Of a stretch of 64,000 bases of DNA, positions 1 to 64,000 are shown piece after piece. Source of the stretch: Escallonia rubra (lineage: Eukaryota > Streptophyta > Magnoliopsida > Escalloniales > Escalloniaceae). Below the pieces are notes generated by a model. That model did not search any database, was not told where the DNA came from, and was given only the letters and a program-made list of their open reading frames with translations. Position 1 is the stretch's first letter. Each line of letters starts with the position of its first letter. The translations under genes and the position numbers were made by a program. The stretch lies in contig JAVXUO010001926.1 of assembly GCA_033065855.1 (NCBI GenBank), positions 1 to 64,000 of the forward strand. Direction: 5' to 3'.

Positions 1-3000
1 AACTGCGGGACTAGGACCAGCTAGTGCAGACTTGAGTGGCAGCCATTCTATTGCTGGAAGATGGGGTTGGTCCTTGATCATCTTTCATTTATTCTTTACT
101 GTTACATTGAGTTTTTTGTGACGGTAGTCAGTAGAAGTTGAGATCTTTGTTTTCAAGAAAGAAATGCGGAGAGGAATTATCTTTTCGTCGAGAAGATTGT
201 GTTAGGTTTCGGGTTATGATCATATATATTAGATTACTTGAGTCAATGGGAACATATTACAAAATCTCTTTTTTCATCTCACCGCCGTTATACTTCATCT
301 GTGCAGTTAAACTTGAATTTTTTACCTGTTTAGTAAGAGTAGCCCAAGGAGGTGCTGATGAAAGTCAAATTTACGACGTCATTTCAAGCTATGTTACATG
401 GACTCTTTAGAATGTGTGTGGTAACCGTGTCGGACACTCGACACCTGAACATAGGTATGGAATATGTGTCCGACGCATCTCATAGGATATGGTACTATGA
501 ACACCATTTATAGTGTTTCTTTTAATTCTTTTGCCTTTGAGATGAGACAAGGTCTTAATTAAAATCACGTTCGTCCCAAAAAACACCATGTTGCCATAGA
601 AATAACTAAAAACTAATAGTTGAAATGAATCTTTTGCCGCACGCCCCATGTCTTGAGTTTTAAAAATTAGACGGATCCGACACTTGGACACGTATCCGAC
701 CTCGGCACTCGTACCGAGTCCTAACATAGGTTTAAGCCCTTTTGCACTTTTTCTGAAGTTCTGCATTTCTATTACTATATTCTTTGGCAGCATTTGTTGC
801 AAGCTGAGTTGTAGGCCTCCAGTCCTTGTAGCAGTCTCGTCTTGATAAAAGTTGATTTTGCTTGTGGTGAGAACAAATTGTAGGTTGGGCAGTATATGAC
901 AGTTGCTGAAGTTTGTTTGTTTGATACTTTTGCCTGATTAACTTGTACTTTTCGTGTAAAAGATCAAGAGCACGCATAAGGCAAAATTTAACTCCCTAGG
1001 AATCAGATTGAATTTGGACAAAAGTACAGTTACATGGTGTAAAGCGAAGGCGAGCAGATGGCCATTGCTGAAATTTTGTTTTTTGATACTTCTGCATGAC
1101 TAACTTGCACTTATTGTGCTGAAGATCAGGAGCACACGAAAAAACACAAACGCTAAGATTTCATGCCTAGAATCGGATCAATTTTGAATAAGATTGCCAG
1201 TAACATGGTATGGTATGAAGATCAGGAGGAAAAGGGGCTCCCCACTGCAGTAAAGAGCTCTGAAAATACTCCTACCTCCTTACTAATTTTGGTCATTCCT
1301 GACTATAGCAACTTTGACATGGCTTATCTAATCTTTTTTTTACTACTGGCTATTCTTAGGCTAGAAAACTTCATCGCCTCACAGATGCCAAGTGACGAGG
1401 ACAACCAATGACGACAAGCAAAGCAATATTGGGATTCAGGGCCCTAAACAATAAGGGTTTGCAGTTATTGGTTGTCCTTGCTTCCCGGGGGCTGAGTGAT
1501 TGGGTCCAAAACCTCAAGGGGTAGATAAGATCAACTTGAATCTCGCGAATGCTCGAAATGGGCTGGGAAACAGTTGTTACAGTAGGACTATGGGGGATCC
1601 TGATACTTTTTGCTTGTAATTTTCAGTGACAGGTTATATTTCCTTGACACCTTTTCGTAATCTTAAAAGCTACGAAGTGGTAGAGCCACACTAGCTAGTG
1701 AAGCAAGTAAAGTTATGAGCAAGATCCGCGTCTATGTATTCAGCAAATTCTGATTAGTCAACGTCGCTAAAAATCAAGAACGACCAAGTGGAGCGTATTT
1801 GTTTTCTTTAATGTTCTTGTCTTTGAATGTTCAAACTGCAGTCCTATCCCAGGACAAAAAGTTTCCAAGAATTATCGGTGGATTTACATTTAATTCTGCG
1901 TTATCAATGAATGATGCCTCATCTACTTATGAATGAACAAAGCCCGTGCTATTATGTGGGAAAATTTGTGCTAATCGTGCCCTTGGTCAAATTTATCCAT
2001 CTTACGAAAGGGAGCAGGTAAAAGTAGAATTAGGGTCGGTAGCCTACTTTACAATTAGTTTTCTTTTTTTCTTTTTTGGTGTTTTTGCATTTCATCAAAA
2101 GATAGAGGGCTTACAGAGACCAATATATATAGAAGCTGAGATCGCATTAACAAACAACAACAAAAAGTCATCTCAGTCACAGGGACAAACCCTGTCCCCT
2201 TGCCCCGTTGGCCACAGAGCTATTGCTATCTTGGTACGTTATCAAAAGACTGGAATCGTACTCGCCTTCGTTACTCCTGTGGGTTAAGCACCCTAGCTCT
2301 AGATGGGCCATGTGAAACCAAAATATTGAGCCCCTGCTAAAAGTGCAGATGTATTAGTTATTTTGACCTTCAAACAACTAACTAATAAGTGCTAATTGGT
2401 CAATAACATTGTTCTAATGACACAATTTTGTGAATAAATTAAAAAATCTTGTTCATATTCAGGAACTTACTGGTTAAATGTGTGCGTAGAGTTTTTGAGT
2501 TACATCTAGTAAGTATAAAAAATAAGTTGAGTGTATATATTTGGATGTACAAGTCAAATCTTTTGGATCGACTCGAGCTCAACTTGTATATATGTTCCTT
2601 CAACTTGTATGTATGGTCCTTCATGGTGAAAACTTGACTCCCCGTTAATCTCCCTAACACCTATTTAAACGCAACCCGTGTGTCATTCATCTCTTCGGTG
2701 GTAAGAACTTAATTCCCTTATTTAATTTTTTGAAACAAAATTTGTCTCCTTTTTCTTTCCCTGACTTGTTGGTCACATTGTTTGTTTTTGGGTACAACTA
2801 CCTGCATGTTTAACTTACGTAGTCAAACCCAATTACTTTCTCCAGCTATGACCAAGAAAACGGAGAATCTAATCTCAATGCAATATTACAATCACAATAT
2901 TGAATTTCAAAACATCTTCTGACAAATACTTGTCTGAAAACACATCTCACCATCCGAAGGTCGGAACCGGCAAAGTCGTCTATTGCTATCTACTGTGTAG

Positions 3001-3136
3001 CGCTATCTACTGGGTTGTATTCGTATTAACAGAACAAAATAATTAAAGAACAGGGGCAGTGTAAGCCTCAGAGGTACTACCCGAGTCTTGGGGAGGGTAA
3101 AGAAGGAAGGGATGAAGGAGATGGTAATACCCAAGA
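1..3136. other. intergenic stretch without a recognisable gene
   Basis: I find no coding region here with a recognisable protein family; open frames are short and look random. The first 120 bases are open in frame 2 and could be the tail of a gene lying to the left, but the translation matches nothing I know. About 900-1041 and 1063-1220 are two diverged copies of one sequence in tandem. Short stretches rich in GTGTCGGACAC-like words occur at 428-475 and 670-722 in opposite orientation. Upstream of 3137 lies the 3' flank of the ATL gene. Confidence 0.5.
900..1220. repeat. diverged tandem duplication, about 160-bp unit
   Basis: Two copies lie side by side, at about 900-1041 and 1063-1220. Shared words in the same order include TTGCTGAA, TTTGATACTT, AACTTG.ACTT, AGATCA.GAGCAC, CCTAG.AATC and TTACATGGT. 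Divergence is high, so the duplication is old. No function is visible. Confidence 0.6.
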
Positions 3137-3874
3137 TCACTGTCTCTCAATGTCTTCTGCAATTTCTTCTTGCCCATTTGATTGAATTCGTCGCGACGAT
3201 CTTTCCCTACTAAGCATCCTTCGAAAAGAACTCAATCGAGAGCTCGATCCACTAACCTTAGACGAGGGTTGTGCTGTGGCATCCGACGCTGTACATTCCT
3301 CGCCGGTCAAATTAGAGGTCACGACCTCGAGAGACGGCGGAGCAGAGGGTGGAACACCAACTGCAAGCTCATCAGACGGCTCATTCATTAGCCGCGGCTC
3401 AGCATCCGTGCGACAAATGGGGCACGTTGACTGCGTACTCAACCACTTGTCAATGCACTCTGCATGGAACTTGTGCTTGCAGTTTGGCAAAACCCTGACC
3501 GTTTCACCATCCTCTAGCATGCTCAAACAAACGGCACATTCCATCACTGCGGACCCTGTTTCGCCCTCGGTTTGCTTGAAGACGAAGGATGGGAGTGAGG
3601 AGATGACGAGCGGGTCGAGCCCGGTTTTCGGCTGCTCGCCGGCCTGGACCTGAACGGCTGCGAAGAAGCCTAGCTGGCGGAGTGCGGCTCTGCGGCGGGC
3701 TTGGCGGCGGAGGATATATCTTGCGTAGATGTGGAGGGCGGTGACGATTACGACGACGACGGAGAGGGAGATGATTGCCGTGAGCATGATCTTGCTGTTG
3801 ACATCGTAGGTGTTGCTCGGGGGGCGGTACCGCGGTGGAGGGAAGCCACGATCATCCCTGCCAGACATATCCAT
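3137..3874 (-). CDS. ATL-type RING-H2 E3 ubiquitin ligase (245 aa)
   Basis: Single-exon gene for a membrane-anchored RING-H2 protein of the plant ATL family. These proteins act as E3 ubiquitin ligases, recruiting an E2 enzyme through the RING. A proline-rich N-terminus (residues 10-20) precedes one hydrophobic membrane segment at about 29-50. A basic stretch with many arginines follows at 53-66. The family GLD motif is at 85-87. The RING-H2 spans 113-154 with C113, C116, C132, H134, H137, C140, C151 and C154 (CX2CX15CXHX2HX2CX10CX2C) and the ATL-type CIDKWL segment after C140. The C-terminal third is rich in serine and arginine and is probably disordered. Length and layout fit ATL proteins, which mostly lack introns. 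The start gives a full N-terminus ahead of the membrane segment. Which ATL member it is, and its substrate, cannot be told from here. It is the only intact host gene I see. Confidence 0.93.
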
Positions 3875-4400
3875 GGGTGGAGGGGGCCGGGGGTTTTTGG
3901 TTCCTCAAGGTGGGCGTAGAATGAGTCTTGAACATGATTTTTAAGTTGGGGGAAAGCTTGATTTTTCTCTCATTTCTTGCAATCTGTTGTGTGAACTTGA
4001 CTTCGTCAAGTGCGTAGAGTTCGATCCTGGAAAATGAAGGGGAAACAAGCATGTATATTTCAAGGGGTTTGACTGTTGAATGTTGACTTGCTGCATCCAG
4101 TATTTGTCCTCGATTCAATTTCTTATGATTTACCAACAGAAATTTCTTTGTTTGAAATAGAAGGAACAAAGGAATTTTTCTCTGATTCGATGTATTTTTA
4201 TGGGGTCTTTTACCAACAGAGTTCCCTTTGTTTGAAAATTGAAGGAACAAAGTGCATTTTCTCTTATTTTATTTTCCTCTCGTTTCTTGTTTTATTTGTT
4301 CTTCTTTGCTTTTGGTTGAGAGTTGGCGTGGCAAATATAAAGTGAAGGATACGGCGGGGAAAAAGTCTAAGGGAGAAAAAAACGTGAAAACGATGGGCTC
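3875..4400 (-). promoter_or_regulatory. upstream flank of the ATL gene, candidate promoter
   Basis: This is the 5' flank of the minus-strand ATL gene. I cannot fix a transcription start. A TATA-like word on the minus strand lies near 4333-4342, about 460 bases before the start codon. The most visible structure is a duplicated 54-bp block (4130-4184 and 4210-4264). Its role in expression is unknown. Confidence 0.35.
4130..4264. repeat. two direct copies of a 54-bp block upstream of the ATL gene
   Basis: Copies at 4130-4184 and 4210-4264 begin with TTACCAACAGA, share CTTTGTTTGAAA and GAAGGAACAAAG, and end with TTTTCTCT. They are about 80 bp apart start to start. They differ at a few positions, so they are not sequencing duplicates. 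They lie 255-390 bases upstream of the ATL start codon. Confidence 0.75.
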
Positions 4401-7400
4401 AATGACGTGGGATCGGTTGGCCGACTGATTGACTGATTTAACCAAAAAATGGAGTTGTGGGCTGACAGTTTTTGGGTCAGCCTCGGCCATCTGATTTTGG
4501 TGAGATTTGAACGTCACATAAGCCGGTGCAATTCAACACAAATTGCGTAAACTGTGCAGAAAGAGTAGGATTTAATGTCTATTCCAGTAGTTAAATATTC
4601 AAATATTTTACTCTGCCGCATCATTTGGAATGAAAACCTGAAAAGACCAACACTATGCATTAACATAACCGTATTTATCTTCTTCAATATAATAAGCTCA
4701 CTCGTCCATGAGCTCCGACTACAACTGCACATTATCGTCCCGAATGAGCTTGGTGTACACGCGTTTTCGTTACGGATAATTTCATGGTTTACACAGAAGA
4801 ACATTTCAATTTACTTTACATCACACTCGTTTTCATGCATTTTACTAAACCATACAAATGACTGACGTACGCACTATATACTGTGAAACTCAACGAACTA
4901 CATACATCTCCTAAAGCCAACCGTTTACGGTACATTTGAGAAGAAAAACTTCCTAGAAGCGTAAAAACAGGTGATCGGTGTGCTCATTCCTTTTTTTTTT
5001 AATTATTCTTGTTTGCATCATCTAGATATAAAGCCTGGTTGCGTGATATTATAGTGCACAAACATGACCTTCCGAGAGTCGTGGGTGCATGTCTTGTGCA
5101 CATTGACATTGCATCTTACTTCACACGTTATCACCACTCCCTTACCACGATCCAGCCGGCAGCTTCTGAAAAGATTCATTAGCACCATTGCCATATGAAT
5201 TACATAAGAGCCCCACTCCATGAGAGGCCTGCGCGCAGTGATATTCTGATTTCTGATATACAAGCTATCAATCCTACCAAATGCATGCGTACGGTTTCCG
5301 TTTTATAAATGGTTCATACTTTTAATATTAAGCCTTAATTACATATTGTAAGATTTTTGGACTCTATCACACAGAAAAAGTATAGTAAGTTTTTTCTTTT
5401 TTGAGAATTCAGTTTCTTTTACATTTTAATTCACTACACGATCTCTTACCTCACAGTCATTTTGCAATGATTGTTTACCTCAAAGTAACTAGAATCATTC
5501 TTTATAGCTAGATACTGTATATAATTACAATTTTTTTTGTGACTTGGATTTGATGCAAAGCATGGGTTTGTTTATGAAATGGAGAATTACGCGACGTCAT
5601 ATGATCGACTGAACAAGTTTTTTAAAAGTAATATAATAACGACTAAAAAAAAAAAATTGAAGTCGATGATTATTAATTCAGGCAAAACTTTCTCACATAA
5701 TAAATTAAGATTACCTCGAGGTTGTTTCTGGTGGGTCTTCGTTATAGAAGAAGGCCCATAAGTCAACAGTGTAGACTTTTGTGGAAGCATGTTAACGTTC
5801 CAGATCATTTCAATTCAATCTCCATATTTCCAAACCAACACGCCATTTACCTTGGACAGACTGACTTTGCGCTCTCGCTCTCGCTCTCTCATAATGGTAG
5901 AGTCTTCCGCAATTTGGGTCGGTTTGTTTTCCTTTTGCAAAGCTGATCTAAGAACACTCTTGAGCCAAAAGTCAGAGCTCCAGAGGACCAGAAGCTACAT
6001 AACAAAGATCTAAGAAGCCCAAAGGCTAAATAAGGATCTCTTCTTTCAAGGGTAGTTTAAGGGAAATGATTTTTTTTCCTAGGAACTAGAAACAGTTGCA
6101 TAACCACTCCAAATTGTCTACACCAAATAAGTTTTTCTTTGATAATTAAGATAAAGGCATAATAGATGTCATGCAGCAAGCAAAGGTTACGGCAAATTGG
6201 CATGACTAAGAAGGTCAAATTCAAAGGAAGCTACCAAGTAAAAACTAGTACAAATTATAATCAAACCAAAGCAGATGATATATTACATTCTGGCTTAAGA
6301 TATAATAACGGGTCAATACCCAACGATCTACATGTAACACCATGAAACTTGATAGGGAAAAAAAAAAAAAGAAGGAGCAGAACAAATAACACCAAGATTT
6401 AACCTTGATGGATTCAGATAAATGATTGTCATAGGAAATAAATTGTTTCTTTTGCTTTTTTTATATATTTTGTACTCTTTGTTTGGCGTTAAAAAGAATT
6501 TTTTTTTAGTGCAATTGTTGACTTTCTAGTATCAAACAAGGGAGTGAGTTTACACATTAAAAGGTGACCTCTCCCCAAAACAATTATGATAGTAGATTAC
6601 CCTTAAGACGTCTCTGTACTTAAAATTTCTCACGCAACTTCTTTCAGAATTCAAACTTTCATACTAACGAGACAACTTCTATCTAAATTCTAACTTATAT
6701 CACGAGGCAAGAAGTTGCTGTTTTAGTCATCCAAGTAAACTCCATACAACTTCTTCCTAAATTGAACAAGCAACTCATGCATTTCCAGCTGGTGCCCTGA
6801 TCGGATTAACTCCATTGTCAGATAAACAAGCTTTTAGGAGGCCTGGATTTCAAAGGTGGGAAGTTCAGTTCTATATGTTTATATGTATGCACGTTAGGCT
6901 TCAGTTTTTGGTTCTGCTTTTTGGGTCAAGTACGCCAACGCAAATTCTCCAACTTTTGACTCGTGTCAATCAATCACCCTGTTAGTCTTAAAATTCGTTC
7001 GATGAGTTTTGCGATGTTTAGGTATATGGTGGTTAAGCTGTGTTTTCTGGATGACTTAAATGGTTGGTGCTTCTAATGTGACGGAGCTATCCAATATATA
7101 AATGATGATCCATGGTGGCCATGTCATTTGTTGACCGGTGCGCTTCTTGATTGGTAATATACTCATTATTTGCGTACATTTCATAGTAGATCCGCTCCTT
7201 TAGACTTGAATTGAGGAATTAAAGAACATCAAGTGAAGAGTGAGAGGGGGGAGCTGCAAAGTGAGCTGCTCAGGAAAGACCAATGAATATGGCGAAAGTC
7301 TAAATAGGACTGTTTTTGTCTTTCAAATGCATTTAGGTGTTTAAAATGTAATAATGTAAGTAGCACGTGATAACCTAGAAGGCTACTTGCCCGGGTCTAG

Positions 7401-7937
7401 GGATCAGAGGGCGTAGCCCCGGGGGGTGGGGTGGGGCGGTTTTGGGAATAATTTGGTTACCAAATCACCACGGGTTAATAGTTGAGGGACTGTTACTGCA
7501 AGTCACTGTTCTTTTTGCACAATAACCTCATGGATCCCTTCCATATGAGACGAAAAGTTGTGGCTTTCATAGGAAATGGAGTGACTCTTGCTACAAGACT
7601 ATCACATATAGTAGGAGTGTACATGATAAATAAGACGTGTATCAAATCTGCATCTTACATTAGGCACGTATAAAAAATGAAAGACAATACCACTTGATCC
7701 GTGCATAAGATTATGAGCAGTTGGTTAGTAAGTTTGTTTAGCATTTCAGCATGCTATGCTTTGAAGATGCGTGCACCATCGATTAAACAAAAAGTGTCAC
7801 AAATTATATATACTAAGGTTTTCTTTGTGTGATAAATTTCACTTTGGGTATTTTGTGTGTGATCAAGCTGGTCCTAACTTTCTCTCTACAATTTTCTCTC
7901 ACTTCACACTCACCCTTACAGAATGCCTATTGGGTTT
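4401..7937. other. intergenic stretch without a recognisable gene
   Basis: Low-complexity AT-rich sequence with short open frames that match no family I know. It holds small simple-sequence tracts (A-runs near 5647 and 6359, a GCTCTC repeat near 5873-5895) and a G-rich patch at 7415-7440. I see no RNA gene, transposon end or promoter that I could support. Confidence 0.5.
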
Positions 7938-7994
7938 TGTGTGTGTGTGTGTGTGGTGGTAGGGGGGGGGGGGGGGGGGGGGGGGGGAGGGGGG
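7938..7994 (+). repeat. GT repeat followed by a 26-base G run
   Basis: A run of GT dinucleotides (7938-7955) is followed by 26 consecutive G (7962-7987), one A, then six more G. Homopolymers of this length are unstable and hard to sequence, so the true length may differ. The strand could form stacked G-quadruplexes. Confidence 0.9.
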
Positions 7995-8216
7995 CAATGG
8001 CGAACCTACGTGGTGACAAGGGGGAGCTGAAGCACCCCCTGACTTTTGAAAAAAAAAATTATTTTATTTGGTTTTCAGGAATCGCACCGACCCCGTTCCT
8101 GAGAAGCCGTCCCCAATCCCCGATACCCCGTTCGCTGAGACCCACACTCGGCAGTCTCTCTCTCTCTCTCTCTCACCGTTGTGACTCCGTGAGTGACCGA
8201 CAGTGGACTGATTGAG

Positions 8217-8520
8217 CTACTCCGACCAGATCTGGCCGGCAGCGACTTAACCCACCTTCAGACAATATATCTTGAAGAACGGGATGACCAGATCTTGAAG
8301 AACGGCCGACGACGAGACTTTGACTGCTACTCGGCTATCGGCTACTCCGTCCGACCAGATCTGGCCCCTGCTGGCGACAGCGACTGAACCCACCTTCAAA
8401 CAACAAATCTTGAAGAACGAGATGACCTCACGACAAGATCTTGAAGAACGGCCGACGACGATACTTCGACTGCTACTCAGCTGTCGGCTAGTCCGTCCGA
8501 CCAGATCTGGCCCTTCACGA
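8217..8520 (+). repeat. GC-rich minisatellite, unit about 130-145 bp, a little over 2 copies
   Basis: The word GACCAGATCTGGCC recurs near 8223, 8354 and 8499. Between these lie repeated blocks containing CTTGAAGAACG, CGGCCGACGACGA and ACTGCTACTC. The block is much more GC-rich than its surroundings and has only short open frames. A CT repeat lies just before it at about 8155-8174. Confidence 0.7.
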
Positions 8521-8834
8521 CCTCACCCCTGACGGCGACTGCAACTGAAGCCGCTCAGGCAACGCCGCGATGACACCGACGATCCCTGCTCTGCTGCTTG
8601 ATCTGCTGCTACTTGACTGCTGCGAGTCTTTGACTGCTTGTGGAGTATTTGGTATATAACTTTTGTACACTTGTAAAATTATTGTTATCACAGACTCCAT
8701 CTTAATTATGCTAATTGATTATTACTGTTGCCGACTAAGAAAATTTAATAATGAAAATAAAAGACAAACAAGTGCTGAAGTGCACCAGCAAAAAGGAAAA
8801 GAATTAAAAAAGAAAATTTTTATTTATGATCATA

Positions 8835-9125
8835 CACTACAAGGAATAAGGCTTTTAGCGACGGGAAAATTCATCGCTAAAAGCCTAGATTCCGTCGCTA
8901 AAACTTTTAGAGACGGAATCCCCGTCTCTAAAAGTCTCTCGTATGAAAGGTCGTTACTAAAAGTTTTACGATAGAATTATAAAATCTGTCGTCTAATATA
9001 GAACGTTTGGCAACGAATTTATTTCTAAATTAGCGACGGAATATCCGTCGCTAATTCTATTTTAATTTATTTTCTGTGTTTAAGGAAATTAGCGACGGGA
9101 TAAAAAATTTAGTGAGGAAATTAAT
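8835..9125 (+). mobile_element. left end of a CACTA (En/Spm) transposon; other end not found
   Basis: The stretch begins with CACTACAAGGAATAAGGC, a typical CACTA terminal inverted repeat. It continues with subterminal copies of TTAGCGACGG in both orientations (for example at 8856-8900, 9031-9054 and 9090-9099). This is the same subterminal vocabulary as in the full element at 18159-30454. I could not find a matching right end, so the element is probably truncated. The B3-domain fragment and simple repeats follow directly, which would fit a gene piece carried inside the element, but without a right end that stays open. Confidence 0.75.
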
Positions 9126-9403
9126 CCCTCACTAAAAGTTTATTTATTTTTTAATGCCCAAACCNGCAATAAAACATTCAAACCAATTGGGTCTCATCCT
9201 CCGTCAACAATCTCAATATCTCAAACGCACGATTAACAATCTAATCAATTAATAACCTAAAATCATCGATCAATAATCACAATTATCAAATGCACAATTA
9301 ACAACCTAAAATTATCACACAAATAGTCCATGTTCAAATAACACAAAAATGTACATATCCGATGCAATTAATTTAAAAATATTGTCTATTTACGGCTCAG
9401 AGT

Positions 9404-9846
9404 TCAACATTGGGGGAAATGATTTTCACAACTGCTTTGATCAAACACCAGTACTTGAAAACGCATTTGCCCCATGTGTTGAAAGATTGCAAAGTCTCCT
9501 AGATGGAGGTCATGCTGCTGCACGAATTCGTTACAACCCTCTTCGAAGCAAAGTTCCTCTTGGCCAAGCTTCTTCTTCAATTTAACAGGCCATGACCCCT
9601 TACGGCTGGTTAAAGTTGCTTCAAATCTCAATGTGGTAAGCAATCTGCAAAATGCTACCGGTATGGCCTAACATATTCATAATACAGTAAGACAGGTAAG
9701 TTTTTAACCAAAGATAAAACTTTTAACACACACGAAAACACAGAGAAAGCGGGATGGCTTACAAGTTCTATATGAAAACCAGGCATCATGACCTTGAAGA
9801 AGTGTCTGCCGACTGAAATGTCCATGTTCACCGAAGCAGAAGCCAT
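9404..9846 (-). pseudogene. B3 DNA-binding domain gene fragment (REM/VRN1-like), two exons, broken
   Basis: Two pieces on the minus strand together cover most of one plant B3 domain. Exon 1 (9763-9846) starts with ATG and includes RHFFKVMMPGFHIEL, the usual first strand of REM-type B3 domains. It ends at a GT donor. After a 118-bp intron a TTTTGCAG acceptor leads into exon 2 (9404-9644), with SWPVKL, a CNEFVQQHDLHLGDFAIF segment and VLVFDQSSCE near the end. The frame does not carry across this splice, and roughly a dozen residues expected between the two parts (the IPPAF region) are missing. The protein stops right after the domain, while REM and VRN1 proteins are longer. I read it as a decayed or captured fragment, not a working gene. 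It sits 280 bp inside a CACTA end. Confidence 0.72.
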
Positions 9847-11998
9847 TTAACCTACTTTAACATGAAAAACCAATCGAGCATTATTCAATTGACGAGCATC
9901 AATTTCATAACTGAATTAAATCTGTTAAATGTCACACTGTATAAGACCTTTAAGCTTTTAGTAACTAAATTTTATTAAAGTGATGCACATAAAACAAACG
10001 CAGAGAACACAACAAGCACATAGATCTTTCGAAGTACCTAGATTTTCTATAAAAGTACTATCAAGTGTCACTGTTTTCTACATTTTTGCCATCAACCGAG
10101 CGAAAAGAACTTTTAGCGGCAATTTTAAAGTAAACAACACTACATAGTAGTAAGAGAACTAAAATCAGAAATTTGCTTGCCACTGATTGATAAAAGGAGA
10201 TAAGATTAGAACATGCTTGTTACAATTATCTTTGTGCGGCGAGAAGGCAATTAAACCTCATGAACTAAGCCTGCTCATGAGTCATGACCTCCGTAGTGCC
10301 CTTACCGTAAGATAAAATTAAAAGCATGTATATCTTGAGTAACACTAGCGCAATTTCATTCGAGGCAATAGGCATAATATGTACCGACAGACATCGTCAA
10401 TCGGACGCGGTGTCCATGTCTGTGCTACCTAATAGATATCTTAATCCAATTGGGTCCAATCCTCCGTCAACAATCTCAATTCTCAAATACTCAATGCAAT
10501 AAAAATTACACATTCAATCCAATTGGGTCCCATCCTCTGTCAACAATCTCAATATCTCAAATGCTCAATGCACAATCAACAATCTTAATTCTCAAATGTT
10601 AAATACAGAGTCAACAATCTCAATTCTCAATTCTCAATTCTCAATTCTCAATTCTCAATTCTCAATTCTCAATTCTCAGATGCTCAATGCACAATTAACT
10701 TAATATAGATAAGTCTAACAATTAGAACTAAATCACAGATTTCTCAGATAGTTATTGCATTACTGCAAAATGGGAAATGTAATCTAAGAGAATGCATAGT
10801 TCAAATTCTACCATTTCCTTTCTGTAGCTTGTATATCAGATAGCATGCATGGCAAGAATGTAGTGCAAAATACCCTAAAATATGGTTGTTGAGGGAGGGG
10901 GGGTGGCACCCTAATTTTGTGCATTCTTCTTCGAGTCTCCATTGGCTTTCTCAGGTTTGTTTTCCAAAGGACAAACCCCATACATTATCGTGGGGTGTTT
11001 CTATCATTTTTTATTGCCATTTCATGAGATTGTCTTCTCTTTTTAATTGAGTTTAGAAACTCTATGATTCTTACTTTTTTAATATTCATGATATGTCATG
11101 ACTTTGTTGTATTTTCATGTTGAGTGTAAAGCCACAAAAGGCTGAACTAATAAATATTTTGTAGCTTTTATTTATCAAATGATATTCTGTCATTTACCAA
11201 AAAAAGAAAGGAAGTCTCAATTTCATCCTTCTTCCTTTATATTTCGTTTACTTAATAAGAATTTATGGTTATTACCTATGCCTCGAGATACTTTCTCAAG
11301 GCAGACAATTGAAGTGCAAAATATTAGCTCACATGCAGTTCGTTACCTAATGGCTTCACAATCTTATATGTCCCCCATTAATGTCTTTGTAGCTATAAAA
11401 CCAACAAAAGAATGGTGGAAAATCCTAGCCTTGACAGGCGTGATGATGGGATACAAACTTTTGAGTTAGGAAATCAAATAAAAAAAATCCAACTGCTTCC
11501 TTATCTAATTGAGTGGAGATACATGGCAAAAGGATCTAAATATGTAATAAAATAATATCCGCCATAATCGGCATGAGAGTTACTGAGAGAAGAGGATAGA
11601 AAACAAGGACACTATCACCATCCTAAGGCTAATTTCAAGCAACAGTTTAGAGTTGGCATGGCATGAAAACTAGTCTGTGATACGCTCCTTTAATCTGGGG
11701 AAGGTTTGGAACAGATCCAAAGTTTATCACAAAGCATGACGAAGCAATCTCAGGCTAATGGCTAGCGAGTTGATCTTTAATGGGAATGAATTTGATTTGG
11801 AGAAGTATGTGGAAAACTTGGTCAAAAGTAAAATGAATATCCATTTTAAAGTACTTTGTTCTAGCATAGAAATTGGGTATAACAGACAGATAGGTTCCAT
11901 CTAGGCTGTCACGCTAGAGAATTGGGGGTCTCCGGAGATACATAAAGTTCGCAATAGACAGATTGTAGCCAGAGTAATTTTTCTCTCATTGCAAAAAC
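9847..11998. other. intergenic stretch with short simple repeats, no recognisable gene
   Basis: At 9175-9230 and again at 10440-10560 the sequence repeats blocks around CCAATTGGGTC and GTCAACAATCTCAAT, so the B3 fragment is flanked by related repeats. A CAATTCT tandem repeat fills 10621-10678. A 96-codon open frame on the plus strand at 11179-11469 matches no family I recognise, and I do not call it a gene. Confidence 0.45.
10621..10678. repeat. (CAATTCT)n microsatellite, about 8 copies
   Basis: The seven-base unit CAATTCT repeats without interruption about eight times. It appears to have grown from a longer local repeat containing CAACAATCTCAATTCTCAAA at 10470-10620. Confidence 0.9.
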
Positions 11999-12543
11999 TC
12001 AATATTTGGACTCCGTGGATGGATAATCAATATTTGGCTGCTGGAGGAGCATGAGACAAGGTTGGGGCCAAGGAAAATGGTAACAGAGTTGAATTAGTAA
12101 AATTATGTCATCAACATAGGTTAACAAGTAGAATTGTGGTGTCGTTATACTAAACGATAAACAAGATGAGATCGATTTGAAATGGTTGAAAACCATGATT
12201 GATTAAAAAAAATGGAGAGATGACAAAACCAAGCACGAGGGCTTGTTTTAGTCAATAGAGAGATTTGTGCAGTTTAAAATGTGAATAAAAGTATAAAAGA
12301 AATCAGGAATTTTGGTCATGTATACTTCTTCACTTAGATGGCCATGAAGAAAAGCATTGGACACGTCGAATTGGTGGAAGGGCACTTGCGAGACAGAGAA
12401 AAGATATCCCACATGGTGGTGGGTTGGATAACAAAACTAAAAGTGGATGTGTAATCAACGTCTTGCAATTGGTGAAACCCTTTAGTTAACCAACTGCACT
12501 TTATGACAGCGGATTGACTGTCGAGATACTGCTTGATAATCAT
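11999..12543 (-). mobile_element. Ty1/copia reverse transcriptase relic
   Basis: Fossil of a copia element. On the minus strand the stretch near 12400-12540 resembles the copia reverse transcriptase start (KGFHQ, VDYTSTFS). The catalytic YVDDIILL box lies near 12100. No LTRs are visible. The piece is short and heavily broken, so it is old. Confidence 0.75.
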
Positions 12544-13089
12544 ATGCAGCCGGTCATATTCATAATTAGGTGATGTGGGATGAAAGATCAGATTTGAATC
12601 TTCGTTAAAACATAAATGTCAGTGCCCCAAGTTTTGTGCTAGTTAGGTGATTTGTCGGCTTCAATGTAATATGAGGGTTTAGTTTTCGAGGAGGTGATTG
12701 AGTAAGGCTTGAGGCAATGAGTATCCTAACCAACTAGCCGGTCCTTTTTCCCAAAAATCCATAAAAACACCCAAAACCCAAAAAATTTCCTCTCGCCTCT
12801 GTTAGGTATGAGCTAGCCAGCTCGATAATCTATGAAATGTATACTTAAATTTTTGACAACTTTCCCTATACAATTAAGGGTAAGCGTGGTCGGTATCAAA
12901 GTCATCCGAAAAACTCTCTTGAAGTCCAATGGGAATTTCCACATATCTTCGATTCGTTCCGAAAACTTTCTTGAATTCCAATGAGAACTTCAGAAGGATC
13001 TTCAGAATGGTTTCATTACCCTAACCAAGCAACAATCCTGAATCGCTAATGAATTAGATAACCTTAAGAGGAGATATGAGAGAATTGGA
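12544..13089. other. gene-free stretch, possibly the leader of the Tat gypsy element
   Basis: No coding region. CGGTATCAAAG near 12891 is a weak match to a plant tRNA-Met primer site and could mark the start of the internal region of the gypsy relic that follows. I could not define an LTR. Confidence 0.25.
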
Positions 13090-16000
13090 AGAAAGGGGAG
13101 AAAAATGATAAGAAGAAATGTTCAGAGTTTAATTGGATGTATGAGTCTGATCTTCGAGGAAGAGGAAACAAAACCCCCTGCTGTACCGAAATGGAAGGAC
13201 AAGTTAGCCACACTCGAGTCACAGATCACTCAGATGAGGAGAGCCGATGACTCTCTAGACCTCAGTGCCTTAAACCATGAATCTCGAGGATAGATTATCC
13301 CTCAAGTTTGAGATGCCGGAGATGGATAAGTTTGACGGAACCACGGATCCCAAAATCCACGTGAAGATGTACATGCGGGCATTGGCCCTAGATAAAGTGA
13401 AACAGAATCAGTTGATACAGTTGTTTCACCGTACCCTCATCAAAGCCGCTTCCCGATGGTTCCTTACTTTGGATGAAACCCGAGTTCATACATGGGAAGA
13501 TGTTGTGAGAAAGCTTGTCAAGCAGTACTAGTACGATGTTTACCTAGATATCACTGGAGAGTTTGGAAAACCAAGATGCAAGAGCCAAGATAGTCAGTTT
13601 CAGCTTATATCATAAGGTGGAGGAATAAGGTTAGCTCAGATGGTGAATCGTCCAACCAAGGAAGAGCAAGTGAATATAGTCAGGAGTAACCAGCTTCTAC
13701 TCTACCACGATTATATCTTTGGCCACTACTATAAGTCATTCAAAGCTCTCCTCATACAGATATAAGATGTCATCAACAAGAAAACTATTTCGTAAGTCAA
13801 AGCTGTCAGGGGTTTATCGAGCTAGCCCAAGGAGTTCCAATGAACAGTCCAAGCCAGCAGCGAACAATGTCAACATCGTACAAGTACCTCAGGCAGTGAC
13901 ATGGGAAGCCACTACAGAGCCTAAGAGGAAGTTCACGCCATCAAATGCACCACTGCCTAAAGTCTTTGAACAGTTGTTAAGAAGGGGAATGATATCAAAT
14001 GGTTCTTGGGTAGATCTAATACATCATTCGATTCATATCTTAGGTAACCATGATCTGTGAGCCTGTATTCAAACTGCTGAAAAAGGATTCGAGTAAATAA
14101 TGGAACCCCATATGCCAGGAAGCCTTCGAAAAAAATCTAACAGTAACTTAGTAAACCACTCATCCTGAGTCCACCAATACCCGTTATCCCTTTGTTACTA
14201 TACTTGACCATTACCGACACCGCAGTCGGAGCTATGTTAGCCCAACATTTGGAGAATTTATTGGTTGAGAGGGTCATATACTATGTCGGTAAGAAGCTAA
14301 CCTCAGGAGAGGTGAATTATTCGGCCATAGAGAAAACGTGTGTATCTTTGGTTTGGGTAAGGCAAAGATTAAGACATTACGTCTTGGCGTATCCCATCAA
14401 ATTGTTGGCTAGAATAGACCCCATAAAGTATTTGTTTGAGAAGGTTGCCCTATTTAACCACATAGCCAAGTGGCTTTTGTTTTTGTCCGAGTTTGATATC
14501 ACATATGTCACGCAGAAGTCGATCAAAGAAAAGGCTGTAGCCGACCAGCTAGCCGATTGTCTGACAGAAGATACTAGCCGATGAGAGGCGAGGTTCTTAG
14601 ATAAAGGAGTATGTATTGTTGAATCAGAGACAAGGTGGCAGCTGTACTTTGATGGAGCAGCAAACAGTAAAGGTTTTGGAGTAAGGACATTGTTAATCTC
14701 AAAAGATATAGCCCATTCACCTATAGCCATCAAGTTGACTTCTGACGGCACTAACAACACTGCCAAATATGAAGTTTGTATCATCAGTTTAGAGATGACG
14801 CCAAACCTAGGAGTTAGGGAGATTACGGTGTATGGAGATTCAACATTGATTATATACTAGATTCAAGGTATGTGGAGGATTAAAGATAAACGTCTGTAGG
14901 CATGTCATGCCCACTTGGAGAAAATTATATACCAGCTTGAATATGTGGAATTCCATTACCTACTCCCAGTCAAGAACAACTTTGTCGATCCCTAGCTACT
15001 CTTGTATCAATGGTTTATATACCATAGAACCGTTTAAGATACATAAGAGGCACCGACCAACCTACTAGCGCCCGTAGAAGAAGACGAAATAGTCAAGCCT
15101 TAGTATACCGATATAAAGAATCCTATCCGGGACAGGACTGGAGGGGTGCTCCGCGAAGGATAGAGTAGCTCTGAGACAATGGGCAGCACAATTTATCATG
15201 TGTGATCAGAGATCGTATAAAAAGGCATTATACATGCAAGATAATGTGGACGACACATGAACGGACGAATGCTAGTGAAGAAAGTCCTTCGACAAGGATA
15301 TTATTGGAGTATTATGAAGCAAAACTGTGTTGATTATTTGAGAAGATGCCACAAGTATCAGGTGTATGCCAACTTACAACATCTTCCGCCTCGAAAGTTA
15401 TACATCATGGCCTCCCCTTAGCCATTCTCAATTTGGGGACTAAATGTGACAGGGAAGGTTAGTCGCAAGGTGTCTAGTGGACATGAGTTTATACTGGTAG
15501 CTAGGATTACTTCACGAAATAGGTGGAAGCCGCTTCGTATGTCGTGCTCATTGCCAAAAAAGTTGCTCAGTTTATCTGAACGAACATTATTCGCAGATAT
15601 GGAGTACCCCGGGAGTTAGGCTATGACAATGGGCTACATTTTAAAGGAGAAGTCACAGGACTAGCTGAGGAGTACGGTATCATTCAACATCGCTCGTCAC
15701 CGTGCTGACCACAGAATGATGGAGTTGTCGTCGAGGCCGCTAACAAGAACATTAAGAGCATGTTAAGCAAGATGACAGATTCTATAGGTGTTGGCCGGAT
15801 AAGCTCCTCTACGCCCTCTGGGGCCATAGGACATTAGTGAGAACATTAACTGGGGCTACCCCATATTCTCTAGTCTATGGCATGGAGGTCATACTCTCGG
15901 TAGAATTGGAAGTTAAATCTCACAGGGTATTATTGGAGAACCAAAGAGCTGAGGAAGATTGGGTGAGACATAGATTTAAGGAATTGGCGCTAGCAGATGA

Positions 16001-16200
16001 GAAAAGGTTGAAGGCGTTATATCACATTCAGGGTTACCAGAAATGGATTGCCCGAGCCTTTGACAAGTGAGTGAAGGGACGCGAATTGGAAGAAGGAGAT
16101 CAGGTGTTAAGAGATTTTCCAGCACACACCAATTGATGTAACACATAGATGGAGGTATATAGGCAGCCCATAAAGTTACCTTGAGTGCGGTCAAATTATA
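13090..16200 (+). mobile_element. Ty3/gypsy relic, Tat lineage: gag and pol parts
   Basis: Fossil retroelement in plus orientation. Parts in order: gag at about 13280-14060 (FDGTTDPKIHV, then a TRVHTWEDVVRKL segment); the RNase H part that follows reverse transcriptase at about 14190-14580; a second, archaeal-type RNase H at about 14640-15000 (LYFDGAANSKGFG, YGDSTLI); and integrase at about 15290-16070. The integrase part has a Cys-containing zinc region and the TGATPYSLVYGMEV segment typical of Tat/Ogre elements. The extra RNase H after pol is the mark of the Tat lineage. The element is heavily broken (well over ten breaks) and old. Confidence 0.85.
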
Positions 16201-18155
16201 ATAAAATCCTTTTATTCCAATGGCTAAAACACTAACTACATTCCTGAGAAAAATAAAAAAGGTCTGCTAGGACGAAAACCCAGCAAAGGGCGGCTTAGGC
16301 AAAAATTAGGGTAAAGAAAAATATAAATCATAAAAATGCTAGAAAAAAGAAAAAAAAATGTCGGCCATGACGACAACCTTGCAAAGGGCGGCCGAGGCAA
16401 AAGTTAGGGCCAGAAATTTTTTTAAATCCTATCAATAACATATGGGATATCCATCAAAATCTTATTCCCCTTCTTTATAGCCAAATTGTTTTCATCATAT
16501 AAAATCGAGTTCCATGTCTCCATACGTTTCTTTAAAACCGACCTTTGAGATATAGGAACCACATCCTTCAATTCTTCCACTTGAAAAGTAAGTCTTTGAT
16601 CTGTTTTTCCTTTGTCCTTATTACCCTTTCGATCAAACTGACATCCAAGATAAGCATCCACACCAGCCTCTCGGTTCCGAGTAGCTTTGATAGTCGGGTT
16701 CCTCTTTGATGGTTTCTTTTTAAGCAACAAAAAAGGGTGTCGCCGAGGCTCATCCATATGTAAAGATCGTACCGGATTCCCGTCAACGTCGAACTTATCC
16801 TCAAGCATTTCGGAGCCACTCCAAGATCGTCTGATCTAAGTAACCTGGATTTCACCTTTGCCCTGAGGATGATGAAAATTCTTTACCACACTTTGAGAAG
16901 ACTTTCCAAACTCAGGTTCCTCTAGCCCCAAACCAATAGTTGCACGAGCTTTTTTCTTGCTTACTCCAGAAATACTATCTTCCAAGCACTCGGGAAGTCC
17001 CATTTCAACTGTACCCTCAGCTTGTTTTCCAAAGCCAACACTTTTTGCCAGATGTCAGGCCACATCCAGTTGATATATTCGTCAGACAGCATTGGAGAAG
17101 TTGGATCAATACAGTGAATGAACGTGTCACCTCTAATGAAACGATCAAAAGAGGGAGGAAACCCCAACCTTTTAGAGCAGCTTTGATCCGAAGGGGCTAA
17201 TGATATTCTCCATGACAGCAAATGTACTATAAAAGTCCATAATAACCTGTTTATACCCAAATTGCCTCAGTATCTGACATGCAAAGTAGAAGGTGAAATA
17301 GCGATAGCCCAAGAGATTGACACAATAGTGTCCGGAGGTCTGTAAAAGTGAACCATGAACTCCCCACCATGAACAGTACCAACATATATCCTTAGAATCG
17401 AGTCCACTCGTCGATACCCGAACGACCTTCAAAAAGTAAGGACCGAGAACAGAAAGTACTGGGGCTATATCCTTCCATAATAATAGGTTTGGCTATCAGG
17501 CGCATGTGGTCTAACAGCCACATATACAAAAGCAAGGTGCCACCAGCAAAAGGAATAATGGGATCCTTATGCATATCCGTGATACTAAGCAAGGTTTCAG
17601 CTAGCACTAAAGGGATTAAAGTTTTACCTTTGGTAAAGACTTGAAGCAGTATGTCGACCAGCCTCGCATCAGCTCCCCTAGGGCCAGAAAAGTGAGGTAC
17701 TTGGCTACCAAGCATAATGCCAAGGCAGCTACCCGACCATGAGCATAATGTTGATCACAACCAGTTGGTTTGGCAGAAAAATATTCTATCACTTGGGAGA
17801 GTAGAATACCATCACCTTGGATAAAGGACCTCGCACGCTCCTTTTTTATCTTCAATAAAATCTTGGGAGCTTTTGCATAACTGTCTTTACAACAGGAACG
17901 ATGATAGATAGATTGGCCGGGATATCCATCAAGCTCGAGAATTCCTCGAAAGTAGGGCAAAGTTCATTCAAACCAAAATAGAAGACATGATCTCCCTGTC
18001 CCGGAATTTGCAAGCAGCCCGAAGAATGTCCTTACGAACCATCACATTCCTCAAGCTCATAACGGATTTCAGATTAAATTGCCCATCTAGATGGATCAAT
18101 TCGATTTTGTTTAAGGACTTCGCGAAAGCCCAAAATTAGAACTTGAAGATTGTGG
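16201..18155 (-). mobile_element. antisense coding region of the Tat gypsy relic
   Basis: Downstream of integrase the reading direction flips. Minus-strand open frames with biased composition run from about 17960 down to 16422, including segments such as GFPPSFDRFIRGDTFIH and DARLVDILLQVF. Some Tat-group elements (for example Grande) are known to carry an extra antisense gene between pol and the 3' LTR, and this fits. Similarity to the plant mobile domain is possible but weak by eye. The region is broken and is interrupted by the CACTA element at 18159; its other side is at 30458-30512. Confidence 0.55.
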
Positions 18156-18158
18156 GAT
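18156..18158. repeat. left target-site duplication of the CACTA element (GAT)
   Basis: GAT directly precedes CACTACAAGA and is repeated directly after the right end at 30455-30457. A 3-bp duplication is the CACTA hallmark. Confidence 0.85.
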
Positions 18159-18520
18159 CACTACAAGATAAAAGGGTTTTTTTTGCGATGGACTTTTAGC
18201 GACGAACACAATTTCGTCGCTAAAAGACTCTTTCAGCGACGAAATGGTACGTCGCTAAAAACTTTTACCGACGGGGCAAACCATCGGCAAAAACCTTTAC
18301 CAACGGATTTTTACCAACAGCGTTTTAGCGACTGATATTCCATCGATAAAAGTTTTTAAAAAATTTCCAATTTTCGGCCACTTTTTAAATTTTTTTTAGC
18401 AAAGAAATCACTCCGTCGCTAAAAAAATTTTATCGACAAAATTTTGCCGTCGCTTAAAGTCTAAAAAATTATGACTTTTAGTGACGGACTTTTAGCGATT
18501 CCCTAAAGGTCCTGTCACAA
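18159..18520 (+). repeat. left terminal and subterminal repeats of the CACTA element
   Basis: TIR CACTACAAGA followed by at least eight copies of TTAGCGACG-like words in both orientations, some decayed (for example 18197-18208, 18234-18243, 18477-18491). The unit is shared with the right end and with the truncated element at 8835. Confidence 0.88.
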
Positions 18521-18896
18521 AAGCCACTCTTTCCCATCTTTCCCTCTCCCCATTTTTCTCTCTTTGTCTCTCACTCTCACCCCGTTCTTTTTCCCCTCCG
18601 ATGACCCCCCTCTACGGCGACACCCACCTCCGCATCTCCCAAGTCTCCCCCCCCCCCACGGTCGCGTAACCACTGCCGCCGCACCACCTCATGTATGTCC
18701 ATTTTACCCTAATTTCTTTTAATGCATGTAAGTTTGACTTTAATATAGTGTTACAATTTATAGTGTAATTACATGTTATCTTGAATCTGTTGTAATGTAT
18801 AGTGTAATTGAATTTAATTTGATATACTATATAGTCTAATTGTATGTGGTTTGTCATAATTGCTATAATTGTTATAATGTAAAATTGTAATAGAAG

Positions 18897-19605
18897 TTTA
18901 ATTAACTCTAATTAACTCCTAATTAAGCCATAATTGAACCCGATTAACCCTAATTAGCTCTAATTAGTCCTAATTAACACTAATTTGTCCTAATTAATCT
19001 AAGTAAAACCTAATTAGCCCTAATTAGTATTAATTAATACCAATTGGCCCAAATTAATACTAATTAATCCTAATTAAACCCTATTAACCCTAATTAACTA
19101 TAATTAGCCCTAATTAGTACTAATTGGCCCAAATTAATACTAATTAATCCTAATTAAACCCTATTAACCCTAATTAGTCGAATTAAACCTTAATTAAACC
19201 CTAACTAGCCCTGATAAACACTAAATAAACCTAAGTAAACTCAATTAGCCCTAATTAGAGTTAAGGAACTCCTAATTAACCATAATTAAGCCCTAATACA
19301 TCTTAAAGTAACCCTAATTAGCCATGATTAGACCTGATAAACCCTATTTAAATCATAATTAGCCCTATTTCTTAGCCTCAATAAACCCTAATTAACCTAT
19401 TTAAACCCTAATTACCCTAATTAGCCCTGCTAACCCCTATTAAACCTTAATTAACCATAATTAACATAAATAATCCCTAATTACCCTAATTATGCCCTAA
19501 TTAACTATAATAAACCTAATTAAACCCTAATTGTCCTAATTGAACCCTATTACATCCCTAATTAACCCTTATAAGCCTAAATACAACTCTAACCCTAACT
19601 AATCC
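18897..19605 (+). repeat. degenerate 10-bp repeat array (TAATTAGCCC-type), about 70 units
   Basis: Over about 700 bp the sequence runs in units close to TAATTAGCCC, TAATTAACCC or TAATTAAACC. AATT recurs about every ten bases; the register is nearly exact at 18950-19010. Some units join into AACCCTAA words, but the array is not telomeric repeat. It lies inside the CACTA element between the left subterminal repeats and the hairpin cluster. Confidence 0.85.
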
Positions 19606-20365
19606 GTGAACCCCATCACAATCACATGTGACACAATATTAACTCCGCGAATGAACTCCATATTCTACCGAAAAACGTGAGTCGGCTACCCACATGAGGA
19701 ATACTCGTTGTTATTTTATAAAGTCCATTGACAACGAGTTAGTTACAACTCGTTGTCAACGAATTTGAAAGTGAATCATTTTAGTTATGGCATGTTCTTG
19801 CAAATTAATCTAATGATTCCATATTTCCGAAATTTTGACATTTCGGAAAGATTGTTACATATTACCAATTTTTAAACGCATGCATGCATAAAAACCCTTA
19901 GTTCCCGTTCAAAGATACTCATTACAAAGTAATGCTTTGTAATGAGCCTTTGAATGTCCAGATTGGAAAATTTGGAAAAGCTAATTAAGTGTTTATAAAA
20001 CAATGTATCGACTCATGCTCAGTGTTCTATGTCATGGATATTTGATACACATTTTCCAAAGTTTTTCCAGGTGCATAGAGATCTGGTGTTCTAACATCCG
20101 TTAAATGTTGCAAGAGCAAGATTAGATGGATGTTAGAACACCTAATCGATGTCGTGTACTTGAAGAAATACGAGGAGGTGCTGCCGAATTTTCCGCAGAC
20201 ATATGACTAAGCATGAGTTGATAATTATTTTATAAACATGTGCTTTTCTGAATGGGATATGACCACTACCTATTAGAGAACGAATGGGGGCTATAGACAT
20301 GTTGTCACATGCATGCATTCATTTTCACATCGACCCTACCTAATTATCGATTTTAATTTAAGGTG
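19606..20365 (+). other. gene-free part of the CACTA with a cluster of short perfect hairpins
   Basis: I see no protein motif. Four hairpins stand out: 19728-19740 with 19747-19759 (13-bp stem, 6-nt loop); 19824-19833 with 19840-19849 (10 bp); 19918-19929 with 19935-19946 (12 bp, extended outward after a bulge); and 20085-20099 with 20128-20142 (15 bp, 28-nt loop). Confidence 0.75.
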
Positions 20366-20600
20366 TGTTAACCCTGCGATTATTTAACTTAGGATTATAT
20401 TTGATTTTGATGATAACTAACATTGATGATTATGTTGTCTAACATGTATTGAGTTGTTGAAGCAATATGAACAATCTCATACTCATGCAAACGAACTATT
20501 AGACGAGCAACACGGTCAAAGACTCTCAACGGAACGCATTAAAGAAGGAATTCGTCGATTGAAGTTTTCATGCTTTTATTTCCTTATAGTCCTGGCACAG
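20366..20600 (+). mobile_element. copia LTR fragment (5' part of U3)
   Basis: Begins TGTTAACCCTGCGATTATTT. It matches, in reverse complement, the outer end of the copia LTR at about 38000-38240, including TTTGATTTTGATGATAACTA and CAACGGAACGCATTAAAGA. Fossil piece inside the CACTA, immediately left of the palindrome. Confidence 0.7.
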
Positions 20601-20718
20601 CAGCCAGCGCACACGGTAGAGTACACAAGGGAGTAGATGGATGCGGCCAACCTCCGATCTGCCAACAATCCCTTCCCCAGATACACCCCGGGGACTTGAA
20701 CTCGTGACCTACTCTAAT
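20601..20718 (-). mobile_element. possible tRNA-derived SINE piece
   Basis: On the minus strand the segment starts AAGTGGTATTAGAGTAGG and contains GAGTTCAAGTCCC, which resembles a Pol III B box. It runs into a non-repetitive tail ending near CTGTGCCAGG. This layout suggests a tRNA-derived SINE head. It could instead be flanking sequence joined to the copia primer site, whose sequence looks alike. No target duplication was found. Confidence 0.3.
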
Positions 20719-23700
20719 ACCACTTGAAACCAATAAAATAACCCTAGAGGGGTTGGGTTAATAGGGTTTTAAGACTACTTAAAAAATTAAAAAACAACAA
20801 TCCTCGAGCTCAATAACTTAAATAAGCAAACAACCAATCTTAACACAAATGTAAAACGATAATGTAAAGAAATAAGGGTTTAGAGATACTTGATAAGAAG
20901 AATTAAATGGTTCGGCTTGATATACCCTCAAGCCTACGTCCACCCCTTCAAGAACGTCTCTTGAAAGGCCCTAGAATCCACTAGTATGATCTTCCTTACG
21001 GATCAAGATCGAATCTCTTACAATCCCTTGATGTTATGCCCACATCAAGAACAAGCTTTGACAAACCCAAAGCTCCAAAGCTTGACAACCCCAAGCTTTG
21101 ATACAAGAACCTTTAGATGAAGAAATGTGTACAAGATTTCATTCTCAAGAAGTAGATGAGTACAAGTTTAAGCACTAGAACAAGAGAGATGAGTGTATGA
21201 TGACTTATGAAAGTGTATATCTCGCAAATGTAAGCTCACAATAAATGCTCTCTTGAAATGGATGAGAAATCAATGAAAATCAAAAGAGATTGAACAATTG
21301 CTTTGATCTTTGAGTATACGAAAGATAAGAGAGCTTTGAATGCAATTGATGATTGAAAACTATGCCCAAGATGAGTATTTATAGAGGTGGAAATAAATAT
21401 GACCGTTTGGGGTAGGTGGAGCATTAATTACACCAAAATGGTAAATACAGTCGACTGTAATGCACCATTGCAGTTGATTGTAATCCAATGCAGTCGACTA
21501 CTGTAATAGGCTACTGGAAGTATTGCAGTCGACTGCATTCCAATGCAGTCGACTGTAATACCTCACTGCCCAACTTGCAGTCGATTGCATTCCAATGCAG
21601 TCGACTGCATTCCTGAAAATGCAGTTTCCTTGTTTTTAAAGCATGGAAAACTTTTATGCATGCAAGGGAAACCTATGGGCAAGGATCATGACAAGAAGAT
21701 GATTTGTATGAATGCTATAGCAAAAAATTGTCTTGTGTGTGCTTTAGACACAAATGAACTCAATAGAGTCATTATGTGTAATTCCGCTAAGAGTATTTGG
21801 GATACTCTTCAAGTCACTCCTGAATGGGCTTCTCTTCTTAGAGACTCCAAGATGAACTTATTGTTTAGAGATTATGAGTTATTCCATATGCTTCCAAATG
21901 AATCCGTTACGGATATGAATACTCGTTTTACTAACATTGTGAACCCTTTGAAGCAATTAGGCAAAGAATTCACTAATGGTGATTTTGTAAGAAAGGCGAT
22001 TAGATCCTTACCAAGAGCTTGGGATGCAAAGATCACCGCCATCCAAGAGTCAAAGAATCTCAATATCTTTCCTCTTGATGAATTGATGTGCTCACTCATG
22101 ACGTACGAAATGCAACTCAAGACATTTGATCAAGAGGAAGTCAAGAAGAAGCCTACATCAATTGCTCTTAAAGCTTCATCTTCAAACCTTGAGTCAAGTG
22201 ATGATGATGAAGAATTTGATGAAGAAGATATTGCAATGGTTGCAAAGAACTTCAAGAAGTTCTTAAGATTTAGAATGAATGATGGGAGAACTCACCTTCT
22301 TCCTTGGATTGCAAATCAAACAAAGCAAGGATGGAATCTTTATCAACCAAACCAAATACACCAGAGAGCTACTCAAGAGATTTGACATGGAAGCATCAAA
22401 TGCTTTTGACACTCCAATGATCTCTTCATTAAAGTTTGATAAAGATGAAAAGGGCAAGGATGTTGATATTAAGCGCTATCGAGGTATGATCGGATCACTC
22501 CTTTACCTTACCGCTATCGAGGTATGATCGGAACACTCCTTTACCTTACCGCTATCAAGGTAAAGGAGTGATCCGATCATACCTTGATAGTGCTTAATAT
22601 CAACATCCTTACCCTTTTCATCTTTATCAAGCTTTAATGAAGAGCTCATTGGAGTGTCAAAAGCATTTGATGCTTCCATGTCAAATCTCTTGAGTAGCTC
22701 TTTGGTGTATTTGGCTTGGTTGATAAAGATTACATCCTTGCTTTGTTTGATTTGCAATCCAAGGAAGAAGATGAGCTCTCCCATCATTCCTTCTAAATCT
22801 TAAGAACTTCTTGAAGTTCTTTGCAACCATTGCAATATCCTCTTCATCAAATTCTTCATCATAATCACTTGACTCAAAGTTTGAAGATAAAGCTTTAAGA
22901 GCAATTGATGTAGGCTTTTTCTTGACTTCCTCGTGATCAAAGGTCGTGAGTTGCATTTCGTACGTCATGAGTGAGCACATCAATTCATCAAGAGGAAAGA
23001 TATTGAGATTCTTTGACTCTTGGATGGCGGTGATCTTTGCATCCCAAACTCTTGGTAAAGATCTAATCACCTTTCTTACAAGATCACCATTAGTGAATTC
23101 TTTGCCTAATTGCTTCAAAGGGTTCACAATGTTAGTAAAACGAGTATTCATATCCGTAACGGATTCATTTGGAAGATATGGAATAACTCATAATCTCTAA
23201 ACAATAAATTCATCTTGGAGTCTCTAAGAAGAGAAGTTCTTTCATGAGTGACTTGAAGAGTATCCCAAATACTCTTAGCGGAATTACACATAATGACTCT
23301 ATTGAGTTCATTTGTGTCTAAAGCACACACAAGACAATTTTTCGCTCTAGCATTCATACAAATCATCTTCTTGTCATGATCCTTGCCCATATGTTTCCCT
23401 TGCATGCATAAAAGTTTTTCATGCTTTAAAAACAAGGAAATTGTATTTTCAGGAATGCAGTCGACTGCAAGTTGGGCAGTGAGGTATTACAGTCGACTGC
23501 ATTGGAATGCAGTCGACTGCAATACTTCCAGTAGCCTATTACAGTCGACTGCATTGGGTTACAGTCGACTGCAATGGTGCATTGCAGTCGACTGCATTTA
23601 CCGTTTTGGCGCAATTAATGCTCCACCTACCCCAAACGGTCATATTTATTCCCACCTCTATAAATACTCATCTTGGGCATAGTTTTCATTCATCAATTGC

Positions 23701-24280
23701 ATTCAAAGCTCTCTTATCTTTCATATTCTCAAAGATCAAAGCAATTGTTCAATCTCTCTTGGTTTTCATTGATTTCTCATCCATTTCAAGAGAGCATTTA
23801 TTGTGAGCTTACATTTGAGAGATATACACTTTCATAAGTCATCATACACTCATCTCTCTTGTTCTAGTGCTTAAACTTGTACTCATCTACTTCTTGAGAG
23901 TGAAATCTTGTACACTTTTCTTCATCTAAAGGTTCTTGTATCAAAGCTTGGGGTTGTCAAGCTTTGGAGCTTTGGGTTTGTAAGAGGTTCAATCTTGACC
24001 CGTAAGGAAGATCATACTAGTGGATTCTAGGGCCTTTCAAAGGACTTCCTTGAAGGGGTGGACGTAGACTTGTGGGTATATCAAGCCGAACTATTTAATT
24101 CTCCTTGTCAAGTATCTCTAAACCCTTCTCTCTTTACATTATCATTTTACATTTGTGTTGAGATTGGTTGTTTGCTTATTTAAGTTATTGAGATTGATGA
24201 TTGTTGTTAGTTAATTTTTTAAGTAGTCTTAAAACCCTATTCACCCCCCTCTAGGGTTATTTTATTGGTTTCAAGGTGGT
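20719..24280. mobile_element. palindrome of copia fragments, arms about 1.8 and 1.7 kb, 47-bp spacer
   Basis: The left arm (20719-22509) and the right arm (22557-24280) are inverted copies. Each arm holds an outward-pointing partial copia LTR at the outside, with its TATA-like word (near 21372-21383 on the minus strand, 23659-23666 on the plus strand). Toward the middle each arm holds gag sequence of the UBN2/copia type and a short reverse transcriptase tail (MMGEL, FFLGLQIKQS), reading toward the centre. The 47-bp spacer is itself a repeat of the arm tip. Both arms share the same shortened layout, so they came from one rearranged copy. Fossil, not a working element. The same family lies at 35480-38240. 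Confidence 0.88.
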
Positions 24281-24300
24281 ATATAGTAATCTCAGTTGTC

Positions 24301-26561
24301 ATGTCGGTTGATCAAAGTTGGATGAAAAGAAAAAATGATGATGATTTTGAGGATTGCGTCGACGAATTTCTCGAGTTCGCTTACGCGTCCCGTATATGTT
24401 GACTTTGAAATGATAAGGTGTACGTGTAGTAAATGTGAGTTGTTGTATTAGAGAAGGAGAATGGTGGTAAAATGGCATCTTCTCCGGTACAGTTTTATGG
24501 GTGGATACACAAGGTTGACGCAGCACAAAAAAACGATAGTATTGTCATCCAACTCGGCTAGTCAAACTAAAGTTAGAAAGGAGGCACATTATGATTACCG
24601 AGATATGATTATGGATGCTGGGCATGCTAATGTTGATTGGGGTGACTATCGCGGCAATGACAGTCCTCAGTAGTTGAACGAGGGGGCTAATAAGTTTTAT
24701 GTTTTGTTGAGAGATGCGGAAGAGCCGTTATGGGATGGAATCTGAAAATACACGGCTGTCTGCGGTTAGTAGGTTATTACAGTTAAAATCGGACCATGGG
24801 CTGAATGAGAAAGGATTTAACAAGTTTGTTACTTTTATAAAAAAAATTTTGCCGGAGAGTGAAAAGTTATCCCCATTGTACTATGATGCGAAGAGGATGA
24901 TATGATGAGGAAACTTGGTGAGTGGATAGATGTAACGATTGTGTATTATTCTGGAAAGAGAATAAAGACTTGATGAGATGTCCAGTATGTGATCATTTGA
25001 GGTATAAACCAGACAAAAGGAAGAAGAAAAACATTGCATGGAAGGTATTGCGATATTTTCTTGTTACCCCAAGGCTTCAGAGCATGTACTACTCATCCAA
25101 TATGGTTGAACATATGAGGGCTCTCTATGAGACTCGTAGCAACGATGTTGATGCGCTGACACACCCAGCTGATGGAAAGACGTGGAAGGAGTTTGACCGT
25201 AGGCATCCAAGCTTTGCTTAGGAAGCTCAGAATGTTAACTTGGTTTGGCAACCGAAGGGTTCAATCCTTTCGGACAATCTAGCATGCCTTACTCCACATG
25301 GCCTATTATTATTGTCCCGTACAACCTTCCACCAGGCATATGCATGAAGAAGCCGTACATATTTTTTCATCGCTTATTCTGGGGCTGAAGAGTCCCGATA
25401 AGGACATAGATGTATATTTAAGGCCGTTGACTGATAAGCTCAAGCAGCTTTGGGATCATGGAGTCGAAACTTATGATGCATTCCTTAAGCATAACTTTCA
25501 GACGAGGGCTGCTTTGATATGTACTAAACATGATTTCCCCGCATTGGGAATGACGTGTGGGTGGAGCACACATAGAACGTTAGAATGCCCTGCTTGTATG
25601 GGCGTGAATCCCGGTCATACGTTAAAGCCTAGCCGGAAGCCCTCTGTTGTTCAGATGTCACCGAAAGATTTTGCCACCAGACCATCAATTCAGTAGGGAG
25701 AAGGATAAATTTGATGGGACAATTAAGCGTAAGGTTGTCAAACTGGACTATATCTGGTGAAGAAGTGCTCTCGCACATGAAGACACTTGATACAGACATA
25801 CCATACGGTAAGGGTGTGTCGGATCAAAAGATTCCAAGATATGGAAAAGAGCACAACTGGAGGAAACAATGTATGTTTTGGGAGTTGGCCTGCTGGAGGA
25901 CACTCATTATCAGAAACAACATGGAGTTATGCACATTGAGATGAATGTTTTCGATAATATGTTCAATACAGTGATGAATGTCAAGGAAAAATCGAAAGAT
26001 CACCTTAAAGCAAGAAAGGATCTACAACAGTTGGTGGTATACACCGTGAACTGCATCCTCAGACAGATAGCGGGAGGATGATACTTTCGAAAGCACCTTA
26101 CTGTCTAGACAAGAAACAGGTGAAGAAGGTCTGTTAGTGGGTTAAGAATTTGAAGCTTCCGAATGGTTATGCGTCCAACATATCTCGTTGATGTAATGTA
26201 TCGGAATGCAAGTTCCAAGCACTGAAGAGTCACGATTGTCACGTATTTATGGACAGATTCATTCCTATTGTTTCTGGGGACTGTTGCCAAGGGTTATATG
26301 TGAGACTTTAACTGAATTATCTCATTTCTTTTGGGATATCTGTTCTTCTACAATCCGGGTGAGTAACATGGAGGTGCTTGAGAAGAATGTTATGTTAACA
26401 ATTTGCAAGCTCGAGAAAATCTTTACACCGTCATTCTTTGATTGAATGGAGCATTTGCCGGTTAACTTGGCGTATGAAGCCCGGATGGGTGGGCTTGTGC
26501 AATATCGGTGGATGTATCTATTCGAGAGGTATTGCTTTAACTCTATGTTGTTCGTTTACAG
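24301..26561 (+). pseudogene. TNPD-like CACTA transposase (Transpos_assoc, Transposase_21, DUF4218 parts), degenerate
   Basis: Main transposase gene of the CACTA. The start at 24301 gives the usual MSVDQSWM opening, followed by a cysteine-containing stretch (RCTCSKCELL near 24420) of the transposase-associated domain. The Transposase_21 core lies at about 24714-25696, with LMRCPVCDHLRYKPD, YYCPVQPSTRHMH and ECPACMGVNPG segments. The DUF4218 part is at about 26260-26560 (LTELSHFF, VLEKNVMLTICKLEKIF, MEHLP, YRWMY). In-frame stops (the first near 24400) and frame changes between blocks at about 24700, 24905, 25220, 25700 and 25900 break the reading frame. A GT donor at 26562 ends this part. Confidence 0.88.
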
Positions 26562-27955
26562 GTAATGCAAACACTTTTTATTGATGTTCCACATAACTCT
26601 ATTTGTTAAACTTCTAGGTTCATGTTCCATTTGAAGAAGAAAGTCCGTAATAAAGCTCGTGTTGAAGGCTCAATTGCTGAGGCTTACGTAATGGAAGAGT
26701 TTGAAAACTTTTGTAGCGAATATTTTGGGCCTTTTATTGATACAAGGTAAAATCAACTAAGCCGAAATAAGCCCGATGCCAACACACATTTGGAAGGGCA
26801 ATTGTCAATATTCAAGCAATCAGGTAGTCTGTTCGAACGAACCTGTACTCAGTGGCTAACGGATGTAGAGTACATTGCTGCAACAGTATATGCCCTTCTA
26901 AATTATGATGAAGTTTCAGCATTAGTTAAGTAAGTTTTTGTCTTCAAATAATTATTGTACATAATTGAAAATATGTGATCAGTTGGTTAACTATCTCTAT
27001 TTGCAGTGAGTTCGATGCGGAATCTTTAATCGTTGATCCCGCTAGACTTGAATCTCATCAGAAATCACAATTTGTAGAGCAGTTCAGAAGACGTGTAAGT
27101 TTTTAACCAAAATATACTATATGTTATATACAGTTATGTGGTTTATTAGTATTTTGATTTATCATTAAATTTCACCGTCTTCTATAATAGGTTCAATCAG
27201 TCGATAAACCTGTAGCCTCCTTGTTGAAATTACTAGCTCAAGCCACTAGTAAACAAGCATCCTGACTTGGAGGATATATCATCAATGGGTTTAGGTTTAA
27301 CGTAAAAGATGATGATTGAAGAAAACAAGCCCAAAACAGTGGACTCTTGGTCAAGGGCGACTGTTATGACGAGAATTGCATGGACTTTTATGGAGAGCTG
27401 GATGAGATTGTTGAGCTGACATATTTGGGTTCCCAAAATTTCCTGGTAATATTCAAATGTACATGGTTCGATGTCACATGCAATAGAGAAATCCGTGTTA
27501 GCTCGCAAGGGAATGTAGACGTCAATGTTAAGTCAAAACTTGCATCTGATGAGCCGTTTGTGTTAGCTGGTCAAGCTATGCAAGTCTTTTACGTGGAGGA
27601 CATCGCAAATCCCAAATCTCATTGGTATACATTATCAAGTCCAAGAAATTGCCCATGGCATATGACAGTGAGGTAGATACATTTCCAGCCGACCAAGCAC
27701 CAGTCTTGGTACCTGTTGAGTTGAACAACGAGGATGACGATCTTTTTCTTCAACCAACAGTTGATGTAGGAGAAAAAGTTATAGATTATGACGTGGAAGA
27801 CATAGAAAGTGTTAAAGATGATAAGGCTGAGTCTACTGACAAAGATGATGAATTACTCGATGAAGAGGACGACGAGTCCCAGGAGAAGAGGATTTCGAGT
27901 CCGACGGTGATGATGGCAATGATTCCCAAAATGAAGATGATTGACTTGTACTATT
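26562..27955 (+). pseudogene. 3' exons of the TNPD-like gene with DUF4216 and acidic tail
   Basis: Continuation of the transposase gene with splice signals still readable. There is a short intron at about 26562-26617, an exon with KKKVRNKARVEGSIAEAYV, another intron ending TTTGCAG near 27006, a short exon (EFDAESL, FVEQFRRR), and an intron from GTAAGT near 27094 to about 27190. Next comes the DUF4216 part (GYIINGFRFNVKDDD near 27270, then VKGDCYDENCMDFYGELDEI). The C-terminus (27690-27950) is highly acidic. Stop codons occur within several exons, so this is decayed. Such DUF4216 tails are usual in plant CACTA transposases. Confidence 0.82.
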
Positions 27956-28099
27956 GTAACATGCATTCTTTTAGTACTCGGTTCATATAGTATTTTTATA
28001 CTTAGTCCATATATATACTCGGTTCATATGTATAGTATTCTAACATGTTGTGGGCTATACATTATTTTTAATGTGTTAATTTCTTTGGACTTCTTGTAC

Positions 28100-29850
28100 A
28101 CGAAGTCAGATATGTATAGATTACAGGTCACTCGTGGTTGCAGTGGACGTCGAGTTGCATCCACCTCGTTGCTCTATCCTTGTCATTGCCCGCTGATGAC
28201 GAGGCACATAGTGCTCACATCTAGAAGGCAGGGGCCTAGCCCCAGTCGCTTCCCCTGCCCTAACCTCAGGTTGATTCCTCCCACACGCGCGCTGGTTCTC
28301 CTTCTTCTATGGTTTTACCTCAGGTATATTTGATAACAGCGTCTGGTCATAATGCTCGACTTATATTTAAATTATATTTGAACTGTATTAATGTTGGTAT
28401 TTTTTAGGATCTCGACGAGGTCGTGGACTGACACGCCCCGCACATCGACCCCAAGCGTAAATAGAGAGTTGCTCTCACCCATGAGGGCCAGTAAGTAAAA
28501 AAATTGCATAACGCATTACTTACATTCTTCAATTCCGATAGTTATTACGGTCCACATATTTAATGTATTCGATGTTTGTTTATTTATCAGGATCCTGGAG
28601 ACTCCGGTGAAGAAAAAAATCGGGAGCCTTGTGAATGGCTGATTCTTTGAGCCACGGCTATACTGGAATGACTGGGATGTCGCGATGAGGGAGTCCTTAT
28701 GGGAGTAGTGGCTGGTATGGTTTTTCTTTTTGTCAGTCATTATTTATTTAATTAGAATATAAATTTTAAATTAATCATATTGATTGTGTAAATAGATGCC
28801 TTGTAGGACGGGTTCAAGTTTGAGTCGCCTGAGTAGTGGGCATTGGGGCGGCAGGCTTTTTCTACCTATATCGGTAAAAATTACCGGTGATGGTTGCAGG
28901 ATGCAAGGGAGCGGGCGATGAAGATGCTGCCCGAGGGTGCCCCAATAAGGGAGTGGAAGGGATGGATATCTCTATCTGTATGGGGACAAATGGTTGATCA
29001 GTGGAGGATTGATCCATCCTAGGAGGCCAAAAGTAGGAGTGGGGGAAAGAACAGACATGAGAAAGATCCCATGCACACGCATGGAGGGAGGGGTCGGTGG
29101 CTCACGATGTCCTTCGACATAAGAATACGGTTGAGCACCCGAACCTGATGGCGGATGAGCTCATAGCTCTAAGGAACTGTCAGATGCATGTGAGGAAGAA
29201 GGATACGGACAATGCACATCGGGCAGGGGACTTTGTTTCAGATATTTCCCTGCAGGCCGATGTAAGTTACGAATTAATTTGTTTAATTTTTTCCTTTGTA
29301 TTCGATGTTAGTCGCCTTAATGTTTTAAATGTCAAATCACTGTTTTGCAGGCCTCGTATGAACAGATCATGGGGTCTGGGCAGCAGCCCGGACAACCATC
29401 AGCATTCACAAGTACGGACACAAGTACTGGGGATTGAAGCGATGGCTGGATACACCGAGGGTCGTCAATAGGCCGAAAAGTCGCTTACGCGGCACGTTTT
29501 ATACGACGGCACGTGCCATGATAGGAGCGTCTCTACCCCCTGCTGCCTCTCTATAGACGCAAGCACCGACCTTGGAGCGACTGTCGTTACATGAGGACGA
29601 GATCCGTCGCATTACTGCGGAGGTGTATACGATGATCAGGGCGCATGATCAGGTACAAACACTATATACGTTTACTAAAGACTATATACGATTGCTATTT
29701 TCGAGATTAATGCGTTCGTGCCTTTACATGCAGGCACTACTGCTGGACTTGTCCAGCCGGATATGGATCATAGTGCCCCCGTGGACGGAGATGATCAGCA
29801 GGATCCAGATTCGGGACTCGCCGACTCCTGAGCCCTTCCCCTCTTAGCTA
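28100..29850 (+). pseudogene. TNPA-like gene of the CACTA (Transposase_24 type), degenerate
   Basis: Second gene of the element. Recognisable pieces include RLYWNDWDVAMRESLWE near 28660, PEGAPIREWKGWISL near 28930, a basic RSGGKNRHEKDPMHTHGG stretch near 29040, and a C-terminal LSLHEDEIRRITAEVYTMI segment near 29580. This order fits plant TNPA-like proteins, which bind the subterminal repeats. At least two intron-like gaps are present (about 28735-28800 and 29265-29350, the latter ending TTTTGCAG). Stops and frame shifts show decay. The coding sense matches the TNPD gene. Confidence 0.7.
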
Positions 29851-29871
29851 TTTGTATCGTGCTCCCATCTC

Positions 29872-30454
29872 CCCCCCCCCCCCGACTTGTTAAGAATTTG
29901 TAATTACAGGTTTGTATATTAACACAAATAAAAAAATATTTTAAAAATTCGTTTGACTTTTAGCAGCGGATTTCATTCCGTCGCTAAAAGTCTTAACTTA
30001 TTCTGTGAATAAATGACTTTTAGCAACGGAATTTCCGTCGCTAAAGTTTTAAATGACAGACGTTTAGTGATCGATATTCCGTCGCTAAGAGTCATCAATT
30101 TTTGAATAATGTTTAGCGATGGAACAAATTTATGTCGTTAAAATTTTTGGCGACGAATTTTTTCGTCGCTAAATATTTTACGTAATAAATTATTTTCAAA
30201 AAAAATAAATAAATTATAATACAGAAAATATATTTAGCGACATAAATTTCGTTGCTAATTGTATTAATACTTCCGTCGCTGAAAGTCACCTTTTAGGCGA
30301 CGGATTTCAAATTTTCCTCTCAAAACTTTTAGCAACGGGGTTATAGGCAACGGACTTTTAACGACGGGGTGTCCGTCGCTAAAAGTTTTTAGCGACGGAT
30401 ATAGGGTTTTAGTGACGAAATTGTCCGTCTCTAAAAGTTCTTTTTCTTGTAATG
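29872..30454 (+). repeat. right subterminal repeats and terminal repeat of the CACTA
   Basis: After a short poly-C run (29872-29883) come many TTTAGCGACGGA-like repeats in both orientations from 29955 to 30440. The inverted terminal TTTTTCTTGTAATG ends at 30454. The GAT duplication follows at 30455-30457. Confidence 0.9.
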
Positions 30455-30457
30455 GAT

Positions 30458-31254
30458 CGTCTTCGAAAGCCATGGGGAGCTCTGGAGGAGAAGAAGGGTC
30501 TAATGTCATTCTAAAGGGATAAGTCCTAAATATATAGTCTGATCCCTCATTTGTATAGGGTTATGAGTGAAAGTTACAAAAAATCAGAAAAATTTGTCGA
30601 AAAAACTGTCTGCGTTTTGAATAACCGACCGATTTTCCCACTTAATTTGCACATTTGATGGTTCATCTTTATGATCAACCGTTCGGTTAATGTTCTTCTG
30701 ACCATTCAGCTAGTTTTCTTGAAATTTTGATTTTGTCTCTGATCAGCCCTTCGATTTTCGCTTAAAGTTGGATTTAGGTTCTGACCAACCGGCCAATTCT
30801 CCTCGAGAAAATTTTTTCCCTGACTAACCAGTCGGTTAGTTAGTTTTTGCCAAATTTCTGCAAGGTTTTCCTATTTTTAGGCCAAACCCTATACATGTCA
30901 AGTAATCAAATTTCAATCCATTTCAATACCATCCTTCTTTCTTTCTGTGCATGTGCATGAGCATATACTTAAAATGTATATTAACATAGGAATTTAATAA
31001 GTAGTCATCAACTAAAAAATACGTAAGAGTAAGTGTTTAACAACATCAATGTTTGAAATTTAGTCTCTAAGGGACTTTAAAAATGTTCTAATAGCGAGGC
31101 CTAACTCTAGAGTAAGCAACAACGTTTATCTTCATGGCCATCTCCTGGACCTCCCGGGGCTGGGCTCCTTCTCTTGGCTGGACTCCGAGGCCTCCCAGGT
31201 TTCCTCATCGGTATCCTTGTTAGGCTCCTCATCAGCCTCTTCAAAAGTAGCTTT
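30458..31254 (-). mobile_element. other side of the Tat gypsy relic, with recurrent ACCGGCC/GTTAGT words
   Basis: The sequence directly right of the CACTA continues the antisense region of the Tat relic; a minus-strand start lies at 30509. From 30590 to 30880 words such as CCGACCGATT, ACCAACCGGCCAATT and TAACCAGTCGGTTAGT recur. This may be part of the 3' LTR, but I could not match it to a 5' LTR. Near 31130-31250 the minus strand has an acidic frame (EEADEEPNKDTDEE) that the next LTR interrupts. Confidence 0.45.
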
Positions 31255-34125
31255 TGTCACGACCCGAACCCACGGGTAGGCCCGTGAGCTAGATCCGTAA
31301 CCGGCCGCAAACCCAATGGACTTTAACCAAAGGCTCTGCCAGGCCTTTCTATAACTTGTACACAAGAATTTATAACAAAGTAATTTAAATCTATCTCCTT
31401 GATAATATTTCTAAAATCATACTTATAATTTCTCAATAAATCTCCATTGACATTCTTTATTTAACAACTAAGATAAATCATTTTAAATCCGGTGGAGATC
31501 TAAGCTCCAAAAAAATCTCAAATAACAAATTTAGTACTAGCATACCACCTAATGATTTATTAAATAATCTAAGAGGACTACAACTCATCTAGCAGTCGTC
31601 TACCATAATCCTCGTGGTCTTCATTAGTGCCGGTTCCATCTAGATCATCGCCTGAAAAATATTTAAAAGAGTGAGCTTGGGGCCCAGTAAGTACACATAC
31701 CATATCCCTAAAATAGGTTTTGGGATTCATCAAAACATGCCATGGTTTTCTTCGATTTAAAACTGGTAAACATTTTCATAAGAGATACTATACATAAATT
31801 TACTTTATGAAAGCAATTCATCCAAGATTATCATAAACGAAGTACGACATCAAGAAGGCTCATTAACAACTATCACTATTCATCATAACTTAGGTATGTT
31901 GCGGACAACGTACATTCCCTCCTGATTAGAGCTCACAATCCCTACTCCACCCGAGATCAATATTATTCGGTTAGGGTATGCACCCCCTGACTAGGGCTCA
32001 TAATCCCTCCTTCGTCCGAGATACATATTACTGTGGACATAAGGGCGAACCACGAGCAACAGTACTGTGCGTCAACGTATCGTCCCGTTGGCCAGGACCC
32101 AACAGTCCAACTTTCCCCCGTGGATATGGGGTACTACAACCAAGCCAGAAATATCATCTCATTCAACATAAGCCAACTTTAAAACACTACTCATAGAAAC
32201 ATTCCATGGCATATTTGGTGCATTTTATCATCAACCAATTTAGACAAAAGCAGTAGCGTGTGAAAGGCTTTAAAACTTCTAATTTGAACAAATCATTTAT
32301 TCATATACATAGACGGAAAATAGGGTATACGGAGGAATATAGCAAAAGTACTTACCTGGATAGCTAAGCAGTTTTGGTTTTTGTTCCCAAACCTACCCTT
32401 GCTCTTGTCTATCGAAACCAAAACAATAAACAGATGCTCTTTATTGCCGCTCAATCATGACTAGGTGCTAAATTTTCCCCCGAGTGCAGGAAATTGCCAA
32501 AATACTCCTATACTTATGTAAAATTATCAAATTACCCCTGACGCCTAACGTACCGTTACACACCCAATATAACTCAAAACGTCCTTTTAAACAACTAGGT
32601 GGGTTTTTTGGGCAAAAATGGTCTTTATGGGAAATTTTCATTCGGAACCCTAAACCGTTCCTTAAATTGAGTGCTAAGGTTTCTATTCCAAAGTATATCC
32701 AAATGGCAAGAAAATATCTCAAAATTTCAGATGCTCAAGTGTCTCAGTATGTTTAGATCACTGTAAATTTTTTGGCTAAAATTTTTTTTTTTTATTATAT
32801 CAAATAGTTCAAAAGCCTATTTTCAAAATAAGACTGTTTCAGGCATTTTACATGCCTAGAAAAATCCCAAAAATTTCTCCATCAAAGGTTTCACAAAAAT
32901 AAGGCTAGTTTCAGTTTTGCACTTTGCCCAAATATGCTCATAAATGACTTAAAAGTCTTGGGAAACGGAATAATCTATACTTCTAGAAACAACATTTTTT
33001 TTCAGCAAACCCTAGTTTTGGACATTGACCATTTTGAGCCTGAAAAATGACAAATATTTGAAATCTCAAAACTACAAAGTTAAATTAGACTTTCTAAGGT
33101 TTTTAAAAATATAAGGTTCACAAAAATCCGATGAGTAATGACTTCTCTACAGTAAATCGAAGTGGCTGATCAAAATAGCACATCTCTGTGCAGACCAGTT
33201 TTGTTCGATGATTACTTTGGAGTAGAAACACTATGAATCTTAGAAAACTTAAAACTACAAAGTTGAAGAGGAATTTCTAAGGTTTCTAGATATGTAAATT
33301 TTACAAAATTAACATGAGTAATAAATTTTCTATGATAAATTAAAGTGGCAGCCAGAAACAAAAAATTCTGGACTTCTACAGTGAATTGACTTTAAGGTCG
33401 TTTTTCAATATGCAAACGTGGGATTCTGAAAAAACCCAAAATACGACAAAGTTGAATGCGACACAATGAGGTTTTCAAAAAGTATAAAATCATCTCAATT
33501 AATTTGAAATAAAAGAGATATGACAAAAACCCTAACCTACTCTTATGTTGCTCTGTAGCAGCCTTCTTCTCAAACACACCCACAAAAGCTTGCAATTTCA
33601 CAAGAAAAACATATATAACATCCATATTCATGGCTAAACTAAGGAAAGAGTTTAGGGATTTCATTACCTTGAATTTCTCCTTGCCCTAGCTTAGTTTTCC
33701 CCTTCCTTCTCTCTCCTTTTTTTCACGTGAAACAAGGGTTGGCAGATCTGCTAGAACGGCTGCCCTCTTAAGAATTCCTTTATAAATAGTTGCCCTAGGT
33801 TGGAATAATTCTAAAAACCCCCCACACTTAGCTAGTGTTCTTATCTCACCCACATTCCTTTTAAAAGGCCACAATAGTCTTAGATTGAGGTTAAAAATAA
33901 AAATTTCATCGACCAATGAAACATTCAGGGCATTACATTCTTCACACCTCATTAACTTGCAAACTTGAAAGCATTCTTAATGGTCGCTAAAGGTCACAAT
34001 CAATACCTTAAGTGATAATCGTCGCTAAAGACCCCAATTAATGTATATTTCCACAAATGCCACTAAATGAATAACTAAAATTTTAAGATTCACCGTAAAC
34101 CGTATTCTAGGTGCGGGGTATTACA
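31255..34125 (-). mobile_element. isolated long gypsy LTR (about 2.87 kb), likely a solo LTR
   Basis: Ends are TGTCACGACCCGAACC and GGTATTACA on the plus strand, so TG...CA in either reading. It aligns with the LTR at 55291-57466, whose flanking polypurine tract shows that this family reads on the minus strand. A TATA-like word on the minus strand lies near 33780. No internal region flanks it. A 5-bp target duplication is not evident, so the solo-LTR reading is inferred. There is an internal duplication of the CCTGACTAGGGCTCA region near 31920-32020. Confidence 0.75.
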
Positions 34126-35470
34126 AGGTCTCCGTTTCCTCGTCCTCAACCTTCATCTTTTTTCTCATCTTCCGGTTCCGGGGAGGAATCCACAATCACC
34201 GTCTCATTTGATCAAGGTTTCTTGCAAGTGTAACTAAAGACCGCGATAATTCGGGACGATTTTCATCTTTGTTTCAATGGAAGGGATGCGCCTTGTTTTT
34301 ACTTCCCGGCCACTTCTTTACCCTTAGATTTGGGTCGACACTGGTGTAGTCTTCTTCTCCTATTTTTGGTTCACCGCTATACTCTTTATGCGCTTGCCCT
34401 TGAGAATGACTGGGGTCACCCTAGGGGTAACAGAAGTAGCAACATAAGGGGCTAGGGCTTCTGTAAAGCTCAACCGGCCGCTCGATCCACCTTTCGAAGG
34501 CTGCACGAAGGGGAGTAGGCGTCTTCGTACCCTCCTCTGAAGGTCCATACACAAATAACATGTCCCGGTAGCCGGACACCATGCCTTTTAGGCTATGGAT
34601 CATCCTGTAAGCACCTCTGAGTATGGAATAGGGGACCTACACCGGGGAGAAAGCACAAAGTCAAAATCTTGTAGCAAACAAAATAATAAAATATGATCGA
34701 GTCTAGAGATTACTATATGGATTCGGGCCAGCTCCTTCAGCCTGAAGACTTCAGAGTCTTTTTCGGTCACGGGATGGGCTTATGCTTCTCAGTCTTCTTC
34801 TTCGAGTATCGGCACCATCCATTAAGGGAATGGGATACCCTCGGCTACATCAACTTCTTTCTTCCCCTTGCCCTTCTTCTCTCGAGTTGCCCTCTCCATC
34901 TAGATCTTATTCAACCATTCTGAGGAAATGGGAGATGTCAGATCTTCTCGCACCAATGCCTTGTAGGTACGTGGATCGTTCAACCATCGTAGGGAGTACA
35001 CAGAAGTCCCCTACTCAAAATATGCTTAAGCCCCCTGTCTAGCCCCGCTATATGGTACATCTCCTCAGAAAGGGTAGCCAAAATCCTGAAACCCATAGCC
35101 TCTAGATGGTACTGAGGAAGCACCCTACTCCTAGGTAGAACTCCTCTTGTGAGGGTCCCACCAAAAGTATTTGGCACCGGGTGCGGGTCAGTTCCTCAGC
35201 ATAATCTCATACCTTATTCCAGCACCGAGATAGGGATTCCTGAGATGAAAAAGTAAAAATGACAATTCGATAAACATGCTTAGAAGAAAAAATGGAAAAA
35301 TCATGTAGATTGCTTACCGGGTGCTCTCTCAACCTGTTAAAGCTATCTCGGTGTACAAACTCCGAGACCCCAACCCGTTCATCTTTATAGTTCCAACAGG
35401 TCATCACCGGTGTCATCTCAATAGTGAAATCCTACTCCAGGTGAGGAAGGTAAGAACCCATAACCTCAAA
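34126..35470 (-). pseudogene. minus-strand coding relic, unassigned (possibly DUF1985 or plant mobile domain type)
   Basis: Broken minus-strand frames carry composition unlike random sequence: an IWAFEVMGSY segment near 35470, GLDRGLKHILSRGLL near 35000, RDMLFVYGPSEEGTKTP near 34540 and an acidic tract near 34180. The IWAFE segment resembles a motif in plant transposon-carried proteins such as those with DUF1985, but I am not sure. The acidic part may continue on the far side of the LTR at 31255-34125. It could belong to the Tat relic or to another element. Confidence 0.3.
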
Positions 35471-35479
35471 AGCCCAAAT

Positions 35480-36966
35480 CTATGAGAGCAAACATGTCAC
35501 CAAATCACAAATATCAAGTTTTAAATATTCATTTTGTTGTTCTAAAGCCAAAGTTTTGCAAAAGATTTGTTTTGAGTTAGGAGTGTTAACAATTAATTCA
35601 ACTAAGTCATTATTCACATGTTTCACATATAAATGGTTGGAAATGCATTCATTCTTAGCATGCAACTCATTATTTTGCATTCTCATCTTCTCTATTTGCT
35701 TATTAGCCTTAAGGAATTTTTTTGACAAAATAATGTTTTTCTTAAAAAATTTCTTGGATTCCTCATATTATCATAAGCATCTTCCAAGCTTTCACTATCA
35801 CTACCGGAAGAAGAGCTTACCTCATCATTCGCCATGACGCACACATTTGCTTGTTCATTCTTCTCATTGTCTTCATCACTTGAATCGGAGTTACTCCATG
35901 TTGGAGTATGTACGGCATTCATTGTTTTTCCTTCTCTTTGTTCTCTTTCTTACATAGTTGTCTTCTTTTAACTCTTTCCCATACATATTTTCTTTCCTTC
36001 TTTTCCTTTTTGTATATGCGACAATCCATCTTCATGTGTGCCGGCTTGTGGCATTTGTAGCAAAGCTTCTCTTCGTTGCTAGCATTTTGTTGTCTTCTCT
36101 CACCATTCCTTCTAAATCTCAAAACTTCTTGAAGTTCTTTGCAATCATTGCAACATCCTCTTCATCAAATTCTCCATCATCATCACTTAACTCAAGGTTA
36201 GAAGATGAATCTTTAAGAACAATTGATGTACACTTCTTCTTGACGTCCTCTTGATCAAAAGATTTGAGTTGCATTTCGTACGTCATTAGTGAGCACATCA
36301 ATTCATCAAGAGGAAATATGTCAAAATTATTCAATTCTTGGATGGCGGTGATCTTTGCATCCAAAGCTCTTGGTAAGGACCTAATCATTTTTCTTACGAG
36401 ATCACCATTAGTGAATTCCTTGCCCAATTACTTCAAAGGGTTCACAATGTTAGTGAAACGAGTATTCATGTCCGTAACGGATTCATTTGTAAGCATTTGG
36501 AATAACTTATAATCTCTAAACAATAAGTTCATTTTGAAATCTCTAAGAAATGAAGTTCCTTCACGCTTAACTTGTAGAGTATCCCAAATACTCTTAGCGG
36601 AATTACACATAATGACTCTCTTAAGCTCATTAGTGTCTAAAGCACAAATAAGACAATTTTTCGCTCTAGCATTCATACAAATCATTTTCTTCTCATGATC
36701 ACTATAATCCGATTTGGATTTAGGCTCCTCAACCTTGTCAACCACCTTCGTCAAAACAAATGGGCCATTCTCAACAATAGCCCACATCTCATAGTCATGA
36801 GACTCTAAGTAAATTTTCATCTTAACTTTTCACACACTATAATTGGCCCCATCAAACAATGGAGGCCTACTGGTAGAACTACCCTACATTCCCCCAATGT
36901 AAGCCATGATCGATTAAGTCTCTTGGCGTTACCCAATATATCAAGAGCCGAGGCTCTGATACCACT
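35480..36966 (-). mobile_element. Ty1/copia relic: primer site, gag and start of pol
   Basis: Fossil on the minus strand. A primer site matching tRNA-Met (TGGTATCAGAGC on the minus strand, about 36952-36963) follows the LTR. The UBN2-type gag region covers about 36820-36120. Next is a CCHC zinc knuckle with CYKCHKPAHMKMDC near 36050, then a linker region down to 35480. It belongs to the same family as the palindrome at 20719-24280. The downstream pol is absent. Few breaks, moderately old. Confidence 0.85.
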
Positions 36967-38240
36967 TGAAACCAAAAAGATAACCCTAGAGAGGGGGGGG
37001 GGGTGAATAGGGTTTTAAGACTACTTTAAAAAATTGACAAGTAATCACTACAAACTTAGAGAAACTATGAAGAATATTAAATAGCTTCAAACAACAAACC
37101 TCAAATACAATATCACAAATAAGCAATCTAACCAATCTCAACACAAGTATAAAACAATAATGTAAAGATAGAAGGGCTTAGAGATACTTGACGCTTGAGA
37201 TTTAGATGGTTCGGCTTGAATTACCCTCAAGCCTACGTCCACCCTTTCAAGGAAGTCCCTTGAAAGGCCCTAGAATTCACTAGTATGATATTTCTTACGG
37301 GTCAAGATCAAACCTCTTACAATCTCTTGATGCTATACCCACATCAAGAACAAGTTTTGACAATCCCAAAGCTCCAAAGCTTGCCAACCCTAAGCTTTGA
37401 TACAAGAAGCTTTAGATGAAGAATTTTCACTCTTAAAAAGTAGATGAGCACAAGTTTAAGCTCTAGAACAAGAGAGATGAGTGTATGATGACTTATGAAA
37501 GTGTATATCTCTCAAACGTAAGCTCACAATAAATGCTCTCTTGAATTGGATGAGAAAACAATGAAAACCAAGAGAGATTGACCAATTGCTTTGATCTTTG
37601 AGTATATGCAAGATAAGAGGACTTTGAATGCAATTGGTAAATCAAAACTATGCCCAAAATGAGTTTATATAGTTGTGGGAATTAATATGACCGTTGGGAA
37701 GTAGGTAGAACATTTAATGCGCCAAACGATAAACGCGGTCGACTATATTGCACTATTCCAGTCTACTGTATTCCCAAAGTAGCCGTTGGAAATTCAAATT
37801 TTCCAATTGCAGTCGACTTTATTTCAATGCAGTCGATTGTAATAGGTTACTAGAAGTATTGCAGTCGACTGCATTCCAATGTAGTCGACTGTATTCCAGA
37901 AAATGTAGTTTTTCGTGTTTTCAAAGAGTTAAAAAGTTTATGCATGCAAGGGAAACCTATGGGAAAATTCTAGGTCACAGTCATCGATACAATCAACTCT
38001 CTATGTCTAGTTACAAATAAATGAATTAAAAGCTTTGTAAAAATCAAACGAAGTATTCCATCTTTAATGCGTTCCGTTGAGTGTCTTTGATCGATTTGTT
38101 CGTCTAATTGTCCATTTGCATGAGTATGAGATTGTACCTATTGATTCATCAACTCCATGCATGTTAGACAACATAATCATCAATGTTAGTTATCATCAAA
38201 ATCAAATATAACCCTAGGTTAAATAACCATAGGTTTACCA
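36967..38240 (-). mobile_element. 5' LTR of the copia relic (about 1.27 kb)
   Basis: On the minus strand it runs from near 38240 (TGGTAAACCTATGG, compare TGTTAACC at 20366) to GGTTTCAAG at about 36967, where the primer site begins. A TATA box on the minus strand (TATATAAAC) lies at about 37672-37680. A cluster of TGCAGTCGACTGCA-type palindromes sits just upstream of it at 37735-37900. Confidence 0.75.
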
Positions 38241-39389
38241 CCATCCAAAAAAGGATGTAAGCCTGTAGCGGCTACATTATTCTTAACATGAGGGGAATTT
38301 TTTGTTCACCACTCTCTCACAAGATTCGGGGAGCCCCTACATCGCACGTTTGCGGGAGGGCCTACAAATTCACGAAGCAAAGAGAAAACTTTAAAAACTG
38401 TTCGATTCATATGGAAATTGCATGAAAAACCTAATACATGGGTCCTACCGTGCATGGGTATTGTGGGTGTGTATGTGTGAAGCAAGGTAAAATAGTGTGT
38501 GTAATGATGAAAAATTCGAGTGAAACTTACCATTTTTGTGAAGAAAAGATCACTAAGATGAGTGCCTTTCTCCGGGGTGAGTGGAGATCGATCATCGGCC
38601 TTATTCTTCGGTCGAAATCGGGTACTCTTCCTGATTTGAGGTCCCCCTTCATGGCCCTTACGAGTTCTAACATACTCATATATGATTCAACTAGATGGAG
38701 AGAAATTGAGGTGAGATTGGTTGAATTTATAGGCCAGGAGTGTGATTAGGGCTAGAAGATACGACCTAAGAGTTCTAGACCGAAGAAAACTGGGAGAGAT
38801 TAGGGCTGGATTGAATTAGAAGTGTTTGACAAAAACCCTAAATTTGTGCACAAAACTGGGCGGCTAAACCGGCCGGTTTGTTATTTAAGTTGGTCAAGGT
38901 GATTGACTAACCGGCCGGTTTTCGTGCCAAAATTTCAAAAAATTTCAAAACCTGTTGACTAACTGGCTGGTTTTTTATTCAAAAATTTTAATTTTCAAAT
39001 GTCTCATCGATTTTGACCAACCGAATGACTTTTGAAATTTTTTTCGAAAAAAAAGAGAAGTTTTTTAGAATGCACATTTCTGTGCTTGTGTGTTTTGAAT
39101 GTCTGCACCATCAATATAATGGTGTGTTTACCTGCTTGTGCATTCCACATGTTCATTGCCCGAGGGCACTTTTTTCCAGCATTTGTGTGCTTGCATGTCT
39201 GCTTGTGCATTTTTTACATCTTATCCTTGGGTTGATTCACGATCCAGACTTTTTCAAATCTTTTGCTCTGCTCACTGGTTCTTGTACGGTGTAAGCCCAA
39301 TACAAGATTCTGCGGATTATGTCTTCACCTTCAAAGACCAACCACTTTAAAGCGTTGTTGGCACTAGTTCTTAGTCAAATTTATAGTCT
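38241..39389. other. unassigned stretch with AACCGGCCGGTT palindromes
   Basis: No recognisable protein. The perfect 12-bp palindrome AACCGGCCGGTT occurs at 38867-38878 and 38909-38920. Decayed versions follow near 38955-38975 and 39015, each preceded by GACTAAC or GACCAAC. The same motif family occurs at 30590-30880, so both stretches may come from one repeat family. A 103-codon frame at 38438-38749 matches nothing I know. Confidence 0.45.
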
Positions 39390-39900
39390 GTACGTCAACC
39401 CTTTTGAATCAATTTGAGGGCTTCAGTATCATTCAAAGTTATTTTTATTTTGTCCATCGACCTTTTCGAATGGATCTGAGTGCTCCTGTAACAGTCAAAT
39501 TTATTTTCATCTTGTATAACGACCATTTCAAATTGATTTGGGGGTTTCGAAAACATACAAGATTCTTTTACATGTCTAAACGACCCTGTTAAATTGATTT
39601 GGTGGCTCTGATATCTAGATGTGATTGTTTTCTGTTAACGATTCAAATCAATTTAGTGGCTCTAGTAACAGACAATGTTTTTCTCGATATGTCATTCGTC
39701 AACCCTTTCGAATCGATTCAAGGGCTTCAATAACGGACGGGTTCTTATTTTTTTTGCACATCTAGACGACCCTTTCAAATTGATTTGAGGGATCCGATAT
39801 CTAGATATAAGTTTTGTCTGTCGACCACTCGAATCGATTCGGTGGCTCCGATAACAGGCAAAATTTTCTTTAATATATTGTTCGACAACCAATCATTGTT
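39390..39900. repeat. minisatellite, unit about 60 bp, 8 diverged copies
   Basis: The core GAATCGATTTGAGGGCTC recurs with changes near 39406, 39466, 39529, 39587, 39645, 39708, 39773 and 39829, spaced 56-65 bp. Units 3-5 resemble units 6-8 more than their neighbours (shared ACATCTAGACGACCC and GATATCTAGAT), which shows a higher-order period of about 180 bp. Confidence 0.85.
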
Positions 39901-39924
39901 ATTGTTGGCCCCGGCTATGGACAA

Positions 39925-39933
39925 TATTCGTTT
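39925..39933. repeat. left 9-bp target-site duplication of the MULE at 39934
   Basis: TATTCGTTT here and TATCCGTTT at 41162-41170 match at 8 of 9 bases. Nine bases is the Mutator-superfamily length. Confidence 0.8.
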
Positions 39934-41161
39934 GGGCTAATACGGTATAATTACATGTAAGGACAATAGTTTCGATAAATTACACTTATGTCCGTTGACC
40001 AAACGGAATCTAAAAAACCCTAACGATTTTAATAAAACGACTTTATTGCCCTTGAGTTTGAAGGTTATTTTTTAAATGCCATTACTCCATTATTGCCCTT
40101 TTCTATTCTCTTCTTTCTTTTCCTTTTGGAGAACCCACCACCGTAGATGCCTTCCAAATCTGAACAAGTTAGCACTGGCGACTGCCTCGCTGCCACCACC
40201 ACCTCATGGGACGGAAGCACATCAGCCTCGCCCTCCGCTACCCAATCGTCGTTGGATCTGCTCCGTCGCACCGCTTCCGACACGACCACTGTTGGGATCT
40301 TGACAGATGGGGGTCACGGTGGTTTGGGGCGGCCATGGATCGATGGTGGCGTCGGGGCAGAAAGGGGTCGTGATGGCTTGGGAAGGGAGAGAGTGGGGAC
40401 GGTGGCAGTACATTGGGATGACGACAAGGCTGCCGCCAGGGTGGGTTAAGGGGAGGGGCTGCCGGCGAGGTTCAGGTGACGGAGAGGCTGCCATTGGGTT
40501 GGGGTAATAAGAGGGGCTCCTAGAGAACGAGGTTGGGTGAAGGAGGTGAAATAGGGTTTTAGAGAAAGAGACCTGTCGGCGGCATGGGTGTGGGACGGGC
40601 TTGCCGGAGGCGTGGGGTGGTGTGGGGAGAGGCTGCCAACGTGGTGGGGTGGTGTAGGGAGAGGCTGCCGGCTTGGTGGGCGAGGGAGGCTGCTGGCGTG
40701 GGGCGATGGTTCATGCTTCAGTTTCAGGTGGCATTAATTGCTTGTGTCTGTGGAACTCTAATTTACAAATTAGGGTTTTGATGATGGCTCATAATACTTC
40801 ATAAAGATCAAATTGAGAAAAAGGAACATGGCTCAGAATAATTTTGATGAAATAGACTGCAAATTGAGAAATTTTTAAATCAATTTTAGGGTTTTAAAAC
40901 CCTAATCTTTAAATTAAGCCTGAAATCAAAGATTTAAAATTTTAAAAATATTCAGTATATACGATATAAGGGGTAGTATCGTCATTTTAAAAATATGTAT
41001 TGATGACATCATAAAAAAGTACACTTTTTGGATGGAACCCTGACGGATGGACACGGCTGATACATTTTAAAAGTGTTTGGTCACGAAATGTTACATTTTA
41101 AAACTTTGTGTCCTTGACTGTAATTACACCCTAACCTCAGGGATATTGGTGTAATTAGCCC
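39934..41161. mobile_element. non-autonomous Mutator-like element with a GC-rich interior (1228 bp)
   Basis: The right end, CTAACCTCAGGGATATTGGTG followed by TAATTAGCCC, mirrors the ends of the sister element at 51180. The left end GGGCTAATACGG is more decayed. A 9-bp duplication with one mismatch flanks it. The interior from about 40140 to 40720 is far more GC-rich than the surroundings and has long overlapping frames, which suggests a captured gene piece (Pack-MULE), but I recognise no family in it. A perfect 20-bp palindrome (TTAGGGTTTTAAAACCCTAA) lies at 40886-40905. It has no transposase of its own. Confidence 0.82.
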
Positions 41162-41290
41162 TATCCGTTTTTCAACGAATTACGTTGGTCTGATTCCTTC
41201 TTGAAGAACATGCTGGAAATTTGTAGAGGTCCGACCTCATATCTGTGTGAGTCTTTAAATCCATCTTTGAGTCACGTGGTTTCTTTTCAG

Positions 41291-42550
41291 TGTTAATGCA
41301 CTCCATTTTTGTAGGCATTTTTAATTAAATAAATAACGGGCTTTATTATTCATTAGAATGCATATATTGAGTATAGGCTTAGTAATGTGGTTTATTAATT
41401 ACTTTTTTCCAAGTCTTGTCCAATCCAGTTTAATTGCCCAGTCAAGTCTAGTTGCATGTTTAATCCAAGTCTAGCTCGTCAGTCAACTTGCATTAGTCCA
41501 ATCTATTTAAGTCCAGCCCGGTCCAAGGTATAAATTATTCTAATTGACATAGTTTGTCTAGATAACTTGGGGGAGCAATCCATGATTTATCCTTGATATA
41601 AAGATCAAATCAATTCATTTTTAGTTTGGAAATGACTTATCCCGAAACTGCTACATCCCATTCACAATTTTAGATATAATTACCGAAAATAGGGTCAGAT
41701 AATGCCTCGAAAATGCAGGAAACATAATTTTTAATTAATGGGATGAACCGGTGGGTTACTTTTGTCAATCTACGATTTTATCATTTATTCTGACTTATCT
41801 TCAGCCTTGCAGATTGGCATTACCAATCTTATCAGATTTTGTGACCCTGAGCACTATAAAAAGGGGTCTTGGCCTTCATTTTAAATGGTCAATTTTTAGT
41901 CAGTCCAAGAGCTGATTTTCTTTAGAGCTTGTGTGACATTTCTGTGTGAAGTGGCAAATTATCTCTCTCGAGAAGTCTAGCCATTCAAAGCACTCTTAAA
42001 ACGTCTTGTTGTTCTTTGCATTGTGGATCCTACGGAGAACATTCCCAAGTACTCAAGGCAAGCTACGTCGCGAAATAATCTTTACTAGCTTTCTTAGGGT
42101 AGAAATCATATAGATTGTCAACATTTTTCTTAATCGTATGTCATTCCAAAAACAACAAAAAAAGTCTTTTTGCCCATTTCTTGTCTAAGTCAAGGTCTTG
42201 AAATGTAGATTACTCATGTAAGACCAGTGTCGAACTACGACGGTCTTGATTTCGACTAGTCCGATCAGATACATAGGCCACTTGACCCCTGCTTTCGAGT
42301 TCAAACCAAAAAGCTAAAAAAAAAAATTAGGGTTAGTTTTTATCATATTTTACATGCTACGTGCTTCTTAAACCATTAATCACTAGAAATGAAGTAAAGA
42401 CCAGAAGGGCGCGTCGGGTGCCTAATACTTTCTCGTTACGTAACTTAGTCCTTGGACCTCTCTCATAGTTTCGATAGATCAGTTGTCTTTCTTGGACATC
42501 CTTGAGTTAGTTTTTAGGTTTTTCATGTTTCCCTAACTTAAAATAATAAG
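41291..42550 (+). mobile_element. LTR of a Tat-like gypsy element (plus strand) with primer site
   Basis: Starts near TGTTAATGCACTCC and runs to about 42550. The end region GTGCCTAATACTTTC then TTAGGTTTTTCATGTTTCC and AATAATAAG, followed by ATGGCGACTCC at 42551, is the layout seen in Tat-group LTRs and their primer site. A TATA box (CTATAAAAAGG) sits at about 41856. Little internal sequence follows before the next element at about 42610. Fossil; the sister copy at 50501-52986 is on the other strand. Confidence 0.7.
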
Positions 42551-42609
42551 ATGGCGACTCCATTTAAAAATTCCTTTTCGAGGGGATTTTTTTTCCAAGG
42601 CGGTTTGCT

Positions 42610-43071
42610 ACAACAGCTCCCCCACGATAGCCCCTTTGCATATAGTCGTGTCTTGCCTCATCTCCTTTATGCCAACCTTCACCACGTCAAGTTTCTCTTG
42701 GAGATTGAAGAACAACTCCATGAACCTCGTGCGCAACTCATTTTGGGACTTCACTGTCCTCTTGAGCAGTCGAGCTCCTCTAACACATGATCTTTTAAGA
42801 TTTGAAGATTTTCCTCAACGTTGCTCAATTGATCCTTGACATCGCCCATAGCTTCCTCCAAGACGCACGTTTGACTATCCAAATAAGCAAGGGTATCCCT
42901 TGACTTGCTTTGGCCTCGACCAATTTTTTCCCCCCGGATGGTGGCAATGGATCTAGCCCATGTTCGAGAACAATCTCCACTGACATCCCCGATGCTATTC
43001 GCTAATATCCTTGGTTGCCATCTCGCTCCTTGCTTGGTACTACTCTTCATAACCCAAACTCTGATACCACC
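42610..43071 (-). mobile_element. gypsy gag start (minus strand) with primer site
   Basis: On the minus strand GGGTGGTATCAGAGTTTGGG at about 43050-43072 gives a tRNA-Met primer site. A gag N-terminal frame with a heptad-rich segment (VLEEAMGDVKDQLSNVEE) follows at 43040-42750. The element is cut off near 42610 against the Tat LTR. Fossil. Confidence 0.7.
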
Positions 43072-43855
43072 CGTCACGGCCTTAAGACTTCACTTAGCCA
43101 ACCGTACGCCACTTAGCCAATTCAAGCCCCGACAAGAATGCTAAGTAAGCCTTTCCCCTCAAGCTGAGTAACTATAAGAGCTATAGAACAAAGGATACTA
43201 AAGTTTGGAGAATGCTTGCATTATATAAGAACTTGGAGAATACTTTGTGTACAAGAATGTCTAGGATGCTTTGGCTAAGTGATTGCCTTCGCTATTTATA
43301 CAAGTTCACTTCCTCAATGAACGGTGGAGATTCATTCTATCCAATGGACTATATCTCCTGTCTAGAACGTTTTTCTAACAATACACCCATGACAAGAAAA
43401 AATGAAGAAGAAAAGATAAGCCGCAAAATACGAAAAACTATTCAATACTTCAGAACCACTGTGCTTGTGAACAAGGGAGGATGTGATAGGATTGGGACCA
43501 TTGGGTCAGGATTCTTACATAATAAGTCTGTGATCCATTGCTGGCGTTCTCCTAAGCAAAGAACTCACAAAAAATATGACTCAAAATGCAATAAAATGAT
43601 TCTTCTAATAGTTTGTCTTTTCAATTAGCTACTCACTGTTCTTCTATGAAAAGATTGTTCGAATATGTCTATTGTCATCCTTCTTTCTACTTTCTCTCTC
43701 TAAAAGATCACATCCAAAATGTGCCACCTTTGTTGATGGGGGTGCAGGTAGGTACTAGGAATAAATTTAGAAGTTTCTTATTTAACGATTGGCAAAAACA
43801 CTTAGTTTTCCATATGAACTTTAGATCTAGCCAAAGGAAGCAATATGTTATCCAA
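43072..43855 (-). mobile_element. 5' LTR part of the gypsy fragment
   Basis: On the minus strand the LTR ends GGCCGTGACGG at about 43072. A TATA box (TATAAATAG on the minus strand) lies at about 43294-43302. The outer boundary is not clear; the Helitron begins at 43856. Open frames here (43212-43628 and nearby) look incidental. Confidence 0.5.
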
Positions 43856-45136
43856 TCTATATAATATATAATAAGCGAAGCGAGAAAGGTATTGATAACT
43901 TCTTTACGCGACACATCATCGCTTCTTTATATGACACGTCGCCTTATTTTAAGATTAATTAACTTCTATATTAGTAAGTCTTATTTAGTTCAAAAACTAA
44001 TTCTAATGATTCTAAAATTCTACCTTCTTTTTTACAATTATGTCCTTAAAATTCGAAAACTAATCCTAATCATTCTAAAACTCAGCCTTATCACTTATTA
44101 AGACTTAATATTGACTATTATATCTTCCAAATTACTATCTAATACGAATATAAAAACTCATATATATAAAAAATGAAAATAATACTTTTGATTTAGAAGA
44201 AATTTTTTTAATTTTAAAACTAATTCTAATCATTCTAAAACTCTACCTAATCAATATACTAATCTATTAAGACTTCATTTTGATAATTATGTCCTTAAAA
44301 GTGTTTTCTAATATGAACTTAAAATCCATAGACCCAAAAACTAACTTACGAGATTTAAAATAAAAACGTGATCTAATAATTACTTTTAAATTTTTGATAA
44401 GATCCTCATTTTTATATATAATTAATTTTGCAGGAGTAATGAGGTTTTCTGTAAGCCCTATATAACACGAAAATGATACTTTTACGAGACTTAGAAAAAG
44501 CTAACAATTGATTTGAATTTTGATAAGTAGTTTAGTTTTAAATTTGATTAATTTTGCAAGAATAATGAGGGTTATATAATTTAAAAACTAATTCTTAACA
44601 TTTTAGAACTCAAAATAATCAATATACTAACATATTTTGACTATTGTATTCTTAAAACTACTCTTTAATGTGAATATAAAAAATTCAAATATAAAAAAAA
44701 CAAAAATAAAATATTAGATTTAGAAGGAAAAAAAATTGACATTCTAATTGAGTTAAATGTATTATCATTATTCATATATATATATATACATAGATATATA
44801 TGTAATATACAAAAAATACTCATTGCTAAAAATGAATAATGTAATTATAAGTCAGCATTGTTAAATAAGATCTCACGACCACCAAATTGGTTATATCCCA
44901 TATATAAGGATTTAGAAAACAACTAAAACTCTTTACTGCGATTTAATGCTGAAAAATTTGTGGTATAATTGTCGCGATATTTGTAAACCTAATAAATCTA
45001 AAAAAATCCATTGTACAATGTTTAAACTCTATGCTACATACATATATTTACGTATTAGGCTTTGATTTTTACTATTAAAACCTTGATTACATTGTCATGC
45101 AATTCTTGCGCAATATTTGCATATAGAGGCAAATAT

Positions 45137-45310
45137 GTTTGCTTTAGTTCCTTTGAACTATAAGTTGAAAGAATAATTAGTAGATTGTGTTACAGTACCG
45201 CTTGACGATGTAAAAGAAAAGTTTAAAGAGTGCAAAAATCTAGCGACGACACTGAAACACAATCCACTAATTATTCTTTAAACATACAGTTCAGAGGATC
45301 TAAAGTAAAC
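45137..45310. repeat. long imperfect hairpin, arms about 54 bp, loop 65 nt
   Basis: 45137-45190 pairs with 45256-45310. Matching parts include GTTTGCTTTAG with CTAAAGTAAAC and GAATAATTAGTAGATTGTGTT with AACACAATCCACTAATTATTC. Mismatches are scattered, about one in seven or eight. Confidence 0.85.
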
Positions 45311-45370
45311 ACACACACACACACACACATATCTATATCTATATCTATATATATATACACACACACACAG
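45309..45370. repeat. compound CA and TATC microsatellite
   Basis: (AC)n, then ATATCT repeats, then TATATATATA, then (AC)n again, directly after the right arm of the hairpin. Confidence 0.9.
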
Positions 45371-46062
45371 TATATTCTGCAATAACTGCATGACCATCTA
45401 ATAAAGAATGCAATTTTAAATGTGTGTGAAATGAAAAAAATATTATACTGGATATCATGTTCGTATCTTAAAAAGTTGGTATTTTTCGAATCAATGATTT
45501 ATGAAGAAGATAAGAATGAACCATGACATTTATGTTTCCAAAGGTAAAAAGCTCTTAACCTAACTTTAAAGTTAAGAAAACTTGGTTTTGAAAGGCTACA
45601 GGTTGGACCACTAAAAAAACTAAATAATAATATAATCTTGACAAGTTACTTGAAGATATTACAAATAAAGTATAAAAATTTCTTACAAACAATTATAGTC
45701 TTAGCGAAAGTAGATTTTTTCCCCCAAAAAAGATGTTAATCTCTTTTTGTTTTTTGAAATGCGGTACGCATTAATACACTTTTTGTAACTTTTTAAAATA
45801 TTTTATTAACTTACTCGAGCTTGGCTCGGGATCATGAGCTATAATATCTAATAACTAAGGCGAGAAATGCAATGATGGCTCATGACACCTCATTGCATTG
45901 TGTTTATAATGTTAAACATATTAATGTTGCTAAAGATCTCCAAACATTATTTTGAACCGGGTCCTTAATTTTGCAATCAATAAAATCGGCAAATATAGTA
46001 AACATTTAAATAATAAGCCTTATGCAATTCAAAAATCAATTCTAAACATTTAAAATGTTCTA

Positions 46063-46081
46063 GCCAATATAGTAACCTATT
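46063..46081. repeat. left 19-bp target-site duplication of the LINE
   Basis: GCCAATATAGTAACCTATT here is repeated exactly at 47505-47523. A perfect copy of this length points to a fairly recent LINE insertion. Confidence 0.95.
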
Positions 46082-47504
46082 TTGTTTTTTGATAAAAAAT
46101 GTCCTTTGTATTTCTTTAAAGCTCATATATCACATTCCTTACATATTGACAAGTATAGATGTTTGCTATATACACAACAGACCCATTACTCTAACAAAAA
46201 GTGGGATCAAGCTCCCAAGCACAGCACAAGTCTTCATTCCTCTGTGATCTCTTTGCCTTCTTCCAACTTTGAGTTCTATATTTCATCCATTGCTTAATAA
46301 CATATAAGCATCCTTGGACAGTTGCCCTTTTGCCTTCAAAGAGTCTTGAATTCCTCTCTTGCCAGATTCCATAAGCTGTGGTTGCCACCATTAGTTTCCC
46401 TAATCTTGCATGTAGGCTCTCTCCTTTGAACCTTCCTGCAGCTGTAGATATAAAACCTTCCCATGAATGTAATTCAGGTTGTATCATCAAGTTTCCAAAC
46501 CCAATCTTCCAGAGCTCTTCTGCAAATTCACATTTGACAAAGAGGTGATCTTCAGTCTCACTTTGCTTCATACACAGTACACATGTATCTTCATGAATGA
46601 CTTTCCATTGTTTCAGCTTATACCTTGTCCTTAGGCCCCCTTTACAGGTTATCCATAACATGATGGAGCATTTAGGAATGTTCCCTGTAAACCAAATGAA
46701 ACTCCATAAAGGATCATAGGTTCCATGAGTTCTCAGTTGCTCCCAAGCTGATTTGATTGTAAACACACCATTTGTATTTAACTTCCAAGTTACTTGATCT
46801 GGTTCTGATGTATTGGGACTTGGAAGTGCTCTAATTAAGGCATTGATACACCTTAACTCATTTGACCTGGTAATCAGGGGCTGCCATTCATCATTCTGAA
46901 TGATATCTGCCACTTTTGCATTACTCTGTAGGCCAGAATCATACACTGCCCTTGGTCCATACTGTTCTATCAAGGGGATCTCACTTAGCCAGCTATCCCT
47001 CCATAACCAGGTGGTTTTCCCATCCCCTATTTTATATAGAATCATCTTGCTGCATGCTTCTCTTAGTTTCAGCAATTTACACCATGTCCAAGAAGTCACA
47101 GCAGGTGGCTTAAAGGTCCAAAGGTGCTGATCTTTGATTATGTACAGGTGACACCACTTAACCCATAAGGAGTCCTTTTTGTGTGCTAGGTCCCAGAGAT
47201 GCTTGCATACTGCTGCTGTGTTCCATTCAATTAGGCTTTTAATTCCTAATCCCCCTTCTTTCTTTGGCATACACACATCTCTCCAAGCTACCTTAGCCCC
47301 ACTGCATTTTGCATCCTTTCCTGTCCAAACAAAGGCTCTGATCTTTTTCTCTATCTCTCTGATGACTCTTTTTGGCAATAGGAAAATAGAGCTCCAGTAT
47401 ACTTGCATGCTACATAAAACTGATACGGCCAATTGCACTCTACCTGCATATGACAAGGTCCTTGTAGTCCAGCTAGAAATCCTTGCAGTGACCTTCTCTA
47501 CTAG
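46082..47504 (-). mobile_element. 5'-truncated L1-type LINE (1.42 kb)
   Basis: Inserted on the minus strand into Helitron B and flanked by an exact 19-bp duplication. Its A-rich 3' tail (TTGTTTTTTG on the plus strand at 46082) sits against the left duplication, as expected for target-primed reverse transcription. The element consists of the C-terminal part of ORF2 and a short 3' UTR. The 5' end stops inside ORF2, just after the reverse transcriptase core. Confidence 0.95.
46191..47504 (-). CDS. LINE ORF2 C-terminal part (zf-RVT domain), truncated at its 5' end
   Basis: An open frame of about 437 codons enters from the truncated edge at 47504; there is no genuine start codon. It opens with LVEKVTARISSWTTRTLSYA, the region after the reverse transcriptase palm and thumb in plant LINEs. 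KKEGGLGIKSLIEWN follows, then a TWLWRDSWL segment. The zf-RVT zinc-binding domain has CVLC, H and C spaced CX2CX8HX4C, which is C292, C295, H304 and C309 counted from the TTG at 47456. GIWQERNSRLFEG lies near the C-terminus. No internal stop, which fits a young insertion. It cannot move by itself. Confidence 0.93.
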   Translation of the reverse strand, partial: LVEKVTARISSWTTRTLSYAGRVQLAVSVLCSMQVYWSSIFLLPKRVIREIEKKIRAFVWTGKDAKCSGAKVAWRDVCMPKKEGGLGIKSLIEWNTAAVCKHLWDLAHKKDSLWVKWCHLYIIKDQHLWTFKPPAVTSWTWCKLLKLREACSKMILYKIGDGKTTWLWRDSWLSEIPLIEQYGPRAVYDSGLQSNAKVADIIQNDEWQPLITRSNELRCINALIRALPSPNTSEPDQVTWKLNTNGVFTIKSAWEQLRTHGTYDPLWSFIWFTGNIPKCSIMLWITCKGGLRTRYKLKQWKVIHEDTCVLCMKQSETEDHLFVKCEFAEELWKIGFGNLMIQPELHSWEGFISTAAGRFKGESLHARLGKLMVATTAYGIWQERNSRLFEGKRATVQGCLYVIKQWMKYRTQSWKKAKRSQRNEDLCCAWELDPTFC

Positions 47505-48813
47505 GCCAATATAGTAACCTATTATGTCTTTATTTGAATATTATATGTCGAAAAAGATCTAACATGATATATTGACATGTAAAACAAAAATTCCCTAAGA
47601 GATTTAATGAGAAAAATTAGATACTATTTTAAATTCATATTTAAGTTTTCTGTAAATTCAAATATGAATTTAACTTGATTAATATGTTGGTTAAAAATTT
47701 TGGTCAATAATTTCTTTACTCTAAGGTCTTGCGCTATCCTATTTAGTCGCATTGGTTAAAGATAGAAATACCATAATATGCAGATTCTATATGAGATATA
47801 TTTAAAAAAATAGTGTAAATTTAAAACCTTAATTATGAGAGCATTTCTTAAATTCAACTAATTTTATGTTGAAAAAGTTTTGAACCAAATTTTTTCTATG
47901 GTATTTTTAATGTGAGCAATTAAACTCTCAAACATCCTAAATTCTGCATTAGCAATATACCATTTATGATTTTAGCTTAATTTTTGTAATTCTGAATAGA
48001 ATTGCATAGAAAATCTAAAAATATATTAGTTATGTTGTGAGGAATGTAGACTAAAACTTATATTGAAAAACTTAATAAGCATGCTTATTGTATACTTTGT
48101 GAAATGTTGGTTGAATTTTGTTCACTAATTTTCTTGCTAGGTTTTGAGCTATCCTATATAATCATGTTGATTAAACTTTATAAGCTTTACATGATTACCT
48201 CATGCACTGATTACTATTTTCTCTCTATACTTTGTTGGTAGATTACACTTGCTTCTAAAAATACAACATCATCCTTACTTAATTAGTCGTGTTGATTTAC
48301 TTTTATAAATCACATGTTATAAACAAATATATGGACTAATATTTTCTCTATCAAAATTAAACTAATATGCAATCCATTCAAATGTACAAATTATTTTTAA
48401 AAGATACTTAGCAAACAATTAAAATGTCTTGTGTAATAGCAAATTAATCTCAATACTTTCTCCACATATTTTTATCAGTAGAATTTACTTTTTCTTTTTT
48501 GTGTACTAAATACATTTTGTTCATCTATATAGTTACCAAATTAAAATTAACAATATGTACAAGGACATTACTTATTAATATTTTACCAGAAGGGTTAGTT
48601 TATTTTATTACAAGAAAATTCAAGTCAAAAATTAAAGTAACTATATTTAATGAAATAACCATAAAATTATAAAATTGTACAATATATTTTATTATGCTTT
48701 TCAAAACTACTAAAATAAATTACTATTAATAATATGTCCCGTGCTTGGCACGGGATTCTGGGCTAGTAACCAAGAAATCATGTAAAGACGTAAGGAGCAA
48801 AGATTAATATGAG

Positions 48814-49232
48814 GGGGAAATGACAAATGACCCCCCTCATGTATTTTGGGTTTGCGATAATTGACTCCCGTCATTTATTCGTAATTGCAACCCGAGTAAA
48901 TTTGAACGTGAAATTTCAAAAATACCTCTAACTTTCACTAAAATACGCTAGAACCACTACCCCTTCCTCCCGCCACGCCTTGCAGCGCCAATCGAACCAT
49001 TACCCCCTCCGTCTGCCACCCCTATCGCCGCCATCATCAAGGAAGCAAAAGATAAAAATGAGATATAGGAAGGGCAATTGTGTCTTTTTACAAGCAAATT
49101 TTGACCAAAGTCGGTTAATTGTCATCAAATTGTACTAAATTGATAGATAAGGGGGTCAATTGTCAAAATTAATACCCGAGGGGGTTGATCCCCAAAAGAG
49201 GAACATATGAAGGGGGTCATTCGTCACTTTCC
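48814..49232. mobile_element. MULE-like MITE (419 bp) with TIRs and 9-10 bp target duplication
   Basis: Ends GGAAATGACAAATGACCCCC and, inverted, GGAAAGTGACGAATGACCCCC. Flanks TTAATATGAG at 48804-48813 and 49233-49242 are identical (9 or 10 bp depending on where the end is set). A GC-rich patch with GCCACGCC and GCCGCCATC lies inside. It has no coding capacity. It sits 47 bp right of the Helitron end. Confidence 0.88.
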
Positions 49233-50490
49233 TTAATATGAGCCAACCAAGATAAGAAGAGATGGCTTAACAGTTCTACATTTTTTGCCTATGTCCTTAT
49301 CCGTTACTTCCTCAAGTTATGGGTGTTCTCAAATACACTACAAGGATTCGGGTTAAATGTGCCTGCGCTAAGCCCTTTACAACTCCGACCCACTCACCTT
49401 ACCTGGCACAAGTGAAAATAACAATTTAGGGATTCGACTACAACAATCAAGCAAAGTGCATAGATGTCTACAACTGAGATTCGGAATAGTTGTTTCTCAT
49501 ATCTACAAGGGGGTAAATAATGAGTATGACAAAGTTTTGAATGCAAGCACAATGACTGCTCTCCAAATGGAAAGCTTCGGTTCTCAAAATTATATGTAAG
49601 AAATTCATTTTTGACGCCTATAACATGGAATATACATGAGTGTTCTTGGTGTTGGGTAGAATTTGCCAGTGATAACTACTTTCTTTTTCTAATCCAGTGA
49701 TAACTATTTATAAGGATAGAGTAAAAGGGGATAAATTTAGAACTATTGAACTTTTCTTTATTTAATGAGTACTTCCAAACTATAACTGATGGCAACTAGA
49801 TGTTACAAATAACTAGCCGTTAAGGCACATCATTTTAAATCACAACGATTGCAATCAATGGGGAACAGTTCCAGTAAAAAAAAAATGCACTTGACATTTA
49901 TGTTACCATTAACCAATTGCAATCAATAGACATTCAAGGGCATTATTGATGCCACCCGTAATCTCTATTGATCCTGAGTCTTAGCCACTTCTAAAGTTTT
50001 GACTACAATCTCAGGTAGGATTGAAGATATGTTTAAACTACGGCTAGAAACTACTTCAAGGGCCCGTGTGTGAAAATTCAAGATAACTTACATTGAAAAT
50101 TAACAATTGCAAACCAATCTAGTCATGTCGATAGATTAAGTAGACTATGCTTACCCAATCTCGAGGGTAGATATCATTATTGAGCTCTAACTGCTTTCCA
50201 ATTCACTCTTAAAGTAAGTCCACACATGCTTGATGGATATGCAAAATCATTATTAAGACTACCCAAAAAAAAAAAAAAAACTATTCTTATCATCAAAACC
50301 ACCTTAATAAGTTTAAGGTTTACATATTTGAATTTTTATCCTTCCCTTTCTCTCCTCCATTATAGAGAGGAAGTACCGGAACCTTAACCGGTCCAAGTCA
50401 GTTGAAATACTGGAGTTGTATACCGACTATGAAAACCTGTTGAACCCTTTGAAAATTTTCTAGACGCGGGAAAGGCCTAAGAAAATGTGT
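49233..50490. other. gene-free stretch between the MITE and the minus-strand Tat LTR
   Basis: No recognisable gene. A 17-base A run lies at about 50266-50282. The right part (about 50300-50490) may be the leader region of the minus-strand Tat-like element, whose primer-like GGCGACTC counterpart (GAGTCGCAT on the plus strand) is at 50492-50500. Confidence 0.4.
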
Positions 50491-51170
50491 CGAGTCGCAT
50501 CTCATTCTTATTAACAGAGGAAATATAAGCAAAAATCATAAAATGGCCTTGCATTGCTAACATAGGCATCTAATCGAACTAAACACAAATTGATGGCTTA
50601 GGGGACTAAGTTATACAATTGGAAGGTATTAGGCAACCGTTATACCCTCAATGTTATTACATTTTGTGAATTTTTGGTCTTTATAGCAAATAATCACACG
50701 CGCATAAAATAACCTTTCTTAAGCCTAGAATTTGGTTTGAACCCAACATCAGGAGTTGAGTGGCCCACATACTTGGTTGGACAAATCGGATTCAGAATCA
50801 CGTAGTTCTGATCAGACCTTACCGGAGGAACCTAAATCTTGGTCTTTGTTTTATGTACAAAAAATCATTTGACTTCTACTAGTCGAAAGGGTTTAGAATT
50901 CTATTTGACTATGCTTCTAGACTCTAATTTTGGTTTTTTTTTCTTAGTTGTAACCGAGGTCTGGTTGTGGGGTCTGATCGCGGGGAGGGAGACAATCTAA
51001 GACTATTATAGTATAAATGAAAAGAAGCTGCAAAGGCCATACCTTGAAGTTTGGCTTGCTTAGATTGCTCGGCACACCATTGGGGCGGACCCATGATGCG
51101 AGTAGACTTGTTAAGGGATTGTGGTGGATTGGAAATGAAGGTACTTTCTCTAAGTAAAAAGATCACACAG

Positions 51171-51179
51171 TAAAAACTA
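51171..51179. repeat. left 9-bp target-site duplication of the MULE at 51180
   Basis: TAAAAACTA here is repeated exactly at 52277-52285. Confidence 0.95.
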
Positions 51180-52276
51180 GGGCTAATTACACCTATGTCC
51201 CTGAGGTTAGGGTATAATTACAGTCAAGGACACTATGTTTCAAAACGTATCAGCCATGTCCTTCCGTCGTTAATCTGTTAAAAAATTGTTCATTTTTACT
51301 GATGTTAGCGGTACGTATTTTTAAAATATCAATACTACCCTTATTTGGTATATACATTTTATACAGATTTATACCCAATTTTTGTTCAAATTAGGGGTTT
51401 GAAACCCTAATTCTCCATCTCTTCCAACTCCACATCAATCCTTCTCCCAATCGAGATAAAAGATATATAGAGTTTATATACATATGAAGATTGATACACT
51501 TTCCAATTAGGCTAGAGTTCAAATTTTCCAAAAGGGTTTCATTTGTTCAATTGCGCCGATTTCAAAATTTTCAAATTAGGGTTTCAAAACCCTAATTTGA
51601 CAAATTAGGGTTTTGAAACCTAATTTGACAATTTTGAAATCAGTCGCAAAATCATCCCTCGCTCCCATCGCCGGCGACGCCACCGCAACCCAACAAATCA
51701 GCCGCAAGTCAAGATCTCAAGTCGTGCAAATGGTTTACTGGTTTTCCTCTGTATAGGTGAATCAATACCATGTGGGTCAATGCAATGGAGTTTTACAGGT
51801 GAATCAATAGCATGTGGGTCTATTGCCCCTTACCCACTTCTTACAATCTATTGCTGAAAATATTTTACTCCTGAATTCGTCTGCAATTGCTGAAAATCAA
51901 GTCGTGCAAATGGCGACAACATCATTTAAGGTTGTGTTCCTTGACTGACGTTTTGCCCGCTTTTTACATCTTCGGTTCTGCTCGACATCTACAATAACCG
52001 AAGATGATTGTGGACTTCCGGCTGATTTAGGAGATGAAGATCGGAGAGAGAAAAAAGATAAAGAACATAGAAATTTTCAGATTGCAATTGTAAATTTAGG
52101 AGATGAATGGCATTTGTAAATTAGATTCCCAAGTCATGGCAATTTGGTCTTTTTATTTCAAACCATTATGTATAACGGTTTTCCATTGGGTCAACGGACA
52201 TGAGTGTTATTTGGCCAAACTATTATCTTTACCTGTAATTATATCCTAACCTCAGGGACATAGGTGTAATTAGTCC
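51180..52276. mobile_element. non-autonomous Mutator-like element (1097 bp), intact ends
   Basis: Terminal inverted repeats of about 44 bp start GGGCTAATTACACCTATGTC and, inverted, GGACTAATTACACCTATGTC, both going on with CCTGAGGTTAGG. A perfect 9-bp duplication flanks it. No transposase is present. The interior holds repeated AAATTAGGGTTT words, a near-perfect 28-bp palindrome at 51572-51599 and a short GC-rich patch near 51660-51700. Same family as 39934-41161. It lies within a Tat-like LTR. Confidence 0.93.
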
Positions 52277-52986
52277 TAAAAACTAAAAGTCAAAATTCCA
52301 AAGTCCCCTTTTCTGTAGTCCAAAGGATCTATCTATAAAGGTCTGGGGGCTAATAAAAAAATGGTAAAAATGACTTTTTTCGTGCATATCCTTCTCAAAA
52401 AATGATAAAATTCGAACCAAATCACCAGGTCCAAAAAGTGAATTTACTGCCGATTTTACTCAACTAAAATGACGAACTAACTTGTTCAAACAAAAACTGG
52501 TGGTTTTACCCTTCAATCAAATACGGTTTTATCCTAAATTCAGGGGATTAATTACCCCAAATACGGGTAAAATCTCCTAAAGTCATACAGGCTGGATATA
52601 ATAGGTTTGGCGATTATTCGAAATCAATCCCAAGTCAACTCTGAATCAAAGACCAAACTCAAATCAAATTTTGAATCAAGCCTAAATCTCTTTACTTTAA
52701 CCTAGGTTAAACCCACCTAATTGGGCCAACTAACTAGAATGTTTAACCAACTGGACTGCACTATTGACTGGACTGGACCATAACCTAACTAGACTATGAT
52801 AAGGCTAGGCCATGACTGGACCGAACCATTCATGCGATTGGACTTCGATAAATTAGGCTCATTATATATTATTAGGCCTAGACCCATAATGACAATAAAT
52901 TTAAATAACAATTAAGCCCAATAGTAAATAAATAAAAAGGATAAAATAAGGCTACAAAGAGGGGTGTCTGCACCCGCTCCAACATG

Positions 52987-55290
52987 CTATTTTTTTTTTG
53001 TAAGAATCATGACCCTGCCGGTATTTATAAAACCGCAATAGTTAACTAGTACTAACGGAGCTAGTTATGTACTAAAGTAAACCACTTTTTTTTTTTGTTA
53101 AACATTAGCCATTTATGTCTTTTAGCTCTAAAACACTAGCCATTTATTTCTTCTCAAAATGCAAGATATGCGAATTGGATATTCCGCCACACAGTCCCAG
53201 TCCTACAATCTCACTCCTACCTTTCATATTTTCTATTTTATTGTGTAGCCACAAATTGTAAGATTTTCTACTAATTCTTCTGCTTATTTGAGAAACCAGT
53301 GATGAGTCCATATATCTTCAACAAGTATATTCATTTCTTCATCTTTTCTATTTTTTGTTCTTCGTCTTTCTTTATTTTTTCATCTCTTCTTTTCTTACTA
53401 AATTTTTTTTCCCCTTTCCCAGAGCTCTTGACTTCTTGTTCATATGTTCAACATTTTCAATATCATTTTTTATTTTCTATTGTTCTTCACTTGACATAAA
53501 TTGGGTACTTCATATATTTTGGGATATTTTATGAATTTAACTATTTATGGTAATATTGTTTTGTTTTAAAATCATTTAATTTTGAAAACCGGTTGAATTG
53601 GTTGAACCCCGATTGAATCATTAAACTAGTGAACCAGTCCATCAGTCAGTTCGATGCCCGATCCAATTACGAAAGTTATGGCTGTAAGTGTTACTTTTTG
53701 GATGACCCAAGGTAGGTAGTCGTGATCAATGTTAAAATTGGGGAGTTATTGTCTTGGTAGTGGTTATGATGTGAGACTTTTCTTCCCCACTCATTATGAG
53801 AAACCTTTTTATGAAACGTCTGGCGTGGTTACCATTAAAACTAGGCAGATTAAGGAAAATGTGCAAACGATAAGCTGCATTTGGTTGAATATCATCTCCA
53901 TGATTATAAAAGGTTAGGGGATCTCTGCAAGCTATGTCGCTAGCTTTTTTGTGACAATTCCAAACTATTGATGATAATAGTTTGATACTGAGCACAAATT
54001 ATGCACATTAGTATGCTTTTTAGTCAAATATAGAAGATGACTCATGTTTTAAGAATCCTCCATTAGCTATAATTTTGAAATGAAAAGGAGTAAAGGAGTG
54101 ACGTAAGATTTCATCGATATTACGTACAATGAAAGTTGACGTGTGAAAATGTAAAGTTATGATTAAGAGAAAAATAATCTCGACAATTCTAAGCAAACTT
54201 AATAGATGGGATGTTTTCAAGCTGCATCGGGGATTACTTGCACTAAAAAGACACCTTACCTACTTATAATGCAAATAGAAGTTGCACTAAAAAGACACCT
54301 TACCTACTTATAATGCAAATAGAAGTTCCAGTGACGACAAGCTTTCTAACAATTGCATGAAGTCGAAATGAAAAATAGCTGCCAATATCGGATCCCAACC
54401 ACCACGTTGAATGCTAATACAACAACCAATCACTTGATTTATTGACATGACTCACTGAGTCACAGCTGAGCCACGGTAGGGCCACCAGTAACAACTTAGT
54501 CACAATCGAGTCACCGAACACAACCTTCGTCTCATAACCAACATGTGAAGAACCTTTAATCCTCAAATACCTAACAAACAACAGACTGATTTGAGCCCTC
54601 TCGCGCCATTGACCCGAGAAAACAAAGCACCGACAAATCAGCCGCCCTTGACCACCATCGATAACACCGCTATCAAGTTCATTCCACTGCATCGCTTCGG
54701 GGATCTGGATCAAAAAAATCTATGACTAAAAATTCTAAGAATGAAAAAGCAAGGCCCTTATGAAGAGGGGCTTGACCATATATACACACTCCCAAAGGGA
54801 GAAGAAACCCAAGTAAAAGGAAAGGGAAGGAAGGAGAAAGGCCAGCCCATCCTCTCCCCTAACCACTTCCCTTCCCACCTCACCCCCACCCCTCTAGGGG
54901 GGGAGGGAAGAGAGGTGGGAGGGGATGTATTCTCGTTTGTGGTGGCCAGGGTGAGAGACTTTTTCTTATTAAAGATTTGCAATCATAAATTTAGATTTTG
55001 GAAAGTTGTGAGCCCGTCTTGGCCATACCCATTGATCACTCTCTGGTCCTGCTTTTTGCTAAACATCAACAAATATTCAACGACCAATCTGGTTAACTCG
55101 AAGCACACGATCCTAGTCACGTGCTACCCTTTTTTTCTCCTTCAAATCCAAGTATTGGTTTTAGTGTTTTTCCTTCCTTAGCCAAGGAAGCCGATCGTGT
55201 GCCACTTAACAAGGTTGGGGGTCGACCAAGAGCCTTCACCTTGTGTGGGGAAAGGGGGGTGCGGTCTACTGAGGACTTCCACTTGGGCTC
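52987..55290. other. intergenic stretch without a recognisable gene
   Basis: AT-rich, with T-rich frames that look incidental (for example 53299-53499). A perfect 44-bp tandem duplication lies at 54238-54325. A 146-codon frame at 54741-55181 has biased composition but no known domain, and I do not call it a gene. Confidence 0.45.
54238..54325. repeat. perfect tandem duplication, 44-bp unit, two copies
   Basis: 54238-54281 and 54282-54325 are identical, starting TTGCACTAAAAAGACACC. The lack of any difference means a recent event or an assembly artefact. Confidence 0.95.
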
Positions 55291-57466
55291 TGTCACGACC
55301 CGAACCCACGGGCGAGCCCATGAGCTAGGTCCGTGACCGGCCGCAGGTCCATCTGAACATCCACCCAGGGCTCTGCCAGGCCTTACTACAACCTGTACAC
55401 AAGAATCTATAACCAAGTAATTTAAATCTATCTCATTAATAATATTTCTAAAATCACGCTTATAAGTTTTCAATGAATCTCCAATGACATTCTTTATTTA
55501 ACAACTAACACATGTCATTTTAAATCCGGTGGAGATCTAAGCTCCGAAAAATCTCAAATTACAACTTTAGTACTAGCACTCCACCAAATGATTTATTAAA
55601 TAATCTAAGAGGACTACAACTCCTCTAGCAATCGTCTACCATAGCTACATCCTCGTGGCCTTCATCGGTGCCGATTCCATCTAGATAATCACCTAAAAAT
55701 ATTTATAAAAGAGTGAGCATGGGGCCCAGTAAGTACACATACCACATTCCTAAAATAGGTTTTGGGATTCATAGAAGCATCCTATGGTTTCTCTTCGATT
55801 TAAAATAGGTAAATATTTTCACAGAAGATACTATACATATATACTTACGAAAGCAATTCATCCAATATTTTCAGAATATAGGCATGACATTAAGAAGGCT
55901 CATTAACAACTATCACAGATCATCATAACTTAGGTATGTTGCGGTCAGCGTACATTCCCCCCTGACTAGGCCCCACAATCCCTACCCCTTCATGGGATAA
56001 ATATTATTCGGTAAGGGTATACGCTCCCCCTGACTATTTTCAAAAGTCTATTTTCAAAATAAGGTCGTTTCAGACCTTTTGCTTGCCGAGAAAAATCCCA
56101 TAAATTTCTACATCGAAGTCTTCAAAGAAATGATGATAGTTTTAGTTTTGTACTTTGCCCAAATATGCTTAGAAGTACTAATCTATAATTCTGAAAACAA
56201 CATTTTTCAGCAAACCCTAGTTTTGTATATTGACCCATTTTGAGGAAATAACATGATGAATCTTAAAAAACTCAAACCTAAAAAGTTAAATTTGACTTTC
56301 TAAGGTTTCAGAAATATAAATATCATAAATATCCAATGATGGATGACTTCTCTACAGTAAATCGAAGTGGCTGATCAAAACAGCACATCTCTGTGCAGAC
56401 CAGTTTTGGTTAATGATTATTTTGGAGAAGAAATACTATGAATGTCAAAACACTAAAAACTACAAAGTTGAAGATGACTTTCTGAGGTTTCTAGAAATAT
56501 AAATTTCACAAACATCCCATGAGTAAATAATTTTCTATGATAAATCGAAGTGGCTGCCAGAAACCAAATATTCTGGATTTCTACAGTAGATTGATTCTAA
56601 GATCGATTTTCAATGTGCAAACGTAGGATTATAAGAAAACTCAAAACTAAAGAGTATAAGGAAATGCAGTGAAGTTTTCAGAAAGGTTAAAATCATAATA
56701 ACATAATTTAAAATAAATGAGATATTACAAAAACCCAAACCCACTCTAAATCAGCTCTATATCGGCCTTCTTCTCAAATACTACCTTCTTCTCAAATACT
56801 ACCGAAAGCTATCAATTCCACACCAAATATACATATAAACGTCCAAATTCGTGGCTAAACTAAAGAGAAAGTTTATGGATTCCATTACCTTGAATTTTCC
56901 CTTGCTTAGCCTTGTTCCTCCTCTCTCTCTCTCTCTCCCTCTCTGGACTTCGTGTAAAGGGGGTGCCAGATTTGCTAGGACGGCCGCCCTCTTAAAACTT
57001 CCTTTATATATGGTTGCCCGAGGTTAGAATAATTCTAAAGACCCCCCACACTTAGCTAGTGTTCTCATCTCACCCACATTCCTCTTAAAAGATCACAATA
57101 ATCTTAGATTAAGGTTAAAATAAAAATTTCATCGACCAATGAAACATTCCGGGCATTACATGCTTCCAACCTCATTAATTTGGAACTTAGGAGCATTATA
57201 CATTGTCACTAAAAGTCACAATGAATAAAGTTGGCAATAATCGTCGCTAGAGACCCCAATTTAAATGTAGTTTTATAACTGATCCCGATTCACTAATCAT
57301 CGCTAAAAGTCACTCTAATAACAAATATCAATGCTAAGTATAAAATCTTGCTAATTGTTGTCGATAAAATCTTAATTATGCACATCAATGCTAAATGTTA
57401 CGTTCATAATCGTCACTAAATATAAACTAATTGACTAGGCATAAAATCAAGGTTCGGGATATTACA
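55291..57466 (-). mobile_element. 3' LTR of a long-LTR gypsy element (minus strand, about 2.18 kb)
   Basis: Ends TGTCACGACCCGAACC and GGTTCGGGATATTACA (plus strand). A polypurine tract on the minus strand (AAGAGGGGGATAA, 57467-57479) abuts the high-coordinate end, so this is the 3' LTR of a minus-strand element. Same family as 31255-34125 but shorter. A TATA-like word on the minus strand lies near 57003. Confidence 0.8.
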
Positions 57467-57891
57467 TTATCCCCCTCTTATAAAAATTTCGTCCTCGAAA
57501 TTTGGTTTACTCATAACCATTCCTGATCTCAATATCCGCTAGCATACAGCTCAAATCTTTCTACATCCATTTAAACAACCCAAATACAGTTTCAAGCACT
57601 TTATAAAGTGTACGTGCGAAAGCCCTCAAGGTATAACTTGCATTTATCACACTTGACCCACCGATGAATATTACCTCAAGGAATCACAGGTTCCACCTCG
57701 GTGTAAGTATTATCTCTACTTTTTAATCTATCTCCACTTGTACCATTAGATCGTTGTTATACTGTAAGGTCTAACCAACGTCCCATGACAGTTAACTTTA
57801 AAGGTTTCATCATACTAAAATTTTCATCATATGTTAGGTTTTCAGAATCCAAATCATTACTCAAGCTCTAAGTACAACGGGACCCAAAACT
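57467..57891 (-). mobile_element. stub of internal sequence of the same gypsy element
   Basis: Next to the polypurine tract the minus strand reads AAATTTCGAGGACGAAATTT, the signature found just before the 3' LTR in Tekay-type chromoviruses. No coding domain is readable. The stub is cut where another LTR piece begins at 57892. Fossil. Confidence 0.7.
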
Positions 57892-58096
57892 TGTCACACC
57901 CCCAAAATGGAAGTCGCGGCTGCTATCGAGGTTCTTAAAATGAAGTATTAACCCACTATATCTCTAGTAACACCAGGTATAGACATAGCATCTAAATCCA
58001 TTAAAAGAAAAGTCTTTATACAAGACCAAAATTAAAGAGAGCTCATTCTCTTAATAATGTCCTTTCGGAAGAAAATTTTGAACGCATGGCAAGAAC
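57892..58096. mobile_element. fragment of a third gypsy-type LTR
   Basis: Begins TGTCACACCCCCAAAATGG, an LTR edge type common in plant gypsy elements, and is interrupted at 58096 by the next element. Short fossil with no coding content. Confidence 0.5.
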
Positions 58097-59413
58097 TGTT
58101 AGACCCCTCATATTTGAATGTTTAAAAAAAATAATAAATTATAAAGTTTGGGACGTAATGGGTATTTTGAAATTCTATTTGTTTTAGGAATATAAATATA
58201 TATATTATTTTGGTGTCTGATAGTTACGTACATTCATAGGAGCACACCAAAGTTCAGAAAAGTCTCCAGGAAATCATTAGGAAGAGCCTTTTGAGAGTTT
58301 GATCATTGTTCGAGGTAAGAATTTATTTTTGGGTATCAAATTGAGGTTTGTAGTTAGAATCCTTACGAATTTTTGTTATTGTTGGAACTCTAATTTTAAC
58401 TTTTGGGTATATTGATTTTTAGGGATTTTGATATAATTGATTCAGGAGATTAAAGTTTTGTGATTGAATTGCACAATTGGAGGTAAGGGTTTACCTTATG
58501 AATTTAAATCAGCGTTGGACCGATCAATCATAATTGTGTATGAATTTTCTTCTTCCGTCTGGTCATTGGGATTGGAGAATTAATTTTTCTTTTCTATGAA
58601 ATCGTAATTCTTGTGTTAACGTTCGACTGTGTAGTCCCAATTTCAGATCGCCTCTTATAGTCTCAAACTCTGTGCGAGCATTCTGCTTCTTCCTTTTTTT
58701 TGTTTCTTCTCCAATTCTGTCTCGATTTCTGTACCAGCATTGTGTTTTTCTTACTTACCCACGTGGATGAGAACATGGGTTAGCTCAGTGAGATGAGCTA
58801 GAGATCGTGATACTATTTTCTGAACCTTGTTCCACGTGTCAGTGATGATATGTGCGTCCTTATTCTGAATGGCTCTAGAGTGTCAGTTTCTGTATAAGAA
58901 TACATTTTAAAATTTTGTCTTTCTACGAAACATATTTTGTATTTTGAAAATTCTGGTTCGTATATGTTCTGTTAAAATTCTGTACGTCCGATCTTGTTTT
59001 CTCAGGTATCTTTGTATCCCATTTTGATTGGTCCGTTGAGCGACCTTACTGGGCATTTGGCTCGCCCCCCCCCCTTATTATTTTACTTTCAGGTGATCAG
59101 TAGAGGGGATTGGATTACGGGCCTAGCAAATTTGACTGAGAGCTAGCGGTTTAATCTCATAGCTACTTTGATTAATTGTTTTTAGAAATTATAATAAGAG
59201 GAAATATTTGGATTTCGATGTTTCATTTGGAACTCCTGGTAGGAGTAAATTCGGGATTGAATTACTGTTTAGGCCTATTTGACATCTAATTGTGTAAATT
59301 GGAGATTTTCTGATTAGATGCTCTGAATAACCTGTTTGAGAGACTTTTGGAAATTTGAGGTTTTCTGACTCTGTTTATTTAATATTAATGCTCCGAAAAT
59401 TCGGGGCGTTACA
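58097..59413 (+). repeat. 5' LTR of the Tekay-like element (1317 bp)
   Basis: Begins TGTTAGACCCCTCATATTTG and ends GGGGCGTTACA. A TATA-rich word (ATAAATATATATATT) is at about 58193-58207. A C-run is at about 59068-59077. The five bases before it are AGAAC; the matching duplication would lie beyond the window. Confidence 0.85.
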
Positions 59414-59415
59414 GT

Positions 59416-59427
59416 TGGTATCAGAGC
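59416..59427 (+). other. primer binding site, tRNA-Met type
   Basis: TGGTATCAGAGC lies two bases after the LTR end and matches the 3' end of plant initiator tRNA-Met, the usual primer for this group. Confidence 0.92.
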
Positions 59428-59592
59428 TATAGGTTTAAACTCCTGTAGACTTATATGCTTAGGATCAGATAAGTTGTGAGATGGGTAGGATGGGTAGATT
59501 TAAGTTTATTGTCCTAGTCAGTATCTGATTCTAGTTTTTCTTTTGTAGTAATGGCGAGTGGCCGTAATAATAGGTGAGGTAACAATCAAAAT

Positions 59593-60350
59593 GTGGAGCA
59601 TCAGAACGTCACAGGGAACCAGAATCCACCAGACCTTTTGACTATCTTAGAGAATCAGCAGGCTCAACTGACTCAGCTACTGGCGAACCAACAAGCTCAA
59701 CTAAATCAACAGAATCAGCCAAACCCGAATCCTAATCCTAACCACGGGCAGGCTCAGACTCGTAGCTTATTAAAGCAGTTTGACAAGAAGAACGTAGAAC
59801 CTTTTGGAGGTACAGACGATCCGATTGTGGCAGAGAAATGGATTTCTCGACTTGAGAAAGTATTTAGGCCTATGGGTTGCACTGATGAGGAAAAGATAGA
59901 ACTCACAGTGTATAAGCTAGACGGGGAAGCAGACCACTGGTGGAAAACTATTGAGGATAGTAAAACGGTGGAACAACGCAAAGCGATGACATGGGATCAG
60001 TTTAAGGACTTGTTCTTCGACCGCTATTTTCCTAGGAGTGTAAAAGAACAAATGTATCGTGATTTTCTTAACTTGAGGCAGGGGGAGAACGAGAGTGTTG
60101 CTGAGTATGAGGTCAAGTTTACACGGCTGTCTCGTTATGGTAAGCAGTTGGTTGCAAACGAGAAGGATAGAGTGCAGATGTTTACTTGGGGTCTCAAGCC
60201 TAGCATTAGGCCGGGCATTGTTACGGTTCCAATAGACACGTACGTTCAGTGCGTTGACATTGCGAAGACTATCGAAGCTGAGGCAAGGGATTACAGAGAG
60301 AAGAAAGACGCCAAGGCAGGCAAGAGAGACCGTCCAGAACTATCCTAGCC
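59593..60350 (+). mobile_element. gag part of the Tekay-like element
   Basis: A glutamine- and asparagine-rich N-terminus is followed by the plant retrotransposon gag domain: EPFGGTDDPIVAEKWISRLE, a DHWWKTIE segment, and then FKDLFFDRYFPRSVKEQMYR. This capsid-like protein packages the element RNA. A zinc knuckle would be expected further on. Confidence 0.9.
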
Positions 60351-60719
60351 ACACACGGCACATGGTGATGGAAAACGCATACAGACTTCTTCATCGATTT
60401 CTTTTGGTCAGAGGGGCCAAGGTCAGAGACAGAGTCAGGGTCAGAGTAATTTCAGCAGGGGTTCTAGTAAGAACTTTGCTCAGAGGCCCCCATCTACAGG
60501 TTTCGACCCTATTTATTAGAGGTGCAATAAGCGACATGGCGGCCAGAGTTGCCATTGGGATACATGAGCATGCTTCAGGTGTGGCCAGAAGGGTCATCAT
60601 ATCAGAGATTGTCTTATCCAGCATCAGGGCAATCTGGGCCGCAGGGTTCTGTTGCAGGGAGTACAGCCTCGGGCCCAAGGCAGAGTACGAGTCAGTCAAC
60701 TGGAGGGCAGAAACCTAGG

Positions 60720-62600
60720 ACTACCGGTAGGGTGTTCAACATGACAGCTAAGGATGCATCGGGTTCGAAGGATGTGGTGGCAGGTACGATTCAGATTAAC
60801 TCAATTGATGCGCATGTATTGTTTGACTCTGGTGCCACACACTCTTTTGTTTCTTTTTCGTTTGCACGTCGCCTTGGGGTTAAACCCCAGTCTCTTGACT
60901 GTGAGTTATCTGTGGGTACTCCTGTTGGGGATTCTGTGGTAGTTAAGTCAGTATTGAGGAATTGTAAGATCCATATTTGTGATAGGGACCTTCCTGGGGA
61001 TCTAGTTCTTTTAGATATCCATGATTTTGACGTGATTTTGGGTATGGATTGGTTGGCATCCTATCATGCCTTAGTTGATTGCTTTGAGAAGCGAGTCCGT
61101 TTCTGTTTATCTGATTCATCTGAGTTTGAGTTTCGGGGTTCAAAGCCTAGCGGGTTGTCTATTATCTCAGCTATTTCGGCTCGTCGTATGCTTCGTAAGG
61201 GTTGTGAGGGTTACATTGCACACATCCTTGATACTAATCATGGAGGTGTTGAGATATCAGACGTACTGGTAGTACGCGACTTTCCTGAGGTGTTTCCCAA
61301 GGAGTTACCGGGAAAACCCATTGATTGTGAGGTTGAATTCACGATTGATTTGGTGCCTGGTGCGGCACCTATTTCTAAGGCTCTGTATCGAATGGTGCCT
61401 ACTGAAATGAAGGAGTTAAAGGAACAGCTTCAAGAGCTACTTGATAGGGGGTTTATACGCCCCAGTGTTTCACCTTGGGGTGCCCCTGTCTTGTTTGTCA
61501 AGAAGAAGGATGGCACGTTGAGACTTTGCATTGACTACCGTGAGTTGAATAAGATCACCATACGTAACAAATACCCGTTGCCGCGTATAAATGATTTGTT
61601 TGACCAACTTCAGGGAGCAAGGTTTTTCTCAAAAATAGATCTACGTTTCTGGATACCATCAGCTAAAAGTTAGGGCAGAAGATGTGCCAAAGACCACATT
61701 TAGGACTCGTTACGGTCATTACGAGTTCTTAGTGATGCCTTTCGGGTTGACTAATGCTCCTGCTGCTTTTATGGATCTGATGAATCGTGTGTTTAGGCAG
61801 TATTTGGATAAGTTTGTTATTATTTTCATTGATGACATTTTGGTGTACTCTAAGTCAGAGGAGGAGCATAGTGAGCACCTGAAAACTATCTTACAGACTT
61901 TGAAGAACAACCAGTTGTATGCAAAATTAAAGAAATGCGAGTTTTGGCTTGAGCAAGTTACATTTCTGGGACATGTGGTGTCTAAGGATGGAATAGCTGT
62001 TGACCCCTCTAAGATTGCGGCGGTGACTGATTGGCAGAGGCCTAGCACTGTTACTGAAGTAAGAAGCTTTTTGGGATTGGCAGGTTACTACCGTCGATTT
62101 GTAGAAGGTTTTTCGAGAATAGCAATGCCTTTGACTCAGTTGACTAAGAAGAACACCCGATTTGTTTGGAGTGAGGAGTGTGAAGCTAGTTTTCAAGAAC
62201 TGAAGAAGAGGTTGGTGTCTGCACCTGTATTAACCTTACCATCTGGTTCTGGAGGTTTTGTGATATATAGTGATGCCTCCAAGAGAGGTTTAGGTTGTGT
62301 TTTAATGCAGCATGGTAAGGTGATTGCCTATGCTTCTGGACAACTTAAGCCTTACGAGCAGAACTACCCCACCCATGATCTTGAGTTAGCAGCTGTGATA
62401 TTTGCTTTGAAGATATGGAGGCACTACTTGTATGGTGAGACCTGTGAGATATATACTGACCATAAAAGTCTTAAGTATATTTTCACCCAGAAGGAGCTGA
62501 ACATGAGACAGAGGCGTTGGTTGGAGCTTTTGAAAGACTATGATTGCACGATTCACTATCACCCGGGTAAGGCGAATGTCGTGGCCGACGCACTCAGTAG
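60720..62600 (+). mobile_element. protease, reverse transcriptase and RNase H parts of the Tekay-like element
   Basis: The protease active site DSGATHSFV is near 60826. Reverse transcriptase spans about 61320-61900 with [32 protein letters not shown] and the catalytic FIDDILVYS near 61826. RNase H follows at about 62250-62600 with YSDAS, the LELAAV segment and [11 protein letters not shown], then [10 protein letters not shown]. All motifs are in the order usual for Ty3/gypsy. Confidence 0.93.
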
Positions 62601-62929
62601 GAAGAGCACAGGAAACCTAGCAGCACTTATCACCTGTCAACCTCAATTATTAGAAGACATGAAGAACCTGGATCTGGAGATCAGATGGCAAGATGGTGGA
62701 GAGTACTTGGCTGCATTGCAGGTACAACCTACCTTGATTAACAGGATCAAGGAAGCTCAAGATGGAGACTCTGGTCTAGGTCGCATGACCGATACCATTA
62801 ACAATGGAAAACAGTCTGAGTTAAGAGTTGATGAGCACGATGTAGTTTGGTTCCATAAGAGACTTTGTGTACCACCAGATATGTCCTTGAGGAGGGAATT
62901 ATTGTCAGAGGCTCATAACTCTGGTTTCT

Positions 62930-64000
62930 CTATCCACCCATGAGGAACAAAGATGTATCATGACCTTAAGGAACATTTTTTGTGGAGCGGCATGAAGTCG
63001 GATATAGCAGAATTTGTCTCTCATTGCTTGGTCTGTCAAAGAGTGAAGACAGAGCATCAGAAGCCTAGCGGACCACTGCAGCCAATTGAGATTCCGAAGT
63101 GGAAGTGGGAGCATGTAACAACTGATTTTGTGGTAGGCTTACCGAGAACAGTCAAGGGTTTTGACACTATTTGGGTTATTGTTGATAGGTTGACAAAGTC
63201 TGCACATTTCCTTCCAATCCGAGCTACAGCACCATTATCTGAGCTAGTGAAAATATATATTGATGAGATAGTGAGATTGCATGGAGTACCATTATCAATA
63301 GTGTCAGATCGAGATCCGCATTTTACTTCAAAATTCTGGAGGAGCTTCCAGAATTCTATGGGTACCGATCTCTATTTTAGCACCGCTTACCACCCACAGA
63401 CAAATGGGCAGTCTGAACGTACTATTCAGACACTAGAGGACATGTTGAGAGCTTGCACACTAGATCTCAGGGGTAGCTGGTATAGCCATTTACCTTTAGT
63501 TGAGTTTGCCTACAATAACAGCTATCAGGCAAGTATTAAGATGGCACCGTTTGAGGCATTGTATGGACGGAGGTGCAGGACTCCACTATGCTGGGATGAG
63601 GTAGGAGAGAGACGATTATTGGGACCAGAGTTGGTACAGTTGACTACTCAAAAAGTTGATTTGATTCGGGAACGTCTCAAAGCAGCTCAGGACAGACAGC
63701 GTAGTTATACATCTCACCGTCGTCGCGAACTTGAATTTGAGGTGGGCGATCACGTGTTTTTGAGAGTTTCACCTTGGAAAGGGGTGATGCGTTTCGGTAA
63801 GAAGGGCAAGCTTAGCCCTAGATTTGTTGGGCCATTCGAGATTTTAGAGAGGATCGGTCCCGTGGCTTACAGAGTTGCACTGCCGCCAGAGCTTTCACAC
63901 ATTCATAATGTTTTCCATGTTTCGAATATGAGGAAGTATGTTTATGATCTGACACACATTGCGCCATATGAGCCTTTATCGGTACATGAGGACCTTTCTT
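62930..64000 (+). mobile_element. integrase part of the Tekay-like element, to the window edge
   Basis: An H2C2 zinc region (with HCLVCQRVK near 63030) is followed by the DDE core: TTDFVVGLPR near 63118, SDRDPHFTSKFW near 63306 and HPQTNGQSERT near 63392. A GPFEI motif lies near 63828. HNVFHVSNMRKYV near 63905 is the usual lead into the chromovirus C-terminus. The end is cut by the window. Confidence 0.93.

Follow-up and report, generated by a model that had tools for sequence, protein, structure and literature searches.

The locus examined here raises the question of how two long, inverted stretches of a copia-type retrotransposon came to face one another inside a DNA transposon of Escallonia rubra, and whether the resulting palindrome acts against its own family. 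The window, that is, the whole stretch of DNA that was analysed, is 64,000 nucleotides (nt) long. A sequence-only reading of it had proposed, at 20719-24280, a palindrome of copia fragments from which a silencing hairpin RNA might arise. Along the window, we distinguish the following features.

18159-30454, plus strand: host CACTA (En/Spm-type) DNA transposon, from its terminal repeats, GAT target duplication and subterminal repeats
20366-24273, no strand: apparent rearranged copia-type LTR-retrotransposon insertion holding the palindrome, from its AGGTG flanks and homology to the relative at 35.5-38.2 kb
20366-20585, plus strand: start of the 5′ LTR (U3), sense, truncated (20365-20585 against 38241-38020, 85.6%)
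20586-20711, no strand: segment without match, absent elsewhere in the window by self-BLAST
20712-20722, minus strand: primer-binding-site-like sequence TGGTATTAGAG, adjoining the left-arm LTR end and aligning with TGGTATCAGAG of the relative
20725-21682, minus strand: left-arm partial LTR, pointing outward (left), from homology to the relative
21684-22290, plus strand: left-arm gag fragment, inward (PF14223, 9.1e-24; 89.0% to 36700-36095)
22282-22524, plus strand: left-arm end of the reverse-transcriptase domain (PF07727, 6.3e-06, below cut-off), joined to gag by an internal deletion
22474-22562, plus strand: 38-bp tandem duplication, 2.3 copies, at the palindrome turn in the left arm
22534-22547 and 22557-22570: innermost perfect stem, flanking the 9-nt loop
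22548-22556, no strand: loop at the turn, 9 nt, between the innermost stems
22557-22799, minus strand: right-arm reverse-transcriptase end (PF07727, 3.9e-05, below cut-off)
22777-23381, minus strand: right-arm gag fragment, split into two open reading frames (PF14223, 1.2e-10 and 1.6e-10; 88.6% to 36096-36700)
23383-24273, plus strand: right-arm partial LTR, pointing outward (right), from homology to the relative, with TATAAATA at 23659-23666
24301-27990, plus strand: CACTA transposase gene, decayed into several separate frames, with a putative start codon (ATG) at 24301
35480-38240, minus strand: relative of the same copia family, with 5′ LTR, primer-binding site, leader and gag (PF14223, 2e-15), 3′ part missing

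The inverted arms were confirmed by an inverted-repeat search, by BLAST and by MAFFT alignment, and lie at about 20725-22547 and 22557-24274. They differ at 73 of 1717 aligned columns, plus indels, in the MAFFT alignment and share 1657 of 1801 positions, gaps included, by BLAST; the inverted-repeat search resolved them into ungapped blocks of 619, 447, 294, 273 and 94 nt at 92-99%. When the whole window was searched for inverted pairs (12-nt seed, at least 60 nt, within 4 kb), six of the seven pairs belonged to the palindrome, which argues that it did not arise by chance. The seventh, at 45136-45311, has 61-nt arms at 87% and is possibly a small transposon. The spacer of 47 bp previously placed between the arms is made up of the 9-nt loop and a 38-bp tandem copy that lies in the left arm. 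A match to MIR7526 (RF04214) at the turn, with an E value of 6e-12, was rejected as a homologue: at 62.3 bits on the plus strand and 43.7 bits on the minus strand it falls below the Rfam gathering score of 110, both strands matched, and it rests mostly on pairing without base identity.

Palindromes with a perfect turn are a known artefact of chimeric long reads, and an inverted chimera produced during assembly or cloning was considered as the source of this one. Against this stand the 73 substitutions, indels of 41, 20 and 3 bp among others, and changes private to each arm; as the two arms carry distinct substitutions and indels, an assembly artefact appears unlikely, and among all the explanations weighed here we give an artefact of either kind the least credence, next to none.

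From the outside to the centre, each arm consists of an outward-pointing partial copia LTR, a gag fragment and the end of an RVT_2 domain, the last two reading inward. Self-comparison and domain matches thus bear out the anatomy proposed earlier, with partial LTRs directed outward and gag inward. Copia gag is clearly present in the insertion (PF14223, 9.1e-24), whereas the C-terminal part of RVT_2 (PF07727), although found in both arms, reaches only 26.4 bits on the left and 23.8 bits on the right, below the cut-off of 31.6. The insertion matches the relative at 35.5-38.2 kb at 89% in gag, 79% including gaps in the LTR part (20712-21682 against 36954-37966, 78.9%) and 86% in the U3 start. The left-arm LTR carries TATAAATA on the minus strand at 21376-21383. 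An open frame of 291 amino acids at 21510-22385 begins in the LTR repeats and continues through the left gag fragment; in principle, it could yield a truncated Gag product. A search for relatives of gag in viral contigs returned 18 stretches matching the pattern, none of which was confirmed. Elsewhere, the window has two copies of a repeat at 31255-34050 and 55291-57274 (79-86%), the first with about 0.8 kb extra between its halves, a LINE-like frame with zf-RVT at 46194-47540 on the minus strand, and, at 59578-62943 on the plus strand, three frames that cover gag, protease, reverse transcriptase and RNase H of Ty3 type; a frame for a RING-H2 protein lies at 3140-3904 on the minus strand.

The location of the palindrome inside a CACTA transposon, as first proposed, was confirmed by the ends of that element, its target duplication, its subterminal repeats and its transposase domains. 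The terminal inverted repeats are CACTACAAGATA at 18159 and, on the minus strand and one base off, CATTACAAGAAA at 30454, and they are flanked by a 3-bp GAT duplication at 18156-18158 and 30455-30457. Repeats resembling TTAGCGACGGA occur 23 times in the window, against 0.44 expected with at most one mismatch, and cluster subterminally, with 6 at 18196-18488 and 10 at 29977-30434. Domains of tnp2-type transposases (PF02992 Transposase_21, 1.8e-28; PF13960, 5.6e-08; PF13952, 1.2e-19) are encoded on the plus strand between about 24.9 and 27.7 kb, and a weak match to PF13963 Transpos_assoc (14.1 bits, E 0.053, below cut-off) coincides with the putative start. The palindrome sits between the CACTA left end and the transposase coding region. 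About 67 loose copies of the 10-bp unit TAATTAACCC fill 18899-19580, also between the left end and the transposase gene. A left end at 8835 was considered for its 69% match to the right end and rejected, its flank being ATA and not the GAT found at 18159. The sequence there (8835-9140) is a second CACTA-type left end, with 6 of the 23 subterminal repeat matches, 69% similarity to 30457-30141 and no GAT flank, and is probably the remnant of a related CACTA element.

Rather than the loose copia fragments described before, the LTR ends and short repeats at the edges of the locus suggest one rearranged insertion. On the left, an LTR start (TGTTAACC) begins at 20366, directly after AGGTG at 20361-20365; on the right, an LTR end, GGTTTCA, finishes at 24273 and is followed by AGGTG at 24274-24278. 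The element would thus run from TG at 20366 to CA at 24272-24273 between two copies of a motif whose frequency in the window is 0.0008-0.0009 per base, an arrangement that resembles the outcome of copia integration with duplication of a 5-bp target. The insertion begins further left than the arms, at the LTR start, and ends 27 bases upstream of the putative transposase ATG. The segment at 20586-20711, which separates the U3 fragment from the left arm, is GC-rich and contains, by eye, a string resembling a tRNA T-arm.

The right edge has a competing reading. Its flank also resembles the primer-binding site beside the left-arm LTR, with an anchored score of 16; of 6000 random flanks, one scored as high. 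The right arm may therefore continue beyond the end of the LTR, and the agreement in AGGTG may be fortuitous. The target duplication and the similarity to a primer-binding site cannot both be fully right. We prefer the target duplication because it accounts both for the halt of the right arm at the LTR end and for the apparently greater divergence of the outer LTR; the partial LTR of the right arm probably forms the insertion's 3′ LTR end. Two full direct LTRs, a primer-binding site, a polypurine tract and a complete pol were not found together in 20366-24273. What it contains is a 5′ LTR fragment, an inverted LTR and the deletion between gag and reverse transcriptase, and by its sequence it is a rearranged copia remnant. 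As a whole, the palindrome is best read as a single rearranged LTR-retrotransposon insertion, as these features suggest.

Two junctions, that of the deletion between gag and reverse transcriptase and that between LTR and gag, are common to both arms. Because they are shared, one arm is, on this sequence evidence, a copy of the other, and the internal deletion, like the inversion that affected the LTR part, would have preceded the copying. In the account that we favour, and hold with moderate confidence as a whole, a copia-type retrotransposon that had already lost most of gag-pol, gag being joined to the end of reverse transcriptase, would have inserted into the CACTA element just upstream of its transposase coding region. 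The 5′ LTR and leader part of the insertion would later have been inverted, and a break near the centre would have been repaired by fold-back, with one arm copied; the copying would have ended by joining the homologous 3′ LTR, so that the LTR end and the target duplication were kept. The palindrome would at present be mainly a passive scar of rearrangement. The sequence analysis establishes the palindrome itself, the common junctions, the LTR termini, the AGGTG repeats, the CACTA host and the folding potential described below, whereas the order of events and the repair mechanism, like transcription and siRNAs, are what we infer from them. By eye, no microhomology able to prime the fold-back is visible at the turn. 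Self-integration made by the integrase was considered and rejected, since the inner junction of LTR and gag falls within the LTR and not at its TG end.

The divergence between the arms bears on this history. Fold-back repair leads one to expect more mismatches in the outer LTR, because the outermost right part would be the original 3′ LTR, and 22 of 292 positions differ there, against 51 of 1425 in the rest (Fisher P 0.004, for a data-derived boundary). Significance is lost once the best change point is sought along the alignment (permutation P 0.10), and when divergence from the relative is used to control for rate, the difference is borderline (P 0.047-0.050, rising to 0.08 against gag alone and 0.13 against the inner LTR alone). 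Jukes–Cantor (JC) distances between the arms are 0.033 in the inner LTR and 0.034 in gag, which would correspond to about 1.3 million years if 1.3e-8 substitutions per site arise each year. The relative allows 56 of the differences between the arms to be polarised; C>T or G>A accounts for 34 of them, an uncontrolled share that is compatible with a methylated, silent locus.

These observations also bear on two other origins. The palindrome could have formed before integration, by template switching during reverse transcription, and the rearranged cDNA could then have inserted as one piece. In its favour, both LTR termini and the AGGTG repeats lie at the outer edges, the arms end near the starting region of reverse transcription at the LTR end and primer-binding site, and deletions such as that between gag and reverse transcriptase are common products of template switching. 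Such an origin, however, would have all arm segments diverge equally, whereas the outer LTR looks older, if not significantly so after the search; moreover, a normal cDNA carries two complete LTRs, and of the 5′ LTR just a fragment is present. On balance, we consider it unlikely. Far less probable still is that the same deleted element inserted twice, independently and in opposite orientations, and that the copies were trimmed by deletion. Although the window contains another member of this family, two insertions would have had to bring identical junctions together within 9 nt at the same point of reverse transcriptase, and just one flanking pair of AGGTG is found. We retain fold-back repair of a single insertion as the preferred origin.

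As first suggested, RNA spanning the locus has the potential to form a very long double-stranded hairpin. The predicted fold of 20366-24273 reaches -3002 kcal/mol, far below the -941 to -970 kcal/mol of four dinucleotide shuffles; of the 1789 pairs predicted, 1667 link one arm to the other, and the longest helix without interruption spans 106 bp. Dicer-like enzymes could cut a hairpin RNA of about 1.7 kb, if one were transcribed from the CACTA left end or by any read-through, into siRNAs matching its own copia family. Silencing by the palindrome is, on this modelling, possible, and in its strongest form it would make the locus an active silencer, transcribed across both arms and acting in trans on the family, as in the model proposed for Mu killer of maize. 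The near-perfect duplex, in which the arms have 703 distinct 21-mers in common (95 of them also exact in the relative), speaks for this, as does the position of the palindrome in the path of a transposase transcript, because a transcript starting at the CACTA left end would cross it before reaching the transposase. Against it stand the LTR TATA boxes at 21376 (minus) and 23659 (plus), which face away from the centre, in agreement with the outward LTR promoters noted before, and from which transcription would thus not cross the palindrome; the right-hand one faces the transposase gene. At 20732, 21240 and 21392 the left arm carries AATAAA motifs that could stop read-through short of the second arm, and the transposase gene is decayed. 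The nearby target for silencing named at 35480-38240 is indeed a family relative, but a diverged one, truncated to a 5′ LTR and gag fragment, to which 146 of 2801 distinct arm 21-mers match exactly; no exact matches occur in the rest of the window.

Known systems cut both ways. Maize has 28 hairpin siRNA loci, and in its pollen 22-nt siRNAs are directed against Copia and CACTA elements, according to the accessible text of PMC11390486, a precedent in favour of active silencing. The Mu killer comparison, offered by the sequence-only reading as the classic case, holds for the likeness of the loci but is weaker than was claimed: in the accessible part of PMC3440606, read-through sense transcripts are described in plants that fail to silence, and silencing plants have short antisense transcripts from an internal promoter, a pattern that puts the classic hairpin read-through model in dispute. 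With read-through unaccompanied by silencing even there (PMC3440606), we regard an active silencer in E. rubra as doubtful. A more specific version, in which the CACTA element carries an anti-retrotransposon hairpin in the leader of its transposase gene, and its activation leads to siRNAs that silence the copia family, strikes us as quite improbable; if true, one element would police another.

The palindrome nevertheless belongs with transposon-derived long inverted repeats, among which natural hairpin siRNA loci are already known (PMC11390486, accessible text). A long inverted duplication of a transposable element, which marks Mu killer-type loci, is present here. As far as the available text goes (PMC3440606, with Slotkin 2003/2005 as cited there), Mu killer is likewise a natural inverted duplication, internally deleted and about 4 kb long, in which the element promoters at the two ends point outward and a hairpin RNA has been proposed; it differs in deriving from MuDR and lying between host genes, whereas here a retrotransposon is nested in a transposon and known from its sequence alone, and the central turn, sequenced here, resisted sequencing there. 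Tpd1 and the other pollen loci of maize resemble the palindrome as long, near-complete inverted repeats, and part of a 4,480-bp hairpin precursor is shown for them, but they were discovered through 22-nt siRNA reads and the palindrome through sequence (PMC11390486, same portion). The antisense nested EVD (copia) of Arabidopsis, suggested as a putative LTR hairpin source, similarly has LTRs of one copia family in opposite orientations at one locus; its LTRs, however, stem from a nested second insertion and lie 1942 and 2562 bp apart, whereas here a single rearranged insertion turns within 9 nt (PMC11624286, in the text available). Fold-back templated inverted duplications at DNA breaks offer a parallel for the inverted copy and the synthesis proposed here, although those of yeast are very short, most about 5-34 bp, against an arm of about 1.7 kb (PMC11724301, available portion). 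Hairpin-like structures are frequent in Copia LTRs, as stated in the accessible text of PMC10760457. Word searches of the open-licence literature found no LTR palindrome inside a CACTA element, which is not proof of absence.

Hairpin loci built from pieces of transposons have been proposed, with others, as the first sources of siRNAs directed against transposons, and few have been resolved through the turn. The palindrome of E. rubra is sequenced through its centre, and its junctions suggest in what order the events took place, along with a candidate promoter path. Taken alone, the locus informs on structure and not on function, and it provides a concrete locus to which small-RNA data can be brought.
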